A stretch of 64,000 bases of DNA from Amycolatopsis sp. 2-15. Its GTDB lineage: Bacteria > Actinomycetota > Actinomycetes > Mycobacteriales > Pseudonocardiaceae. The notes beneath the pieces were generated by a model that saw nothing but the letters and a program-made list of their open reading frames with translations, did not search any database and had not been told where the DNA came from. Location: assembly GCF_030285625.1 (NCBI RefSeq), contig NZ_CP127294.1:1374001-1438000 (forward strand), given 5' to 3'. The first letter of the stretch is position 1; each line of letters starts with the position of its first letter. Shown here one piece after another: positions 1 to 64,000 of this stretch. The translations under genes were made by a program, and so were the position numbers.

Positions 1-1
1 G

Positions 2-622
2 TGGCTCGCGGCGCTGGCGGCGTCGTGGATCACGGCGGGCGCCTCGGTGGGGGCCGCGGGGGCGGCGACCACGGGCGAGGTCGCAGTGACCGGTGGGCGG
101 CTCGGGATGAAGGTCAAGCAGCTGCTGGGCAAGCTGCGGCCGTTGATCGAGGAGCTGGAGAAGATCCTGCAGAAGCTGCGCACGGGGCCGTTGAAGAAGG
201 TCGTGGAGCGCATGGAAGGCCTGCGGGGCGGCAACTTCCTCGAAAAGCGCGTGGCGGACATGATCGACAAGAACCCGCTCGCGAAGATCCTCACCAAGGC
301 CGACTCCGCAACCGGCATGTCGCGAACGACCAACCACTTCGCGAACGTCCGGCGGATGCTCGACGACGACGGCAACGTGATCGGCGATGCTCTCACCGAA
401 GGCAGCGACGCGCTGACCCACAACCTGACCGAGACCGGCTTGCGACTGGCCGGCATGAGCGGCACATCAAGTGTCGGCAAGGCGGCGTGGCGCGGGGCCA
501 AAGGCAACATCGTCGAGCAGGGCATCGAGCAGGGCGTGAAGTACGGTTACCACCAGTCGCAGACCGACAGTGAAGAAGACCGCCGCGAGGCGACCGACCG
601 AGGGTTCTCACTCGAAGAATGA
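2..622 (+). CDS. hypothetical protein, 5' end outside the window
   Basis: The reading frame is open from base 2 with no convincing start, so the gene begins upstream and 206 C-terminal codons are visible. The visible N-terminus is an Ala/Gly-rich hydrophobic stretch (WLAALAASW onward), followed by a Lys/Leu/Glu-rich amphipathic helix (about residues 36-65) and a polar C-terminus. This hydrophobic-then-helical layout is common in actinobacterial proteins made next to WXG100/ESX-type genes, but no diagnostic motif is visible and that link is only a guess. Its stop overlaps the start of the next gene by 4 bp (ATGA), so the two are probably co-translated. Confidence 0.6.
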   Translation, partial: WLAALAASWITAGASVGAAGAATTGEVAVTGGRLGMKVKQLLGKLRPLIEELEKILQKLRTGPLKKVVERMEGLRGGNFLEKRVADMIDKNPLAKILTKADSATGMSRTTNHFANVRRMLDDDGNVIGDALTEGSDALTHNLTETGLRLAGMSGTSSVGKAAWRGAKGNIVEQGIEQGVKYGYHQSQTDSEEDRREATDRGFSLEE

Positions 623-1323
623 ATCTCGCCGATCCCCTGGGTGCCGCCACACAGGCCCGGCCGCACCTGCGTGCTGACGAGCGGTTGTTGTGGGCTGCCT
701 TCGGCGGTGTCACCGGGTACGACGTCCGTGGCCTCGACGAGTTCGGCAATCCCGCCAAGAGCCTCATGCGCAAAGTCGGCTCGGGGCTGGCGGATTTCGC
801 GGGCGGGGTGGTAGACGCGGCGTTGTCCGGTGACGAGGACAGTGGCAGCGGCGGGACCGGCCCCAAGCCGAAACCCGCCGTGGTCGTTTTCGGTGACCGG
901 TCCGGGCTGCTCGCCGAGCAGCTGGTGCGAGGCGCGCGGCCCGCGTTGTGGGTGCTGACCACCTCGCGACTGCTGCTGCTACGGGTCGTCGTACCGGAAG
1001 AGCCGGCCGCAGAACCGGAGAAGTCGTTGCTGGGCAAGGCGATCGGGTTCGGGCGCGGGATGGCGAAGTTCGGCAAGGACGTGGCGGAGATCGTCACGGA
1101 CCGGCGCAAGACGTACGGCGAGAACCGCGAGGGCGAGCCGGTGGCGTTGCGGGAGTTCGAGGAAGCGGCGTCGTTGCCGCGTGAGCAGATTGCCGGGTTC
1201 GCCGTGGACCGCCGTGGGTTGCGGATGTCTCTTGTGGACGGTTCCGGCTTCGAGCTGCGGTTCGGCGCCGAGGAGCCGGAGGCGTTCGAGTGGCTGCTGG
1301 CCCGCACGAACGGAGCCGTGTGA
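619..1323 (+). CDS. hypothetical protein, 234 aa
   Basis: I do not recognise the family. The protein has no signal peptide. A Gly/Ser/Pro linker (about residues 75-90) separates an N-terminal segment from a beta-rich C-terminal part; the run LWVLTTSRLLLLRV followed later by a FAVDRRGLRM strand resembles the 'bacterial PH-like' proteins that carry a T-x-x-R-L motif, but this is only a resemblance. The start overlaps the upstream stop (ATGA) and its own stop overlaps the next start (TGATG), so it is the middle gene of a tight three-gene transcript. Confidence 0.7.
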   Translation: MNLADPLGAATQARPHLRADERLLWAAFGGVTGYDVRGLDEFGNPAKSLMRKVGSGLADFAGGVVDAALSGDEDSGSGGTGPKPKPAVVVFGDRSGLLAEQLVRGARPALWVLTTSRLLLLRVVVPEEPAAEPEKSLLGKAIGFGRGMAKFGKDVAEIVTDRRKTYGENREGEPVALREFEEAASLPREQIAGFAVDRRGLRMSLVDGSGFELRFGAEEPEAFEWLLARTNGAV

Positions 1324-1919
1324 TGCGTGCTGCCGAGCTGAAGCAGGCGGGCGAGGTCGACGAGATCATCGAGCGCGACTACGCGAAGGTGTGGCTGCGG
1401 CGTAAGGAAAAGCTACTGCTGGGCTGCCCGCCCGCGCACGGCCACGTCGTCGCGTGGGTCGGCGGCACGCTGCACCTGCCGTACGCGCCGGCGCGCGAGC
1501 CGGTGAAGGTCACGACGGCGCCGGGCCGCTGGCCGACGCCCGCCGGGCTGCCCGACGAGGACTGGACCGACGACCCGTCGCTGGCCTACCGCGTGGAAGC
1601 TTCAACGACTGCGGACCTGGCCGCGCGGATCGCCGACCACCTGGCGTTCTCGGCCGGCGCCGCCCGCCTGACCTGGACCGATCGTCGGCTCGCGCTCGTG
1701 TACCCGACGAAGTTCGTGGCCGAACCGGACACGAAGGATTTCTTCGTGACGGCCGAGGAGCTCCCGGCCGACGTCGTGGCGCGGCTCGATGCCGTCACGC
1801 CCGGCCGCAGCTTCCCACCCGAGCCGGGGATCCGGTTCACCTTCGCCGACGGCTCCATGCTGACCCAGCGTGACCTGCTGGCACCGATGAAAGTGCGAAG
1901 GGCCCTCTCGCGACGCTGA
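1323..1919 (+). CDS. hypothetical protein, 198 aa
   Basis: Start taken at the ATG that overlaps the upstream TGA; an in-frame upstream start would run deep into the previous gene. The protein is soluble and mixed alpha/beta with no recognised motif. The segment LTWTDRRLALVYPTKF resembles the T-x-x-R-L strand of the upstream protein, which suggests that the two contain related small domains. A strong hairpin begins at the stop codon, so this is the last gene of the three-gene unit. Function unknown. Confidence 0.7.
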   Translation: MRAAELKQAGEVDEIIERDYAKVWLRRKEKLLLGCPPAHGHVVAWVGGTLHLPYAPAREPVKVTTAPGRWPTPAGLPDEDWTDDPSLAYRVEASTTADLAARIADHLAFSAGAARLTWTDRRLALVYPTKFVAEPDTKDFFVTAEELPADVVARLDAVTPGRSFPPEPGIRFTFADGSMLTQRDLLAPMKVRRALSRR

Positions 1920-1950
1920 CCCGGCATCAACCGATCGGTGGATGCCGGGT
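1919..1950 (+). terminator. hairpin after the three-gene hypothetical operon
   Basis: A perfect 10-bp inverted repeat (1919-1928 against 1941-1950) encloses a second 10-bp palindrome (ACCGATCGGT). There is no U tract. It starts in the stop codon at 1917-1919 and lies 50 bp before the next gene, so factor-assisted termination is the likely role. Confidence 0.65.
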
Positions 1951-2000
1951 GGCCGGACCGACGATGGTTCCGGCCCGCGTTCCGCCGAAGACTCGGACGT

Positions 2001-2636
2001 ATGGGTAAAGACTTCCGTTCGTCCGCGTTCGCCCTGGTCATCGACGTCGGCGCACCCGTCGGGGGTTACTACCTGCTGCGCGCGTTCGGCGTGGTGCCCG
2101 TGTGGGCGCTGGTGCTGAGCGGCCTGCCACCGGCGCTGCGCGTGCTCTACACCGCCGTCACGCGGCGGCGCGTGGACGGGATGGGCTTGTTCGTGCTGGC
2201 GATCGTCGCCGTGAGCGTGGTGACGACGCTGCTCACCGGCGACGCGCGGCTGCTGCTGGTGCGCAACGCGTGGTTCAGCTCGCTCGCGGGCGTCTGGCTG
2301 CTGGCGAGCCTGGTCGTCGGCCGCCGGCCGGTCACCTACGAGGCCGCCCGCGCGCTCCTGCCGGGCAAGGGCGCGCAGCTCGACGACGCGTGGGAGCAGC
2401 GGTCGTCGTTCCGGCGCCTGTGGCGGGTGCTCGCCGTGGTCTGGGGCGTCGGCGGGCTGCTGCACAGCGGCGTGAGCATCGCCATGGCGTACACGCTGCC
2501 CATCGACGACGTACCCGCGCTGGACACGGTGGTGTCGATCGCGTTCTTCGTGCTCTTGCAGGTCGTGACGCAGGTGCTGCTCGTGCGCGAGGGCTCGATG
2601 CGCGCGGTGATCCGGCGCCCGGCTCCCGTGCGCTGA
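2001..2636 (+). CDS. VC0807-type integral membrane protein
   Basis: A 211-residue polytopic protein with about six hydrophobic segments. The N-terminal stretch D-x-GAPVGGYYLLR, followed by an ALVLSGLPPALR helix and an RRRVDG loop, is the pattern of the VC0807 / septation-protein-A-like membrane family of unknown function. The ATG at 2001 is preferred over an in-frame ATG at 1938 because the earlier one lies inside the terminator hairpin and adds an Arg/Trp-rich tail. No substrate can be inferred. Confidence 0.7.
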   Translation: MGKDFRSSAFALVIDVGAPVGGYYLLRAFGVVPVWALVLSGLPPALRVLYTAVTRRRVDGMGLFVLAIVAVSVVTTLLTGDARLLLVRNAWFSSLAGVWLLASLVVGRRPVTYEAARALLPGKGAQLDDAWEQRSSFRRLWRVLAVVWGVGGLLHSGVSIAMAYTLPIDDVPALDTVVSIAFFVLLQVVTQVLLVREGSMRAVIRRPAPVR

Positions 2637-2735
2637 GGGGCCCCGCCGTGCTGCACTGAACAAGATCGCGTTCCGCTTCAACACTCCGGCTCCGGCGCGC
2701 GTATCCCCTCGCGGCACGACGGAACGGGGTGGGCG

Positions 2736-3272
2736 GTGCGGCTGAAACGGTCGGCGGACACCGAGGCGATGCGCAGCGAAGGCGACGTGCAGGCCGCGTA
2801 CACGCGCTATGGCGGTGAGCTGTTCGGCTTCGCCCTCAACGCGCTCGCCGACCGGCACCTGGCCGAGGACGTGGTGCAGGAGACGTTCGTGCGGGCGTGG
2901 CGCGCCGGCCGCCGCTTCGACCCGGCGCGCGGCAGCTTGCGGACCTGGCTCTTCGGCATCCTGCGCAACCTCGTCGTCGACGCCACGCGCCGCCGTGCGA
3001 CCCGGCCGGCGCCGGCACCCTCGCTCGGCGAACCGGACCGGGCCGACGACCCGTTCGACCGGCTGCTCGTGAGCATCCAGCTCGACGAGGCCATGCGCCG
3101 GCTCAGCGACGAGCACCGCGACGTGGTCCACGCCGTGCACGTGGAGGGCCGCACCTGCGCGGACTACGCGGCCGAGCTGGGGATCTCCGCGTCGACCGCG
3201 CGCAGCCGGCTCTACTACGGCATCCGCGCCCTGCGGCTGATCCTGGACGAGAACGGAGGGCTCGTGCGATGA
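2736..3272 (+). CDS. ECF-type RNA polymerase sigma factor
   Basis: A 178-residue group-4 sigma factor. Region 2 is seen around YTRYGGELFGFALNAL and AEDVVQETFVRAWR, followed by RTWLFGILRNLVVDATRR. After an acidic linker, region 4 carries DEHRDVVHAVHVEGRTCADYA and a helix-turn-helix ending STARSRLYYGIRAL. GTG start. The stop overlaps the ATG of the anti-sigma gene (ATGA), so the two are translationally coupled, the usual arrangement for an ECF factor held inactive by a membrane partner. Confidence 0.93.
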   Translation: MRLKRSADTEAMRSEGDVQAAYTRYGGELFGFALNALADRHLAEDVVQETFVRAWRAGRRFDPARGSLRTWLFGILRNLVVDATRRRATRPAPAPSLGEPDRADDPFDRLLVSIQLDEAMRRLSDEHRDVVHAVHVEGRTCADYAAELGISASTARSRLYYGIRALRLILDENGGLVR

Positions 3273-3877
3273 CCGACGAGTGCGTGCGGGTCCGCGGCGA
3301 GGTCGCCGAGGCCCTGATGCTGGGCCGGTCCCTGCCCGAGCCCCTCGCTCGCCACCTGGCGACGTGCGCCGGCTGCACCCGCGACACCGCCGAGATCCGC
3401 GAGGTCGCGGCCACGTTCGCCTACACCGAGGGCGGGCCGCGGCTGCCCGCGCCGCCGGAGCTGGGACCGCGCATCGGCGCCCGCGTGCGCGCGGCGGGCG
3501 GGGCGCGCCGCACGCGACGGCTCGTGCTGGCCGCCGCGGCGGCCGTGGTGGCTGCGGTCGTCACGGGAGCCGTGGTGCTGTCGTCCGGCGAGCCACCGCA
3601 GCCGGTCGCGCTGGCCCGCGACGGCCTGATGGTCCCGCACCCCTGGGGCACCGAGGTGCCGATCACGCTCAGCGGCCTGCGCGACGGCGAGACCTACCAG
3701 CTGGTCACGGTCGGGTCGGGTGGGCGGAGCCTGCCCGCGGGCAGCGTCCGGGCCGACGGGACCGGCGCCGTACGCACCCGCATGGTCACGGCGATGAGCC
3801 GCGACACCATCGTCGCGCTGCTGGTGCGCGACGACGCCGGCCACAGCGTCGCGCAGCTCGCGGTCGCTCCTCGGTAG
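3269..3877 (+). CDS. membrane anti-sigma factor with zinc-finger motif
   Basis: A 202-residue protein. The cytoplasmic N-terminus has the ZAS motif H-x3-C-x2-C (HLATCAGC, about residues 28-35) that binds the sigma factor. A single membrane helix (about residues 88-108, LVLAAAAAVVAAVVTGAVVL) leads to an extracytoplasmic domain with the RskA-like GLRDGETY strand. It is coupled to the ECF gene upstream. The outer domain aligns without gaps over about 50 residues with the C-terminal domain of the secreted YVTN protein encoded next (see findings), which suggests that the three genes form one signalling unit. Confidence 0.88.
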   Translation: MTDECVRVRGEVAEALMLGRSLPEPLARHLATCAGCTRDTAEIREVAATFAYTEGGPRLPAPPELGPRIGARVRAAGGARRTRRLVLAAAAAVVAAVVTGAVVLSSGEPPQPVALARDGLMVPHPWGTEVPITLSGLRDGETYQLVTVGSGGRSLPAGSVRADGTGAVRTRMVTAMSRDTIVALLVRDDAGHSVAQLAVAPR

Positions 3878-3900
3878 AAGTCCCTACGGAAAGGCAAACC

Positions 3901-5385
3901 ATGCCCTGGAAACGCCGGATCTCCTTCGCGCTCGCGATCGTCGCGGCGGCAGGTGGCGCGGTGGCGGTGGCGAGCAGTGCGGCGTCGGCGACCGACGAGG
4001 TCGCAGCATTTTCGAACATCGCTGCGCCGTCGGTCCCCGTCCCCGTCACGTCGCACGACCGCGTCTACACCGCCGACCAGACGTCGAACACGGTGACCGT
4101 GATCGATCCGTCGACGAACAAGGTGCTGGGGACGATCGCGCTCGGCGCGCCGCGGCTGTCGAACACGCTGAACCCGCAGTACCTCGACGACGAGAACGTG
4201 CACGGCCTCGCCTACTCCCCGAACCGGCAGCGCCTCGGTGTGGTGAGCATCGGCAGCAACACCGTGGACATCATCGACACCACCACGAACAAGGTGCTCA
4301 GCCGCACCGACGTCGGCCGCGCTTCGCACGAGGGCTCGTTCACGCACGACGGCCGCGAGTTCTGGGTCGCTGACCGCGGCCGGGACACGGTGACCATCGT
4401 CGACGCCTTGCACGGCGGGGTGATCGAGAACCTGCCGGTGGGGACCGGACCGTCCAAAGTGGTCATGAGCCCCGACGGGCGCACCGCGTACGTGAACCAC
4501 ATCGCGCTGCCGGAGATCACCGTGGTCGACGTGGCTTCGCGGCGCATCACCGGGCACATCACGGGCCTGGGCGACGTGTTCTCGTCCGACCTGGCGATCT
4601 CGCCGGACGGCCGCGAGCTGTGGGTGCCGCACAAGCGCGCCGGCAAGACGAGCGTGGTCGACCTGGTGCACCGCCGCGTGCAGGCCGTGCTGACCACCGG
4701 GCCGGACACCAACCACCCCAACTTCGCGGGCGACTTCGCGTACCTCACCGTGGGTGGCCTCGACGAGACGCTCGTGTACCGCCGCTCCCCCGGCACGCCC
4801 GAGCTGGTGGCGACCGTCCACGACACCGGTCACGCTCCGCACGGAATCTGGCCCAGCGGCGACGGTTCGCGCATGTACGTGGGCATGGAGAAGTCCGACC
4901 GCGTCGACGTGATCGACACGCGCACGCAACGGGTGGTCAGCTCGTTCGGTGTCGGGCAGGAGCCGCAGGCCCTGGTGTACGTCCCGAACGCGGCGCCGGG
5001 CGGCGGCGCGCCGAACCTCGGCACACAGGGCCTGAACCAGCAGGGCCACGACGTCGCCGCGACACTTCCGGACGGCTCGGACGGCACCACACTCGACCTG
5101 GTCACCGGGCGCCGGCTGGAGGTCACCGTGCGGCCGATCGCCGGTCTCGACAGCATCGGCCTGCAGGCCCGCGGCCTGGCACCGAACACGGCCTACACAG
5201 CGTCCAGTGTGGACACTCACGGCGCACGGACGACACTGGTCAGCTTCCGCACCGACGCGATGGGCAACGCGCCACAGGTGCTGGCCTTCGCCGTGTTCAC
5301 CGGCCAGAGCGTGGCCCTGAGCACCGGCGCGACGGGCGCGGTGCAGCCGGCGATGGACGACGCCGGCGGCTGTTGCTGCTGCTAG
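3901..5385 (+). CDS. secreted YVTN-family beta-propeller protein with C-terminal poly-Cys tail
   Basis: A 494-residue exported protein. A Sec signal peptide (MPWKRR, then a hydrophobic core, with cleavage probably near ASA-TD at about residue 32) precedes repeated YVTN/NHL-type blades, seen as NTVTVIDPSTNKVLGTI, NTVDIIDTTTNKVLS, DTVTIVDALHGGVIE and RVDVIDTRTQRVVSS. About residues 375-485 form a separate domain related in pattern to the anti-sigma outer domain. The protein ends GGCCCC, an odd four-cysteine tail. It lies 23 bp after the anti-sigma gene with a GGAAAGG ribosome-binding site, and is probably co-transcribed with the sigma pair. Confidence 0.88.
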   Translation: MPWKRRISFALAIVAAAGGAVAVASSAASATDEVAAFSNIAAPSVPVPVTSHDRVYTADQTSNTVTVIDPSTNKVLGTIALGAPRLSNTLNPQYLDDENVHGLAYSPNRQRLGVVSIGSNTVDIIDTTTNKVLSRTDVGRASHEGSFTHDGREFWVADRGRDTVTIVDALHGGVIENLPVGTGPSKVVMSPDGRTAYVNHIALPEITVVDVASRRITGHITGLGDVFSSDLAISPDGRELWVPHKRAGKTSVVDLVHRRVQAVLTTGPDTNHPNFAGDFAYLTVGGLDETLVYRRSPGTPELVATVHDTGHAPHGIWPSGDGSRMYVGMEKSDRVDVIDTRTQRVVSSFGVGQEPQALVYVPNAAPGGGAPNLGTQGLNQQGHDVAATLPDGSDGTTLDLVTGRRLEVTVRPIAGLDSIGLQARGLAPNTAYTASSVDTHGARTTLVSFRTDAMGNAPQVLAFAVFTGQSVALSTGATGAVQPAMDDAGGCCCC

Positions 5386-6770
5386 CGCGCGGGCGCGAGG
5401 TAGAGGTGCTGGGTGCCGGCGCGCGGTGAGTCGATGGTCCAGGTCGCGAGTGCCGTCGGCGGCGGCGCGTGCGTCGTCGTTTCGAGCACCAGATCCGGCG
5501 TCGTGGGCGCGACGCCGTGGTCGAAGTGGTGGAAGTTGGCTTCGATCAGGGCGCGGCCGAGTTCGTTGCTGCGCAGCTTCGTCTCGGTGATGGCCGGATC
5601 GACGGCGCCGCGGTCGGAGAACTCGTCGACGAGGTGACAATCGCACGCGTACGCCAGCGCGCCCGCTTCGCCAGGGCTCTCCACTGCGCGCCCCTTCGCC
5701 AGCGTGGCGAGCTGCGGGCCGATCTCACGGTATTCGTCCGTCGCGGCGAGGTTGCCGGTGATGGGCGCGAAGCGCCGGGGCAACCCGGGAGCCGCGTAGA
5801 CGGCGACGGCGGCGGCGAGCACCAACCCGGCCGCCGCCGTCGCCGGGATACGGTGCAGCGTCACGCAAACCCACGCCGCGAGAAACACCGTCGCCCCGAC
5901 AATCGCAGGCGCATACGACCACGGATTCGGCGACGCCACGACCACCGCGTGCACGACGCCGGCGCCTGTGAGTACGGCGAACGGCCGAGTATCTTCGTCG
6001 CGGCGAACCAGCGCCGCGATCACCGCGAGCGGCACCGGCAGGAACGCGATCAGCGCGGCGGCGGGAAAGTCGAGCCACGGCACCGTCGGCTGCTGAAACA
6101 CCACGGTGTCCGGCACGGCCGACCCGAGCACGAACCAGCTGAACGCCAACCACGGCACCGCTACGACGAGGGCGGCGAACGTCGTCCGCCAGATCCCCTC
6201 CCAAAACCTCGGCCGCACCACGAACACCACGAGCGCAACCAGCACCAGGTCGACGCGCACGAGCACGAGCGCGCCGGCGGCGAAGCCGAGCGCCGCCGGC
6301 CGCCGTTCCACCGCGAACACCAACACCCACACCGCACCGGCCGCCGCCGGCAACACTTCGAGGCCCACCGCCGACACGAGCAGCGGGTTGAGCAGCAACC
6401 CCGCGAAGGCGAGGGGCACGAAGTGGCGGGGGATTTCCGTGCGTTCGGCCAGCCGCTTGAGCCCCATCGCCAGCACGACCTGGCACACCACGAACACCAC
6501 ACCGGCCCCCACCACGGCATCGCGCACGACAACCGTCACGGCGGCCACAGCTGCCACGTGCAGGGGTGAGGTGGCCGTGTTGGCCGTGCCCTGCTCGACG
6601 AGACCCCAGTGGCCGTGCAGGGCGAGGTTGCGGGCGTAGGACAGCGTGACGTAGGCGTCGTCCACCAAATGCCGGCTGGCCAGCAGGAACATCGCGGCAG
6701 ACACGACCGCGACACCGAACGGCAGCCACCTGTCGATGGCCGGCCGGACAACGGTGTCGCTTCGCATCAC
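5382..6770 (-). CDS. polytopic GT-C-like membrane glycosyltransferase
   Basis: A 462-residue protein with about ten to eleven hydrophobic helices. The first outer loop has DDAYVTLSYARNLA, the acidic DD motif plus Tyr/Arg pattern of GT-C enzymes that use polyprenyl-phosphate sugars. A soluble, probably periplasmic C-terminal domain of about 110 residues contains CDCHLVDEFSDRG. The role is inferred as envelope-glycan sugar transfer; donor and acceptor are unknown. It converges on the YVTN gene and the two stop codons share the tetramer CTAG. Confidence 0.7.
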   Translation of the reverse strand: MMRSDTVVRPAIDRWLPFGVAVVSAAMFLLASRHLVDDAYVTLSYARNLALHGHWGLVEQGTANTATSPLHVAAVAAVTVVVRDAVVGAGVVFVVCQVVLAMGLKRLAERTEIPRHFVPLAFAGLLLNPLLVSAVGLEVLPAAAGAVWVLVFAVERRPAALGFAAGALVLVRVDLVLVALVVFVVRPRFWEGIWRTTFAALVVAVPWLAFSWFVLGSAVPDTVVFQQPTVPWLDFPAAALIAFLPVPLAVIAALVRRDEDTRPFAVLTGAGVVHAVVVASPNPWSYAPAIVGATVFLAAWVCVTLHRIPATAAAGLVLAAAVAVYAAPGLPRRFAPITGNLAATDEYREIGPQLATLAKGRAVESPGEAGALAYACDCHLVDEFSDRGAVDPAITETKLRSNELGRALIEANFHHFDHGVAPTTPDLVLETTTHAPPPTALATWTIDSPRAGTQHLYLAPAR

Positions 6771-6864
6771 GCGACACCGTACACAACGACCGTGATCTTC
6801 CTGTGACCTACTCCCCGGTCAACGGCCCCCTCAGCCGCGCACGAGCTCGCCCGGCACCGAGCGG

Positions 6865-7434
6865 TCAGATCCCGTAGCCAGTCCCGGTTCCGGTACCCGT
6901 TCCGTCGCCGGTACCCGTCCCACCGGGACCACCAGGCCCGCCCTGCCCGAACCCAGGCCCACCACGGAACTCGCGGTATCCGCCGCCACCGCCATCACGG
7001 AAGTGCGACATCCCCGGCCGCCCATCGTGCTGGGTCGCGGCCATGACACCGCCGACAATGCCGCCACCGATGAGCAGCCCGAGGACACCGACCCCGACCA
7101 GTTGGGTCACGCGGTTGCCGACGAACCGGCGGAATCCGCCCGGCTGCCGAACCGGCTGCGGCCCACCCCACGCACCAGGCGGAGGCTGCTGACCGTACGG
7201 CTGCTGCGGCATTCCAGACTGTGGCATTCCTGGCTGCTGCGCGCCGGGCTGCGGCGCCCCGGCCTGCGGCTGCCCCGGCGGCACTTGCTGCTGTCCCGGC
7301 GGGACCTGCTGGTTCTCTGCAGCGACCCGCGCCTCTTCCCCAGAACCACCGACGCCAGGCTGCGAACTCTCCACCGTCGCATCCTGCGGCGAACCACCAT
7401 CACCGGACTGCTCCGGCGGGACCTGGTCACTCAT
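6865..7434 (-). CDS. Pro/Gln/Gly-rich single-pass membrane protein
   Basis: A 189-residue low-complexity protein. Residues 1-95 are acidic then Pro/Gln-rich, with repeated VPPGQ and AQQPGMPQ-like units. One membrane helix follows (LVGVGVLGLLIGGGIVGGVMAA, about residues 113-134), and the outer tail is Gly-rich, ending in GTGTGDGTGTG-type repeats. No enzymatic motif is present. It could be a surface or scaffold protein; function unknown. The first bases of the gene overlap nothing, and 134 bp separate it from ubiA. Confidence 0.75.
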   Translation of the reverse strand: MSDQVPPEQSGDGGSPQDATVESSQPGVGGSGEEARVAAENQQVPPGQQQVPPGQPQAGAPQPGAQQPGMPQSGMPQQPYGQQPPPGAWGGPQPVRQPGGFRRFVGNRVTQLVGVGVLGLLIGGGIVGGVMAATQHDGRPGMSHFRDGGGGGYREFRGGPGFGQGGPGGPGGTGTGDGTGTGTGTGYGI

Positions 7435-7567
7435 CTTCGGCTCCTCCGGCTGAAGTGGGAACGGGCGTCCTGCCCGCCCCCACGTCCGAGGATGACCGGT
7501 ATTTCTGTGCGCAGCCTGATACTCAGCTGTCTAAATTCCAGCGCGATTCACAGGTAAAAAAGACGGC

Positions 7568-8613
7568 TCACAGGTAGAACGACAAGAACAACGTCACGAC
7601 CCAGGTCAACCCGAGCACCTGCAGCACCCGGTCCCGCAACGCGATCTCGTCCGGCGCCCCGGCGTTGCCGCCGTCGACGTCCACCGCGTACCGCAGCACG
7701 GCGATCACGAACGGCACCATCGACACGACCGCCCAGAGCGAATCGTGCTCCGCCTGCCGGATCTCGAAGGCCCACAGGCAGTACGACATGATCAGGATGG
7801 CCGCGGACGTCGCCCACACGAACCGCAGGTAACTCGCCGAGTACTTCTTCAGCGACGACCGGATCTTCGCGCCCGTGCGTTCGAACAGCATGATCTCCGC
7901 GTAGCGCTTGCCCGCCACCATGAACAGCGAGCCGAACGCCGTGACCAGCAGGAACCACTGCGACATGGCGATCCCGCCGGCGACCCCACCGGCGATGGAG
8001 CGCATCAGGAAGCCCGAGCCGACGATCGCGAGGTCCACCACCGGCTGGTGCTTGAGCCCGAAGCAGTACCCGAGCTGCACGGCTTCATACACGCCGAGCA
8101 CCACGGCCAGCTCCCAGCTCGCGGTGAACGACACCGCGATACCGGCCAGGAAGAACACCACCGCGGCGGCGTAGGCCACCGGCACCGGCACGATGCCGGC
8201 CGCGATGGGCCGGTTGCGCTTCGTCGGGTGGGCGCGGTCGGCTTCTACGTCGACGGCGTCGTTGATGAGGTAGACCGACGAGGCCGTCAGCGAGAAGGCG
8301 ACGAACGCGATCAGCGCGTCGATGACCAGCTCGGTGCGGTTGGTCGCCTTCGAGAACGCGAAGAACGGCGCGGCGAACACCAGCACGTTCTTCACCCACT
8401 GCTTCGGGCGCGCAGTCTTGATCACGCCCAGCAGCAGCGCCACGGGGTTCGTACCGGCCGAAGCGGGAGCCGGGGTCGCCGGTTCCGGAACGGCAGCGGA
8501 GGACGCGGCCGCGTCGGCGGCAGCTTCCTCCGTCTCGACCTTCACGGCTTCCTCCGCCTTCGCGGATTCAGCCGGGTCGGTCGAGTTCTCGGCACGCTCG
8601 TCGGTCGTTTCGC

Positions 8614-8617
<4 letters not shown>
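7568..8617 (-). CDS. ubiA: decaprenyl-phosphate phosphoribosyltransferase (UbiA family)
   Basis: A 349-residue UbiA prenyltransferase-fold protein. The first conserved acidic loop is NDAVDVEADRAHPTKRNRP (about residues 128-146), with RPKQWVKNVLVFAAP before it and KYSASYLRFVW plus the second acidic region later. This is the pattern of Rv3806c-type enzymes that join phosphoribose pyrophosphate to decaprenyl phosphate on the way to the arabinose donor DPA. An Ala/Glu/Thr-rich N-terminal tail of about 60 residues precedes the membrane domain. The start overlaps the PAP2 stop (ATGA); the order glf-PAP2-ubiA matches the arabinogalactan locus. Confidence 0.9.
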
Positions 8618-12491
<3,874 letters not shown>

Positions 12492-12500
12492 TTTCTTGTG

Positions 12501-12554
12501 GAGGTTGCGGAGCCTCGTAGCCGCGGCTGCCCCGGCCGCGGCCACGAGGACCTC
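12501..12554. terminator. first hairpin of a triple inverted-repeat spacer
   Basis: GAGGT/ACCTC form the outer stem and CCTCGT-A-GCCGCGG / CCGCGGC-C-ACGAGG the inner stem. It lies just after the DUF6541 stop, between convergent genes. No U tract; probably a bidirectional terminator. Confidence 0.6.
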
Positions 12555-12563
12555 CCATTCCCC

Positions 12564-12580
12564 AGCACCCCCGGGGTGCT
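12564..12580. terminator. second hairpin, 8-bp palindrome
   Basis: AGCACCCC and GGGGTGCT flank a single C. It lies between the two longer hairpins of the same convergent spacer. With a one-base loop it may act only as part of the larger structure. Confidence 0.4.
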
Positions 12581-12585
12581 CACGA

Positions 12586-12630
12586 GTGAGAAGAGCGGCC
12601 CGGTGAAGGGCCGTCTCCCCCTCTTCTCAC
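12586..12630. terminator. third hairpin, 10-bp plus 6-bp stems
   Basis: GTGAGAAGAG pairs with CTCTTCTCAC and encloses CGGCCC/GGGCCG. It lies about 60 bp before the stop of the convergent oxidoreductase gene, so it can serve either strand. Confidence 0.6.
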
Positions 12631-12690
12631 CTGCTTGACGCCCGGGTCGGGAAATCGGTTTCCCGGCGGGGGTGAAGTCACCTGAACGGC

Positions 12691-13578
12691 CTAGCTGTCC
12701 TTGAGCGTGGGCAGCACGTTCTCCACGACCTGCTCCAGCACGGACTCGTGGCCCTCGTACGGGCCGCTCGAACGCGGCCAGTGCGCGATGACGTCGGTGA
12801 AACCCAGCTCGCGGGAGCGTTCGACGGCTTCACGGAAGGCTTCGACGCTGCTCAGCGAGAAGACCGGCGCCGCGTCGAGGCTCAGGTAGCGGTGCACGGA
12901 GTCGCGTTCACGGCCGGCGGCGTCGAGCCGCTCGTCGAACACGCGGCTGAGCTCGGCGATGCCCTGCCACCACTCGTCGGTGGTCGCGCCGCCGCGGCCG
13001 GTGGTGGCCCAGCCGGCGCCGAAGCGGGCGGCCAGCGTCATCGTGCGCGGCCCGTTGGCCGCTACGACGAACGGCAGCCGTGGCCGCTGCACGGTGCCGG
13101 GGAGGTTGCGGGCGCCGTGGGCCTGGTAGTACTCGCCCTCGAAGTCGAAGCGGTCGGTCATCAGCAGGCCGTCGAGCGACTCGACGAACTCGGTGAAGCG
13201 GTCCGCGCGCTGCTTCGGCGTGTAGTCAGGGCCTCCGAGCACCTGCACGTCGTAGTTCTTCGCGTCCACCCCGGCGCCGACGCCCAGCACGAAACGGCCG
13301 TCGGACACGTCGTCGAGGGTGATCAGCTCGCGCGCGAACGGCACCGGGTGCCGCGCCACGGGCGAGGCGACGAACGTGCCCAGCCGGATGGTGGACGTGA
13401 CCATGGCGGCGGCCGTGAGGGTGGGCACGGCGGAGAACCACGGGCCGTCGACCAGGGATCTCCAGCCCAGGTGGTCGTATGTCCACGCGTGGTCGAAGCC
13501 GTACTCCTCGGCGGCCCGCCACTTGGGCTCGGCCGCCCACCAACGATCTTCCGGAAGGATCACGATGCCTGCTCGCAC
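12691..13578 (-). CDS. LLM-class (F420-type) flavin oxidoreductase
   Basis: A 295-residue luciferase-like monooxygenase-fold protein. Family features include the N-terminal strand AGIVILP, HAWTYDHLGWRSL, TSTIRLGTFVASP, the helix RHPVPFARELITLDDVSDGRFVLGVGAG (split here by family convention) and FVVAANGPRTMTLAARFGAGW. The actinobacterial members usually use coenzyme F420; substrate unknown. GTG 13578 chosen because the conserved first strand follows directly. It is divergent from the HAD gene (78 bp apart) and converges on the DUF6541 gene. Confidence 0.85.
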   Translation of the reverse strand: MRAGIVILPEDRWWAAEPKWRAAEEYGFDHAWTYDHLGWRSLVDGPWFSAVPTLTAAAMVTSTIRLGTFVASPVARHPVPFARELITLDDVSDGRFVLGVGAGVDAKNYDVQVLGGPDYTPKQRADRFTEFVESLDGLLMTDRFDFEGEYYQAHGARNLPGTVQRPRLPFVVAANGPRTMTLAARFGAGWATTGRGGATTDEWWQGIAELSRVFDERLDAAGRERDSVHRYLSLDAAPVFSLSSVEAFREAVERSRELGFTDVIAHWPRSSGPYEGHESVLEQVVENVLPTLKDS

Positions 13579-13656
13579 GAGGGTGGACGGTATCGGCAAC
13601 CACCGACATTCGCTCGAACGGGCGGTGCCCGTGCCCGGTTCGGGGACAATGGGCGC

Positions 13657-14457
13657 GTGGAGAAACCCCGCTTGATCGCGTCCGACGTCGACGGCACCCT
13701 GCTCGGCCCCACCGAGGTCCCTTCCGCCCGCACGACCGAGGTCGTGCAGCGGGTGCGCGCCGACGGAGTCCCCTTTGTGCTGTGCACCGGCCGGCCGCCG
13801 CGGTGGATCCCGCCGATCGCGGGCCCGCTGGGGCTGACGGGATTTGCGGTGTGTGCGAACGGCGCGGTGCTGCTGGATATCGCCACTTCGTCGGTCGTGG
13901 CAGTGCACGGGTTGCTGGAGCCGACCCTGCTGCACGATCTGGCTTCGGCGCTGGACAAGGCCCTGCCGGGATGCCGGCTGGCCGCCGAGCGGATCAGCAC
14001 GGACGTTCGGAGCTTCGTGATCGAGCCCGAGTACCGCAACCCGTGGGGCGACGGCGAGGGCCGGACCGCGCCGCGCGCCGAGGTTTTGGGGCATTCGGCG
14101 ATCAAGCTGCTGATCAGCCACCGAGGCCTCGGGTCGGAGGAAATGGCGTCGGCGGCGCGGGCGGTGCTCGATGGGGCGGTGGACATCACGTACTCGTCGT
14201 CGGGCGGGTTGATCGAGCTGTCGGCGCACGGGGTCACGAAGGCGACTGGGTTGGCGGATGTCGCTGAGCGGTTTTCGGTGCCGGCGGAGCGGGTGATCGC
14301 TTTCGGTGACATGCCGAACGACGTGGAGATGCTGCAGTGGGCCGGGCACGGGGTGGCGATGGCGAACGGTCACCGCGCGGTGCTGGAAGTGGCGGACGAG
14401 GTGACGGGGCCGGCTGCGGAGGATGGGGTGGCGCAGGTTTTGGAGCGGTGGTTTTAG
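13657..14457 (+). CDS. HAD-superfamily (Cof-type) phosphatase
   Basis: A 266-residue cytosolic HAD IIB hydrolase. Motif I is ASDVDGTLLGP (nucleophile D and acid D at about residues 9 and 11), motif II the CTGRP segment, motif III the Lys in GVTKATGL, and motif IV GDMPNDVEML. Such enzymes remove phosphate from sugar phosphates or nucleotides; the substrate here is not predictable. GTG start. The final codons (Trp-Phe-stop) form the first unit of a 13-bp tandem repeat that continues past the gene. Confidence 0.88.
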   Translation: MEKPRLIASDVDGTLLGPTEVPSARTTEVVQRVRADGVPFVLCTGRPPRWIPPIAGPLGLTGFAVCANGAVLLDIATSSVVAVHGLLEPTLLHDLASALDKALPGCRLAAERISTDVRSFVIEPEYRNPWGDGEGRTAPRAEVLGHSAIKLLISHRGLGSEEMASAARAVLDGAVDITYSSSGGLIELSAHGVTKATGLADVAERFSVPAERVIAFGDMPNDVEMLQWAGHGVAMANGHRAVLEVADEVTGPAAEDGVAQVLERWF

Positions 14458-14514
14458 GCCGTGGTTTTGGGCCGTGGTTTTAGGCCGTGGTTTTAGGCCG
14501 TGGTTTGGGCGGCC
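14448..14514 (+). repeat. 13-bp tandem repeat overlapping the HAD stop codon
   Basis: GTGGTTTTAGGCC occurs four times in tandem, at 14448, 14461 (one mismatch), 14474 and 14487, followed by a degenerate fifth copy GTGGTTTGGGCGGCC (14500-14514). The first copy supplies the last codons and TAG stop of the HAD gene, so gain or loss of copies leaves the protein unchanged. Confidence 0.9.
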
Positions 14515-14533
14515 TAACCAGGTGGGTTGGCAT

Positions 14534-15219
14534 CTTGCCGCTCGCTTCTGCACTTGCCATCGCTGACGGCTTCTTGCCACTCGGCGATCTGACTTGCCAA
14601 TAGGCAGGTCGACTTGCCGCTCACCGGCGCACTTGCCACGACACGGGCCTTTGCCGCCATCGCCCGGCTTGCCACCACAACGGCGACTTGCCTCTCAACG
14701 CTCCCAGCGCCAATCGCCACGGCAACTTGCCAGCCGAACCGGCAAGGTCGCCCCCCGCACGCAGGGGTTGCGGCCTTGCCCATCGGCCACCTGCTTGCCA
14801 GTCGACGTCGCGGCTTGCCAATCAACTAGCGAGCTTGCCGTTCTTGAGCGGGGGTTGCCGGCCTTGCCGAGGGACGGTGGCTTGCCATTCGCAGATGGGC
14901 TTGCCATTCAGGGTCTGGCTTGCCGCAGCTCGGGCACGCGCGCCAGCCCGGGCGGCAGCTTGCCGTTCTTGAGCGGGAGTTGCCGGTCTTGCCGGCAGGG
15001 CGGTGGCTTGCCATTTCGCGGATGGGGTTGCCATTCAGCGCTCTGGCTTGCGCAGGTCGGTGGGACATGCCAGGTCGACCGGAGGCTTGCCGTTCATTGG
15101 AGCAAATGTCCGGCTTAAGTGGCAACTTGCCAGCATCCCGGTTGCCGATCGAGCGGCGGATTGCCGTTGGATCGGCGACTTGCGAATCGCCATGGCGACT
15201 TGCCAGCCACAGTGGCAAG
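14534..15219 (+). repeat. array of about 23 CTTGCC motifs at 18-20-bp spacing
   Basis: This 0.69-kb non-coding stretch between convergent genes contains exact CTTGCC on the plus strand at 14534, 14553, 14573, 14593, 14613, 14632, 14668, 14687, 14726, 14775, 14794, 14814, 14834, 14863, 14881, 14900, 14919, 14959, 14988, 15007, 15086, 15126 and 15199. Most intervals are 18-20 bp or about a multiple of that. One-mismatch copies (TTTGCC 14650, GTTGCC 15027, CTTGCG 15047, CATGCC 15066, ATTGCC 15160, CTTGCG 15179) fill many gaps. The next base is usually A or G. Sequence between motifs is variable. The period is not a multiple of three, so no protein is encoded. GGCAAG, the complement, occurs at 14741 and 15214 and forms hairpins with adjacent copies. 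Confidence 0.9.
14834..15060 (+). repeat. 125-bp direct duplication inside the CTTGCC array
   Basis: The block starting at 14834 (CTTGCCGTTCTTGAGCGGG, GTTGCCGG, CTTGCCG) recurs at 14959 with few changes. Paired motifs follow at offsets of 125 (14834/14959 and 14863/14988), 126 (14881/15007), 127 (14900/15027) and 128 (14919/15047), showing one segmental duplication followed by small insertions. Confidence 0.8.
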
Positions 15220-15960
15220 TCAGTCCCGAGTGGCAGGGCGGGCATCCAAAGCGGCGGCGTCCTCCGGCGTGGGGGCGGTGCCGCCGAGGTGGGCGGGGAG
15301 CCACCAGCGTTCGGAGGGCGTGGGGGATTCCGGGTAGTCCGCCTGGGCGCGGCCGAGAAGCTCCGACAGGCGAGAGCGGAGTTCGGCGGTTCCCGCCTCG
15401 CAGTCGTCGCCGAGGGCGGGGTGCAGCGGGGCGCCGAGCAGGATCGAGATGGGCACGTGGCGCCGAGCGAGGTTCTTGGGCTGGCCCTTGGTCCACAGGC
15501 GCTGGGTGCCCCACAGCGCCATCGGCACGATGGGCACCCCGGCCTCCGCGGCCATCCGCACGGCACCCGTCTTCAAGGCCTTCACCGTGAACGAACGGCT
15601 GATCGTCGCCTCCGGGAACACGCCGACGACCTCCCCCGCGCGAAGCCGAGCCACGGCCTCGTCGTATGAAGCCTGGCCGGCGGACCGGTCGACGGGAATG
15701 TGGTGCATCCCCCGCATCAACGGTCCCGCCACGCGGTTGGCGAAGATCTCGTGCTTGGCCATGAACCGCACCAGCCGCTTGGCCGGCCGGGCGCCCAGGC
15801 CGCAATAGATGAAGTCCAGGTAGCTGACGTGCGTGCACGCGATCACCGCCCCGCCGCGCGCCGGCACGTGCTGCGCGCCCTCGATGCGGATGCGGTTGTC
15901 CAGCACCCGGAACATCGTCCGCGCGGCAACCAGCACGGGCGGGTACACGAAGTCAGCCAT
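15220..15960 (-). CDS. 1-acyl-glycerol-3-phosphate acyltransferase-like (PlsC family)
   Basis: A 246-residue membrane-associated acyltransferase. The catalytic H-x4-D motif is THVSYLD, and the substrate-binding block is FPEATISRS (about residues 130-138), followed by VPIVPMALWGTQRLW. These are the LPLAT motifs I, III and IV in order. It likely acylates lysophospholipid or a related alcohol; the exact substrate is not predictable. ATG at 15960. The C-terminus converges on the CTTGCC array, which ends right at its stop codon. Confidence 0.87.
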   Translation of the reverse strand: MADFVYPPVLVAARTMFRVLDNRIRIEGAQHVPARGGAVIACTHVSYLDFIYCGLGARPAKRLVRFMAKHEIFANRVAGPLMRGMHHIPVDRSAGQASYDEAVARLRAGEVVGVFPEATISRSFTVKALKTGAVRMAAEAGVPIVPMALWGTQRLWTKGQPKNLARRHVPISILLGAPLHPALGDDCEAGTAELRSRLSELLGRAQADYPESPTPSERWWLPAHLGGTAPTPEDAAALDARPATRD

Positions 15961-16085
15961 ACCGCGAGGCTACGGGACCGTAGGTTTCTCCCGGCTACTC
16001 AAAGTGATCGTCGGCACGAAACCCGTCATTCGGGAACTTTCGCCGCTCCACCGAAGGTGATCGTCAGCCCGGATACCATGAACCG

Positions 16086-17348
16086 GTGACTTCCGCGACC
16101 GACGCGCACGTCCGCCGGTCGTGGCAGACGAGCGCGGGGCAACGAACCTGGGTGTGGCTCGCCCTCGCCACCGTTTCCCTCGTCAACCTGATCTCCAGCG
16201 CACCCCTGCAGAAGGACGCTCACCTGCACGCGTGGGGCGACGCGCTGCAGTACTACGCGATGTCGGAGCACACCGGCGCCCCGGTGGAGAACCCATTCGC
16301 GCTGCGGATGCTCAGCCCGTGGCTGGTGCACTTCGCCCACAACCTCACGGGCCTGTCCCTCGACGTGCTGTGGCTCGCCTTCACCTACCTCGTCACCGTC
16401 GCCACGGCGGTCGTCTTCTTCGAGTTCCTGCGGTCCCACCTCAAGGTCCGGCTTTTCACCGCGTTCGTCGCCGCCGTGCTGCTGGTCTGCACGTTCTGGT
16501 ACGTCCAGTACAACTTCAGCGACCCCTACCTGGTCGACCCGTTGAACAACCTGCTCTACGTCGTCGCGATCTGGCTCGCGTTCCGGCGCAGGCTGGTGCT
16601 CTTCGCGGTCGTGGTCCTCGTGGGCACGGTCAACAAGGAGACGACGCTCCTGCTCGCCCCGCTGTACCCGCTGCTCGCCTGGACGCGCACCCGGTCGCTG
16701 CGTGACAAGGGCTTCATCGGTGGTGTCATCGCGATGGTCGTCGCCGCGGCGGGCTACTTCGCTTACCGCGTGTGGGCGCAGCACTTCATCGGCGGCAGCT
16801 ACGGATTCGGCTCCGGCCAGGGCAACTCGAGCCTGCTGGAGAACATCCGGTTCTCGCTGTCGTCGCACAAGGGCACCGAGCAGGCCGTTCTCTGGGACAC
16901 GTTCCACTTCGTGTGGCTGATCTTCGGCTACGGCCTGTTCCTCCAGTACCGCAAGCACGGCGCCCGCAGCCCGCTGCTCGTCGCGAGCCTGTGGCTGTTC
17001 CTGTGCTGCCTCGCCGGCCGGTTCGTCGCGACGGACACCACCCGCGTGTTCGTGATGATGGCGCCGCTGGTGCTCGGGATGTTCGCCGTGGTGCTCGACC
17101 GGCACCGCAGCGACGCGGCCCGCCTGTGGGTGAGCGTGCTCGCGTTCCTCTACCTGGCGATCAACTTCCGCTGGGTGCCGTGGCCGGCTTCGTTCGCGCT
17201 CGACGCCGGCGCGCTCGTCGTGTTCGCGCTGCTGACGTTCCCGCCGAGGTGGCCTTCCGCGCCGAGCCGGCCGATGCCCCGGGACGCGGTCACCGAGGAG
17301 TTTCTCCTACCGCCGCTGCCGGAGACTTCGGTCGCGGACAAAAACTGA
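16086..17348 (+). CDS. polytopic membrane protein, unknown (GT-C-like layout)
   Basis: A 420-residue protein with about ten hydrophobic helices. The first outer loop reads APLQKDAHLHAWGDALQYY followed by ENPFALRMLSPWLVHF, and a further loop carries YNFSDPYLVDPLNNLLY. The acidic residues in the first outer loop fit a polyprenyl-sugar glycosyltransferase, but no family can be named. GTG start. Its last 59 bp overlap the 3' end of the convergent gene. Confidence 0.68.
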   Translation: MTSATDAHVRRSWQTSAGQRTWVWLALATVSLVNLISSAPLQKDAHLHAWGDALQYYAMSEHTGAPVENPFALRMLSPWLVHFAHNLTGLSLDVLWLAFTYLVTVATAVVFFEFLRSHLKVRLFTAFVAAVLLVCTFWYVQYNFSDPYLVDPLNNLLYVVAIWLAFRRRLVLFAVVVLVGTVNKETTLLLAPLYPLLAWTRTRSLRDKGFIGGVIAMVVAAAGYFAYRVWAQHFIGGSYGFGSGQGNSSLLENIRFSLSSHKGTEQAVLWDTFHFVWLIFGYGLFLQYRKHGARSPLLVASLWLFLCCLAGRFVATDTTRVFVMMAPLVLGMFAVVLDRHRSDAARLWVSVLAFLYLAINFRWVPWPASFALDAGALVVFALLTFPPRWPSAPSRPMPRDAVTEEFLLPPLPETSVADKN

Positions 17349-18681
17349 GGATCACCGCCACCAGCAGGCAGAACAACGCGACGACCTGGTGCTTCACGTT
17401 CTCGATCCCGTCACCCAGCGCGGCCAGGACGAACTGACCCACCAAAGTCGTCAGCAAGAACGCGAGAGCCACACCCAGCGCGGCCTGCCGGTGTCGCCAG
17501 GCGCGCCAGGCCGTGAAGAGCCAGAGGGGCAGCAAGGCGAACAAGCCCAGGGGCGCCAGCAACGCGCTCAACCCGGACCACAGCGGCACCCGGTACTCCT
17601 GCGCCGCCGGTGGCAAGCCGGCCGCAGCGTCGAACGAGGCCAGGTACGGGGGCCGCGCCGTGAGCAGATCGCCGGCCGCGCGGTTCAAAATGCCCAGGGT
17701 GCGGTCCGGGTGCGTGGCGAACCACTTCACGACGTTGCGCCGGCTCAAGCGGTCCCGGTACTGCGCGTAGTGCGGATCCAGCGTCACGGGATGCGGGTGC
17801 CACCAGCCGTTTCCCGCGTACTGGCCGAAGGACGCCGGCAGGCCGAGCGACGCCAGGTCTGCGACCGTGTCGTGGTGGCCGTCGATGATGTTGAGGAACA
17901 CCGTGTTCACCATGTTGATCTCGCGCGAGTCGTCGCCGGGACGCGCGGACGCCGTGCCGTCGGGCGCGACGGCCGGGGTGACCGCCGTCTGGGCCCACCA
18001 CGTCCCGCCGGCCAGAGCGAGAACCACGAGAACCCCCGGCAGCCAACGCGAACGCGTCACCAGCAGCACCGCGATGATCAGCAACGGCAAGATCATCAGC
18101 GTCTGCACCTTGGCGTTGACCGCCATCAACCCGCCGACAACGGTCACCGCCGCGCCGACCCCGAGCCACCGCCGCCCCATCAGCAGCAGGCCGCCGACGG
18201 CCAGCAAAATGCCGAGAAAAGCCGTCCCCTCGCCCAATGTCGACGAGAAATAGCCGAAGAACGCCGAATCCGCCATCACCAGCAACAGCCCCACGGCCAC
18301 GGGCAACCGCACCCGCAAGCTGTACGGCAACCCGACCACCACCACGGCCACCGCGGCCGCGGCGAGAACCGAAGAAATCACGCCGAGCACCACGAGGTTC
18401 AGGTCCGAATCCGACCCGACCACCACCGCCAGGCGGGCGAGCCAGCTCTGGCTCAGCGGGTACGTCGGGTCGCAGCCGCCGGGAGTGGCCTCGTACACCA
18501 GGTGGACGTACTTTTCCGGCTTGCTGATCCATTTGATGCCGGCGCCGCACAGAACGCGGAAACCGTCGCCGTTGTCGGACATGGACACGGGGCGCGGCAC
18601 GAGGAACCGCACCAGCAACACGGCCAACGACACGCCGAAGACCCCGAACCCGAGGGCCGTGGACCGGCGCGCCATCCTCAT
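17290..18681 (-). CDS. polytopic membrane protein, unknown
   Basis: A 463-residue protein with about eleven hydrophobic helices. The N-terminal outer loop has SMSDNGDGFRVLCGAGIKW, and a large outer loop holds DDSREINMVNTVFLNIIDG and GWWHPHPVTLDPHYAQYR. No family recognised; an envelope-assembly role is suggested only by its neighbours. The ATG at 18681 overlaps the stop of the AftB-like gene (ATGA), so the two are coupled. Its C-terminus overlaps the convergent gene by 59 bp. Confidence 0.68.
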   Translation of the reverse strand: MRMARRSTALGFGVFGVSLAVLLVRFLVPRPVSMSDNGDGFRVLCGAGIKWISKPEKYVHLVYEATPGGCDPTYPLSQSWLARLAVVVGSDSDLNLVVLGVISSVLAAAAVAVVVVGLPYSLRVRLPVAVGLLLVMADSAFFGYFSSTLGEGTAFLGILLAVGGLLLMGRRWLGVGAAVTVVGGLMAVNAKVQTLMILPLLIIAVLLVTRSRWLPGVLVVLALAGGTWWAQTAVTPAVAPDGTASARPGDDSREINMVNTVFLNIIDGHHDTVADLASLGLPASFGQYAGNGWWHPHPVTLDPHYAQYRDRLSRRNVVKWFATHPDRTLGILNRAAGDLLTARPPYLASFDAAAGLPPAAQEYRVPLWSGLSALLAPLGLFALLPLWLFTAWRAWRHRQAALGVALAFLLTTLVGQFVLAALGDGIENVKHQVVALFCLLVAVILSFCPRPKSPAAAVGETPR

Positions 18682-20273
18682 CCCGGGCACGATACGTACT
18701 GGAAGTCCGGGGCTCGATCGAGGTAATCGATGAGCAGACCGGTCTCGTCGGCGCGCGGGTACACGGAGATCCAGAACGGCGTGCCGATACGGCGGAACGT
18801 CGCGACGCGGTACCAGGCCCGGGTGTCGTCGGCGCAGTCCTGGCTCTTGCCGTAGCCGGATTCCTCGGGCACGGCCACCGTCGCGCGCCTCAGGTCGGTG
18901 CCCACCAGCAGCCGCGAGCCCGCGCGGCTGGCGATGGCGCCCGGCGCGGCGGCACTCACCACGGAACCCGGCGGCAGGTACGAAGCCAGCCAATCGCCGA
19001 CTTCCGCGAGCTGCGCGCTGTCCGTGTGCCAGGCCCGCACGCTCTTGAGCACGTCCGGGCTCACCACCGAAGCGAGCACCGCGAACCCGGTCAGCACGGC
19101 CGCGACCACCGGCACCAGCAGCGACACCGTGCGCGGCTTCGGCGACGGGTTCGCGGCCGTCAGCACGCCGTAGGCGCCCACCGAAGCCACGGCCAGCAGC
19201 GGCGGCACGGGCACGAGCAGCCGCCACGACGGGCCGGTGTCACCGTCGAGCACGACCACGAAAACCGTGAAGCACAAGGCCAACGCGAACAGCAGCCACA
19301 GCGCCGAGCGCGATTCGGCCGCGCGTTCGGGCGTGCGCAGCGCGAGCAAACCCACCACGGCGGCGACGGCGAGGATCAGAAAACCCAGGTGCGCCAAGGA
19401 AAATCCCGCGAGGTAACGCCAGTCGGGGCCGAGCACGCGCACCGCGGGATCGGACAGGAAGTGGTGGTAGTACGTGACACGCCAGGCTGTCCACGGCACG
19501 AGGAAAACCAGCGCGCCCAGCACGTACCCGGCCGGCGTCCACCAGTTGTACCGGCCGCGCGCGGCGGCGAGCGCCAGCCACAGCCCCGCGACGACGGCGA
19601 GCACCAAGCCTTCCGGCCGCGTCATCACCGCGCCCGCCGCGAGCACACCCGCCACCACGGACCGGCCGGCGACCAGTGCGTTGGCCACGGCCAGCACCAG
19701 CAACACGAAGATCGGCAGCTCGGTGCCCGACGGCCCGTACACGGCGAGGCCGCTCGCGCCCGCCGTCAGCACGGCGGCGGCGACACCGATCGCGGGCTGC
19801 ACCTGGGCGCCTTCCGGCAGCGCGAGGCGCACGATGCGATTGGTGAGGAAGTACGCGAGGAGAACGCTCCCCAACGCCGCGACAACACCCAGCACAACGG
19901 CCGCCGTCGCGATATCCGCGCCGAATGCCGCGCGCGGCAACGCGATCACCACGAGCCACAGGAAATTCGCGTAACCCTCGTTCCGGTCACCGGGATTGAA
20001 CACGGGACCGTTGCCGTCGGCGATGTTCTGCGCATAACGGAAGGTGACGAGCGCGTCTTCGGTCACGGTGGCGAACAACAGCTGGTGCACCAGCGAAAAC
20101 GCGAGCACGAGCACCATCACGAACGCCCGCCACCCGGCATCGGTGGCGATCCGGCGCCAGGTCACGACGACCAGCGCGCCCAGCACCAGCCAGCCCCCCA
20201 CGACCGCGTAGACCACGCGACCCCCTGCCTCCAGCCCCCGGCCGGTCCCCACCGGCCGCCACCCCGCTGTCAC
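18678..20273 (-). CDS. AftB-like GT-C membrane glycosyltransferase
   Basis: A 531-residue protein with about 11 helices. The first outer loop reads EDALVTFRYAQNIADGNGP, then VFNPGDRNEGYANFLW. This pattern of two acids, FRYA, GNGPVFN, G-(D/E)-R and E-G-Y is shared with GT-C enzymes such as the arabinofuranosyltransferase AftB, though it also occurs in uncharacterised relatives. A soluble C-terminal domain contains GYGKSQDCADDTRAW. The start is uncertain: GTG 20273, or GTG 20216, which begins directly before the first helix. Probable polyprenyl-phosphate-sugar-dependent wall enzyme. Confidence 0.72.
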   Translation of the reverse strand: MTAGWRPVGTGRGLEAGGRVVYAVVGGWLVLGALVVVTWRRIATDAGWRAFVMVLVLAFSLVHQLLFATVTEDALVTFRYAQNIADGNGPVFNPGDRNEGYANFLWLVVIALPRAAFGADIATAAVVLGVVAALGSVLLAYFLTNRIVRLALPEGAQVQPAIGVAAAVLTAGASGLAVYGPSGTELPIFVLLVLAVANALVAGRSVVAGVLAAGAVMTRPEGLVLAVVAGLWLALAAARGRYNWWTPAGYVLGALVFLVPWTAWRVTYYHHFLSDPAVRVLGPDWRYLAGFSLAHLGFLILAVAAVVGLLALRTPERAAESRSALWLLFALALCFTVFVVVLDGDTGPSWRLLVPVPPLLAVASVGAYGVLTAANPSPKPRTVSLLVPVVAAVLTGFAVLASVVSPDVLKSVRAWHTDSAQLAEVGDWLASYLPPGSVVSAAAPGAIASRAGSRLLVGTDLRRATVAVPEESGYGKSQDCADDTRAWYRVATFRRIGTPFWISVYPRADETGLLIDYLDRAPDFQYVSCPG

Positions 20274-20519
20274 CCGCTGTCACCCGCTGCCACGGTGAAT
20301 CCCCGTGACGAAACCTCGCTTTCGAGTGAGAGATTGGCCGGAATGCACCAGCGTTGTCGGGCGGTTCCGGCCGTCACTTCACACAGTCCAGTCAATCGCT
20401 TCACTACGCTTCCCGGACATAAGCCGTTCGGGTGTATATCGGGCCCGCTAATCTGTGACTCCGATTCCGATCCGCCACCCGGGGGTACCGAGCGGATCCG
20501 TCACAGCCGAGGAAGTCTG

Positions 20520-22448
20520 TTGCCGAGCGAACCCACGCTGCTGTCCGATGTGGCGAGTCTTGCCGTCCTGCTGCTCGTGCTCGGCCTCCCAGGGGTGCTC
20601 ACCGGCCTCGCCGCGGGCCTGCGTGGCTGGGTGCTCGCCGGGCTCACGCCGCTGCTGAGCTACGCGATCGCCGGCCTCGCGGGGCCGTGGACCGCGGCGA
20701 TGGGGCTGCCGTTCAACACGCTCACGTTCTGCGTGACCACTGTGGTCTTCGTGGCGGTCGCGTTCGGACTGAGGCGGCTGACGGTGCGGCGGTGGCCCCC
20801 TGTGGCGGAACCGCGGGTGTGGTCCGCGCGCGGGCAGTGGGGCGTGATCGTGTGCCTGCTGCTGGCGACCGCACTCGGGTTCTACGCCGCCGTGCGCGGT
20901 ATGGGCCACCTAGGCGCGATCGCGCAGGGCGGCGACGCGCCGTATGCGGCCAACGGCGTGCGCTACATCGCGACCACCGGCGACGGCAGCCTGTTCGGCA
21001 TGGGCACGCTCAACTGGTACGGCGACGGCAAGCCACCGTTCTACCCCAACGCGTACCACCTGCTCGCGGCCCTCCAGTACACGCTCAGCGGCGGATCGAT
21101 CCCGCAGACGCTCGACGTGAACACCGTGCTGCTACCGGGGCTTTTGGCTCTGTCGCTGGTCGTGCTGGTCCGCGAGTTCCGCGGCCGCGCGGTGCTGGCC
21201 GGCGCCGCGGCTCTCACGTCGGTGGCGCCGGTGATGAGCATGTACGAGTCGATGAGCCGCGGGCCGCTGTACCCGTTCTTGCTGGGGCTGGCACTCACGC
21301 CGCTGGCAGCCGTGGTGCTGCGGCGCTACCTCGATCGCGTCGCGCCGGACACGGGTTTCCTGCTGCTCGTGTGCGCCGTCGGGCTGTTGTGCATCCACTC
21401 GTCGACGTTGTTCGGTGCGGTCCTGTTCGCCGGGCCACTGCTGCTTCAGCGCTGGGTTTCGCCCGGCGCGCGCTGGCGGCGGTTCGGCCGCGACTTGCTC
21501 GCACTGCTGCCGATCGCGGTGGCCTCCGTGCTGGTGGCGTGGCTGCAGCTGTTCGGCGCCCTCGGCCTGGCCAGCGGCGACCTGCCCTACCTCGGCTGGC
21601 CGAGTGAGTGGCGCGCGACCAACGCGATCGGCGCGTTGCTCGGGTTCCAGCACTGGGAGCCGCACCCGCAGCTGTGGCTCTCGGCCGCGCTGCTCCTGGG
21701 CTTCGTCTTCTTCCGCCGCCTCGGTGACCTGCGGTGGGTCGGCGTGACGGCGCTGATCAGCGGCCTCGCGTACGCCGCCGTCTCATCGTCGAACGCGCCG
21801 CTGGTGATGGCGTTGGCCCGGCCGTGGTGGGACGACCCGTACCGGTTCATCTCCATGGCGATCGTGCCGTTGGCGTTCATCGCGGGCCACGGTGTCGCGT
21901 CGCTGCAGGCGTGGGTCAGTGAGCACCTGCCGCCGCGCGTACCCGCGGTGATTCTGGCGGTTCTGGTGCTGCTGGGCTTCGTGGGCGTCACGAAGGGCCT
22001 GTACGCGACCACGAACGGCGATCGGCTCGCGGTGGGTTACCGCTCCCCCGACCCCCGCAACCAGAACATCACGCCGGGCGAGGAAGCCGGGATGGTCGAG
22101 CTCGGCCACCTCGTGCCCGCGGGCGAGTGGGTCATGAACGACCGGCTCGACGGCTCGGTCTGGACCTACGCGCTCTCGGGTGTCCGCACGGTCGCCGCCC
22201 ACGACGACGGCACCGCGCCGCCCTCGGACGCCCTGCTGCTGGCCCGTCACTTCAAGGAGTACGAGACGAACCCGCAGGTCCGCGCCGCCGTGGCCCGGTT
22301 GAACATCCACTGGGTGTTCCTGGGCAAGGCGGCGGCGCCGCCGGACCCGCCGTACACGTCGCCTGGCCTCGTGGGGATCGCCGAGCTGCCGTTCTTGCAG
22401 CAGGTGTACCGAAATTCGGACGCGGTGATCTACCGGATCAAGCGCTGA
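20520..22448 (+). CDS. DUF6541-family polytopic membrane protein (paralogue 2)
   Basis: A 642-residue paralogue of the protein at 10470-12491, sharing APYAANGVRYIATTGDGSL, NWYGDG, FYPNAYHL, IHSSTLFGAVLF and ARPWWDDPYRF. It has about 14 helices and a soluble C-terminus ending in a VIYRIKR-like strand, as in paralogue 1. The TTG at 20520 is chosen because GAGGAAG lies 5-6 bases upstream and the frame before it has no membrane character. It is divergent from the AftB-like gene. Role in envelope glycan synthesis is inferred. Confidence 0.8.
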   Translation: MPSEPTLLSDVASLAVLLLVLGLPGVLTGLAAGLRGWVLAGLTPLLSYAIAGLAGPWTAAMGLPFNTLTFCVTTVVFVAVAFGLRRLTVRRWPPVAEPRVWSARGQWGVIVCLLLATALGFYAAVRGMGHLGAIAQGGDAPYAANGVRYIATTGDGSLFGMGTLNWYGDGKPPFYPNAYHLLAALQYTLSGGSIPQTLDVNTVLLPGLLALSLVVLVREFRGRAVLAGAAALTSVAPVMSMYESMSRGPLYPFLLGLALTPLAAVVLRRYLDRVAPDTGFLLLVCAVGLLCIHSSTLFGAVLFAGPLLLQRWVSPGARWRRFGRDLLALLPIAVASVLVAWLQLFGALGLASGDLPYLGWPSEWRATNAIGALLGFQHWEPHPQLWLSAALLLGFVFFRRLGDLRWVGVTALISGLAYAAVSSSNAPLVMALARPWWDDPYRFISMAIVPLAFIAGHGVASLQAWVSEHLPPRVPAVILAVLVLLGFVGVTKGLYATTNGDRLAVGYRSPDPRNQNITPGEEAGMVELGHLVPAGEWVMNDRLDGSVWTYALSGVRTVAAHDDGTAPPSDALLLARHFKEYETNPQVRAAVARLNIHWVFLGKAAAPPDPPYTSPGLVGIAELPFLQQVYRNSDAVIYRIKR

Positions 22449-22461
22449 GCGCCGACCGGCC

Positions 22462-23457
22462 TCAGCCGGCGGCGACCTTCAGGCGGCGACCGGCCAGCCA
22501 GGCGCCACCCGCGGTGCCGCCTGCCGTGAGCAGGTCCGCGACGGTGAACATGACCCGCGAGGCCACGGCGAAGGCGGTGGCCTGGCCGACGGTGAGGCCG
22601 CTGGCCGTGAGGACGGCGACCTGGGCCACCTCGCGCACGCCGATGCCGCTGGGCAGGATGAAGGCGAAGGTGCCCACGGTCATCGCGACGGCCATGGCGC
22701 CGACGCAGAGCACGAAGCCGTTGAAGCCCGGCGCGCCGACGGAGTTGGCCAGGAGCCACAGGTGAACGCCCTGCAGGACCCAGGCCAGCGTCGAGGCGCC
22801 GAAGGTCTTGAGCACGACACCCCAGCTCAGGGGGCGTTCGAGGGGCGGACGGCGGAGCAAGCGAAGCACCAGTGAGGTGCCCCAGGTCAGCACGCGCGGG
22901 TGCAGCAGCGCCAAACCGACGGGAATCAGCACGAACAGCCACATCGCACGGGGGCTGTTGCTGAACACCGCCGGCGCGGCCAGCAGCGACACGACCAGCG
23001 CCGACACGACGCCGACGCCGAGCTGGATCAGCGAGCCCGTGAAAATGCGGGCCCGGGCGAGTCCGGCCTTTCGGCCGAGCTCCATCTGCAGCAGGTACGC
23101 CCACACGGAACCCGGCACGTATTTGCCGAGCGAGCCGACCAGGCAGATCTGCGCGCCGCGGATGTAGCCGACGGGTTTGCCGAGGTCGTCGACCAGAACC
23201 TGCCAGCCCCAGGTCGACACCATGATCGCCAGTACGAGCGCGACGAGGCTGAGCACCGACGACTGCCAGGCCACATCGGACAGCGTGTGCCAGAACTCGG
23301 TCCAGTTGTCGGTGAGCGCCTTGGCCGCGAAGACCACCACGAGCACGATCGCGAGCCACCGCGCCACGTCGAGGATCTTGGCCTTGGTCGACTTCGCCGC
23401 CTTCTTCGGCTTCGATGCAGCCGGCGAGTCCTCCTCAGGCGTTCGAACGGTCGTCAC
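22462..23457 (-). CDS. UPF0104 / LPG-synthase-TM-like flippase-type membrane protein
   Basis: A 331-residue protein with about eight helices. Characteristic UPF0104 features are GKYVPGSVWAYLLQMELGRKAG in the first half and the PSGIGVREVAQVAVL loop in the second. The domain is shared with the membrane part of MprF lysyl-phosphatidylglycerol synthase; stand-alone members are thought to move or present polyprenyl- or phospholipids. The N-terminus is a Lys-rich tail. It ends 14 bp from the DUF6541 stop (convergent). Confidence 0.8.
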   Translation of the reverse strand: MTTVRTPEEDSPAASKPKKAAKSTKAKILDVARWLAIVLVVVFAAKALTDNWTEFWHTLSDVAWQSSVLSLVALVLAIMVSTWGWQVLVDDLGKPVGYIRGAQICLVGSLGKYVPGSVWAYLLQMELGRKAGLARARIFTGSLIQLGVGVVSALVVSLLAAPAVFSNSPRAMWLFVLIPVGLALLHPRVLTWGTSLVLRLLRRPPLERPLSWGVVLKTFGASTLAWVLQGVHLWLLANSVGAPGFNGFVLCVGAMAVAMTVGTFAFILPSGIGVREVAQVAVLTASGLTVGQATAFAVASRVMFTVADLLTAGGTAGGAWLAGRRLKVAAG

Positions 23458-23500
23458 TGACCAGTCTCCTCACAACGCAACACTGACTCGTCACCGCTGG

Positions 23501-24745
23501 TCAGGACTGCACCGTGACCAGACGGCTGAACTCGGCAAGCAGATCGTAACCGTCCCAGACGCCCGCGAACGTCAAGGCCGAACCGAACGGCACCACCCGA
23601 TCGACCCCGCGCCCGGCCAGCTCAGTCACGAACTCCACCAGCTCGTCGCGGGTAAATCCGAACTGGGCCACGGTCTGGTCCTTGCGCAGAACCAGCGGCA
23701 CGAGTTCACCCAACGAGGCGAGGTGCGCGTTGGCGAAAGTGCCCGCGCCGAGCCACTCGCGCGGCATCACGGTGGCGTCGGTGAGCTCCAGCGTGGCCAG
23801 GGAATTCCCGTCGAACGAGATCGCGGACACGAGCCCGTCGACGGCCGCGCCGTAGGCCGACACGCGCTTCTGCACGGCCATCGCCGGCTCGGTCACGTGC
23901 TGCTTGGCCTCGAGCACCGACGCCAGCAGCGCCCGGAACTCCTCGCCTGCCACGCGCGCGCCGGCCGCGTCGCCGACCCAGAACACCGCCCGCGGCGACG
24001 AGCACGCCGCCTGGTCGAACCAGTACGAGTCGTTGTAGAACCCCTCGGCCGCGCCTCGCCGCTGCTCCGGCGTGGCCTCCTGCCAGCCGCGCACCGACGC
24101 GACGGCGAACGACGAGCGGTCCGGGAACGTGAGGTCACGCGCGTGCGGCGCCAGCGGGTACTTGCGCAGCGCGGCGACGGAACCATCGCCGCCCCAGATC
24201 ACGCGCAGGTCGGCGGCCAGCGACAACGCGCCGCTGACCTCGTCGCTGCGGTCGTAGGTGACCATGCGCTGGGTCGCGCGGATGACGTCGGCGGCCTCGG
24301 GCGAGACGTCGTCGAGCGCCGCGTTCAGCGCTTCCAGCACGGCCTCGGCCGCCCCGGCCGAACGCGACGACACCCGCACGACGTTCGAGTTCCCCGCCAG
24401 CGCCGAAAGCGCCCACGAGTACACGAAGATCGTGTCGACGTTGGCCGGCGGCACGTGGAACACGAGCCCGCGCGGGAACCGCAGCGAGTCGCCGGAGGTC
24501 TCCAAAGTGGACAGTGCCTTCGCCAGTTCTCCCTTTCGCAGGAAGAAACCCAGCGAGGCCAGCTCCGGGTAACGCCGCGCGAGAGCGGGCGCGAGGAGCT
24601 TGCGCGCGAACTTCGTGACGAACTCGACCACGCGCGGGTCACCCACGGTGAGCCGGCCACCGGACGGTTCGGCGCGCACCTCGTCCAGCAGCGAACCGAC
24701 CTCGACCGGCTCCGCGACCGGGAACCGCTGCTCCAAGGAGGTCAT
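23501..24745 (-). CDS. acyl-CoA/acyl-protein reductase (LuxC family)
   Basis: A 414-residue LuxC-type aldehyde dehydrogenase-fold reductase. The acyl-accepting Cys sits in FDQAACSSPRAVFW (about residue 253), and the family blocks GLVFHVPPANVDTIFVYSW and GNSNVVRVSSR are present. With its LuxE partner it would take an activated acyl group and reduce it to the aldehyde with NADPH. Start at ATG 24745, overlapping the LuxE stop; a frame extending to 24775 is unlikely. Last gene of a six-gene leftward operon that carries its own ACP. No LuxAB luciferase is nearby, so the role is biosynthetic. Confidence 0.87.
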   Translation of the reverse strand: MTSLEQRFPVAEPVEVGSLLDEVRAEPSGGRLTVGDPRVVEFVTKFARKLLAPALARRYPELASLGFFLRKGELAKALSTLETSGDSLRFPRGLVFHVPPANVDTIFVYSWALSALAGNSNVVRVSSRSAGAAEAVLEALNAALDDVSPEAADVIRATQRMVTYDRSDEVSGALSLAADLRVIWGGDGSVAALRKYPLAPHARDLTFPDRSSFAVASVRGWQEATPEQRRGAAEGFYNDSYWFDQAACSSPRAVFWVGDAAGARVAGEEFRALLASVLEAKQHVTEPAMAVQKRVSAYGAAVDGLVSAISFDGNSLATLELTDATVMPREWLGAGTFANAHLASLGELVPLVLRKDQTVAQFGFTRDELVEFVTELAGRGVDRVVPFGSALTFAGVWDGYDLLAEFSRLVTVQS

Positions 24746-25794
24746 GCGGCGGCCCCCGAGAACGTGTCCGAACACCCGCGCGCCTCGGCCTTCGGCAGGC
24801 GCCCCAGCACGGAGAAGTGCTTGCCGGGCCAGTCACCGTCGTCGATGCCGTTGTACACACCGAGATCCTCGGTCAGCAGCACGTGGCCCGGGTACGACCG
24901 CGGCAACGTCGAGACGACCTCGATCACGCCCGGCTTGCCCACCGGCTGCTCCTGCCACGTCTCCGGGTCACGGATCACGACGTCGGCGAAATCCGGGCAG
25001 TACAGGGAGTTTCCCGACGGCCCTTCGAGGAACACGGTGCCGATCTGCTCGATCATCCCGTAGTAGTTGTGGATCCGCGTGAGCCCGGTGTCCTCTTTGA
25101 ACCGACGGCGGAACTCGGTGTTGTCCACGGCGCGGTCGATCAGCTTCTTCCAGCCGCCGGAGTGGATGAGGATGCCGTTGGACAGGTCCAAACCGTGGTC
25201 GCGCGCCACCTCGTAGAGGTAGAGCCACACCATGAACGTGAACCCGAAGATCAGGAACGGCTTGTCCCCGTACTCGGCGAGGAACTTCTTCACGGCCTCG
25301 ACATCGGGCTGGTCGTTCTCGTCGAGCACGTACGTGTGCTTGCGGCCGAAGTTGGCCATGCCGAGCACACCGGCGCCGCGCGCGGAGAACGAGCGGCGGT
25401 TCTTGATGATGCCGATGGTGTCGACCATCAGCATCGGCAGCCGCTCGCCGCCGAGGACCTCCTGCAGCGTCGCGCCGAGCTGCTTGGTCTGCGCGCCCGC
25501 CGCGTCCTTGTCCAGGTAGATGCGCGACGCGCCGGCGCCGGTGGTGCCCGAAGACGTGAGGGTCTTGAACACCTCGTCATCCGGAATGGACTTGAGGTCG
25601 TGGGTCTTGAACATCCGCACCGGCAGCCACGGCAGATCCGCGATCGTGGCGAACGGCGCGTTCGGCGCGATTCCGAGCGACGTCAGGATCCGGTCGTAGC
25701 CCTCGGAGCTCGCGCGGTGGTGCGCGGTCAGCTCCGCGAGCTCGGGAAGCAGCTGTGCCTCCCGCTCGGCCTGCGAGCGCGTGAACACACTCAT
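24742..25794 (-). CDS. LuxE-family acyl-protein synthetase
   Basis: A 350-residue adenylating enzyme of the LuxE/PaaK branch. The AMP-binding motif is LTSSGTTGAGASRIYLD, followed by LIHSGGWKKL, YYGMIEQIGTVFLEG and the acidic LLTEDLGVYNGIDDGDWPG. In luminescent bacteria LuxE activates a fatty acid and passes it to the Cys of LuxC. The LuxC start overlaps this stop, and this start overlaps the ligase stop, so stoichiometric co-production is likely. The substrate may be an acid other than a long-chain fatty acid, given the dedicated ACP and ligase alongside. Confidence 0.87.
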   Translation of the reverse strand: MSVFTRSQAEREAQLLPELAELTAHHRASSEGYDRILTSLGIAPNAPFATIADLPWLPVRMFKTHDLKSIPDDEVFKTLTSSGTTGAGASRIYLDKDAAGAQTKQLGATLQEVLGGERLPMLMVDTIGIIKNRRSFSARGAGVLGMANFGRKHTYVLDENDQPDVEAVKKFLAEYGDKPFLIFGFTFMVWLYLYEVARDHGLDLSNGILIHSGGWKKLIDRAVDNTEFRRRFKEDTGLTRIHNYYGMIEQIGTVFLEGPSGNSLYCPDFADVVIRDPETWQEQPVGKPGVIEVVSTLPRSYPGHVLLTEDLGVYNGIDDGDWPGKHFSVLGRLPKAEARGCSDTFSGAAA

Positions 25795-27200
25795 ACCCGT
25801 CCTTCCAACGACCGGTAGTCGATCTTCCCGCTGGCCAGCAGCGGCACCGTGTCGATCGGCCGCACGTCGAACCCGCTGGTGTGCAGGTGCAGCCGCTCCG
25901 ACAACGCGCGCGACGCGTCCTTGCAGATCGCCTTCGCGCCGTCGCCCTCGGGCAGCTCGGCCCACAGCACGACCTTGTCGCCAGCCGGCACGGCCGCCAC
26001 CACGTCGATGCCCACCGCGGCCTGGCGCACGGCCTGCTCCAGGTCGTCGAGGCTCACGCGGTTGCCGAACACCTTGCCGATGCGCTTGAGCCGCCCGGTG
26101 ATGAACAGGTACCCCTCTTCGTCGAGGTACCCGAGGTCACCGGTGGCGAGCAGCCCGCCGCACTCGTCGCCCGCGGCCAGGCCGGCCTCGTCGTCGGCGT
26201 AACCCATCATCACGTTGGGTCCACGGTAGACGATCTCACCGACGATCTTGGGGTGCGTGGTCTCGACTCCGTCGTCGCGGCGGACGGAGAACGCGCCGCC
26301 GGGCAGCGCCGGGCCGGCGGAGCCGATCTTGTCGGCGAGACGCTCGGCGGGCACGGTGGTCATGCGCGGCGAGGCCTCGGTCTGGCCGTACATCACGTAC
26401 ATCCGGCCGCCGACCGCGCGCATCTTGTCGTTGAACTCCACCACGAGTTCGTCGCGCAGCTTGCCGCCGGCCTGCGTGAGCGTGCGCAGGGTCGGGTACT
26501 TCGCGGGGTCGAACTTGAGGCGCCGCAACATTTCGTAGTGGTACGGCACGCCGGACAGCGACGTGATGCCGTACTCGTTCACCGCGTCCCAGAATCCGCG
26601 GCCGAGCACGCCCGACGCTTCGATCACCACAGTCGCGCCACGCACAAGGTGCGAATTCAGCACCGAAAGGCCGTAGCTGTAGTGCAGCGGCAGGCAGGTG
26701 GGGGCGATCTCGTCGGCGTCGACGTCCAGCACTTCGGCGATGGCCTCGGCGTTGGCGAGCAAACCGTTGCGCGACAGGCGCACGAGCTTGGGGTTGCCGG
26801 TGGAACCACTGGTCGGCAGCAGCACGGCGAGGTCGGGGTGCGGCTTCACGCCGTCGGCCGACTCGCGCAGCCAGTTCTCACCGGACGCCGTGTAGCCCTC
26901 GGGCGCCGGGGCGTCCGGCGCGGCCAGCACGGCGGCGGGCCGGAAGCGCGTGATCAGGCCCGCGAGCACGTCGGCGTCGAGCGCCGGGTCGATCAGCGCC
27001 ACCGCGCGGTGGGCCTCGACGGCGCCGAGGTACCGCAGCACGCTCGCCACGTCGACGGACATCCGCGCGAACAGCACACCCGCCGGCAGCTCACCGAGGG
27101 CGACCGCGACGCGCGCGACCTCCGCGTCCAGCTCGTCGCCCGCCAGTGTGCGGCCCCCGGCCGCGTCGACCAGCCGGGCACCCGCACCCCACAGCGTCAC
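25791..27200 (-). CDS. AMP-dependent acyl ligase
   Basis: A 469-residue ANL-superfamily enzyme. P-loop LLPTSGSTGNPKLVRLS, motif MYGQTEASPRM, hinge region GDLGYLDEEGYLFITGRLKR and the C-terminal catalytic Lys in ASGKIDYRSLEG are all present. It is a stand-alone ligase, most simply one that loads the neighbouring ACP. Start at GTG 27200, overlapping the SDR stop; a longer frame reads into the SDR gene. Middle of the LpxA-ACP-SDR-ligase-LuxE-LuxC operon. Confidence 0.88.
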   Translation of the reverse strand: MTLWGAGARLVDAAGGRTLAGDELDAEVARVAVALGELPAGVLFARMSVDVASVLRYLGAVEAHRAVALIDPALDADVLAGLITRFRPAAVLAAPDAPAPEGYTASGENWLRESADGVKPHPDLAVLLPTSGSTGNPKLVRLSRNGLLANAEAIAEVLDVDADEIAPTCLPLHYSYGLSVLNSHLVRGATVVIEASGVLGRGFWDAVNEYGITSLSGVPYHYEMLRRLKFDPAKYPTLRTLTQAGGKLRDELVVEFNDKMRAVGGRMYVMYGQTEASPRMTTVPAERLADKIGSAGPALPGGAFSVRRDDGVETTHPKIVGEIVYRGPNVMMGYADDEAGLAAGDECGGLLATGDLGYLDEEGYLFITGRLKRIGKVFGNRVSLDDLEQAVRQAAVGIDVVAAVPAGDKVVLWAELPEGDGAKAICKDASRALSERLHLHTSGFDVRPIDTVPLLASGKIDYRSLEGRV

Positions 27201-27928
27201 AGCACCAAGCCTCCGTCGATCCCCAGCACCTGTCCGGTGATGAAGGACGCCTCGTCGCTGACCAGGAAGCGGATCGCCTTCGCGACCTCTTCCGGCTTGC
27301 CGAGCCGGCACAGCGCCGTGTCCTCGATGCGCTCGGCGATGACCTTCTCGCCGAGGTGGGACGTCATGTCGGTCTCGATGACGCCGGGCGCGACGGCGTT
27401 GACCCGGATGTTGTGCCGGCCCAGTTCCTTCGCCGCGGACCTCGCGATGTTGCCCACAGCCGCTTTCGACGCGGCGTACGCCGTCTGGCCGGCGCTGCCG
27501 TTCTCGCCGACGATCGAGGCCAGCACGACGATCGCACCGGACTTGCGCCGGCTCATCACCCGCGACGCCGCCTGCACGGTGTTGATCGTGCCGCCGACGT
27601 TCGTGCGCAGCATGCGGTCGACCAGGTCTTCGCTGATCATGCCCAGCAGCGCGTCCTCGAGGATGCCGGCGTTGGCGACCACGGCATCGAGGGCGCCGTG
27701 CTCCTTGGCCACGCCCCGCACCAGCGACGAGACCGCCTTGGCGTCGGTGACGTCGAGCGCGAGGCCGGCGGCGGCGCCGGCCTCGGCGGCGATCTCCTTC
27801 GCCCGGGCCTCGTCGCGGCCGGTCAGTACCACCGTCGCGCCGGCTTCGACGAGCGCGCGCACCGTGGCCAGCCCGATCCCCCGCGTGCCACCCGTGACGA
27901 GCGCGACGCGACCGGTCAGGTCAGTCAT
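27197..27928 (-). CDS. SDR oxidoreductase, FabG-like 3-ketoacyl reductase
   Basis: A 243-residue classical short-chain dehydrogenase. The NADP-binding motif is TGGTRGIG, the structural motif VANAG, and the catalytic residues Ser (VLASIVGENGS) and YAASK. The C-terminal FITGQVLGIDGGLVL is the FabG signature. Next to an ACP, a role as reductase of an ACP-bound 3-oxoacyl (or related) group is the best inference, which would give a 3-hydroxyacyl chain. It overlaps the ACP gene by 8 bp. Confidence 0.9.
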   Translation of the reverse strand: MTDLTGRVALVTGGTRGIGLATVRALVEAGATVVLTGRDEARAKEIAAEAGAAAGLALDVTDAKAVSSLVRGVAKEHGALDAVVANAGILEDALLGMISEDLVDRMLRTNVGGTINTVQAASRVMSRRKSGAIVVLASIVGENGSAGQTAYAASKAAVGNIARSAAKELGRHNIRVNAVAPGVIETDMTSHLGEKVIAERIEDTALCRLGKPEEVAKAIRFLVSDEASFITGQVLGIDGGLVL

Positions 27929-28193
27929 TCTTCGACCGCAGGTCGGTGACCATGTCCACCGCGACCTTGAAGCTCGACATGTCGATGACCTGATCGGTGT
28001 CGAACTCGACGTCGAACTCGTCCTCGATGGCGGCGACGAGTGCCATGTGGCCGACCGAGTCCCACGCCTCGATGTCGCGGTACTTCAGGTTCTCCACGTC
28101 CACGTCGCCGTCGAGGTCGAGCGCCTCGACGAAGACCTCGCGCAGTTTGGGGGCGATTCCCGGCCCCGCGGCCTGAGCGTCTGACACAGACAT
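27921..28193 (-). CDS. acyl carrier protein
   Basis: A 90-residue acidic four-helix carrier. The phosphopantetheine Ser lies in WDSVGHMALVAAIED, with EDEFDVEFDTDQV following, as in ACPs. Start at ATG 28193 is preferred to a longer frame because the upstream part is basic and unlike an ACP. It is 10 bp from the LpxA-like gene and overlaps the SDR gene, so it is dedicated to this operon and not the primary fatty-acid ACP. Confidence 0.9.
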   Translation of the reverse strand: MSVSDAQAAGPGIAPKLREVFVEALDLDGDVDVENLKYRDIEAWDSVGHMALVAAIEDEFDVEFDTDQVIDMSSFKVAVDMVTDLRSKND

Positions 28194-28203
28194 TTCACAG
28201 CTC

Positions 28204-28923
28204 CTAGTGTTCGTCGCGCGGGCGGGCATCCCACGCTTTGACCAAGGTAGAGAGGTCATCGGGCAGGCCGTCGGCCGGGAGGTCGCCCTTGCCCTTCACC
28301 CACGGCGAGAGGGCTTCGACGGCGGCCTCGTCCAGGCCGCGCCGGGACAGGCCCACGACGTTGACGCCTGTCGCGCGAGCCGGGTTGCCTACGGTGATCG
28401 TGAACGCACCCACCTCGCGGCGGACCGCCGAACCCATGCCGACCATCGCGCCGGGTCCGATGCTGCCGCCCTGGTGCACCACCGTGCTCATGCCGAGGTT
28501 CGCGAACGACCACACGTGGGTGTGCCCGCCGAGCAGCACGTTGCACGCGAGCGTGACCTGGTCGTCGACCACGACGTCGTGCCCGATGTGGCTGCCGCGC
28601 AGCACGTAGCAGTCGTCTCCGAGCGCGGAAGCCCGCCAGGTGCCCTGCTGGATGCTCGTGTACTCGCGAATGCGGTTGCGGCTGCCGATCACCACGCCGT
28701 GGCCGTCCGCGGCCGGGTCACCCGCCGGGGCGCTCTCCCACGCGACGGGGTGCGGGCCGCCGCGGTCCTCGCCCGGCGTGCCGATGGTCACGTGCGGACC
28801 GATCCAGTTGCCGTCGCCGATCCTGGTCGGGCCGACGATCACCGTGTACGGTCCGATCACGTTGTCGTCGCCGAGCTCGACGCCTTCGCCGATGACTGCG
28901 GTGGGGTGGATCCGGTTGGCCAC
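28204..28923 (-). CDS. LpxA-type left-handed beta-helix acyltransferase
   Basis: A 239-residue hexapeptide-repeat protein. The rungs IGEGVELGDDNVIGPYTVI are followed by IGHDVVVDDQVTLACNVLLGGHTHVW and STVVHQGGSIGPGAMVGMGS, which match the LpxA active-site region including its catalytic His in the GGH segment. GNPARATGVNVVGLSRRG matches the LpxA C-terminal GVN-x-x-GL-x-RRG motif. LpxA moves an acyl chain from ACP to a UDP-amino sugar. GTG 28923 is the start. It heads the operon with ACP, SDR and ligase and faces DegT and Gfo/Idh genes across a 200-bp spacer. Confidence 0.85.
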   Translation of the reverse strand: MANRIHPTAVIGEGVELGDDNVIGPYTVIVGPTRIGDGNWIGPHVTIGTPGEDRGGPHPVAWESAPAGDPAADGHGVVIGSRNRIREYTSIQQGTWRASALGDDCYVLRGSHIGHDVVVDDQVTLACNVLLGGHTHVWSFANLGMSTVVHQGGSIGPGAMVGMGSAVRREVGAFTITVGNPARATGVNVVGLSRRGLDEAAVEALSPWVKGKGDLPADGLPDDLSTLVKAWDARPRDEH

Positions 28924-29123
28924 GCTGGTGATCCGTTCCGTTTCGTAAGCCGCTGTCGGGTCCGAGCGGCCTGGGGTCTGGGGCAGGCGGCGGCGCCCGG
29001 TAACGTGTGGCCCGCGTTCACGCAGGGCGGCCGGGCGCAGAACCGGCGGCTCTCCGGCCTCGCGGCCTGAGCGCACTGCACTGTACCGGACGCATCGAAA
29101 TCGCCTGCCGAGAGAGACTGCCG
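28924..29123. promoter_or_regulatory. divergent spacer, likely two promoters
   Basis: This 200-bp gap must contain the promoters for the LpxA-ACP-SDR-ligase-LuxE-LuxC operon and the DegT-Gfo/Idh pair. No convincing -10/-35 or operator palindrome is visible. A GAGAGAG ribosome-binding site lies before the DegT start. The shared position is the only direct evidence that both arms are co-regulated. Confidence 0.4.
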
Positions 29124-30227
29124 ATGATCCCCATTACCGTGGTCGACGTCCGTGACGCGGAAGACCTCGTCGTCGAGGTGCTGCGATCCGGCGCCATCGC
29201 ACAGGGGCCGATGGTCAAGCGCTTCGAGGACGCCTTCGCGCACGTCGCGGGCACGAAGCACGCCATCGCCGTGAACAACGGCACCACCGCGTTGGTCGCC
29301 TCACTGCAGGCGCTGGACCTGGCACCGGGTGACGAGGTGATCACCTCGCCGTTCACGTTCGTCGCGACGCTGAACGCCATCCTCGAGGCCGGCGCCACCG
29401 TCCGGTTCGCCGACATCCGGCGCGACGACTTCGCGATCGACCCCGACGCCGCCGCGGCCATCACCGACCGCACCAAGGTCCTGATGCCGGTGCACCTGTA
29501 TGGCCAGACGGCGGACATGGGCAAGCTCGCCCCGCTCGCCGCCGAGCGCGAGCTGCGGATCATCGAGGACTCGGCCCAGGCCGTCGGCGCTTCCTTCGAG
29601 GGCCGCGCCGCCGGCTCGTACGGCATCGGCTGCTTCTCGCTCTACGCGACGAAGAACGTGACCACCGCCGAGGGCGGCGTGATCACCACCGACGACGACG
29701 TGCTGGCCGACAAGCTGCGCGTGCTGCGCAACCAGGGCATGCGCGCCCGCTACCAGTACGAGATGGCCGGCCACAACTACCGGATGACGGACCTGCACGC
29801 GGCCGTCGGCATCCCGCAGCTGGAGAAGCTCGACCAGCTCACCGCGGCCCGCCAGGCCAACGCGAAGCGGCTGTCGGAGGGGCTGGCAGGCACGCCGGGC
29901 CTCGAGATCCCGCAGGTCCTGCCCGGCCGTGAGCACGTGTGGCACCAGTACACCGTGCTCGTGGGCCCGCACGCGATGCTCTCGCGCGACGAGCTGGCCG
30001 CCTCGCTCACCGAGCGCGGCATCGGCAACGGGATCTACTACCCCAAGATCGTGTTCGACTACGACTGCTACCGCGGCCACCCGCTGATCCCGGGCGCCGA
30101 CGTGAACGACTTCCCGGTGGCCTCGGCCGTCGCGGCGCAGGCGCTTTCGCTGCCGGTGCACCCGCACCTGACCGACGGGCAGCTCGACAAGATCATCGAG
30201 ACGGTTCGCGAGGTGCTCGGCGCATGA
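29124..30227 (+). CDS. DegT/DnrJ/EryC1 sugar aminotransferase (GnnB-like candidate)
   Basis: A 367-residue PLP enzyme of the sugar aminotransferase family. AVNNGTTALVASLQAL, IIEDSAQAVGASFEG and the catalytic Lys in FSLYATKNVTTAEGG (about residue 179) are in order, with the C-terminal WHQYTVLV and GIYYPK. Members transaminate keto-sugar nucleotides. Paired with a Gfo/Idh dehydrogenase and facing an LpxA-type acyltransferase, the best model is a 3-amino sugar nucleotide as in the GnnA/GnnB route; WlbC-like or deoxysugar routes remain possible. ATG 29124. It overlaps the dehydrogenase gene by 4 bp. Confidence 0.88.
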   Translation: MIPITVVDVRDAEDLVVEVLRSGAIAQGPMVKRFEDAFAHVAGTKHAIAVNNGTTALVASLQALDLAPGDEVITSPFTFVATLNAILEAGATVRFADIRRDDFAIDPDAAAAITDRTKVLMPVHLYGQTADMGKLAPLAAERELRIIEDSAQAVGASFEGRAAGSYGIGCFSLYATKNVTTAEGGVITTDDDVLADKLRVLRNQGMRARYQYEMAGHNYRMTDLHAAVGIPQLEKLDQLTAARQANAKRLSEGLAGTPGLEIPQVLPGREHVWHQYTVLVGPHAMLSRDELAASLTERGIGNGIYYPKIVFDYDCYRGHPLIPGADVNDFPVASAVAAQALSLPVHPHLTDGQLDKIIETVREVLGA

Positions 30228-31180
30228 CCCACCGCATCGCCCTCATCGGCACGGGCAACATGGGTTCGCTGCACGCCCGCGTGCTGGCGGCCAACGAGCG
30301 CGTGGACCTCGTCCGCGTGATCGACCCGCGCGAGGAAGCCGGCCGCGCCGTCGCCGAGCGCTATGAGACGCAGTGGACGCCGGAGCTCGGCTCCCTGTCC
30401 GATGTGGACGCCGTGGTGCTCGCGTCGGCCACCGAGGTGCACTACGACCTCGCGCAGGAGATCCTCGGCCAGGGCAAGCCGATGCTCGTCGAGAAGCCCG
30501 TGTGCAACAGCCTCGAGCTGTCGCAGGAGATCGTGGCGCTCTCGGAGCAGAAGGACGTGCCGCTGATGTGCGGCCTGCTCGAGCGCTACAACCCGGCCGT
30601 GATGACGGCCCGGGCGCTGATCAACGAGCCGGTGCACCTCATGGCGCGCCGCCACGGCCCGTACGCGCCGCGCATCAAGACCGGCGTCGCGTGGGACCTG
30701 CTGGTGCACGACGTCGACCTGGCGATCCAGTTCTTCGGCGGCGCCACGCCGGCCCGCGTCACCTCAGGCGCGGGCTACTTCCACCCGAACTCGGTGGAAG
30801 GCGCGGAGGACACCATCGAGACGGTGCTGTCGTTCCCGACCGGCCTGGCCACGGTCTCGGCGTCGCGGCTGGGACAGCGCAAGGTGCGGTCGCTGGTCGT
30901 GTCCGAGCTGGACCGGCTGATCGAGATCGACCTGCTGCGCCGTGACGTGACGATCTATCGGCACGTGTCGCACGACTCCGTGACGCCGGACGGCCTCGGC
31001 TACCGGCAGCAGACCGTGATCGAGATTCCCGAGCTGGTCACCGCGCGCGAGCCGCTGGCCACGCAGCTGGAGCGGTTCCTCGACCTGCTGGAAGGCAAGA
31101 TCGACGCCGACGTGGAGCGCGACCTCATCCTGCCGTCGCACCACGTGGTGGCGCAGGTGCTCACGCAGGCTGCCGCTTAG
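30224..31180 (+). CDS. Gfo/Idh/MocA sugar dehydrogenase (GnnA-like candidate)
   Basis: A 318-residue NAD-dependent oxidoreductase. The Rossmann motif LIGTGNMGSLHARVL opens the protein, the EKP motif is MLVEKPVCNS, and the C-terminal catalytic block includes WDLLVHDVDLAIQFFGG. In the GnnA/GnnB and WlbA/WlbC pathways this family oxidises C3 of a UDP-GlcNAc-type sugar before transamination. Translationally coupled to the aminotransferase (ATGA). The stop abuts the next, opposite-strand stop with no gap. Confidence 0.87.
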   Translation: MTHRIALIGTGNMGSLHARVLAANERVDLVRVIDPREEAGRAVAERYETQWTPELGSLSDVDAVVLASATEVHYDLAQEILGQGKPMLVEKPVCNSLELSQEIVALSEQKDVPLMCGLLERYNPAVMTARALINEPVHLMARRHGPYAPRIKTGVAWDLLVHDVDLAIQFFGGATPARVTSGAGYFHPNSVEGAEDTIETVLSFPTGLATVSASRLGQRKVRSLVVSELDRLIEIDLLRRDVTIYRHVSHDSVTPDGLGYRQQTVIEIPELVTAREPLATQLERFLDLLEGKIDADVERDLILPSHHVVAQVLTQAAA

Positions 31181-31927
31181 TCATTTCGTGAGACGGGTGC
31201 CGTCCTTGCCGTACGCGACCAACGGGGTCAGTACGGCGGGGTCGGGCACTTCGCGCTGGTCGAACCAGAACACGACCACGCTGGGGTCCACGCTCCACAA
31301 CGCGGTCCGTGCCTGCACCGGCTTGCCGTGCACGGTACTGACGATCTTCACGGCGGGCCCGGAGAAATAGCCGTACACGGGCACCCAGGTGCCGCCGGCG
31401 TCGATGCCGCCCGCGGTGGCGTGGAAGCCGAACGAGCGGTCTGCGCCGCGGATCTCGTTGCCGGCGTAGAGCGACAGGTAGCCGGTCTTGGTCTGGACCG
31501 CGGCCATGATGCCGAAGTGCACGTCAGGCAGGGCCGCGTTGTCGTCGATCTTGGTCGCGTAGAAGACGAGCTCGCCGTTGGCGGTCTTGATTCCGGTGTG
31601 GATGACGTCGCCGTAGGGCTGGGTCACCGACTTCGGCGGCTGGTCCATCGTTGTCTGCGGCGGTGTCGCGCTCGACGTCACCGGGTTGCCGGACGGCGGC
31701 GCGGCGACGGGCACCGGCCTCGGCTCGGCCGGCGCACGCAGGGCGACGGCCCCGAACACGATCCCGACGACGGCGGCCACCGCGGCGGCCGCTCCCGCGC
31801 CCGTGGCGATCCTCCGGCGCCGACGGATGCGCCGGCCTTCGGTGATGATCCGCCCCAGGTCGGGCGCGGCGAACGGCTGGTCGGGCTGTTCGCGCAACGC
31901 GGAGCGCAGCTTGTCGAGGTCGTTCAC
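31181..31927 (-). CDS. membrane protein partnered with SigE-type sigma factor
   Basis: A 248-residue protein with a short cytoplasmic N-terminus (MNDLDKLRSAL), a basic stretch RRIRRRRR, one membrane helix (about residues 41-62) and a large outer domain with a Pro/Thr/Ser-rich linker. It has no zinc-finger Cys/His, but its place directly after the sigma gene (4-bp overlap) matches the membrane partners of actinobacterial SigE-family factors. An anti-sigma or sensor role is inferred. The outer domain has no recognised motif. Confidence 0.72.
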   Translation of the reverse strand: MNDLDKLRSALREQPDQPFAAPDLGRIITEGRRIRRRRRIATGAGAAAAVAAVVGIVFGAVALRAPAEPRPVPVAAPPSGNPVTSSATPPQTTMDQPPKSVTQPYGDVIHTGIKTANGELVFYATKIDDNAALPDVHFGIMAAVQTKTGYLSLYAGNEIRGADRSFGFHATAGGIDAGGTWVPVYGYFSGPAVKIVSTVHGKPVQARTALWSVDPSVVVFWFDQREVPDPAVLTPLVAYGKDGTRLTK

Positions 31928-32454
31928 CGCCCGCTCCCTCCGATCAGCACGTCTTCCGGCCCGGCGTCCACCCGCAGCTTCGCGAGCGCCCGCGAGTTCG
32001 TGCTCTTGACGGTACCCACTGACACGCCCAGTTCATCGGCCACCGCCTGTTCCGGCAGGTCGAAGAAGTGCCGGAGTACCACCACGGCCCGCTCGCGGCC
32101 CGTCAGCCGCGCCAGCGCGGACGTCAGCCACTCGCGCTGCGTCACGGCCTGCGCGACGTCCTGGCTCGTCGGCCGCTCTGGCACTTCCTCGGACGCGTAC
32201 TCGCGCAGCGGGCGGCGCCAGCCGTCGATCACGTGGTTGACCAGCACAGTCCGGGCGTACGCGTAAGCGTCCTTGCGACGCACGCGCGACCACGCGGCGT
32301 ACGTGCGGGTGAAGGCGGTCTGCGCGGCGTCCTCGGCCTGGTGGCGGTCGCCGGTCAGCAGGTACGCCGCGTGCGTGAGCCGGTTCGACGAGGCCTGCAC
32401 GAACTCGGCGAACTCGTCGTCACTGCGCGCCACCCGCGTGCCCCCGATCTCCAC
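31924..32454 (-). CDS. SigE-family ECF RNA polymerase sigma factor
   Basis: A 176-residue sigma factor. Region 2 shows FVQASSNRLTHAAYLLTGDR, then AEDAAQTAFTRTYAAW and YARTVLVNHVIDGWRR; region 4 has LTGRERAVVVLRHFFDLPEQ and a helix-turn-helix in ADELGVSVGTVKSTNSRAL. LTGDR and the VKSTNSRAL ending are typical of the actinobacterial SigE-family ECF group. GTG start at 32454 or GTG 32433. The downstream membrane gene overlaps its stop. Confidence 0.88.
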   Translation of the reverse strand: MEIGGTRVARSDDEFAEFVQASSNRLTHAAYLLTGDRHQAEDAAQTAFTRTYAAWSRVRRKDAYAYARTVLVNHVIDGWRRPLREYASEEVPERPTSQDVAQAVTQREWLTSALARLTGRERAVVVLRHFFDLPEQAVADELGVSVGTVKSTNSRALAKLRVDAGPEDVLIGGSGR

Positions 32455-32492
32455 GTCTACGGGACGGCTGGGTGCACGCGAGGTTGCCGCCG

Positions 32493-33068
32493 CTAGAGCT
32501 TTTGCACGCCGTCCTCTGCGAGCACGTCCAGGTCGAGCACGACGGGCGCGCCCGCGACTTCGAGCTCCACTTTGCCGGAGTGCTCGCCGAAGTTCTCGTA
32601 GTCGCCGTCGACAAGACGATAGGTGATCATGCTGACGGGTGCGTCGAGGTCGATGATCCAGTAATGCTCGATGCCGGCATCGGCATACTCGAAGTGCTTG
32701 GTGACCTGGTCGGTGCGCTTGGTGCCTTCGGAAAGGATTTCGATGGCCAGTGACACATCCGAGGCTGCGATCCTCGGAACGTTGGCCCGGATGACTTCGG
32801 CCGACCCCACCAAGACGTCCGGCACTCGGACCGTCAGCGGCGACGATTCGACCACCATCTCCATCTCAGGCACCGCGCGCAGATTTTTCGGAAGCTGCGA
32901 GTTGAGGACGAACGGCAAGCACCCAATGGCCAGTTGGTGCAACGACATCGGGCGCGGCGACACAGCGAGGACCCCTTCGACGACTTCGACATGGAACTCC
33001 GAGGTCTCCGGAAGTTCCGCCCAGTCGTCGAGGGTCAGGAGGTGGTGAGGCCACTCGAGGGCACTCAT
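32493..33068 (-). CDS. Uma2-family (DUF820) restriction-endonuclease-like protein
   Basis: A 191-residue PD-(D/E)XK-fold protein. The Uma2 pattern is seen in EVVEGVLAVSPRPMSLHQ, the acid PDVLVGSAEVI, SLAIEILSEGTKRTDQVTKHFEYADAGIEHYWIID and the YRLVDGDY tail. These proteins are widespread in actinobacteria and cyanobacteria and of unknown function. An AAGGAG ribosome-binding site sits 5 bases before the ATG. No partner gene is evident. Confidence 0.86.
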   Translation of the reverse strand: MSALEWPHHLLTLDDWAELPETSEFHVEVVEGVLAVSPRPMSLHQLAIGCLPFVLNSQLPKNLRAVPEMEMVVESSPLTVRVPDVLVGSAEVIRANVPRIAASDVSLAIEILSEGTKRTDQVTKHFEYADAGIEHYWIIDLDAPVSMITYRLVDGDYENFGEHSGKVELEVAGAPVVLDLDVLAEDGVQKL

Positions 33069-33141
33069 GAAAACTCCTTCACTTTCAGTGACCGGAACAG
33101 TGTCGAGAGTTACCGTCCGCGTTCACCGGCCCTCTCAAAGG

Positions 33142-33756
33142 TTACCCGCCGAAGTCCCCCGCCGGGGAGCCCCAGCCGGAGGGGTCGTCCGACAGCGCGC
33201 GGCGGCGGGCGTTCTCCGTCCGGACGCGTTCCACTTCGGACTGGATGTACTCCTCGTCGTAGCGCTGGAAGACGCGCGCGGGGTTGCCGGCCACCAAGGT
33301 GCGCGGCGGGACGTCCTTGGCCACCACCGAGTTGGGCTGCACGGTGGCGAAGTCGCCGATCGTCACGCCGGCCATGATGACGACCAGGCCGCCGATGAAG
33401 CAGCCCTTGCCGATCTTCACGGGTTTGCGCTCGATCAGATCGCTGCCGGAGTGGTTCTGCAGCGTCATGTTCGCGAGCCAGCTCGAGTGCGTGAAGATGA
33501 GCGTGTTGAGGCCGATGCTGGTGTGCTCGCCGATCTCCAGGCCGCCGCTCGCGTCGAGGGTCGCGCCTTCGCCGATCCAGCAGTGCTCGCCCATGGTGAG
33601 GTTCTCGGGGCTCACGATCTTCACGCGCTCGCGCACGCGGCACGACTCGGGCAGCCCGAAGAAGCGGGCCCGCTCGGCGTCGTTCATGTACTGCGAGACA
33701 AGGTCGTTCAGGATCATCGGCCGCAGGCGGTTGCTGCGGTCGTCATCGAAGAACAT
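33142..33756 (-). CDS. hexapeptide-repeat acyltransferase (sugar O-/N-acetyltransferase type)
   Basis: A 204-residue left-handed beta-helix protein. Rungs are visible from VSPENLTMGEHCWIGEGATLDASGG through IGKGCFIGGLVVIMAGVTIGD and FATVQPNSVVAKDVPPRTLVAGNPARV, the common C-terminal signature of maltose/NodL/CatB-like acetyltransferases; the catalytic His is probably in THSSWLANM or nearby. ATG 33756. The start overlaps the end of the glycosyltransferase gene by 14 bp, so it likely decorates the same glycan. Confidence 0.83.
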   Translation of the reverse strand: MFFDDDRSNRLRPMILNDLVSQYMNDAERARFFGLPESCRVRERVKIVSPENLTMGEHCWIGEGATLDASGGLEIGEHTSIGLNTLIFTHSSWLANMTLQNHSGSDLIERKPVKIGKGCFIGGLVVIMAGVTIGDFATVQPNSVVAKDVPPRTLVAGNPARVFQRYDEEYIQSEVERVRTENARRRALSDDPSGWGSPAGDFGG

Positions 33757-34939
33757 CGTGATCCGCCACCAGTTTCGAGAATACGCGCAGGTGCTCCTCG
33801 GCCACGACATCGAGGCCGAAGTTGGCCTGGACCATGGCACTTTCGCGCTGCGCGAGCCGCGAACGGAGCTCCGGGTCGTCCAGCAGCGACAACACGGTCT
33901 CCTGCACCGCCTGGGCGTCGTCCGGGCGCACCAGCAGGATGTTCTCGCCGTTGCGCAGCTCGATGCCCGGGTAGTTGTCCTCCGTGACCGACGCGATGGT
34001 GGCCGTGCCGGACAGCATCGCTTCGAGCGACGCGGTGCCACAGCCGCCGTTGAGGTCGTGGGTCACGATGTCGGCCGCCGCGAAGTACGCCGGCACGTCT
34101 TCCTTCGGCACCGCACCCGTCACGACCAGGGCTTCGGCCACCCCGAGCTCTTCGGCGCGCTTGAGGAACGCGTCGTGGTAGACGCGCCCGACGATCACCA
34201 CGCGCACACCTGGGTGCCGTTCGAGGATCGCCGGCAAGGCCTCGATCAGCGGCAGCCGGTTGCGCAGCGGGATCACGTGGCCGAGAGACACGATGACGGG
34301 CCCGTCACCCAGCTCCAGCTCCGCTCGCACGTCCTTCGTGACCGGCTTGGCGAAGTTGCCCGTGTCCACGGCGATCGGGAAGTACTCGGAGTTCGCGTCG
34401 CTCGTGCCGTAGCGCTCGACGCAGTAGTCCACGCCGAGCTTGTCGAGGATGACGTAGCGCGGCCGGATGTACTTGAGCACCGGCTTGACCAGCACCGCGT
34501 CGAGCATCCGGAACACGCGCGAGTACAGCTTGTTGTCGCTGATCAGGAGCGTGTGGATGGTCAGTAGCACGGGCAGCTTGTGGCGCCGCGCGTAGAACCC
34601 GGCCAGCCACGACAGGTCGAAGAACTGGCCGTGCAGGTGCACCGCGTCGGGCTTGAACTCGTCCAGCAGCCTCCGCAGCCGCCGCCAGTTTCCTGGCTTG
34701 AGCGACGCGAAGCTCAGGTCGAAGTCGATGGACAGGCCGAGCTGCGGCATCTTCGCCGCGGGCAGCCGCACGATGCGGTAGCCGTCGCGCTGCTCGTCGG
34801 CCGGCGCGTCGCCGTAGGCCGCCGTGATCGCGAGGACCTCGTGGCCGGCCGCCGCGTACTCGCCCGCCAGCGACGCCGACATGTGGGCGCTGCCGCCCAC
34901 CCGGGGCGGGAAGAAGTTGTTCACCACCGCGATGCGCAT
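33743..34939 (-). CDS. GT4-family glycosyltransferase
   Basis: A 398-residue GT-B enzyme. The N-terminal MRIAVVNNFFPPRVGGSAH, DAVHLHGQFFDLSWL, the donor-site region SLGHVIPLRNR and the E-x7-E-type motif in GGCGTASLEAMLSGTATIA are present. It likely adds a sugar from a nucleotide donor to a polyprenyl-linked glycan at the cytosolic face. ATG 34939 starts the conserved first strand and has AAGGA upstream. An in-frame ATG at 34975, preceded by GGAGG, would add 12 residues and would be the start coupled to the micro-ORF repeats; both are possible. Confidence 0.88.
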   Translation of the reverse strand: MRIAVVNNFFPPRVGGSAHMSASLAGEYAAAGHEVLAITAAYGDAPADEQRDGYRIVRLPAAKMPQLGLSIDFDLSFASLKPGNWRRLRRLLDEFKPDAVHLHGQFFDLSWLAGFYARRHKLPVLLTIHTLLISDNKLYSRVFRMLDAVLVKPVLKYIRPRYVILDKLGVDYCVERYGTSDANSEYFPIAVDTGNFAKPVTKDVRAELELGDGPVIVSLGHVIPLRNRLPLIEALPAILERHPGVRVVIVGRVYHDAFLKRAEELGVAEALVVTGAVPKEDVPAYFAAADIVTHDLNGGCGTASLEAMLSGTATIASVTEDNYPGIELRNGENILLVRPDDAQAVQETVLSLLDDPELRSRLAQRESAMVQANFGLDVVAEEHLRVFSKLVADHDVLR

Positions 34940-34962
34940 CGCACGTCCTTGGGCCGGGCCCG

Positions 34963-35088
34963 CGGCGGAGCTCATGCCGCCTCCACGGGAAAGAGTGCGT
35001 CGGCGGAGCTCATGCCGCCTCCACGGGAAAGAGTGCGTCGGCGGAGCTCATGCCGCCTCCACGGGAAAGAGTGCGTCGGCGGAGCTCA
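34963..35088 (-). repeat. 38-bp tandem repeat (3.3 copies) encoding chained micro-ORFs
   Basis: Three perfect 38-bp copies (34963-35000, 35001-35038, 35039-35076) and a 12-bp fourth part lie between the epimerase stop and the glycosyltransferase start. Read on the minus strand, two copies each give a complete ORF MSSADALFPVEAA (complement of 35010-35051 and 34972-35013). Each has a GGAGG ribosome-binding site, and each stop overlaps the next start as ATGA. The last copy leads to the in-frame ATG 34975 of the glycosyltransferase (MSSAAGPAQ). The seed was probably the TGAGCTCCGCC shared by the epimerase end and the glycosyltransferase start. Confidence 0.9.
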
Positions 35089-36015
35089 CTCGGAATCCCT
35101 GACCAGCGCCCGCATGCCCTCTTCGACCGTGATGGTCGGCTCCCAGCCGAGCATCTCCCGCGCCCGCGTGATGTCCGCGGCGCGCCGCGACACCAGCACA
35201 TCGCGCTCGTTGAACTGCGGCTGCACGTCGACGCCCACGGCCTCGATGAGGATCTTCGCCAGCGTGGCGATGGAGGTGTCGACGCCGGTGCCGATGTTGA
35301 TCGGCAGGTTCGACTGCTCCGACTCCAGCGCGGCGACGACCGACCGGGCCAGGTCGCTCACGTGCACGAAGTCCATCGACTGGTCGCCGCGGCCGTCGAT
35401 GATCGGCGGCTGGCCGGCGCGCAGGCGCTGGATGAAGTGGTTGATCACCGACGTGTAGTAGGCCTCGATCTTCTGGCCCGGGCCGTACACGTTGAAGAAG
35501 CGCAGCGCGTTCCAAGACAGGCCCTTGGTGCGCTCGTAGAAGCCGAGCAGGTCCTCGCCGGCGCGCTTGGAGATGCAGTACGGCGTGAGCGGGCGCAACT
35601 CGTCGTCCTCGTGCATCGGCAGGCGCTTGGGCTCGCCGTAAACCGAAGCGGTGGACGCGAACACCAGGCGCTCGACGCCCTCGTCGGCCGCCGCGGCGAA
35701 GACGTTGTGGTTGCCGGTCATGTTGATGTCGATCGACTCGTGCGGGTCGGCGATCGACTTGTTGATCGAGACCGTGGCGAAGTGGATCACGTGCGAGCAG
35801 CCGCGGATGGCCTCGCGCACCGCGCCGCCGTACCGCACGTCCTTCTCGACCAGCTCGACCTTGCCGGTGGCCACGAAGTCGTTCACGCGAGCCCGGTCGC
35901 CGCGGGTCATGTTGTCGAAGATGCGGACGGTGTACCCGCCGTCCAGCAGCAGCGGGATGACGTGCGCGGCGATGAATCCACCGCCGCCGGTGAAGAACAC
36001 CTTCTTCTCGGACAT
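35086..36015 (-). CDS. NAD-dependent sugar-nucleotide epimerase/dehydratase
   Basis: A 309-residue extended SDR. The cofactor motif is FFTGGGGFIAAHV (a variant of the usual G-x-x-G-x-x-G), and the catalytic Ser/Tyr/Lys are in FASTASVYGEP and YCISKRAGE. NALRFFNVYGPGQ and MDFVHVSDLAR are typical of UDP-glucose 4-epimerase-like enzymes. The exact sugar is not predictable. ATG 36015 is chosen over an in-frame ATG at 36057 because it directly precedes the cofactor strand and has GAGGAGAG upstream. Likely co-transcribed with the GT4 gene and DegT. Confidence 0.88.
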   Translation of the reverse strand: MSEKKVFFTGGGGFIAAHVIPLLLDGGYTVRIFDNMTRGDRARVNDFVATGKVELVEKDVRYGGAVREAIRGCSHVIHFATVSINKSIADPHESIDINMTGNHNVFAAAADEGVERLVFASTASVYGEPKRLPMHEDDELRPLTPYCISKRAGEDLLGFYERTKGLSWNALRFFNVYGPGQKIEAYYTSVINHFIQRLRAGQPPIIDGRGDQSMDFVHVSDLARSVVAALESEQSNLPINIGTGVDTSIATLAKILIEAVGVDVQPQFNERDVLVSRRAADITRAREMLGWEPTITVEEGMRALVRDSE

Positions 36016-36069
36016 GGTCGCGGTCTCTCCTCGGTCGGCGGTGTCTTCGGCGGTCACGGTCTTCGGGCT

Positions 36070-37215
36070 TCAGGCCAGGGCGTTGACGGCTTCGCGCACG
36101 GTCGTCACCACGCGGTCCACCTCGGCTTCGGTCAACTCCGCGTGCATCGGAATCGCCAGCTGCCGGCGGAACGCGTCAGCCGAGACGGGCAGCGGCTGCT
36201 GCTCGCCGTACACCGGCTGAAGGTGTGAAGCGTACGTCCCGAAGTTGCACTGCACGCCCTGTTCGCGAATGCGCAGCGCCAGCGCGTCGCGGCTGACCTC
36301 TGGCGCGACGGTGAGCAGGTAGGCCTGCCACGGGTGCTCACGGTCGGGCAGCTCGACGGGCGCGGTGAGCTGGTCGACGTCGGCGAAGGCCTCGTGGTAG
36401 CGCTTCGCCACGGAGCGGCGGGCGGCGAGCAGGTCGGGCAGCCGGTCGAGCTGCACGCCCATGATGGCGGCCTGGATGTCCGACAGGCGGAAGTTCCAGC
36501 CCAGCTCGTGGAACTCGGGGATCGGCAGCGTGCCCGAGCCCTCGCGGCTGATGGCCGGCTCGATGCCGTAGGTGTGCAGCTTGCGCGCGTGGGCGATGAG
36601 GTCTTCGCGGTTCGAGACGAGCGCGCCGCCCTCGCCCGCGGTGATGCCCTTGCGGCCGTGGAAGGAGAACGCGGCGAGGTCGGCGAGGCTGCCGGCCGGG
36701 CGCGTCTTGTAGGTGGCGCCGGACGAGCAGGCGGCGTCCTCGAACAGCCACAGGCCGTGCTTGTCAGCGATGGCGCGGTACTCGTCGAAGTCACCCGGCA
36801 GACCGGCGACGTCGACGGCGAGGATGCCGACCGTGCGCGGCGTGATCAGGGCTTCGATCGCGGCCGGGTCGGCGCTGAAAATGTCAGGCCGGATGTCGGC
36901 GAACACGGGCTTCGCGCCGGCCTGCAGCACGGCGTGGCCGGTGGCGGGGAACGTGTAGTCGCCGACGATGACCTCGTCGCCGGGCCGCACGCCCAGCACC
37001 TTGAGGCCGAGGAACAGCGCGGCGCCGCAGCTGCTGGTGGTCAGGGCGTGCGCGGTGCCCGTGACCTGAGCGAACCGTTCCTCGAAGCGGCGGCACGCGG
37101 GACCGGCGCCGGCGAGCCAGCCGGAGCGGAACACCTCGGCGACGGCCGCCAGCTCCTCCTCGCCGACCGTCGGCCGTCCGAGCAGCACCTGTTGGTCGGC
37201 CGGTTGTCCAGACAT
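36070..37215 (-). CDS. DegT/DnrJ/EryC1 sugar aminotransferase (second)
   Basis: A 381-residue PLP enzyme. TTSSCGAALFLGLKVLG, LFEDAACSSGATYKT and the catalytic Lys in FSFHGRKGITAGEGG (about residue 187) are present, then NFRLSDIQAAI. It resembles 4-amino-sugar transaminases, but the position cannot be told from sequence. It is only moderately similar to the DegT protein at 29124. Start ATG 37215. First gene of DegT-epimerase-GT4-acyltransferase, divergent from the SARP gene. Confidence 0.87.
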   Translation of the reverse strand: MSGQPADQQVLLGRPTVGEEELAAVAEVFRSGWLAGAGPACRRFEERFAQVTGTAHALTTSSCGAALFLGLKVLGVRPGDEVIVGDYTFPATGHAVLQAGAKPVFADIRPDIFSADPAAIEALITPRTVGILAVDVAGLPGDFDEYRAIADKHGLWLFEDAACSSGATYKTRPAGSLADLAAFSFHGRKGITAGEGGALVSNREDLIAHARKLHTYGIEPAISREGSGTLPIPEFHELGWNFRLSDIQAAIMGVQLDRLPDLLAARRSVAKRYHEAFADVDQLTAPVELPDREHPWQAYLLTVAPEVSRDALALRIREQGVQCNFGTYASHLQPVYGEQQPLPVSADAFRRQLAIPMHAELTEAEVDRVVTTVREAVNALA

Positions 37216-37350
37216 CCCCACTCCAGTTTGTTCCTCGCACCACCACACGTTGCGCTAGCTCGCCCCGAAGTGTAGAGACGCGCTCCGCCGAGCCGGGCGT
37301 GGGGACGAAACCTGCCGGTAACGGGCGGGCGGAGCGCCTAGTCTTGCCGC

Positions 37351-40300
37351 ATGCGGATCGGGGTTCTGGGGACGGTCACGGCGTGGGACGCGGCGGGCGA
37401 GCCGGTCGTCGTGGGCGGTCCCCGGGTGCGGGCGCTGCTGGCGCAGCTCGCGCTGGAGGCGGGCCGGTTCGTGCCGGCGGAGCGGCTCATCGACGGCCTC
37501 TACGGCGAGGAACCGCCGGACGGCGCGGCCAACGCGCTGCAGTCACAGGTCTCGCGGCTGCGCAGCGCATTGAAGACGGTGGCGCCGGTGGAGTTCACGG
37601 GCGCGGGCTACCGGCTCGTGGTCGAACCCGACGAGGTCGACGTCCACCGGTTCGAGCGGCTGGCCGGCGACGGGCGGCGCGAGCTCGCGGCGGCCGACGC
37701 CACCCACGCGAGCGACCTGCTCGGCGAAGCGTTGGCGTTGTGGCGCGGGCCGGCCTTCGCCGACGTGACCGAAGCGCCCTTCGCCGCAACACAGGCAACC
37801 CGTCTCGACGAGCTGCACGCGGATGCGGCGAGCGACCGCGTCGACGCGGAGATCACGCTCGGCCGCGCCGCGGAGGTGCTCGACGAGCTGCGGGCGGCCG
37901 TCGTCGCCGCGCCCTTGCGGGAACGGTCGCGCACCCAGCTCGTGCGCGCGCTGCACGCGGCAGGCCGTTCGGCCGAGGCGTTGGCGGCGTTCGAGGACGC
38001 GCGCCGCACGCTGGCCGACGAGCTCGGCGCCGACCCCGGGCCCGAGCTGGCCGAGGCGCATCTGGCCGCGCTGCGCAGCGAGCCGGCGTCCGCGTCTTCG
38101 CCGTTGCCCGCGCAGCTGACCAGCTTCGTCGGCCGCGACGGTGAGCTGCGGCAGGTCGGCGAGCTGCTGCGGCGCGCGCGGCTGGTGACGTTGCTGGGGC
38201 CTGGTGGCACCGGGAAGACGCGGCTGGCCGTGGAGGTCGCGACGGCTCATGCCGGGTCGGCGGCGTTCGTGGAGTTGGCGCCGCACGTCGCGGACGACGT
38301 GGGGCAGGCCGTGCTGAGTGCGCTGGGGCTGCGTGAAGGTGCGTCGCCGCTGCGCGGTTCGGGGGTGCAGGACCCGGTGGAACGGCTGGTGTCGGCGCTG
38401 CGTGACCAATCGACGTTGCTGGTGCTGGACAACTGCGAGCACGTGGTCGACGCGGCCGCGCGGCTGCTCGCGCGCCTGCTGCCCGCGTGCCCCGGCCTGC
38501 GGGTGCTCGCGACGAGCCGGGAGCCGCTCGGCATCACCGGTGAGCAGCTGGCGCCCGTGCCGCGGCTCGCGGTGCCGCCGCCGGGCACGCCCGCGGCCGA
38601 GGCGCTGGGGTTCCCGGCCGTGCGGTTGTTCGCCGACCGCGCGGCCGCGAGCGACCCGGCGTTCCGCGTGGACGAGGACACGATCGGCGACGTCCAGCAC
38701 ATCTGCGCCGCGCTCGACGGCCTGCCGCTCGCGCTGGAGCTGGCGGCGGCGCGCGTGCGGACGCTGCCGGTCGGCGAGATCGCCGCGCGGCTGGACAACC
38801 GCTTCCACCTGCTCGCGCGGGGCAGCCGCACGGCGGAGACGCGGCACCGCTCGCTGCGTGGCGTCGTGGAGTGGAGCTGGGAGCTGCTGGACGACGACGA
38901 ACGCCGCCTCGCGCGCCGGCTCACCGTGTTCTCCGGCGGGGCGACGCTGGCGGCGGCCGAGCTCGTCTGCGATGTGCCGGACACCGTCGACCTGTTGCCG
39001 GGCCTGGCGGACAAGTCACTGGTCGAGACCACGGGCGATCGTTACCGCATGCTGGAGACGATCCGCGCGTTCTGCGCGGAGAAGCTCGAGGGCGCGGGCG
39101 AAACGGCGCGGTTCATGTCGGCGCATGCTGCGGAGTTCCTGCGGCTGGCCGAGGAAGCCGACCCGTTGCTGCGCACCGCCGACCAGCTGCGCTGGCTCGA
39201 CCGGCTCGACGCGGAGTACGACAACCTCGTCGCCGCGCTGCGGTGGTCGACGGACGCGGACCTGCCCACGGCGTTGCGGCTGACGGCCGCGCTGGCCACG
39301 TACTGGTGGATGCGCGGCCGGCGCTACGAGGGCGCGATGCTGTCGCTGGAGGTCGTGAAGCGCTGCGGCCCGGTTGCTCCCGAGGGGTACGAGGAGCAGT
39401 TCCTGATGTGCGTGCTCAACGCGATGTCCGGCGCCCCCGGCCACGACGCGACACTGCCGTACCAGTCCACAGTGGAGCATTACGCGCTCGATGTCGCCTG
39501 GGCACCAAGGCATCCGACGCTGAGCCTGCTGCTGGGCGTGGTGATCGGCCCGCCGGCCGACGAGGCGACGCTCTTCACCCGCAGCAGCATCATGGCCGGC
39601 GGCGACCCGTGGAGCAGCGCGCTCGTCCCCATGGGCACGGGCCTGCGCGCGATGCTCACCGGCGACCTCGACTTGGCCGAGACGAAGCTGCGCGAGGGCG
39701 AGTCCCGCTACCGCGCCCTCGGCGAACGCTGGGGCCTGTCGATGTCGCTCGACCACCTGTCGCAGCTGCTCACGTGGCGCGGCCACTGGGACGAGGCTAT
39801 GGCCGCCATGACCGAGTCCATGGACCTCATGCAGCAACTCGGCGCCGCCGACGACTACGCCGACCTGCTCTGCCGCCGCGCCGACAGCCGCGCCCTCCGC
39901 GGCGACGTCGCGGTCGCCCGCGAGGACTACTCGCGCGTGATCTCGTTGGCTCGACGGTCAGGCATGCCGGAAACGCGCGCCTCGGGCTACGTCGGCTTGG
40001 CGGCCCTGGCACGCCGCAACGGGGACTTGGCGGACGCTCGAACTCTGGCCGAACGCGCCCTGGCGGAATGCACCAGCGGCTCCTTCTCGGTCGCCGCGGT
40101 CCGCGGTGCCGCGACCATCGCGCTGGGCTGGGTCTCCGTCGCATCGGGCAACGCTTCCGAAGCCCGCGCGCTCATGCGCGAAGCCGTGGAGGCGGCGCAC
40201 CAGTGGCAGGACAGCACCGTGCTGGCCTCGGCCCTGGAGTGCGTCGCGGGCGCCGCGCTACTGGAGGACCACGCCGAGGAAGCCGCCATGCTGCTCGGCG

Positions 40301-40464
40301 CCGCCGTCGCCGCCCGCGGCACGGAGGTCGCGGGCCAACCGGACGTCGCCGAGGTCGCCGACCGCGCCCGCGCTCTGCTGGGCGCGGGCTACGACCGGTA
40401 CTACGCCAACGGGCGGGAGCTGACGGTGCAGAAGGCATTGACGGCGGCGGGGATCGCTCCGTAG
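37351..40464 (+). CDS. AfsR/SARP-family transcriptional regulator with NB-ARC ATPase
   Basis: A 1037-residue multi-domain regulator. Residues 1-90 are an OmpR-like winged helix (MRIGVLGTVTAW to GAGYRLVV), about 95-240 a bacterial transcriptional activation (BTAD) domain, and about 280-560 an NTPase with Walker A GPGGTGKTRLA (about residue 282) and Walker B LLVLDNCEHV. The rest is TPR-like helical repeats. Such proteins activate biosynthetic clusters or respond to ATP-dependent signals. It reads away from the second sugar cluster across a 135-bp spacer and may control it; this is position only. Confidence 0.9.
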   Translation: MRIGVLGTVTAWDAAGEPVVVGGPRVRALLAQLALEAGRFVPAERLIDGLYGEEPPDGAANALQSQVSRLRSALKTVAPVEFTGAGYRLVVEPDEVDVHRFERLAGDGRRELAAADATHASDLLGEALALWRGPAFADVTEAPFAATQATRLDELHADAASDRVDAEITLGRAAEVLDELRAAVVAAPLRERSRTQLVRALHAAGRSAEALAAFEDARRTLADELGADPGPELAEAHLAALRSEPASASSPLPAQLTSFVGRDGELRQVGELLRRARLVTLLGPGGTGKTRLAVEVATAHAGSAAFVELAPHVADDVGQAVLSALGLREGASPLRGSGVQDPVERLVSALRDQSTLLVLDNCEHVVDAAARLLARLLPACPGLRVLATSREPLGITGEQLAPVPRLAVPPPGTPAAEALGFPAVRLFADRAAASDPAFRVDEDTIGDVQHICAALDGLPLALELAAARVRTLPVGEIAARLDNRFHLLARGSRTAETRHRSLRGVVEWSWELLDDDERRLARRLTVFSGGATLAAAELVCDVPDTVDLLPGLADKSLVETTGDRYRMLETIRAFCAEKLEGAGETARFMSAHAAEFLRLAEEADPLLRTADQLRWLDRLDAEYDNLVAALRWSTDADLPTALRLTAALATYWWMRGRRYEGAMLSLEVVKRCGPVAPEGYEEQFLMCVLNAMSGAPGHDATLPYQSTVEHYALDVAWAPRHPTLSLLLGVVIGPPADEATLFTRSSIMAGGDPWSSALVPMGTGLRAMLTGDLDLAETKLREGESRYRALGERWGLSMSLDHLSQLLTWRGHWDEAMAAMTESMDLMQQLGAADDYADLLCRRADSRALRGDVAVAREDYSRVISLARRSGMPETRASGYVGLAALARRNGDLADARTLAERALAECTSGSFSVAAVRGAATIALGWVSVASGNASEARALMREAVEAAHQWQDSTVLASALECVAGAALLEDHAEEAAMLLGAAVAARGTEVAGQPDVAEVADRARALLGAGYDRYYANGRELTVQKALTAAGIAP

Positions 40465-40775
40465 TCCACGTTCCGGAGTCCATGGCTTGGACCAGCCGCG
40501 GGTCACTCTCGGCGGGGCCGGCTGCACCACACCATCGCCTGGGACGAGCGAACGTTCCGAAACCTTCGGCCGGCTCTGGAAACAACAGCTTCTTCCGACG
40601 CCTCCGAGCCGGCGGGTCACCTGCGCGCGGAGAGTGGGCCTGGCGGTCGATCAGCAAGCAGCGACATCGCAACACCCCCACTGACCTGCACTGTCAGCCA
40701 TCGTGCGTCGTTCGTGCGTAGGTCGTCAGCGGGGCCCGGGAGCGTGAGGGCCAGAGCGAACCACGGAGGCCCACC
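40465..40775. other. 311-bp intergenic region, no gene seen
   Basis: No ORF with coding character, tRNA or strong inverted repeat is seen. A GGAGG ribosome-binding site lies just before the MFS ATG; a promoter for the exporter must lie here but none can be assigned. Confidence 0.5.
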
Positions 40776-42305
40776 ATGACCATGACCGACGCACCAACCA
40801 CCCCGGACAGAGCCCTGACGCCGGCGCGCAAAGCTGCCATCATCGGCGTCTGCGTGCTCGTGCAGATCCTCACGGCCGTCGACATGACGGTGCTCCACCT
40901 GGCGATCCCGGCGTTGTCCGAGTCGCTGCGGCCGACGACTACGCAGGCGCTCTGGATCGCCGACGGGTACGGGTTCGCGCTGGCCGGGCTGCTCATCACG
41001 GCGGGCAACATCGGCGACCGCATCGGGCGCAAACGGCTGTTGCTGGCCGGCGCGGCCGTGTTCGGGCTGGTTTCGGTGGCCACGGCGTACGCGCCGAGTG
41101 CCGAGCTGCTCATCGTGTTGCGGATCCTGCTCGGGGCGAGCGCAGCGACGCTGATACCGTCGACGTTGTCGATCCTGCGCAACACTTTCACCGGCAAGGA
41201 GCGCACGGCGGCGATCGGCGTGTCGAGCGGGCTGACGATCCTCGGGTTCGGCCTCGGCCCGCTCATCGGCGGCGCACTGCTGAGCCACTTCTGGTGGGGT
41301 TCGGTGTTCCTGATCAACGTGCCCGTGGTCGTCGTGGTGATCGCGGTCGGGATCTTCGTGCTGCCGGAGTCGCGCAACCCCGTGCCCGGGCGGCTGGACG
41401 GCCTCAGTGTCGCGCTGTCGCTCGTGGGCATCCTCGGCGTGGTCTACACCATCAAGGAGATCGCGTACGAGGGCCTGAACCATTGGGACGTCTACGCGGC
41501 GGCGGTCCTCGGCGCCGGCAGCCTGCTCGCGTTCGTGCTGCGCCAGCCGCGGCTGGCCGAGCCGCTGATGGACCTGCGGCTGTTCCGCAACCGCGCCTTC
41601 TCCGCGACGGTCGTGACCACCGTGCTCGCCATGTTCGCGCAGCTGGCCGTGAGCGTGATCTCCACGCAGTACTTCCAGCTCGTCAACGGGTGGTCGCCCC
41701 TGAAGTCGGGCCTGGCGGGCCTGCCGGGCATGGGCGGCGCGCTGATCGGCGGCACGCTCGGCGCCGTGCTGATCAAGTCGCTCGGCCGCGCCGGCACGGT
41801 CACGCTCGGCTGCCTGTCGTCGGCGATCGGGTTCGTGCTCTACAGCCGCACAGACGTCGGCACCGCGTATGCGTACCTCGTGGTGACGATGGTGGTCTTC
41901 GGCATCGGGCTCGCGCTGATCCTCACCGTCGCGACGGACACCGTGCTCGGCGTGGTCCCGAAGCACCGCGCCGGCGCCGCGTCGGCCGTCTCCGAGACGG
42001 CCACGGAGCTCGGCGGCGCGCTCGGCATCGCGGTGCTCGGCAGCGTGCTCGGCTCGCTGTACCGCCAGGGCCTGCCCGCGGACGTCCCGGCGCCGGCCCG
42101 CGAGACGCTGGCCGGCGCCGCGCAGGTGTCCGCGCAGCTCCCGGCCGGTCCCGGCGCGCAGCTGCTGCACACCGCGCAGCACGCGTTCATCGGTGGCCTG
42201 CAGGTGACGATGCTCGGCGCCGCGGGCCTGATGGTGCTGGTCGCGGGCGTGGCGTGGTTCGCGCTGCGCGGGGTGCCGAAGGTGCTCGAAGATCCGGCCG
42301 AGTGA
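40776..42305 (+). CDS. MFS exporter, DHA2 (14-TM) type
   Basis: A 509-residue transporter with about 14 helices. Helix 1 carries LTAVDMTVLHLAIPAL (the D1 motif), then GYGFALAGLLITAGNIGDRIGRKR (motif A loop) and GFGLGPLIGGALLSHF (antiporter motif C). This is the DHA2/QacA layout of proton-driven drug efflux pumps. Substrate unknown. No TetR-type regulator is adjacent. A 10-bp hairpin follows the stop. Confidence 0.9.
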   Translation: MTMTDAPTTPDRALTPARKAAIIGVCVLVQILTAVDMTVLHLAIPALSESLRPTTTQALWIADGYGFALAGLLITAGNIGDRIGRKRLLLAGAAVFGLVSVATAYAPSAELLIVLRILLGASAATLIPSTLSILRNTFTGKERTAAIGVSSGLTILGFGLGPLIGGALLSHFWWGSVFLINVPVVVVVIAVGIFVLPESRNPVPGRLDGLSVALSLVGILGVVYTIKEIAYEGLNHWDVYAAAVLGAGSLLAFVLRQPRLAEPLMDLRLFRNRAFSATVVTTVLAMFAQLAVSVISTQYFQLVNGWSPLKSGLAGLPGMGGALIGGTLGAVLIKSLGRAGTVTLGCLSSAIGFVLYSRTDVGTAYAYLVVTMVVFGIGLALILTVATDTVLGVVPKHRAGAASAVSETATELGGALGIAVLGSVLGSLYRQGLPADVPAPARETLAGAAQVSAQLPAGPGAQLLHTAQHAFIGGLQVTMLGAAGLMVLVAGVAWFALRGVPKVLEDPAE

Positions 42306-42310
42306 CCGCG

Positions 42311-42350
42311 CTCCGGTCCGCGGTGGGCGGAAGTCCACTTCGGACCGGAG
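42311..42350 (+). terminator. hairpin after MFS gene
   Basis: CTCCGGTCCG (42311-42320) pairs perfectly with CGGACCGGAG (42341-42350) around a 20-base loop, six bases after the exporter stop. No U tract. Confidence 0.6.
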
Positions 42351-42400
42351 TTCGTCAACAAGTCACCTGATCCGTGAAAAACCGCACTTCAGACCACTTG

Positions 42401-42432
42401 GGCTACGCAACCGACGCCGAGGTCGCGTAGCC
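42401..42432. promoter_or_regulatory. 8-bp inverted repeat just before lhgO
   Basis: GGCTACGC (42401-42408) and GCGTAGCC (42425-42432) form a dyad that ends 9 bp before the lhgO GTG. It could be an operator or a small RNA hairpin near the ribosome-binding region; no regulator gene is adjacent. Confidence 0.4.
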
Positions 42433-42441
42433 TTTCCGTCC

Positions 42442-43626
42442 GTGCGCAACGTGGTGGTGATCGGTGGCGGAATCGTCGGCCTGGCCGTGGCCTGGGAGCT
42501 GTCGCAGCGGGGGCAGGACGTCACGGTGCTCGAGAAGGAGAGCCGCTGGGCGGCACACCAGACGGGGCACAACTCCAACGTGGTCCACGCCGGCCTCTAC
42601 TACAAACCGGGCTCGTTCAAGGCGCGGATGTCCGTGGCCGGCAATCGGTCCATTGTGGACTTCGCCCGACAGTACGGCGTGCCTGTGGAGGTGTGCGGGA
42701 AGCTCGTGGTGGCCACGAGCGACGCGGAGCTGCCGGCCCTGAACATCCTCGCCGAGCGCGCCGAGGCCAACGGCGTGCCGGCCAAGAAGGTCACCCCCGC
42801 CGAGGCGCGCGAGTACGAGCCCGAGGTGGCGTGCGTCGGCGCGCTGCGCGTGGAGTCCACGGGCATCATCGACTTCCCGGCCGTCTGCGCCGCGCTCGTG
42901 CGCCTGCTCGACGAGGCCGACGCGGACCTGCGGCTCGACACCGAGGTCCTCGGCATCCGCCCCGGCGCCCACGGTGGTGTGGAAGTCGCCACCGGCACGG
43001 AGGTCATCCAGGCCGACGCGCTCGTGAACTGCGCCGGCCTGCAGTCCGACCGCGTGGCCGAGCTGGCCGGCGTCACCCCGAGCGCGCGCATCGTGCCCTT
43101 CCGCGGCGAGTACTACGAGCTCAAGCCCGAGCGCCGCCACCTCGTGCGCGGCCTCATCTACCCCGTGCCCGACCCGACGCTGCCGTTCCTCGGCGTGCAC
43201 CTCACGCGGATGCTCGACGGCAGTGTGCACGCCGGCCCCAACGCCGTGCTCGCGCTGCGCCGCGAGGGCTACCGCTGGGCCGACGTTTCCGTGAAGGACC
43301 TCGCCGACGTCGCCCGCTTCCCCGGCGCGTGGCGGCTGGCGCGCAAGTACGCGTACCCGACGGGGCTGGAAGAAGTGCTGCGCTCGTTCTCGAAGAAGCG
43401 CTTCGCCGCGAGCCTCGCCCGGCTGGTGCCCGCCGTGGCGGACGACGACATCGTCCGCCACGGCTCCGGCGTGCGGGCCCAGGCGCTGCGTCCCGACGGC
43501 TCGCTCGTCGACGACTTCCTCATCGAGACCGCGCGCGACCAGGTCCACGTGCTCAACGCACCGAGCCCCGCGGCGACGAGCGCGCTGGAGATCGCGAAGC
43601 ACATCGCCGATCAAGTAGCCGCCTGA
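42442..43626 (+). CDS. lhgO: L-2-hydroxyglutarate oxidase
   Basis: A 394-residue FAD-dependent DAO-family enzyme. The N-terminal VVVIGGGIVGLAVAWEL binds FAD, and the family hallmark QTGHNSNVVHAGLYYKPGS follows; the C-terminal block DDIVRHGSGVRAQA and VHVLNAPSPAATSALEI also matches LhgO. It oxidises L-2-hydroxyglutarate to 2-oxoglutarate, repairing a by-product of dehydrogenases or feeding the membrane quinone pool. GTG start. Confidence 0.9.
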   Translation: MRNVVVIGGGIVGLAVAWELSQRGQDVTVLEKESRWAAHQTGHNSNVVHAGLYYKPGSFKARMSVAGNRSIVDFARQYGVPVEVCGKLVVATSDAELPALNILAERAEANGVPAKKVTPAEAREYEPEVACVGALRVESTGIIDFPAVCAALVRLLDEADADLRLDTEVLGIRPGAHGGVEVATGTEVIQADALVNCAGLQSDRVAELAGVTPSARIVPFRGEYYELKPERRHLVRGLIYPVPDPTLPFLGVHLTRMLDGSVHAGPNAVLALRREGYRWADVSVKDLADVARFPGAWRLARKYAYPTGLEEVLRSFSKKRFAASLARLVPAVADDDIVRHGSGVRAQALRPDGSLVDDFLIETARDQVHVLNAPSPAATSALEIAKHIADQVAA

Positions 43627-43735
43627 GCTGCGCAAACAAGTTCGCGAAAAATTTCTGGGATTTCCGTGAACCGTCCAGGCCGGCGTTCCGTGTGTTGGCC
43701 GCACGCGGAAGATCACGCTGGAGGTCCCGGACGCC

Positions 43736-45424
43736 ATGAACCAGAACGCCTCGCACTTCGGTGAGCCGGCCACGACGTTCCTGAAGCCGCACAGCGGCCA
43801 GGGCCCCGTGGACCTGGGCCGGGTGGTTCAGGCGGTCGCTCGCCCCGGTGCGCCCCGGCCGCTGCGGGTCGACGTGGCCGGTGGTGGCCCGGTCGGGCTG
43901 ATCTTCGCGTGCACGCTGCGGTCGATGCTGGGCGACAAGGTCAAGATCCGCGTGTTCGACCGCCGCTGGATGCGGCGCGACGGCCGGATCGCCTGGCAGG
44001 GCACAGCGGAGGGCAACAACCGCCGCGAGCAGGTCGTCACGCTGCAGAGCAACGTGTGGGGCCAGCTGCCGATGCTCGTGCGGCGCCGCCTGTTCACCCC
44101 CGGCAACTACTCGGAGATGTGGCCGCTCGGCCCCGACTCCCCCACGCACCGCGGCCGCCCGCGCAACATCAAGGTCCGCTGGATCGAAGACTGCCTGCTG
44201 GAGATGGCGCAGGACTTCTACGGCATCGAGCTCGTCCCCGAGCCGTACGCGCAGCCGAAGTCCTGGGACGGCCTCGACGTGCTCGCCATCTGCGACGGCG
44301 CCCGGTCGAAGACGCGTGAGGACCTGAAGGAGGCCTTCGGCCCGTCGAGCCGCGACCTCTACTCCGTGGGCGGCACGCCGCTCGACGAGACCGTGCTCGG
44401 CATCCGCATCAAGGGGAAGGTGCCCGACGAGCACACCGTGCCGCTCACCGTGTGCCAGAACCGCTTCCTGTTCAACTCCCTCGGCGGCGGCTTCATCAAC
44501 ATGCGCCTCACCGCCGAGGAGGCCTCGGAAGTCCTGGCCTACGGCGAAAACGGCCCTGTGCCGTGCATCGGCAAGTTCGGCTGCACCATGCGCCCGGACG
44601 GCGACAAGTTCGTGTGCGACCGCCACCGCTCGGTGTTCAAGCCGTCGGTGGACAAGCTGTCGTTCCTGTGGCCGCGCATCGCCGACGGGGTCAAGTTCTT
44701 CGGTGCGACGATGGGCGACATCGTGGGCATCACGTCGTTCAAGCTGGGCATGCAGCAGAACCCGAAGTTCACCGCGCAGCTCGCGCCCTCCACGTACGCG
44801 TTCCTGCTCGGCGACGCCGCCAACTCGCTGCACTTCTGGCCGGGCCGCGGCCTCAACACCGGCGTGAAGAGCGTGCAGTCGCTCGCCGCGAACCTCGCGT
44901 CCCGCTGGGCCGGGCGGGCGTTCCGCGCCGCCGACTTCGCCCCGCACGAGGGCCTGATGCAGCAGCTGCAGTACCGCGAGAAGTCGCGCGCCTGGACGAC
45001 GATGCTGATCCCCGACGAGAACGGCCTGCCGCGCGGGATCGAGGACCGCATCCGCGCCGGCCTCACCAGCAAGGAAGACCGCCAGGCGCTGGCCGACACG
45101 CTGTACAAGCGGCTGCTGGCCGTGAAGTCCCGGCTGGAGGGCCGCATGGGCGCGTTGGCCGACGACGCTTGGTACCGCTCGCGCATCAACTCGCTCGACG
45201 TGAAGACGCTGGGCGTGATGGTCGAGTCCGGCGCCTGGATCACCCGCGAGATCGGCGGCGACGAAGTGGCGGTGAACATCGAGGTGGCGCCGGCCGACAC
45301 CAACGCCTCGGAGCCGACGCGCCGCGCCCCGTCGCCCCAGCGCCCGGCCCGCCCCGCGTCGCGCAACATCCCGGTGGCGCGCACCGGCCCGGCCGGGCCG
45401 CGCCGCCCGGCCGGTGTGTCCTGA
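43736..45424 (+). CDS. FAD-dependent monooxygenase-like protein of unknown substrate
   Basis: A 562-residue protein. The Rossmann FAD motif is VDVAGGGPVGLIFACTLRSML (starting near residue 45), and the second FAD motif GDAANSLHFWPGRGLNTGVKS is of the aromatic-hydroxylase type. Unlike hydroxylases the middle is long, with MRRDGRIAWQGTAEG and RREQVVTLQSNVWGQLP. The last 60 residues are Pro/Arg/Ala-rich and probably disordered. Resembles MICAL-like or tryptophan-halogenase-like FAD proteins, but no family can be named. ATG start; a lone gene after lhgO. Confidence 0.75.
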   Translation: MNQNASHFGEPATTFLKPHSGQGPVDLGRVVQAVARPGAPRPLRVDVAGGGPVGLIFACTLRSMLGDKVKIRVFDRRWMRRDGRIAWQGTAEGNNRREQVVTLQSNVWGQLPMLVRRRLFTPGNYSEMWPLGPDSPTHRGRPRNIKVRWIEDCLLEMAQDFYGIELVPEPYAQPKSWDGLDVLAICDGARSKTREDLKEAFGPSSRDLYSVGGTPLDETVLGIRIKGKVPDEHTVPLTVCQNRFLFNSLGGGFINMRLTAEEASEVLAYGENGPVPCIGKFGCTMRPDGDKFVCDRHRSVFKPSVDKLSFLWPRIADGVKFFGATMGDIVGITSFKLGMQQNPKFTAQLAPSTYAFLLGDAANSLHFWPGRGLNTGVKSVQSLAANLASRWAGRAFRAADFAPHEGLMQQLQYREKSRAWTTMLIPDENGLPRGIEDRIRAGLTSKEDRQALADTLYKRLLAVKSRLEGRMGALADDAWYRSRINSLDVKTLGVMVESGAWITREIGGDEVAVNIEVAPADTNASEPTRRAPSPQRPARPASRNIPVARTGPAGPRRPAGVS

Positions 45425-45446
45425 CGCGACAGTCCACTAACGATGG

Positions 45447-46454
45447 TCAGTCCGGGAGGTTCCCCGACACCAGGGGAACTCCCGCCTTGACGGCGTCGCA
45501 CGCCTTCGAGGGGTCGTCGAGATAACCCGACACGATCTGGATCGACGACGTCGGCGTGACGGCCAACCCGGCTCCGCAGTTGACGCCGCCGGAGTCGTTG
45601 AAGTTGCCGAAGATCGACCAGTGGTGACCGTCGGCCTCGATGGTCGAGACCGGCGGCACGTCCATGCCCGGCCACTGCGTCATCGGCAGGTCGGGGCCGA
45701 GCCACACCTCGAAGGCCTTCTGGCCGCGATCGCCGTCGGTGTCGTCCCACAGGCAGAACACCGCGTTGGGCACAACGCTGGAGTTCTGCTTCTCACCCTG
45801 CGGCGCCACGTGCAGCGACGCGGCTTGGTCGGGCTTCAGCAGCGTGCACGGGTCCAGGCCCACCAGCGGCCCGCTCGGCGGCGCCGCACTGCTCGGAGCC
45901 GTCGGCGTGATCTGCGGCGCGGGCTGCCCACCCGGCAGGTGCGCGGCAACCTGCGGCACCGCCTGCTTCGCCGCGTCGCACGCCTTGGTCTCGTCCGGGT
46001 TGGACACGCTCACGAACGCGTAGGACTTCGGGCCGAGCGTGGTGTAGAGGTCGCAGCTGCCGGGGATGAACGAGCCGTAGCGCGTCCACTGGAACCCGCC
46101 GGACGCGAAGGGCGGGGCCTTCACCACGGCGCCCTGGAGGTAGTCGTCCAGCGACTGGTCCACCGCCCAGCCGACGGTGAGGATGGTCAACGCCGCGCTG
46201 TCGTCCTTGCTGCTCCACAGGCACATCGCGGGCGTGCGCAGCTTCTCGCTCGCCGCCTGCCCCTTCCCGGGCCCGCGGTAGCCCAGCGCGTCGGCCTGCT
46301 GCTGGTCGACCAGCGAACACGCGTCCACGACCTGCTGCACGGGCCCCTGCCCGGGCACCGGCTCCGCGACGCCCCCGACCCGCACCGTGCACCCGGCCAC
46401 CACCGCGGCCACTCCGGCCCCGGCCACGGCCGCCCGGACTCCCCTGAACCCCAT
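45447..46454 (-). CDS. DUF3558-family lipoprotein with two repeats
   Basis: A 335-residue secreted lipoprotein. The signal peptide ends in a lipobox VVAGC (Cys near residue 22). Two DUF3558-like repeats are visible, each opening with a Cys and 'Leu at start of helix' pattern: DACSLVDQQQADALG and LDPCTLLKPDQAASL, each with a later CLW and CDAxK element. DUF3558 proteins are actinobacterial cell-surface lipoproteins of unknown function. ATG 46454; an upstream in-frame ATG lacks a proper signal. Confidence 0.82.
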   Translation of the reverse strand: MGFRGVRAAVAGAGVAAVVAGCTVRVGGVAEPVPGQGPVQQVVDACSLVDQQQADALGYRGPGKGQAASEKLRTPAMCLWSSKDDSAALTILTVGWAVDQSLDDYLQGAVVKAPPFASGGFQWTRYGSFIPGSCDLYTTLGPKSYAFVSVSNPDETKACDAAKQAVPQVAAHLPGGQPAPQITPTAPSSAAPPSGPLVGLDPCTLLKPDQAASLHVAPQGEKQNSSVVPNAVFCLWDDTDGDRGQKAFEVWLGPDLPMTQWPGMDVPPVSTIEADGHHWSIFGNFNDSGGVNCGAGLAVTPTSSIQIVSGYLDDPSKACDAVKAGVPLVSGNLPD

Positions 46455-46525
46455 CGGCGTTTCCTCCTCGCGCCCGAACCCTAGCGGGCGCACCGGGCTC
46501 GCACCGGCTATCCGCGGAAACGGCA

Positions 46526-46555
46526 GCGGCCGGGACCCCACAGGGCCCCGGCCGC
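46526..46555 (-). terminator. hairpin after serS
   Basis: GCGGCCGGG (46526-46534) pairs with CCCGGCCGC (46547-46555), with a second three-pair stem near the loop. It begins 15 bp after the serS stop on the minus strand. A GTTTTAC run precedes, not follows, the stem, so there is no U tract. Confidence 0.6.
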
Positions 46556-46569
46556 GTAAAACACTCCGA

Positions 46570-47841
46570 TCAGCGCTTCTTCATAGGCTCCAGCACCTCG
46601 CGCCCGCCGACGAAGGGACGCAGGGCCTCGGGCACGCGCACCGAGCCGTCGGCCTGCTGGTGGTTCTCCACGATCGCGACGATCCAGCGCGTGGTGGCCA
46701 GCGTGCCGTTGAGGGTGGCGGCGATCTGGGGCTTGCCGTTGTCGTCGCGGTAGCGCACGGACAGGCGGCGGGCCTGGAAGGTGGTGCAGTTGGAGGTGGA
46801 CGTCAGCTCTCGGTAGGTCTCCTGCGTGGGCACCCAGGCCTCGCAGTCGAACTTGCGGTGGGCGGACGTGCCGAGGTCGCCCGTGGCCGTGTCGATGACG
46901 CGGTAGGGCACCTCGATCTTGGCGAGCATCTGCTCTTCCCAGCCGAGCAGGCGCTGGTGTTCGGCCTCGGCCTCGGCGGGCGTCGTGTAGACGAACATCT
47001 CGACCTTGTCGAACTGGTGCACGCGGATGATGCCGCGGGTGTCCTTGCCGTACGAGCCGGCCTCGCGGCGGTAGCACGACGACCAGCCGGCGTAGCGGCG
47101 CGCGCCGTCGCCGAGCTCGAGGATCTCGTCGGCGTGGAAGCCGGCGAGGGGGACCTCGGAGGTGCCGACGAGGTACAGGTCGTCGTCGCGCAGGCGGTAG
47201 ACCTCGGAGTCGTGGGCGCCGAGGAAACCGGTGCCGGCCATGATCTCCGGGCGCACCAGCGAGGGCGTGATCATCGGCGTGAAGCCGTTTTCGAGCGCCT
47301 GCGCGATGGCCATGTTGAGCAGCCCGAGCTGCAACTGCGCGCCGACACCGCTGAGGAAGTAGAACCGCGAGCCCGACACCTTGACGCCGCGCTCCATGTC
47401 GACGGCGCCGAGGCCCTCCATGAGGTCCAGGTGGTCGCGCGGCTCGAAGTCGAACTTCGTGGGCTCGCCGACGGTCTTGAGCACGGTGAAGTCGTCTTCG
47501 CCGCCGACGGGCGCGTCGGGGTGCACCAGGTTCGGCACGGTGCGGAAGAGCTGGTCGAACTCCTCCGATGCCTCCGTCTGCTCGACTTCGGCGGCCTTGA
47601 CCTGGGCGGACAGCTCCTTTGCGCGCGTGAGCAGCGAAGCCTTCTCGTCGGGGGCGGCCTTCGGGACGAGCTTGCTCACGGACTTCTGCTCGGCCCGCAG
47701 CTTGTCGGCGTTGGCGATCGCGGAGCGGCGGCGGGAGTCGAAGCCGAGCAGCTTGTCGACCACTCCTTCGTCCTCACCACGGGCACGCTGCGACGCGCGC
47801 ACGGCTTCCGGGTCTTCGCGCAGAGTCCTGGGGTCAATCAC
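46570..47841 (-). CDS. serS: seryl-tRNA synthetase
   Basis: A 423-residue class II aminoacyl-tRNA synthetase. Residues 1-105 form the coiled-coil tRNA-binding arm ([14 protein letters not shown] and onward); the class II core carries [33 protein letters not shown] (motif 2) and [18 protein letters not shown] (motif 3). Size and order match SerS. GTG start at 47841. No tRNA-Ser or T-box element is visible next to it. Confidence 0.97.
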
Positions 47842-48007
47842 GGAAGAAAGGGTAGTCGCAGGCCGGGCCGCCGCTCGACGCGGTTTCGGGTTGGCCGTCC
47901 ACGGACAAACTGTGCGGCCCTCGTCCGAGGACGGAGCAGTCTGATCGTTGTCGCCCGTTTCCGGCGCTGCCCATACTCCGAAGAGGCCGAGACGGATGGA
48001 GAACGAC

Positions 48008-49300
48008 ATGACCGACGAGCTGCTCGCCCGGCACCGAGCGGTGTTGCCGTCCTGGATGGCGCTGTTCTACGACGAGCCGATCGAGATCGTCCACGCGCAG
48101 GACCGGCGCGTGACCGACTCCAGCGGCCGCACGTACCTCGACTTCTTCGCCGGCGTGCTCACCAACTCCATGGGCTACGACGTCGCCGAGATCAGCGACG
48201 CCGTGCGCAAGCAGCTCGACACCGGCGTGCTGCACACGTCCACGCTGTACCTGATCCGTTCGCAGGTGGAGCTCGCCGAGCGGATCGCCGCGCTGTCGGG
48301 CATCCCGGACGCGAAGGTCTTCTTCACCAACTCCGGCAGCGAAGCCAACGACACCGCGCTGATGCTCGCCACGCAGTACCGCGGCAGCAACCAGGTCCTG
48401 GCGATGCGCAACTCGTACCACGGCCGGTCCTTCGGCACGATCGCCATCACGGGCAACCGCGGGTGGTCCGCGTCGTCGCTTTCGCCGGTGAAGGTCAACT
48501 ACGTACACGGCGGCTACCGCTACCGCAGCCCGTTCCGCGACCTGTCGGACGCGGCCTACATCGACGCCTGCGTGGCCGACCTCGTCGACATCCTCGAGAC
48601 GGCCACCTCCGGCGACGTCGCCTGCCTGGTCGCCGAGCCGATCCAGGGCGTCGGCGGCTTCTCGCTGCCGCCGGACGGCCTGTTCAAGGCCATGAAGGAG
48701 GTGCTGGATTCCTACGGCATCCTGTTCGTCTCCGACGAAGTCCAGACGGGCTGGGGCCGCACGGGCTCGCACTTCTGGGGCATCCAGTCCCACGACGTCG
48801 TGCCCGACCTCATGACCTTCGCGAAGGGCCTCGGCAACGGCCTGGCCATCGGCGGCGTCGTCGGCCGCGGCGACGTCGTGGACGCCATCAACGCCCAGTC
48901 CATCTCGACGTTCGGCGGCAACCCCGTCGCCATGGCCGGCGCGACGGCGGTACTGGACTACATCAAGGACCACGACCTGCAGGCCAACTGCGCCGCTCGA
49001 GGTTCGCAGCTGCTCTCCGGCCTGCGCGCCGCTTCGAACCCGTTGATCGGCGAGGTCCGCGGCAAGGGCCTGATGGTCGGCATCGAACTCGTCGAGCCCG
49101 GCACCACCACCCCGCACCCGGCGGCCGCCAAGCAGATGCTGGAGGAAACCCGCGCCCGCGGCGTCCTCATCGGCAAGGGCGGGCTGCACAACAACGTCCT
49201 CCGCCTGGGCCCCCCGATGACCCTCACGGAAGCCGAGGCGCAGGAGGGCCTGGACATCCTGGTGGACGCACTGGCGGCCACCCACGCCGCTCTCTCCTGA
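48008..49300 (+). CDS. class III PLP aminotransferase
   Basis: A 430-residue class III (ornithine/GABA/aspartate-family) aminotransferase. [16 protein letters not shown], the conserved [30 protein letters not shown] (PLP Asp) and the catalytic Lys in [14 protein letters not shown] (about residue 275) are seen in order. Substrate unknown. ATG 48008 is chosen over an in-frame ATG at 47996 because of the GGAGA five bases upstream and family start. It is divergent from serS. Confidence 0.88.
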
Positions 49301-49308
49301 CCCAAGCG

Positions 49309-49387
49309 CCCCAATGTGGCGTTCGTTGCGCTCAACGCACCGAACGCCGCATTGGGTGCGCTCAACGCAACCAACGCCACATTGGGG
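49309..49387. terminator. 79-bp near-palindrome between convergent genes
   Basis: CCCCAATGTGGCGTT (49309-49323) pairs perfectly with AACGCCACATTGGGG (49373-49387), and the inner arms (GTTGCGCTCAACGCAC against GTGCGCTCAACGCAAC) pair in part. The unit CCAATG-x-GGCGTTCG is repeated inside. It is a long, stable bidirectional terminator, and the repeated unit suggests a dispersed intergenic element. Confidence 0.7.
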
Positions 49388-49396
49388 TGCTCCGTC

Positions 49397-50302
49397 TCAG
49401 CCGCGCACGAACCTCGCCACCTGCTCCGCCAGCTCCTCACCCGCGTCTTCCTGCAGAAAATGCCCCGCCCCGGCGATCACCGGATGCGTCCGGCCGGCCG
49501 CGCCCGGCATGGTTCGCTGCAGGATCGGCCCCATCGCCCCCGTGATCGGGTCGCCGTCGGAGAAGGCGACCAGGAACGGCAGGTCCAGCGAAGACAACGT
49601 CTTCCACGCGGCCCGGTTGGCGTCCGAAGCCGGGTTGTCCGGCCGATACGGAACCAGCCCCGGCATGGCCCGCGGCCCGGCCTTGTACATCTCGTTCGGG
49701 AACGGCGCGTCATACGCCGCGCGAACCTCGGCGGGCAGCACCGACCGGCAGCCCGACTGGATGAAGCGCCCGATGTCCAGCACCTGCGCGTTCTCCACCG
49801 CGGCCCGGAACTGGTGCCACACCTCAGGCATGTCCTGATCACCCGTCGGCAGCCCGGTGTTCGCCGCGACCACGCCGGCGAACCGCGAAGGGTTCTCCGC
49901 CACCAGCCGCAGCCCGATCAGGCCGCCCCAGTCCTGGCCGACCAACGTGACACCGGACAGCCCCAACGCGTCGAAGGCGAACCCCCGCATCCACGACACG
50001 TGCCGCGCATACGTGTGGTCCACGATGTCGCCCGGCTTGTCCGATCGGCCGAACCCCACAAGATCCGGCGCGATCGCGCGCAGGCCCGCCGCGGCGAGAA
50101 CCGGCAGCATCTTGCGGTACAGGTACGACCAGCTGGGCTCGCCGTGCAGGAGCAGCACGGGTGGTCCGTCGGCGGGGCCGGCCTCGACGTACCCGACTCT
50201 GATCAGGCCACCGTCGGGGTCGGCGAGCTCCGCGTACCGCGGCTCGTAGGGGAACTCGGGCAGGTCCGCGAACCGGTCTTCCGGCGTCCTGAGCAGTCGC
50301 AC
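49397..50302 (-). CDS. haloalkane dehalogenase-like alpha/beta hydrolase
   Basis: A 301-residue hydrolase. HGEPSWSYLYRKMLPVL holds the oxyanion-hole and first halide-binding residues, the nucleophile is Asp in VGQDWGGLIGLR (about residue 124; its Trp is the second halide-binding residue) and the base His is in VIAGAGHFLQED. This order is the HLD-I pattern. It would cleave a carbon-halogen bond by water; the natural substrate is unknown. It converges on the aminotransferase. Confidence 0.85.
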   Translation of the reverse strand: MRLLRTPEDRFADLPEFPYEPRYAELADPDGGLIRVGYVEAGPADGPPVLLLHGEPSWSYLYRKMLPVLAAAGLRAIAPDLVGFGRSDKPGDIVDHTYARHVSWMRGFAFDALGLSGVTLVGQDWGGLIGLRLVAENPSRFAGVVAANTGLPTGDQDMPEVWHQFRAAVENAQVLDIGRFIQSGCRSVLPAEVRAAYDAPFPNEMYKAGPRAMPGLVPYRPDNPASDANRAAWKTLSSLDLPFLVAFSDGDPITGAMGPILQRTMPGAAGRTHPVIAGAGHFLQEDAGEELAEQVARFVRG

Positions 50303-50340
50303 GGTTCCACGCTAGTAGGAACCGGACCGCAAAGCAGTAC

Positions 50341-50793
50341 TCAGGAAATACCGACCGCCACCACGAGGCCAAGACCGATGTGCGCCGCGGCGACGACGAT
50401 GCTCGCCGGCGCGAACTTCTCGCTCTCGATCGTGGAGCCGACGTCGATGCGGGTGGCCCACTCGAGCAGCCGCACGGCGATCACCTGCACGATGATGCCG
50501 AGCAGGCCGTAGACCAGCGACGTGATCAGGCCCTCGGTGAGGTCGCTGGCCGAGTTGAAGATCGCGACGACCACGATGAACGCCATCGACAGCAGCCCGG
50601 ACGCGGTCACGATCACCGCGTTGGGCAGGCCGCGGTGCACGAGCTGCGAGAGCTTGCCCGGGGTCGTCCAGTCGATCGCCCAGAAGCCGGCGAACATCAG
50701 CAGGAGGCCGACGACGCCGTACAACAGGATCGCACCGACTCCGCGCAGGAGGTCGGAGCCGAACGTGTCGGACAGCGCAAGGGTCGTGGTCAC
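50341..50793 (-). CDS. DUF350-family membrane protein (YjfL-like)
   Basis: A 150-residue protein with four hydrophobic helices. The blocks GLLLMFAGFWAIDWTTPGKL and LLEWATRIDVGSTI followed by SIVVAAAHIGLGLVVAVGIS match DUF350, the family of Escherichia coli YjfL. GTG start. It follows the glutathionylspermidine-synthase-like gene in the same transcript, the same partner as in the E. coli yjf cluster. Function unknown. Confidence 0.82.
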   Translation of the reverse strand: MTTTLALSDTFGSDLLRGVGAILLYGVVGLLLMFAGFWAIDWTTPGKLSQLVHRGLPNAVIVTASGLLSMAFIVVVAIFNSASDLTEGLITSLVYGLLGIIVQVIAVRLLEWATRIDVGSTIESEKFAPASIVVAAAHIGLGLVVAVGIS

Positions 50794-50848
50794 AGGGGTC
50801 TCCCAGAACGATCAGAGCGAACCGTGCAGATCAGGCGGGGAGGTTGTA

Positions 50849-52015
50849 TCACGACTCGGGGATGCGGTGCGGGACGAACGCCGCACCGTCGTCGGTGACC
50901 AGCCCGCTCGTCTCGCGGATCCCCAGCCCCGCCGACGAGTCCCCGACGATCCACGCGCCGAGCGCCGGCCGGTAGCCGTCGAACTCGGGCAGCGGGTCGA
51001 ACGCCTGGTAGACGTAGCCCTCGGCGCCGTAGACGCCGTCGGTCTGGGTCTCGTAACCGGTGGCGACGATCTGCACGTTGGCGCCCTCCCGGCCCAGCTT
51101 CGGCTTGCGCACGTACTCCGTGAGCAGGCCCGGGTCGTCGGTGAACGCGGGCAGCAGGTTCGGGTGCCCGGGATAGTTCTCCCACAGCACGGCCAGCAGC
51201 GCCTTGTTCGAGAGCAGCATCTTCCACAGCGGCTCGACCCACAGCGTGCGCGGCATCGTCTCCACGGCGAAGCGGCCGAACTCCTCGTCGACCACCCATT
51301 CCCACGGGTAGAGCTTCACGACCGTGGACATCTGGGCCTCTTCGAGGTCCACGAACCGCTTGAGCACCGGGTCCCAGCCGATCTCCTCGATCGAGAGCCC
51401 CACGGTGTCGAGCCCGGCCTCCGCAGCCGTCTCCTGCAGGTACGCGGTGGTCACGTGGTCCTCACCGGAAGGATCGGCCGACGACCACGTGAAGTGCAGC
51501 TCGTTGGACGGCAGCTTGTCGCCGATCTCGCGCCACCGCTCGACGAGCTTCTCGTGGATGGAGTTCCACTGGTCGTCGTTCTCGAAGACGTCGGTCTTCC
51601 ACTGCCACTGCAGCACCGACGCCTCGAGCAGCGTGGTGGGCGTGTCGGCGTTGTACTCCAGCAGCTTGGCCGGCGACTTGCCGTCGTAGCGCAGGTCGAA
51701 GCGGCCGTAGACGTGCGGGTCCTGCCGCTTCCACGACTCGGCGATGTGCGGCCACACCCACTCCGGGATGCCGAAGCGGCGGTAGCCCTCGGTGGTCACG
51801 ACGTTGTCCACGGCCTCGAGGCACATCGAGTGCAGCAGTTCGACGTCGGCTTCGAGCGAGAGCACCTCGTCCATGTCGAAGACGTAGTGCACCGACTCGT
51901 CCCAGTACGGACGCGCCTTGCCGGCGCCGTCGCGCGCCGGCGTGCCGTAGACGAGGCCCTGCTCCTCGACGATCCGCTGCCAGTCGCGCCGCGGCTCGGA
52001 CCTGTCCCGGTACAC
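50849..52015 (-). CDS. glutathionylspermidine synthase-like ATP-grasp ligase (YjfC family)
   Basis: A 388-residue protein. It keeps the GSP-synthase pattern RYDGKSPAKLLEYNADTPTTLLEAS, YPWEWVVDEEFG, LWKMLLSNKALLAVLWE, LTEYVRKPKLGREGANVQI and YVYQAFDPLP. The enzyme family joins a carboxyl to an amine with ATP. Actinobacteria do not make glutathione, so the substrate must differ. GTG start. It abuts the YjfM-like gene upstream without a gap. Confidence 0.86.
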   Translation of the reverse strand: MYRDRSEPRRDWQRIVEEQGLVYGTPARDGAGKARPYWDESVHYVFDMDEVLSLEADVELLHSMCLEAVDNVVTTEGYRRFGIPEWVWPHIAESWKRQDPHVYGRFDLRYDGKSPAKLLEYNADTPTTLLEASVLQWQWKTDVFENDDQWNSIHEKLVERWREIGDKLPSNELHFTWSSADPSGEDHVTTAYLQETAAEAGLDTVGLSIEEIGWDPVLKRFVDLEEAQMSTVVKLYPWEWVVDEEFGRFAVETMPRTLWVEPLWKMLLSNKALLAVLWENYPGHPNLLPAFTDDPGLLTEYVRKPKLGREGANVQIVATGYETQTDGVYGAEGYVYQAFDPLPEFDGYRPALGAWIVGDSSAGLGIRETSGLVTDDGAAFVPHRIPES

Positions 52016-52648
52016 CTACGAGCCCCCGCTCTTGCCGGTGCCGCCCGTGCCGCCGGACGTCCCCGTCTTGCCGCTGATGCCGAAACCGCCGCGTTGCACC
52101 GATTTGCCCGACTTCGTCGAGACGTTCGTGTTCCCCGACGGCGCGGTGAACGTGCCACCGGACACGCGCTGGCCGATGGTGCCGGTGCCGCCGTAGTTGT
52201 AGCGGTACTGCTGGAAACCGCCGCCGACGATCGGGATGAACCAGAAGCCGCCGCTCTGGTAGCCGTGCTGGCTGGTGACGTAGCTCTCATCGCAGAACTG
52301 GTCGTTCTGGATCACGCCGTTGGCGTCCGTGCACACGGCGGTCTCGTTGGTCGGCTTGGCGACCGTGTAGAACGTCGCGACCAGCCCGGCCAGGCCGACC
52401 GTGACACCGCTGCCGATGAGGATCTTGCGCTTGGTCGCGGCCTTCTGGTCGGCCTTGCGCGCGGCCTCGGCGGCCTCGGCCTCCTGGCGTTCCTGGTCGG
52501 CGATCGCCTGCCGGCGGGCCCGCTGCTCGGCGAGCGAGGGCTCCTTCGGCGTTGTGCTCTCGTTCTGGAACCGCATCGAACCGCGCTGGGTCGGCTCCCG
52601 TGGTGGCTCTTGGGGTGGCTGGGCCCCGTTGTTGTCGTCCTGCGTCAT
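52016..52648 (-). CDS. YjfM/DUF1190-like secreted or membrane protein
   Basis: A 210-residue protein. An N-terminal charged region (QRARRQAIADQERQEAEAAE) precedes one membrane helix (about residues 76-95) and an outer domain with a Cys pair (VCTDANGVIQNDQFC) and FWFIPIVGGGFQQYRYNYGG, then a Gly/Ser/Thr-rich tail ending TGGTGKSGGS. The Cys pair and the FWF-x-P motif resemble DUF1190 proteins such as YjfM; the resemblance is not strong. It sits first in the operon with the GSP-synthase-like gene and DUF350, which supports the call. Confidence 0.68.
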   Translation of the reverse strand: MTQDDNNGAQPPQEPPREPTQRGSMRFQNESTTPKEPSLAEQRARRQAIADQERQEAEAAEAARKADQKAATKRKILIGSGVTVGLAGLVATFYTVAKPTNETAVCTDANGVIQNDQFCDESYVTSQHGYQSGGFWFIPIVGGGFQQYRYNYGGTGTIGQRVSGGTFTAPSGNTNVSTKSGKSVQRGGFGISGKTGTSGGTGGTGKSGGS

Positions 52649-52743
52649 CTGCGCTCCGTAATCCCCCGGCACCGCGAAGTCTCTTCCCACACTAACGACC
52701 CGGGACGCGCACGGCTCGTGCGGCGCGGGCATCATGGGTATCG

Positions 52744-53745
52744 ATGTCTCCCGACGCCGAGCGGTTCCGCTCGCCCTTGCAGACCCTGACCACCCGTGTG
52801 GTGATGGCCGGGGTGTTCGTGGGCGCCGTGATCGCGCTGGGGCTGTCCGTCGCGTTCTCGTGGACGGACTCCTTCGCGGGAGGGGCCGGCGGCGGCGAGG
52901 GCAAGCTGTCGGCCGCGGCGCAGGAGGCGTTCCAGTCGCCACCAGGCAGCTGCCTGACCTGGAACGCACCGGACGCGTCCGACGTGCGCAAGGTCCCCTG
53001 TACCCAGGCGCACCTGTTCGAGGTGACGGGCCTGGCCGACGTCGGCGCGCAGTACAACGCCGACGCGCCGTTCCCGAACCTCGACCAGTGGCAGCAGATC
53101 GCGCAGGCGAAGTGCAACGCCGACGTCACGCCGTACCTCGGGCACCCGCTCGACCCGTACGGCAAGCTCACCACCAACCTGCTGCGCCCCAGCGCCGACC
53201 AGTGGGCCGACGGCGATCGCCGGCTCCGCTGCGGCCTGCAGTGGGCCGGCCCCGGTGGCAGCCTGCAGCCCACCACCGGCCCGGCGAAGACGCAGGACCA
53301 GTCGGCCGTCTGGGCGCCCGGCACGTGCCTGGCACTCGCGGGCAAGGGCGTGGGCGACCCGATCGACTGCAGCCGCCCCCACTCCTACGAGATCATCGCG
53401 ACGCTCGACCTGGCCACGCAGTTCAAGGACGGCTACCCGGCCCAGGACAAGCAGGAGAAGTGGCTCGACACCGAGTGCCACAAGGCCGCCGACGACTACA
53501 CCGGCAAGGCGGACCTCAGCGCCAAGAAGCTCGTCCTCGGCTGGGACCTGCGTGAGCAGGAGAGCTGGGACGCCGGCTCCACCAAGGTCAACTGCAAGGT
53601 CGCCGCCCCCCTCTCCGACAGCAGCGGGTTCCAGGCCGTCACCGGCAGCGTCAAGGACAACGCCGGCCAGCCCGACGCCGACGGCCCTCCCTCCGACAAC
53701 GGCGGCGGCCAGAGCAGCCCCGCACCCACCACCGGGTCGCGCTGA
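52744..53745 (+). CDS. septum-formation family protein
   Basis: A 333-residue protein with one N-terminal membrane helix (about residues 19-39) and a large outer part. Two similar modules are seen, GSCLTWNAPDASDVRKVPCTQAHLFEVTG and GTCLALAGKGVGDPIDCSRPHSYEIIA, each with a Cys pair and an H-x-x-E motif, the pattern of the septum_form domain. The C-terminal tail is acidic/Pro/Ser-rich. Divergent from the YjfM-like operon and 1 bp from the following protease gene, so co-transcribed with it. Confidence 0.85.
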   Translation: MSPDAERFRSPLQTLTTRVVMAGVFVGAVIALGLSVAFSWTDSFAGGAGGGEGKLSAAAQEAFQSPPGSCLTWNAPDASDVRKVPCTQAHLFEVTGLADVGAQYNADAPFPNLDQWQQIAQAKCNADVTPYLGHPLDPYGKLTTNLLRPSADQWADGDRRLRCGLQWAGPGGSLQPTTGPAKTQDQSAVWAPGTCLALAGKGVGDPIDCSRPHSYEIIATLDLATQFKDGYPAQDKQEKWLDTECHKAADDYTGKADLSAKKLVLGWDLREQESWDAGSTKVNCKVAAPLSDSSGFQAVTGSVKDNAGQPDADGPPSDNGGGQSSPAPTTGSR

Positions 53746-53746
53746 C

Positions 53747-54097
53747 ATGCCGGTCGAAATGACCCGCGCGCGCTTCGAAGAGCTCGTGTCCGAGGCCCTG
53801 GACCAGGTCCCGCCCAAGTTCGCCGACGCGATGGACAACGTGGTCGTCCTGGTCGAAGAGTTCAACGACGAGTCCCCCACCATCCTGGGCCTTTACCACG
53901 GCGTCGCCCTCACCCGCCGCACCACGAACTACGCGGGCGTCCTGCCCGACCGCATCTCCATCTACCGCCGCCCCATCCTGTGGATGTGCGCCACGGAGGC
54001 CGAGGTCGTCGAACAGGTCCTCATCACCGTCATGCACGAACTGGGCCATTACTTCGGCCTCGACGACGACCGCCTCCACGAACTCGGCTGGGGCTGA
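53747..54097 (+). CDS. small zincin-type metallopeptidase-family protein
   Basis: A 116-residue cytosolic protein. The HExxH metal site is HELGHYFGLDDDRLHELG near the C-terminus, and the rest (LYHGVALTRRTTNYAGVLPDRI) matches the PF06262 family of minimal metallopeptidase-like proteins. Start at ATG 53747. It directly follows the septum-formation gene. The true substrate, if any, is unknown. Confidence 0.88.
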   Translation: MPVEMTRARFEELVSEALDQVPPKFADAMDNVVVLVEEFNDESPTILGLYHGVALTRRTTNYAGVLPDRISIYRRPILWMCATEAEVVEQVLITVMHELGHYFGLDDDRLHELGWG

Positions 54098-54224
54098 GCG
54101 GGTCGTTCCGGCGCAGTCCAGATGACGAATCGGCGTCAACGGCCGAAGTACTCCATCGAGAGCAGTGCCCGGCGGGGGTTTTGGTGCTGAAATAGCACAT
54201 CACCCGGCCGCCGGGAGGACGTGA

Positions 54225-54719
54225 ATGACCGCGCTCGACACCCCACCGCTGCCGGACGACGACCGGCAGGCTCCCCTCGGGGACACCGCCGACAGCGTCG
54301 ACACCCCCGGTGACCCGGCGCCGGCCGAGAGGTCCCGAAGACCCCTGGTCCTGGCCGCGGCCGCCGGGTTCGCCATCGGGATCTGCGTGACGGGCCTGCT
54401 GTGGGGCCTTTCCGGCCAACGCGGCGGCGCCAACGTCGACGCGGTAGCCGCCTGCGACGCCTTCGACCGCGCCGGCCACCTCCCGGACACGACGAGCGGC
54501 TACGACCCCGCCGCCTTCACCCGCCTGTCCGACGACGCCGCCCACCGCATCACCGCGGCCTACGAACTGGCCCAGGCCGCAGCGGCTTTCGACGGCCAGT
54601 ACCAGCCCCTGGCGCAGAGCCTCGCCGGCGTCAACGGCATGGTCCTGTCCGGCCGCTTCGACAGCCGATCCGGACAGGACGACATCATCCGCATCCAGCA
54701 ACTCTGCGCCAGAGGCTAG
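54225..54719 (+). CDS. hypothetical single-pass membrane protein
   Basis: A 164-residue protein. An N-terminal acidic/Pro-rich cytosolic part (about residues 1-40) leads to one helix (VLAAAAGFAIGICVTGLLWGL) and a helical outer domain with one Cys near the start (AACDAFDRAGHL) and one at the C-terminus (RIQQLCARG), which may pair. GGAGG lies six bases before the ATG. Function unknown. Confidence 0.7.
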   Translation: MTALDTPPLPDDDRQAPLGDTADSVDTPGDPAPAERSRRPLVLAAAAGFAIGICVTGLLWGLSGQRGGANVDAVAACDAFDRAGHLPDTTSGYDPAAFTRLSDDAAHRITAAYELAQAAAAFDGQYQPLAQSLAGVNGMVLSGRFDSRSGQDDIIRIQQLCARG

Positions 54720-54723
54720 GAAC

Positions 54724-55374
54724 TCAGGCCGGCCGCACCGTCTTCACCGCGAGCTGGTTGCCCGGCAGCTTGTCCCCGGCACAACCCGTCCCCGGGTCCG
54801 GCAGGAATTTCGACGCCGTCTCCTGCGGCAGGTACACGCGCAGGCCCTTCACCGAAGTCGGCTTGCACACCGCCGGGTCGAAGTTCGCGACCTGCGCGAA
54901 CTGCACGTCCGCGGCGGCCGACTGGCCCGGCTGCAGCTTGATCGCGTTGCCCTTGGTGCCCTCGCGGAACGCGGCCGGACCGACCTGGTGCCCGTCGTCA
55001 CCGGTCACGTAGGAGACGCCGGGGAAGCCCTGGATCGAGCAGGGCTTGCTGCTGGAGTTCTTGATCAGGATCGGCCGGTAGACCGAGCCCGCGCCCGCGT
55101 CGCCCTGGCCGAGGGAGAGCGTGACGTCGCCGGCCTTGCACAGGCCGTTGTCCACCGGCTGGCCGGACGCCGGCGGGCTGTCCGGAGCGGACTCGGACGA
55201 GCTGGCCGTGGGTGCCGATGACGTGTCGGACGTGCTGGCCGACGTGTCGGAACTTGGCGTGTTGCTCGCGGTCGGCGTGGTTCCGCTACCACAAGCCGAC
55301 AACAGCAGGGCGCCGGACGCGCCCAGCGCAGCAAGAAAGACCAAGGGAATCCGTGGTTTTGTCGTGCTTACCAT
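54724..55374 (-). CDS. DUF4232-family lipoprotein
   Basis: A 216-residue lipoprotein. The signal peptide ends in lipobox LLSAC (Cys about residue 28), followed by a long Ser/Thr/Pro linker and a DUF4232 domain with LCKAGDVTLSLG, KNSSSKPCSIQGFPGVSYV and the C-terminal VCKPTSVKGLRVYLPQET. Surface lipoproteins of this family are common in actinobacteria; function unknown. ATG 55374 has GGAGG eight bases upstream and is preferred to the ATG at 55404. Confidence 0.82.
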   Translation of the reverse strand: MVSTTKPRIPLVFLAALGASGALLLSACGSGTTPTASNTPSSDTSASTSDTSSAPTASSSESAPDSPPASGQPVDNGLCKAGDVTLSLGQGDAGAGSVYRPILIKNSSSKPCSIQGFPGVSYVTGDDGHQVGPAAFREGTKGNAIKLQPGQSAAADVQFAQVANFDPAVCKPTSVKGLRVYLPQETASKFLPDPGTGCAGDKLPGNQLAVKTVRPA

Positions 55375-55477
55375 CTCACTTGCCTCCCCGTGCTGGGTAA
55401 CCACCGTTCAGTGGACGTGCGACCTCCGCACCGGGTTGCGCCGGCATCGTGAACTCTTCACCAGACGGAAGGCGATC

Positions 55478-56161
55478 ATGACGGGCTTTTCTCACCAGGC
55501 ATGGCAACACACGGTGAAACTACAACACGCCATGTCGGTCCACCCGTTCAACGAAGAGCTCGCGACCGGCACTTTGTCGCGCGAGCGGTTCCAGTTTTAC
55601 CTGGTCCAGGACGCGCGTTACCTCGTCGGCTTCGGCCGTGCGCTGGCCGCCGCGGCGGCCAAGGCACCGGAGGTCGACGACGTCGCCTTCCTCGCCGGAG
55701 CGGCGCGCGACGCCATCGTGATCGAGCGCGAGATGCACGAGAGCTACTTCAAGTGGTTCCGGCTCTCGGAGACCGATCTGGCCGACATCGAGACCTCGCC
55801 GACGTGCGTCGCGTACTCATCGTTTCTGCTGGCCACGGCCCACACGGGCAGCTACGGCGAGCTCCTCGCGGCGCTGCTGCCGTGCTTCTGGGTGTACCAG
55901 AGCGTGGGCGCCGGAATCCTCGCGCGGCAGTCGCCCGAAACCGACAATCCGTACAGACCGTGGATCGACACGTACGCGGGCGACGAGTTCGAAGCGACCG
56001 TCCGCAAGGGCCGCGACGCCCTCGACCGCGCCGCCGACGCCGCGGGCGAGGCGACGCGCGAAAAAATGCTCGCCGCTTTCACCCGGGCGTGTGAGTACGA
56101 GTGGATGTTCTGGGACAGCGCCTACCGCCAGGAAGGCTGGCCAACCGCTGCCGTGAGGTAG
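55478..56161 (+). CDS. tenA: TenA-family thiaminase II
   Basis: A 227-residue helical enzyme that hydrolyses thiamin breakdown products to recover the pyrimidine. Family residues are visible: QDARYLVGFGRAL (Asp/Tyr), the catalytic Cys in LPCFWVYQSVG (about residue 134), and the C-terminal Glu in YEWMFWDSAYR. No TPP riboswitch is seen in the 103-bp spacer upstream, and no other thiamin gene is nearby. Confidence 0.88.
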   Translation: MTGFSHQAWQHTVKLQHAMSVHPFNEELATGTLSRERFQFYLVQDARYLVGFGRALAAAAAKAPEVDDVAFLAGAARDAIVIEREMHESYFKWFRLSETDLADIETSPTCVAYSSFLLATAHTGSYGELLAALLPCFWVYQSVGAGILARQSPETDNPYRPWIDTYAGDEFEATVRKGRDALDRAADAAGEATREKMLAAFTRACEYEWMFWDSAYRQEGWPTAAVR

Positions 56162-56220
56162 CGGGGACCGGCCAACACCGTCAGCGGGGGCTCGCTCAGC
56201 CACGACCGCGAGATCGCGCG

Positions 56221-56237
56221 CCTCGGCGGAGCCGAGG
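56221..56237 (-). terminator. hairpin after histidine-phosphatase gene
   Basis: CCTCGGC (56221-56227) pairs with GCCGAGG (56231-56237) around a three-base loop, one base from the phosphatase stop. It lies between convergent genes and may serve tenA as well. Confidence 0.55.
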
Positions 56238-56238
56238 C

Positions 56239-56856
56239 CTACAACACAGCATCCACCCAGGTGAGGCAGCGCCAGGTGCCGTCGGGTTCCGCGAGGAGTT
56301 CGACGACGCCCGTGTTCGGGATGAGCGCGCTGCTCGCCAGGTCGGCGGGGACGTTCGGCGCCAGGAACTCCGCACCGAGCCGGATGGCGCCGCCATGGCT
56401 GACCAGCACGACGATGCCGTCCGGGTCGGTCTGTTCGTGTTTCGCCCGCAGGTCGTCAGCGGCGCCGACCATGCGGGCGCGCACCTGGGCGCCCGATTCG
56501 CCGCCGGGGATGGCGACGTCGAGGTCGCCCTCGGTCCAGCGCTTGGCCGTCTCGAGGTAGGTCCGGATCGACTCGGCGTCGGTGGCGCCTTCGAGGTCAC
56601 CCGCGTCGACCTCCTTCACGCCCTCGATCACCTGCACCTCGAGGCCGAGCACCTCGGCCAGCGGCGCGGCCGTCTGCTGCGCGCGTGTGGCCTGCGACGC
56701 GTACACGGCCACGATCGCCTCCGCGGCGAGCCGGCCCGCGAGCGCCTTCGCCTGCTCCTGCCCCAGCTCGGTGAGCGGCGGGCCGGGCAGCGCCGTGTCG
56801 AGCGCACCCCGCACGTTGCCGTCGGTCTGGCCATGGCGGACGAGGAACAGCCTCAC
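56239..56856 (-). CDS. histidine phosphatase-family (phosphoglycerate mutase-like) enzyme
   Basis: A 205-residue enzyme. The RHG motif is FLVRHGQTDGN (catalytic His near residue 8), and the second His is in VVLVSHGGAIRLG; IPGGESGAQVRARM matches the branch. It acts on a small phosphate ester. GTG start overlaps the pheA stop, as in many actinobacteria, where this gene follows pheA; the pairing suggests that it is co-expressed with it but does not prove a shared pathway. Confidence 0.88.
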   Translation of the reverse strand: MRLFLVRHGQTDGNVRGALDTALPGPPLTELGQEQAKALAGRLAAEAIVAVYASQATRAQQTAAPLAEVLGLEVQVIEGVKEVDAGDLEGATDAESIRTYLETAKRWTEGDLDVAIPGGESGAQVRARMVGAADDLRAKHEQTDPDGIVVLVSHGGAIRLGAEFLAPNVPADLASSALIPNTGVVELLAEPDGTWRCLTWVDAVL

Positions 56857-57758
56857 GCGCCTTCTCCCTTCAACACGGCGTCGACCCAGGCCTGGGCCTC
56901 GACGAAGTCCTGGTTGCCCGCGCCGGGCTCGACGGTGGCGGCGACGTCGTCGGCCCTCGGGTGCGAGCCGAGGAACCGCAGGTGGCAGCGGCGGCGCAGC
57001 GCGGCCATCGCGGAGACGATCCGCGGCTCGGCGACGTGCCCCTCGAAGTCGATGAAGAAGCGGTACTCGCCGAAGTTGTTGCGGGTCGGGCGCGCGTCGA
57101 GCCGCGTGAGGTTGATGCCGCGGCTCGCGAGCTCGGCGAGCAGCTCGGCCAGCGTGCCGGTGCGGTTCACGGCCGCCGCGACGATCGACGTACGGTCGGC
57201 GCCCGTCGGCTCGGGCAGCTCGCCGGGGCGACGGACCAGCAGGAAGCGCGTCTGCGCGTCGTGGACGTCGGCGACGCCCGTGGCCAGCTCCTCCAGCGCG
57301 TAGTGCTCGATGGCGACCGGCGCGGACACGGCCGCGTCGTAGGTGCCCTCGACCACGCCGACAGCGGCCGACGCCGTGGACGAGGACGCCACCACGGTCG
57401 CGCCGGGCAGGTTCGCCTCGAGCCACTCACGCACCTGCGCGAGCGCGTGCGGGTGGCTCGCGACGGTGCGGATCTCGCCGCCACCGGGACGAGTCAGGAC
57501 GCTGAAGTGGATGGGCAGGATGGTCTCCGCGACGGCGACCAGGGGGTCTCCGTCGCTGAGCCCGTCGAGCGTCGTCGGTACGACGCCCTCCACGGAGTTC
57601 TCGATCGGTACGCACGCCGCGTCGGCGGCGCCTTCGCGGACGGCCGTGAGCGCCATCCGGACGGTCTCGTAGGGAGTCAGGTCCTCGCCCGGCGCGAGCG
57701 CACGGGCGGCCTGTTCGGTGAACGTGCCCTGAGGGCCGAAATACGCGATCCGCAACAC
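56853..57758 (-). CDS. pheA: prephenate dehydratase
   Basis: A 301-residue enzyme converting prephenate to phenylpyruvate for phenylalanine. YFGPQGTFTEQAA starts the catalytic domain, VPIENSVEGVV is the central motif, and TRFLLVRRP is the essential TRF motif. A C-terminal ACT domain starts NRTGTLAELLAELASRGINL. Its usual ESRP effector motif reads DARP here. Start GTG 57758. Overlaps the phosphatase gene. Confidence 0.93.
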   Translation of the reverse strand: MLRIAYFGPQGTFTEQAARALAPGEDLTPYETVRMALTAVREGAADAACVPIENSVEGVVPTTLDGLSDGDPLVAVAETILPIHFSVLTRPGGGEIRTVASHPHALAQVREWLEANLPGATVVASSSTASAAVGVVEGTYDAAVSAPVAIEHYALEELATGVADVHDAQTRFLLVRRPGELPEPTGADRTSIVAAAVNRTGTLAELLAELASRGINLTRLDARPTRNNFGEYRFFIDFEGHVAEPRIVSAMAALRRRCHLRFLGSHPRADDVAATVEPGAGNQDFVEAQAWVDAVLKGEGA

Positions 57759-57856
57759 GACCGCCAGGCTACTTACCGCACACGTGTCGGTTTTCACTCG
57801 GACAGCCGGTACGCCAAATGGTTACGCCGGGTGGCTTTTTTTGCCATGCTTGAACC

Positions 57857-58489
57857 GTGACCGCCGAATCGGGCACACACACCGGGCGCGAGGACATCGG
57901 CCCGCCGGTTTCGTCCCGGACGCCGGAACTCGTGTTGTGCGCCGTCGATGAACCGCTCGCCGCCGCGTGGACCCACGCCCTCGGCCGCCTCGAAACCGAG
58001 GCCGCCTCGGTCCGGGTGCACCGCGGTTCGGTGCTGGACGTCGTCGCCCAGGCCGTGGTGAGCCCCGCCAACTCCTACGGCTGGATGCGCGGCGGGATCG
58101 ACGCCGTTTACGCGCGCGCGTTCCCGGGCGTGGAGCAGAGCGTGCGCAGTGCGGTCTTGGCTTCGTACGGCGGAGAGCTGCCCATCGGCGAGGCAGTGAT
58201 CGTGCCCACGGGCGAGGCCGAACCGGCGTGGCTGATCAGCGCGCCGACCATGCGCGAGCCCGGCGAACGCCTGCCCGCGGACACCGTGCACCCGTACCTC
58301 GCGGCGCGCGCGGTGTTCCTGCAGTGGCAGCACGGGATGCTCGAGGAAGGGCCCGTGCGCGAGGTCGTGGACACCATCGCGATGCCCGGCTTGGGCACCG
58401 GCGTCGGCGGCGTCGACCCGGCCACGTGCGCGCGCCAGGTGGCCGCGGCGTGGGAGGAAGTTTTCGGCCGTCGCCGTAACCCTCGGTGA
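57857..58489 (+). CDS. macrodomain protein
   Basis: A 210-residue protein with one macro domain. The ADP-ribose-binding loops are VSPANSYGWMRGGIDAVYA (loop 1) and the Gly-rich MPGLGTGVGGVD (loop 2), with a GEAVIVPTG strand between. Such proteins bind or remove ADP-ribose or related metabolites. The first 25 residues are a polar tail. GTG start; divergent from pheA. Confidence 0.87.
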   Translation: MTAESGTHTGREDIGPPVSSRTPELVLCAVDEPLAAAWTHALGRLETEAASVRVHRGSVLDVVAQAVVSPANSYGWMRGGIDAVYARAFPGVEQSVRSAVLASYGGELPIGEAVIVPTGEAEPAWLISAPTMREPGERLPADTVHPYLAARAVFLQWQHGMLEEGPVREVVDTIAMPGLGTGVGGVDPATCARQVAAAWEEVFGRRRNPR

Positions 58490-58628
58490 TCGTGGTGGGC
58501 AACGGTTCGGACCGCGTGCAGCACATCACAGCGCGTTCACGCGCGGTAGGCCCTACCGTTGATGGAGCGTTACTCGCAAGGTAGTGCCCAGTACGGAGCC
58601 AGCGCAGGCGACGGCCGAGGAGTGTGCG

Positions 58629-59561
58629 ATGCCACGGGTCCGTGAACTCAGTCCCTACGTCGAGCTTCACCGGGAACAGTGGCGCGAGCTGCGCAGCTCG
58701 ACTCCACTGCCCCTGACCGCCGATGAGCTGGTTCGGCTGCGGGGTCTCGGTGAGCAGATCGACCTGGCCGAGGTGGCCGACGTCTACCTGCCGCTCTCGC
58801 GGCTGATCAACCTGCAGGTGAAAGCCCGGCAACAGCTGTACGAGGCCACCACCACGTTCCTCGGCGAAGAGTGCGTCAGCACGAAGGTGCCGTACGTGAT
58901 CGGCGTCGCCGGCAGCGTCGCGGTCGGCAAGTCGACCACGGCCCGCATCCTGCGCACGCTGCTCGCCCGCTGGCCCGACCACCCGCGCGTGGACCTCGTG
59001 ACCACCGACGGGTTCCTGTACTCCCGCGACGAGCTGACCCGCCGCGGCATCATGCACCGCAAGGGCTTCCCGGAGAGCTACGACCGGCGCGCCCTGCTGC
59101 GCTTCGTCACCGAGGTGAAGTCCGGCGCCGAGCACGTGTCGGCGCCCGTGTACTCGCACCTCGCGTACGACATCCTGCCCGGCGAGGAACAGGTCGTGGA
59201 GCGCCCGGACATCCTCATCATCGAGGGCCTGAACGTCCTGCAGCCCGGCCCCCGCCTCACCGTGTCGGACCTGTTCGACTTCTCCATCTACGTCGACGCG
59301 CACACCGACGACATCGAACGCTGGTACGTCGAGCGCTTCCTCAAGCTCCGCCACACCGCGTTCTCCGACCCGGCTTCGCACTTCCACCACTTCGCCGGCC
59401 TGGACGACGACGAGGCCCGCGAAGAAGCCCGGCATCTGTGGACCACGATCAACGAACCGAACCTCATGGAGAACATCAAACCGACGCGCCCGCGGGCCAC
59501 GCTGGTGCTGCGCAAGGACGCCGACCACTCCATCAACCGCGTGCGCCTGCGCAAGCTCTGA
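58629..59561 (+). CDS. coaA: type I pantothenate kinase
   Basis: A 310-residue kinase for the first step of coenzyme A synthesis. The P-loop is [15 protein letters not shown], followed by [28 protein letters not shown] and the pantothenate-site block [15 protein letters not shown], then [15 protein letters not shown] 58629 with GAGGAG eight bases upstream is preferred to the ATG at 58584. A strong hairpin follows at 59621. Confidence 0.96.
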
Positions 59562-59620
59562 CGGTGTGTTCGACCGCTCTTTCACCCACATAGCCCTCAC
59601 CAGCCCCACATCCTCACCCT

Positions 59621-59661
59621 CCGCCCCCCGACCTCGGCCGATCGGCCAGTTCGGGGGGCGG
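59621..59661 (+). terminator. hairpin after coaA
   Basis: CCGCCCCCCGA (59621-59631) pairs perfectly with TCGGGGGGCGG (59651-59661), and the loop holds the palindrome GGCCGATCGGCC. Very stable; no U tract. Confidence 0.65.
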
Positions 59662-59753
59662 CTTCGTAACCAGTTGGCCGATACCGGGCGAGCCTCGTGA
59701 AAGCGACCCTGAACAGAAGGGAAATTCGCAACTGACCTGGGAAGGAGGCCCCG

Positions 59754-59936
59754 GTGTTCTCAATCGTCCTCACGTGGGTCGGCGCAGTACTCGGGCTGGC
59801 CCTCTTCGTCGCCATGGCCGCCAGCACCTTCCTGGTCGACCTGGACGAAGCCTGGCGCGAACGCCGCCGCAAGGCCGCCACCGCAGCCGCCACCGTCCCT
59901 GTCCCCGCGGTCCCAGGCCACACCCCAACGGCATAA
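59754..59936 (+). CDS. small single-helix membrane protein, 60 aa
   Basis: A GTG-started 60-codon ORF with a near-perfect AGGAGG ribosome-binding site five bases upstream and an intrinsic terminator right after its stop. It encodes one N-terminal hydrophobic helix (MFSIVLTWVGAVLGLALFVAM), a short acidic/basic amphipathic piece (DEAWRERRRK) and an Ala/Pro tail. No family recognised. The well-placed signals on both sides argue that it is real. Confidence 0.65.
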   Translation: MFSIVLTWVGAVLGLALFVAMAASTFLVDLDEAWRERRRKAATAAATVPVPAVPGHTPTA

Positions 59937-59941
59937 ACAAC

Positions 59942-59975
59942 AATGCCCCAGCCACACCGGCCGGGGCATTCTTTT
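59942..59975 (+). terminator. intrinsic terminator with U tract
   Basis: AATGCCCC (59942-59949) pairs perfectly with GGGGCATT (59963-59970), followed by CTTTT. This is the one textbook Rho-independent terminator in the window and it directly follows the small-protein gene. Confidence 0.85.
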
Positions 59976-60073
59976 ATGCTGCTTTTGTCTTTCCATCACC
60001 CACACAACCGCACCAGATCCACACACTCACCAGTGCACCCAGACCCGGCCCTGCACCTCGCCTTCCACGCGGT

Positions 60074-60121
60074 CTGGACTATTTGTCAAGGTACTCTTTC
60101 CTGCCTTGACAAATAGTCCAG
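60074..60121. repeat. 18-bp perfect inverted repeat, AT-rich
   Basis: CTGGACTATTTGTCAAGG (60074-60091) pairs without mismatch with CCTTGACAAATAGTCCAG (60104-60121) across a 12-base spacer. Half-sites include TTGACA. It is far more AT-rich than its surroundings and lies 108 bp from the stop of the following (minus-strand) gene. Operator, terminator and remnant mobile-element end are all possible. Confidence 0.75.
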
Positions 60122-60228
60122 CCCGTAGTGACACTAAAAAATCGGGGTGCCCCCACTCACCATCCCGGCGCAATGGTGCGCTCCGCGCGCCGAGCCGCCC
60201 AACTCACCTGGGATCGAGCCGCCTGCGA

Positions 60229-61797
60229 TCACTCAACCGCAGTCAACGCCTCCCGATACCCTTCCAAATCATAATCCAACCGATCCTCATCCTCAGCCTC
60301 TTCCAGCTGCCCCTCCAGCACAGCCACCAGCTCCCCCAGCACCTCTTCCCTCGTCAACCCCTTCTCGATCAGCTTCTGAGCCGCCACCCAGACCTCTTCC
60401 GGCGAGTCCTCCCAAAGCTGATCCACCACCGACGTCTCCAACGCCAGCCTCAACCCGTCAGCACCATCGAACTCGTCATTCGCCAACGATTCGTGATACT
60501 CCGGATGCCCACCGATTACCAGCATCCGCCGCTGCTCGGGATCCGACGGGTCCAAATCCGTCAACTCCTCATCCCCGATCACCGTGGACAACTCCGGCAC
60601 CGCAAACCGTCGCCGCTCCACAACCCCCAAGACTTCTTCAGCGGACTCCGTCCCATCCAGATAATCCGAAACCTCATCCTCTTCGGACTCATCTTCATCG
60701 GACAGATACTCCGCCAGATACTCCTTCACATCCTCGACAAGCGCAGCCGAGGCAACCTCCGACAACCCACCCCGACCCGCAGCCCACGAAGCCCACGCCA
60801 GCACCACCGGCGGCACGAGATCCTCGTCCTCGACCTCGTACTCCCCACCCAGCAACGACTCCAGGAACCGCGCCAGCTTCTCCGGCCCGACGCGCAGCGG
60901 ATCCGCCGGCTCCGTCCGGCACCCGTGGTCCACCAGCAGCCGCGCCACCGACCGCGCCGCCTCGACATCGGCGAACGAAATCTCCGCGAGGAACTCGTCC
61001 ACGATCGCGTCGCGCCGCGCGTCCGGCCACTCCTCCACACCGCGACCGGCCGACGGCTCCGGCAACGCCCGCAGCCACGCCATCGCCACGGCGTGGAAGC
61101 GCGTGTAGTCCTCGCCGACGTCGGGCTCGTCCATGCCGTCGGTGGCGGCGATGCCGTCGAGTAGCAGGCGGTGCGCGTCGGCCGGCTCGACCTTCTCGAG
61201 CACCACGAGCTCACCATCGTCGGTGATCTGCGTGCGCATCTCCGCGAGGACCTCGTGCGGCTCGTCGATCACCACGAGGTCGCGGACGCGGCCGAGCTCG
61301 GTGAAGTCGAGCAGCGCCAGCAGGCCGAGCGTCGCGTCGCCGCGGGAGAACGTGCAGAGCAGTGAGGACTCGTCGCCGTAGACGTCGCCGGTCCGCCAGA
61401 TCTCACCGACTGTCACGCGGCCGACCTCACCGGCCCACTCGGGCTCGGGGATGCCGCGGGAGAGCACCACGGCGAGCGCCTCGGCGGCCGCCGTGCGCTC
61501 CTCGTCGGTCTCGGCCAGCACCTTCAGCGCGGCCAGCAGCGCCGCGGCGCCGGGCGTGATCTTGCGCTGCGCGAACGCGATGAGCTCCAGGCCCAGCTGC
61601 TCGCCACCCTCGGGCTCGCCCTCGATCGTGAGGTCCCACCACTGCCCGAGCACCTCGGAGGCGAGGAGCTCGACGTCGAACGGGCCGGGCTCCGCCGCGA
61701 CGGCGGAGAAGTCCCGGAGGACGTCCTTGAACAGGCCGTTCACGCTGGGCGTGGCGGGCTGGGGGGTCTTCTTGCGGGCGCGGCTCACCGGACTCAT
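60229..61797 (-). CDS. acidic hypothetical protein, 522 aa
   Basis: A soluble, Leu/Glu/Asp-rich helical protein with no recognised motif. Residues about 355-385 include the very acidic DEDESEEDEVSDYLDG run. The 3' third has a lower GC content and less-biased codons than its neighbours. It is preceded on the minus strand by another helical hypothetical gene, and a link between the two is suggested only by adjacency. ATG 61797 preferred; ATG 61806 also fits. Confidence 0.65.
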   Translation of the reverse strand: MSPVSRARKKTPQPATPSVNGLFKDVLRDFSAVAAEPGPFDVELLASEVLGQWWDLTIEGEPEGGEQLGLELIAFAQRKITPGAAALLAALKVLAETDEERTAAAEALAVVLSRGIPEPEWAGEVGRVTVGEIWRTGDVYGDESSLLCTFSRGDATLGLLALLDFTELGRVRDLVVIDEPHEVLAEMRTQITDDGELVVLEKVEPADAHRLLLDGIAATDGMDEPDVGEDYTRFHAVAMAWLRALPEPSAGRGVEEWPDARRDAIVDEFLAEISFADVEAARSVARLLVDHGCRTEPADPLRVGPEKLARFLESLLGGEYEVEDEDLVPPVVLAWASWAAGRGGLSEVASAALVEDVKEYLAEYLSDEDESEEDEVSDYLDGTESAEEVLGVVERRRFAVPELSTVIGDEELTDLDPSDPEQRRMLVIGGHPEYHESLANDEFDGADGLRLALETSVVDQLWEDSPEEVWVAAQKLIEKGLTREEVLGELVAVLEGQLEEAEDEDRLDYDLEGYREALTAVE

Positions 61798-61947
61798 GCG
61801 GAACATCGTTGCATCGCTGGTGCGGGCGCGGATCCGCGGGACGCGCGGCCGCGGTGGCCCCGGGCGCGGTATCCGCGACCGGCCAGGGAGCCGGCTGCGA
61901 AGAGGGACCACCGCGACGTCGCGGAAAAGAGCTACGTGCGAGGTGTT

Positions 61948-63306
61948 TCAGCTGGTCAACGAGCCAGAAGCCGGAAGGTTACGCGGTTTCGGCAACGCGA
62001 TCCGCGCCGCGCGCACTTCCGCGATCAGGCGCGTCTTGCGCCGGTGAACGCTCACCAAGTCGGCCAGGTACCCGGTGAACTCCTCCGCCGTGCCGGCGCG
62101 TTTGTGCAGCGTGCGCAGCTTCTTCAGGTGCTTCGCCGCTTCACGGTAGGCCTGCGGGTCCTTCTGCTCGATGAGGTGCTCGATCTGGCTGCGGTAGACC
62201 GGGATCGTCTCGGCCGGGTGCGCGACCTCGCGCGACGCCGCCAGCTCCACGCGCAGCGCCAGCGACCCGCCGAACCGCACGCACGCGCGCCACGCCTCGT
62301 CGGGCCGCTCCTCGGCGAGCAGCGCCCGGGCGAGCTCTTCGGCGCCTTCCTCGCTGTCGGCCGCGCGCTCCCTCAGCCGCGCGAGGGCCGCGACGCGCTG
62401 CACCGACCACACACCAGCTTCGACAGCCGCCTCGCGCAACGCCGTGTACGTGACGTTGCCCGGCGCCTCGTCGAACTCCTTGCGCCGCAAGGCGACCGTC
62501 TCGTCTTCAGGCTCGGGCCTCGAGGCTTGCGTCTTGTGCGGCGTCAGCGCACGGGCCGCGTGCGCGATGGCCTCGCTGTGCCGCCCGGCCGCCCGCAGCA
62601 CCCGCACGATCTTCAGGCTCACATCCACCCGCGGCGGCTTGGCGGAGAGGATTGCAACCAGCGCGTCCACGTCCCCGCGCACCTCGGCGAGCTCCTCCAG
62701 CAGACGCTCCGCGACGTCCCGGCGATACCCCGTCGGCCCGGCTTTCAGTATTTCGTCCACAGTAGACTTGACCCGCTCAAGTCCCTTTTCCCCCAGCGCC
62801 TCGGCGAAATCCGCCAGCGCGATCGCCGGCCTCCCCGGCCCGTCGAACTCCACTTCCAGCAGCCACTCGGCCAACTGCTCGGGGTCCGGCGGCCGCGCCG
62901 CACACGCCCGCGCATACAGCTCGACGGCGAAGTCCAGCTTGTCCCCGAGGTCACCGGAGGGATCCCCGGACTGCTCCAGCACCTCGCCGATGTCATCCAC
63001 CGTCCGCCGCGCGAGCGGCGCCAGATCCGCCGGGCTGCCCGCATCGAGCAACCGCTCCAGCGTGTCCAGCACGGCGCCCACCTTGGCCGTGTACTCGACA
63101 TTGCCGTCCTGCACCGCCGTATCCAACAGCCGATGCGCCTCCGCCACCTCACCCGATTGAGTGGCGCACCGCAATTCCAGCGAATGCCGTAACTCAGGGT
63201 CACGCCGCGCCTGGGCGTACAGCAGGTCCACCAACATTTCCGCGTCCAACGTACGCAGGTAGGGCCGCAGATCCGGGGAGCACTCACGCGCACCAGTCTG
63301 CCCCAT
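61948..63306 (-). CDS. DUF6880-like helical-repeat protein
   Basis: A 452-residue protein made almost wholly of helical repeats. The N-terminus LRTLDAEMLVDLLYAQARRDPELRHSLELR and the C-terminus YREAAKHLKKLRTLHKRAGTAEEFTGYLADL match the pattern of DUF6880 and of the C-terminal region of SWIM zinc-finger proteins, but the SWIM finger is absent. Probably a protein-protein scaffold. ATG 63306; a longer frame upstream reads through the inverted repeat at 63436 and is basic and Arg-rich, unlike a real N-terminus. Confidence 0.66.
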   Translation of the reverse strand: MGQTGARECSPDLRPYLRTLDAEMLVDLLYAQARRDPELRHSLELRCATQSGEVAEAHRLLDTAVQDGNVEYTAKVGAVLDTLERLLDAGSPADLAPLARRTVDDIGEVLEQSGDPSGDLGDKLDFAVELYARACAARPPDPEQLAEWLLEVEFDGPGRPAIALADFAEALGEKGLERVKSTVDEILKAGPTGYRRDVAERLLEELAEVRGDVDALVAILSAKPPRVDVSLKIVRVLRAAGRHSEAIAHAARALTPHKTQASRPEPEDETVALRRKEFDEAPGNVTYTALREAAVEAGVWSVQRVAALARLRERAADSEEGAEELARALLAEERPDEAWRACVRFGGSLALRVELAASREVAHPAETIPVYRSQIEHLIEQKDPQAYREAAKHLKKLRTLHKRAGTAEEFTGYLADLVSVHRRKTRLIAEVRAARIALPKPRNLPASGSLTS

Positions 63307-63435
63307 GCCGTTCGCCGCGCGTGTGGGCCAACTGCGTGCTCTTTCCGGCCTAACCACGCACCGGGGGTGACCTGTGGTTCTGGCCGGTTGGGGCTGTGGC
63401 GGGCTGGTGCGTGGGGCTCGACGAGGTGGCGTCTC

Positions 63436-63480
63436 GTGGGTTGGTTGGGGGCCGTCGCGACCGGTCCCCAACCAACCCAC
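63436..63480 (-). terminator. 15-bp perfect inverted repeat
   Basis: GTGGGTTGGTTGGGG (63436-63450) pairs perfectly with CCCCAACCAACCCAC (63466-63480). It lies between two minus-strand genes and would end transcription from the truncated gene at the window edge. Confidence 0.6.
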
Positions 63481-63556
63481 GGTGCGCTCGCGCCTCGCGC
63501 CTCCCGCCGCGGGGTTGGTCCCACGCCGCGGCCGCAGGTCTATGTCCTGCCTCAGC

Positions 63557-64000
63557 TCAGCGAGTCGTCGCGCCGCTGCGTGCTGCCGCGGCCCGGTGCC
63601 GCGGCGCTGAGCGTTGCCGCAGGTCCGTCGCTCGCCCGGTCTCCGGGGATTGCTGCGCCACCGTGTTCCGCCGCAGCCCTGTCTCTTCCTGCACCTCGGC
63701 CGACCCCAGCGCTGCATCCTTCCGCGCCACCAGCGCCAACCGCCCTGGGTCCGTGAGTCGATCGGCGAGCCGAACCGCCACCGCCATCACCACGCCGGCG
63801 AACACCACGATCGCCACCCCTCCGGCGAGCGCCCCGCCCAAGGTGCGGTGAGCGTGATCAATCGTCATCTGCACCGCGAAGTTGTTCTGCTGAGCGAAGA
63901 GCTCTCCCAGCCCACGCCCTGCCACCGCCGTCGCCGCGCGCCACGTCGGTAGGGCGACCGGCAGCGGCGCCGCGTCCGCGAAGGCGTTCTCGACCGCCGT
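63557..64000 (-). CDS. membrane protein, 5' end outside the window
   Basis: The minus-strand frame is open from the window edge (TAVENAFADAAPLPVALP) to a stop at 63557; 147 residues are visible. One hydrophobic helix (ALAGGVAIVVFAGVVMAVAV) follows a polar region, and the tail is Arg/Ala-rich and hydrophilic. No family recognised; an in-frame ATG at 63925 could be a start but the upstream residues look coding. Confidence 0.55.
   Translation of the reverse strand, partial: TAVENAFADAAPLPVALPTWRAATAVAGRGLGELFAQQNNFAVQMTIDHAHRTLGGALAGGVAIVVFAGVVMAVAVRLADRLTDPGRLALVARKDAALGSAEVQEETGLRRNTVAQQSPETGRATDLRQRSAPRHRAAAARSGATTR

Follow-up and report, generated by a model that had tools for sequence, protein, structure and literature searches.

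An LpxA-type acyltransferase combined with a LuxE/LuxC acyl cassette in a predicted surface glycan locus of Amycolatopsis

In Acidithiobacillus and Leptospira the GnnA/GnnB/LpxA route, composed of a Gfo/Idh dehydrogenase, a DegT aminotransferase and an LpxA-type enzyme with ACP, gives UDP-GlcNAc3N and N-acyl lipid A, and in luminous bacteria LuxC and LuxE act on long chains. According to the available parts of two papers on flagellin glycosylation islands, these islands hold the same five kinds of gene as the cassette described below (ACP, FabG, ligase, LuxE and LuxC), and the suggested product is a liposugar (PMC4875605, PMC7874193). In the O-antigen R-group genes of Flavobacterium psychrophilum a dedicated ACP, a ketoacyl reductase and an N-acyltransferase, there of PglD type, have been proposed as the source of a strain-variable hydroxyacyl group on an amino sugar; that system uses ketosynthases, and the terms lux and ligase are absent from the main text as available (PMC6519341).

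The locus considered here lies in a window, the whole stretch analysed, of 64,000 nucleotides from the soil actinomycete Amycolatopsis sp. 2-15 (contig NZ_CP127294.1, positions 1,374,001 to 1,438,000). In this glycan locus of a Gram-positive, genes for the DegT/Gfo sugar pair stand with an LpxA-type transferase and with a cassette containing LuxE and LuxC, a combination kept through most of the genus. Open reading frames and a Pfam scan define a module of eight genes at 23501-31180, in two divergent arms across a 200 bp gap, with a membrane protein and a second sugar cluster on its flanks; start codons behind the refined coordinates are our choice.

22462-23457, minus strand: LPG_synthase_TM family membrane protein adjoining the module, possible glycolipid flippase (PF03706, 65.5 bits)
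23501-24745, minus strand: LuxC-like acyl (thioester) reductase carrying an ACSSP cysteine (PF05893 at 95 bits, above cut-off)
24742-25794, minus strand: LuxE-like acyl-protein synthetase with a C-terminal RGCSD cysteine (PF04443, 155 bits, above cut-off)
25791-27200, minus strand: AMP-forming acid ligase, presumed ACP loader (PF00501, AMP-binding, 146 bits, above cut-off)
27197-27928, minus strand: FabG-like SDR reductase (adh_short_C2, 206 bits, above cut-off)
27921-28193, minus strand: acyl carrier protein with a DSV motif (PF00550, PP-binding, 21.0 bits, marginally above the cut-off of 20.8)
28204-28923, minus strand: LpxA-type acyltransferase, 239 aa, GTG start (Hexapep, 65 bits, above cut-off)
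29124-30227, plus strand: DegT/DnrJ/EryC1/StrS sugar aminotransferase (PF01041, 381 bits, above cut-off)
30224-31180, plus strand: Gfo/Idh/MocA sugar dehydrogenase (GFO_IDH_MocA, 76 bits, above cut-off)
33142-37248, minus strand: second sugar cluster of hexapeptide acetyltransferase, GT4 glycosyltransferase, SDR epimerase/dehydratase and DegT aminotransferase (family scan)

The eight-gene divergent arrangement that a sequence-only reading had proposed is thus present in full, as are the two LpxA motifs it had pointed to, GGH and GVN-x-x-GL-x-RRG. Within each arm adjacent reading frames share a few bases; only lpxA and acp are separated, by 10 bp. Identical content and order are found in all 20 genus loci fetched first, our pick among 71 with an LpxA-like match, so that the arrangement is beyond chance and the expected retention of the eight genes together holds in the genus loci fetched. 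The PF03706 membrane protein adjoins the module in these 20 loci and the second sugar cluster is present in most of them, while the neighbouring WsfD-type transferase, DUF6541 membrane protein, flippase-like protein and GT4 enzyme are largely conserved with the module; the five cassette genes lie together within this glycan locus. Judged from these gene families, the module probably makes a sugar of the UDP-GlcNAc3N type that carries a short and likely hydroxylated N-acyl group, for a surface glycan and not for a lipid or an antibiotic. The N-acylated 3-amino sugar with a purpose-made chain that was proposed earlier, for an envelope glycan or lipid, is supported in part, as a probable surface glycan component, the lipid chain being less likely since the operon has no ketosynthase.

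In the proposed mechanism the Gfo/Idh enzyme would oxidise a UDP-amino sugar at C3, with UDP-GlcNAc as the likeliest substrate, and the DegT enzyme would then aminate the same carbon to give a UDP-2,3-diamino sugar. The five-gene cassette would meanwhile supply a dedicated short acyl-ACP: the ligase would charge ACP with a small acid, LuxE and LuxC would activate a carboxylate and bring it to the aldehyde level, and a further reduction by the FabG-like SDR would yield a hydroxyl. The presence of two separate carboxylate-activating enzymes suggests a dicarboxylic acid with reduction at its far end; that LuxE/LuxC carry out this reduction, and that the product is dihydroxybutanoyl, are hypotheses. 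The LpxA-type enzyme would transfer the acyl group from ACP to the 3-amino group, and the neighbouring glycosyltransferases would build the acylated sugar into a surface glycan. For the five-gene set previously left as a possible liposugar in the passages available (PMC4875605, PMC7874193), this scheme provides a chemical hypothesis.

The best NCBIfam model for the Gfo/Idh protein is UDP-GlcNAc 3-dehydrogenase (NF040723), at 141.7 bits far under its cut-off of 450, and its best solved chain is 7bvj (E 1.2e-22), which we take to be GnnA. The DegT translation includes an ATKN stretch in which the PLP lysine presumably lies. Perosamine synthetases are the best-matching solved relatives of the DegT protein, a point against the preferred reading; solved DegT relatives include enzymes acting at different sugar positions, and the DegT sequence does not separate 3- from 4-aminotransferases. 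The GnnA/GnnB assignment therefore stays putative, resting as it does on similarity under curated cut-offs: of the 3-amino-sugar route read from the letters, the components (LpxA-type enzyme, ACP, DegT/Gfo pair and the best-scoring dehydrogenase model) are in place, and the scores fall below the cut-offs. Unlike the Acidithiobacillus and Leptospira route, with which the Gfo/Idh, DegT and ACP-linked LpxA-type enzymes are shared, this one occurs in a Gram-positive host without LpxC, has an additional five-gene acyl cassette and a predicted short acyl group, and lies in a glycan locus rather than among lipid A genes. The LpxC search, which gave no match in the genome, matched its control in 4 of 14 genomes.

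The LpxA-like protein scores below cut-off with both LpxA models (NF003657, 163.7 bits against 226; TIGR01852, 153.5 against 231.05), as it does with NeuD (84 bits against 160.8), and in a PDB comparison it scores 112.5 bits with LpxA, 44.7 with VioB and 27.3 with QdtC. Grouping with acetyl-CoA enzymes, or loss of the catalytic His, would have spoken against an LpxA-type enzyme; the profile scores favour LpxA over the NeuD/QdtC-type enzymes, and the His equivalent to E. coli H125 is kept in 61 of 61 aligned sequences (the window and 60 loci). In the window protein the equivalents of H125, H144, H160, Q161, R204 and R205 are all retained. However, those of E. coli D74 and K76 are Pro and Ala, and Lys is found at position 76 in none of the 61 sequences, so that sugar binding may differ from that of E. 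coli LpxA, a point against the preferred reading. At the ruler position, E. coli G173, Met stands in 56 of the 61 sequences, that of the window among them; it presumably limits chains to about C10 in P. aeruginosa LpxA. Since this Met occurs with or without the cassette, it was rejected as an indicator of which acyl group is used. Gene order and co-divergence with FabG suggest that the enzyme uses an acyl-ACP donor.

Among the cassette proteins, the ACP was not among the matches listed in a whole-genome PP-binding search; genes at the same position in cassettes elsewhere carry an acyl carrier protein annotation. The FabG-like SDR reaches 236 bits with TIGR01830, below the cut-off of 298. LuxC and LuxE share family membership and cysteines with the luminous fatty acid reductase (7xc6) and differ from it in scoring far under the equivalog cut-offs (36.8 bits against 750 for LuxC, 57.2 against 550 for LuxE), in an operon without LuxD or luciferase, and in being coupled to a ligase, an ACP and a sugar acyltransferase. 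The ACSSP cysteine of LuxC, which we take to be catalytic, is invariant in 5 of 5 aligned sequences, and LuxC has no matching solved chain; a profile built from the LuxE proteins of five cassettes aligns with the LuxE of 7xc6, Cys column included. The nearest solved chains of the ligase are oxalate-CoA ligase, an NRPS domain and 2-succinylbenzoate-CoA ligase. Because two of these act as oxalate- and succinylbenzoate-CoA ligases, Met stands at the LpxA ruler position and no ketosynthase is found among the operon genes, a short hydroxylated group is more likely than a lipid chain, although long-chain acyl-CoA ligase models likewise rank high.

LuxE is present in one copy in the genome of the window and in each of 80 genus genomes, and the LpxA-like gene in 71 of the 80. 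Across 249 family genomes both occur in 49, only the LpxA-like gene in 34, only LuxE in 4 and neither in 162 (Fisher p 1e-24, uncorrected for kinship). Of the 78 loci fetched, a non-random draw in which some genomes are represented twice, 73 have either the complete set of five cassette genes or no cassette gene at all at the script's identity thresholds; the exceptions are one locus cut by its end (L118), one just below threshold (L229) and three divergent sets (L226-L228), two of which have no ACP match. The LpxA-like gene occurs with DegT/Gfo and without the cassette in 12 of the 78 loci, and at threshold without either in 7, which counts against the preferred reading; a genome among those of the 7 (G260) has DegT/Gfo and cassette on another stretch (L223). 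Gfo was found in 18 of 21 family genomes queried for it and gave no match at E 1e-40 in the other 3, likewise a point against; in 3 further genomes of the 21 it is remote from the locus, by hundreds of kilobases or through being on a different contig.

What appears new here, from comparison of the loci, is the co-variation of FabG with the acyltransferase and the exchange of acyl-specifying genes. Nine genus genomes have an ATP-grasp-like protein, with no matching solved chain, and a HAD phosphatase in place of lpxA; these are our type C, types A and B being defined by LpxA identity. Among 30 loci each type forms one clade of the FabG tree (SH-aLRT 98, 93 and 88 for A, B and C), on which 2 type changes are required as against 6 on the flanking-gene tree. 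FabG and LpxA distances correlate at 0.88, with a partial correlation, among 21 loci, of 0.83 that was equalled or exceeded in 0 of 5000 permutations. As points against the preferred reading, the ACP-LpxA correlation with background removed is 0.01 and partial correlations of lig, luxC and gfo with LpxA are weak (0.15-0.17). LuxC and LuxE distances track the flanks rather than the FabG/LpxA pair. The acyl end, that is FabG with either the acyltransferase or ATP-grasp/HAD, thus seems to have been exchanged in the genus while the sugar genes stay. In one traced ATP-grasp/HAD locus (L234), a mosaic with a recombinant block including the N-terminal part of the ligase, exchange apparently extends to the ACP and that part of the ligase. 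Related species appear to have swapped capping genes repeatedly, like serotype change in other bacteria, and the acyl decoration would therefore vary in the manner of a serotype. Through this natural exchange, surface structure in a large genus of antibiotic producers becomes experimentally testable.

Several other functions have been weighed. Addition of a medium or long 3-hydroxyacyl chain, giving a glycolipid or a lipid-A-like anchor in a Gram-positive, would suit the LpxA profile similarity and conserved His, the fatty-acid-type FabG and ACP, the ranking of long-chain ligase models and the long chains handled by luminous LuxC/LuxE, but is unlikely given an operon without ketosynthase, the ruler Met with its presumed limit, the oxalate- and succinylbenzoate-CoA ligases and a genome without an LpxC match. 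An antibiotic or other specialised sugar, the alternative offered by the sequence-only reading, is highly improbable even though the host is an actinomycete and DegT and Gfo/Idh pairs are familiar from antibiotic sugar pathways; it was rejected because single-copy LuxE occurs throughout the genus and the locus has co-conserved glycan genes, and the neighbours scanned (15035-37248) include no polyketide or peptide synthase.

There is likewise little probability that the aldehyde made by LuxE and LuxC serves another step (chain extension, for example, or N-alkylation) and that the LpxA-type enzyme draws on a distinct acyl-ACP. In other phyla certain cassettes include two split-transketolase genes, whose products would take an aldehyde as substrate; this fits such a division, as does the tracking of flanks by LuxC and LuxE, but the genes are kept as all five or none in 73 of the 78 loci and as all five in most loci elsewhere, a set fetched via LuxE and not always collinear. 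Equally doubtful is an acetyl-CoA-dependent N-acetyltransferase that yields a diacetamido sugar, with the cassette serving another glycan residue: lpxA adjoins acp in the eight-gene loci, FabG and LpxA co-diverge and the profile score is higher for LpxA than NeuD, against which stand the 12 loci with DegT/Gfo and no cassette and a PDB entry (8e62) for a short protein of this kind. The short-acyl surface glycan sugar remains the preferred reading.

The acyl module with its own ACP that was read from the window does have a dedicated ACP; its five acyl genes, however, are not peculiar to the locus and form a cassette in other phyla, complete in 75 of the 85 loci from elsewhere and mostly collinear (set fetched via LuxE; the 80 named loci are the best 80 of a longer scan, also fetched via LuxE). 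The window combines its cassette with an LpxA-type enzyme, DegT and Gfo; among 75 genes that precede the cassette in other bacteria, 31 match PseH and 10 match NeuD (E <= 0.001). Cassette-side hexapeptide genes of Rhizobium and four others were rejected as LpxA-type, since all five scored singly fit NeuD best, and the LpxA-type partner therefore seems restricted to actinobacteria among those tested. It is a tentative possibility that these cassettes are an unrecognised acyl-ACP pathway, in which a dicarboxylic acid reduced at one end gives a hydroxylated short acyl group for interchangeable PseH-, NeuD/PglD- and LpxA-type N-acyltransferases, with the acyl genes swapped between Amycolatopsis lineages as in serotype change. 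An example product would be dihydroxybutanoyl, C4H6O3, from malate.

A mass argument from Aeromonas is weakened by the formula that dihydroxybutanoyl shares with O-methylglyceroyl, and for strain AH-1 (glycan 403 Da) the available figure legend also mentions a 376 Da sugar. The available Shewanella and A. caviae flagellin passages have no bearing on the cassette. A literature search on LuxE with O-antigen and ACP matched solely the flagellin-island paper, and one on cell wall polymers gave nothing on an Amycolatopsis surface glycan among the matches listed. DNA of a Pluralibacter LuxE matched nothing in the E. coli collection, and a home-made hexapeptide score was dropped as of no use. Genes downstream of the cassette (47 of 68 scanned) include GT2 (8), GNAT (7) and hexapeptide (5) members, with no dominant family.

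The eight genes named by the sequence-only reading (LuxC, LuxE, AMP ligase, FabG-like SDR, ACP, LpxA-like acyltransferase, DegT and Gfo/Idh) are real and were all found in the window, the host genome being a single contig of 10.05 Mb. They form two divergent units separated by 200 bp:

28923 down to 23501, minus strand: five acyl genes (ACP-FabG-ligase-LuxE-LuxC, the cassette) and the LpxA-like gene, one tight leftward operon
29124-31180, plus strand: DegT aminotransferase and Gfo/Idh dehydrogenase, a rightward pair

In a profile search of the window proteins all module families score above their own Pfam cut-offs, the ACP marginally (21.0 against 20.8 bits), and the window ACP is missing from the list of a whole-genome PP-binding search. 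The nearest named proteins to LuxE, the LpxA-like protein and Gfo are mostly from Amycolatopsis, so this is very probably the host genus.

The LpxA-like protein scores 163.7 and 153.5 bits with two LpxA models (cut-offs 226 and 231, neither reached), against 84 bits for NeuD/PglB/VioB; its best PDB chains are LpxA enzymes (2e-31) and 8e62, titled UDP-N-acetylglucosamine acyltransferase (1.3e-30), with VioB and QdtC chains ranking far lower. Both profile and PDB scores thus place it nearer LpxA than NeuD, VioB or QdtC, as the original assignment had it. In an alignment with LpxA of E. coli, the window protein retains H122, H125, H144, H160, Q161, N198, R204 and R205 and has no counterpart of D74 and K76; the catalytic H125 is present in all 61 sequences compared (window plus 60 fetched loci). 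The G173 ruler position is Met in the window protein and in 56 of the 61, as in the C10-specific LpxA of P. aeruginosa. Judged by this residue, a short chain is argued for, but since relatives without the cassette also have Met, it is uninformative on the cassette. A search of the host genome gave no match to LpxC, and therefore lipid A is not expected.

The best model for the Gfo/Idh protein is UDP-GlcNAc 3-dehydrogenase (141.7 bits, cut-off 450 not reached); among solved structures it comes closest to 7bvj, which we take to be GnnA. The DegT sequence does not separate 3- from 4-aminotransferases. Because of this low score and unplaced amino position, we can only infer that UDP-GlcNAc is the substrate of the pair. 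On the proposed route the pair would make a UDP-2,3-diamino sugar, the cassette would produce a short acyl-ACP, and the LpxA-type enzyme would join the two by an amide bond.

A single LuxE match turned up in each of the 80 genus genomes, and the LpxA-like protein was matched in 71/80 genus, 83/249 family and 10/296 class genomes, the family and class counts including some weak or partial matches. The expectation that relatives keep the genes together was borne out: all eight occur in the same order in the 20 genus loci fetched first, which were chosen among the 71 with an LpxA-like match. The 249 family genomes divide into 49 with both LpxA-like and LuxE, 34 with LpxA-like only, 4 with LuxE only and 162 with neither (Fisher p 1e-24, ignoring kinship); without weak matches and without the genus the same classes number 32, 24, 1 and 175. 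In all, loci were fetched in two rounds (60 + 18, some genomes counted twice), with presence set at 50% identity (ACP 45%, LpxA 40%). Among these 78, cassette, DegT, Gfo and LpxA-like gene are all found in 34, cassette, DegT and Gfo with no LpxA-like gene within the stretch in 13, cassette and LpxA-like gene only in 2, LpxA-like gene, DegT and Gfo with zero cassette genes at threshold in 12, and fewer parts in 17, some of them cut by stretch ends. The cassette is incomplete at these thresholds in five loci: L118, cut by the stretch end; L229, whose FabG is at 49%; and L226-L228, which carry divergent cassette sets, two without an ACP match. Gfo was found in 18 of 21 family genomes queried, in three of them at a distance (about 275 or 319 kb) or on a separate contig.

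Nine genus genomes without an LpxA-like match, together with the family genome G088, have two other genes between acp and degT:

L221:12768-14410 (same place in loci L222 and L231-L238): ATP-grasp-like and HAD phosphatase genes, occupying the lpxA position of the window

The ATP-grasp-like protein scores 36.3 bits (cut-off 27) for an N-terminal domain like that of PylC and stays below the cut-off of the ATP-grasp model; such an enzyme at this position fits amide formation, although ATP-grasp enzymes also perform other ligations. The loci were sorted into three analyst-defined types: A, with an LpxA resembling that of the window at 87% or more; B, with one at 73-80%; and C, with ATP-grasp/HAD. 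In quick trees of 30 loci, FabG parts the types with the minimum of two changes (SH-aLRT 98, 93 and 88), and the flanking proteins (LuxC, LuxE, DegT, Gfo) require six; the window's closest relative by flanking genes, L090, is of type B. Pairwise FabG and LpxA protein distances correlate at 0.88 (remaining genes with LpxA, 0.35-0.52). With background removed (21 loci) the FabG value is 0.83, as high in 0 of 5000 permutations, the rest range from -0.19 to 0.17, with ligase, luxC and gfo weakly positive, and ACP distances do not track LpxA (0.01). Compared with L071/L072, type C locus L234 is 89-96% identical in DNA over flippase, LuxC, LuxE and the C-terminal portion of the ligase and 88-98% over DegT/Gfo, but identity falls to 70-84% across FabG, ACP and the N-terminal portion of the ligase, and unrelated genes occupy the lpxA position; L238 gives the same picture, judged by nearest neighbours. 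This mosaic, with breakpoints traced in L234, is what recombination replacing the putative acyl-specifying end of the pathway leaves behind.

The five-gene cassette is already known, as is the GnnA/GnnB/LpxA route; neither a Gram-positive glycan locus that unites both and has an enzyme of LpxA type nor the exchange of acyl genes was found among the matches listed in the open-licence literature. Outside this group, 85 loci of other bacteria were fetched via LuxE (the best 80 of a contig scan and five plasmid loci), and the full cassette is present in 75, in most of them collinear, although a member may lie on the opposite strand; hosts include Proteobacteria, Firmicutes, Bacteroidota and a Deinococcus. 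The gene before the cassette, picked mechanically and obtained for 75 of 84 loci, matches the PseH model in 31 and NeuD in 10 (E 0.001), and no family dominates downstream in the 47 of 68 neighbours scanned. Five cassette-side hexapeptide proteins scored singly fit NeuD best, one below the NeuD cut-off. Among these five is the product of L134:5254-5853, on a Rhizobium plasmid, whose annotation reads acyl-ACP--UDP-GlcNAc O-acyltransferase; it was considered as LpxA-type and is probably misnamed, scoring 144 bits with NeuD (cut-off 160.8) against 50 with LpxA. Both split-transketolase genes lie within or near the cassette in ten loci (L134, L170, L183, L185, L188, L194, L206, L208, L210 and L212), which points to another acyl group there, or to an extended chain. 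In the literature the set is described from flagellin glycosylation islands of enterobacteria and Aeromonas, with a liposugar proposed (PMC4875605, PMC7874193), and, in Dickeya, together with transketolase genes (PMC7575072).

As to the acyl group, the cassette has two enzymes that activate carboxylates (ligase and LuxE) along with a thioester reductase and an SDR, which prompts the hypothesis of a dicarboxylic acid attached by one end to the ACP and reduced at the other to an alcohol. The solved ligases nearest the cassette ligase include oxalate-, 2-succinylbenzoate- and malonyl-CoA ligases, but also NRPS domains, luciferases and 4-coumarate ligases, and long-chain NCBIfam models rank high. 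In Aeromonas AH-3 the cassette is reported to adjoin pseH, and the linking sugar is given as 376.14 Da with a further, unassigned 102 Da moiety (PMC7874193); a figure legend for AH-1 likewise mentions a 376 Da sugar (PMC4691044). By computation, exchanging one acetyl of pseudaminic acid for C4H6O3 gives 376.148 Da, and the C4H6O3 acyl alone is 102.032 Da. This composition fits dihydroxybutanoyl, the malate product in the dicarboxylate scheme, and equally O-methylglyceroyl, and we consider it rather unlikely that the AH-3 group is dihydroxybutanoyl.

The module is flanked by the following features:

17290-22448: WsfD-type hexose transferase (NF051875, 297.8 bits, cut-off 80) and two more membrane proteins, one of them DUF6541, going with the locus in many relatives
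31181-32454: sigma factor by Pfam match, with what is probably an anti-sigma protein (a guess), between the module and a second sugar cluster
34963-35088: perfect tandem repeat of a 38-bp unit (3.3 copies), located at the start of a GT4 glycosyltransferase gene or immediately ahead of it

The sigma/putative anti-sigma pair is present in 16 of 20 genus loci. The repeat takes up the whole gap to where the epimerase gene ends, and its slippage could change expression.
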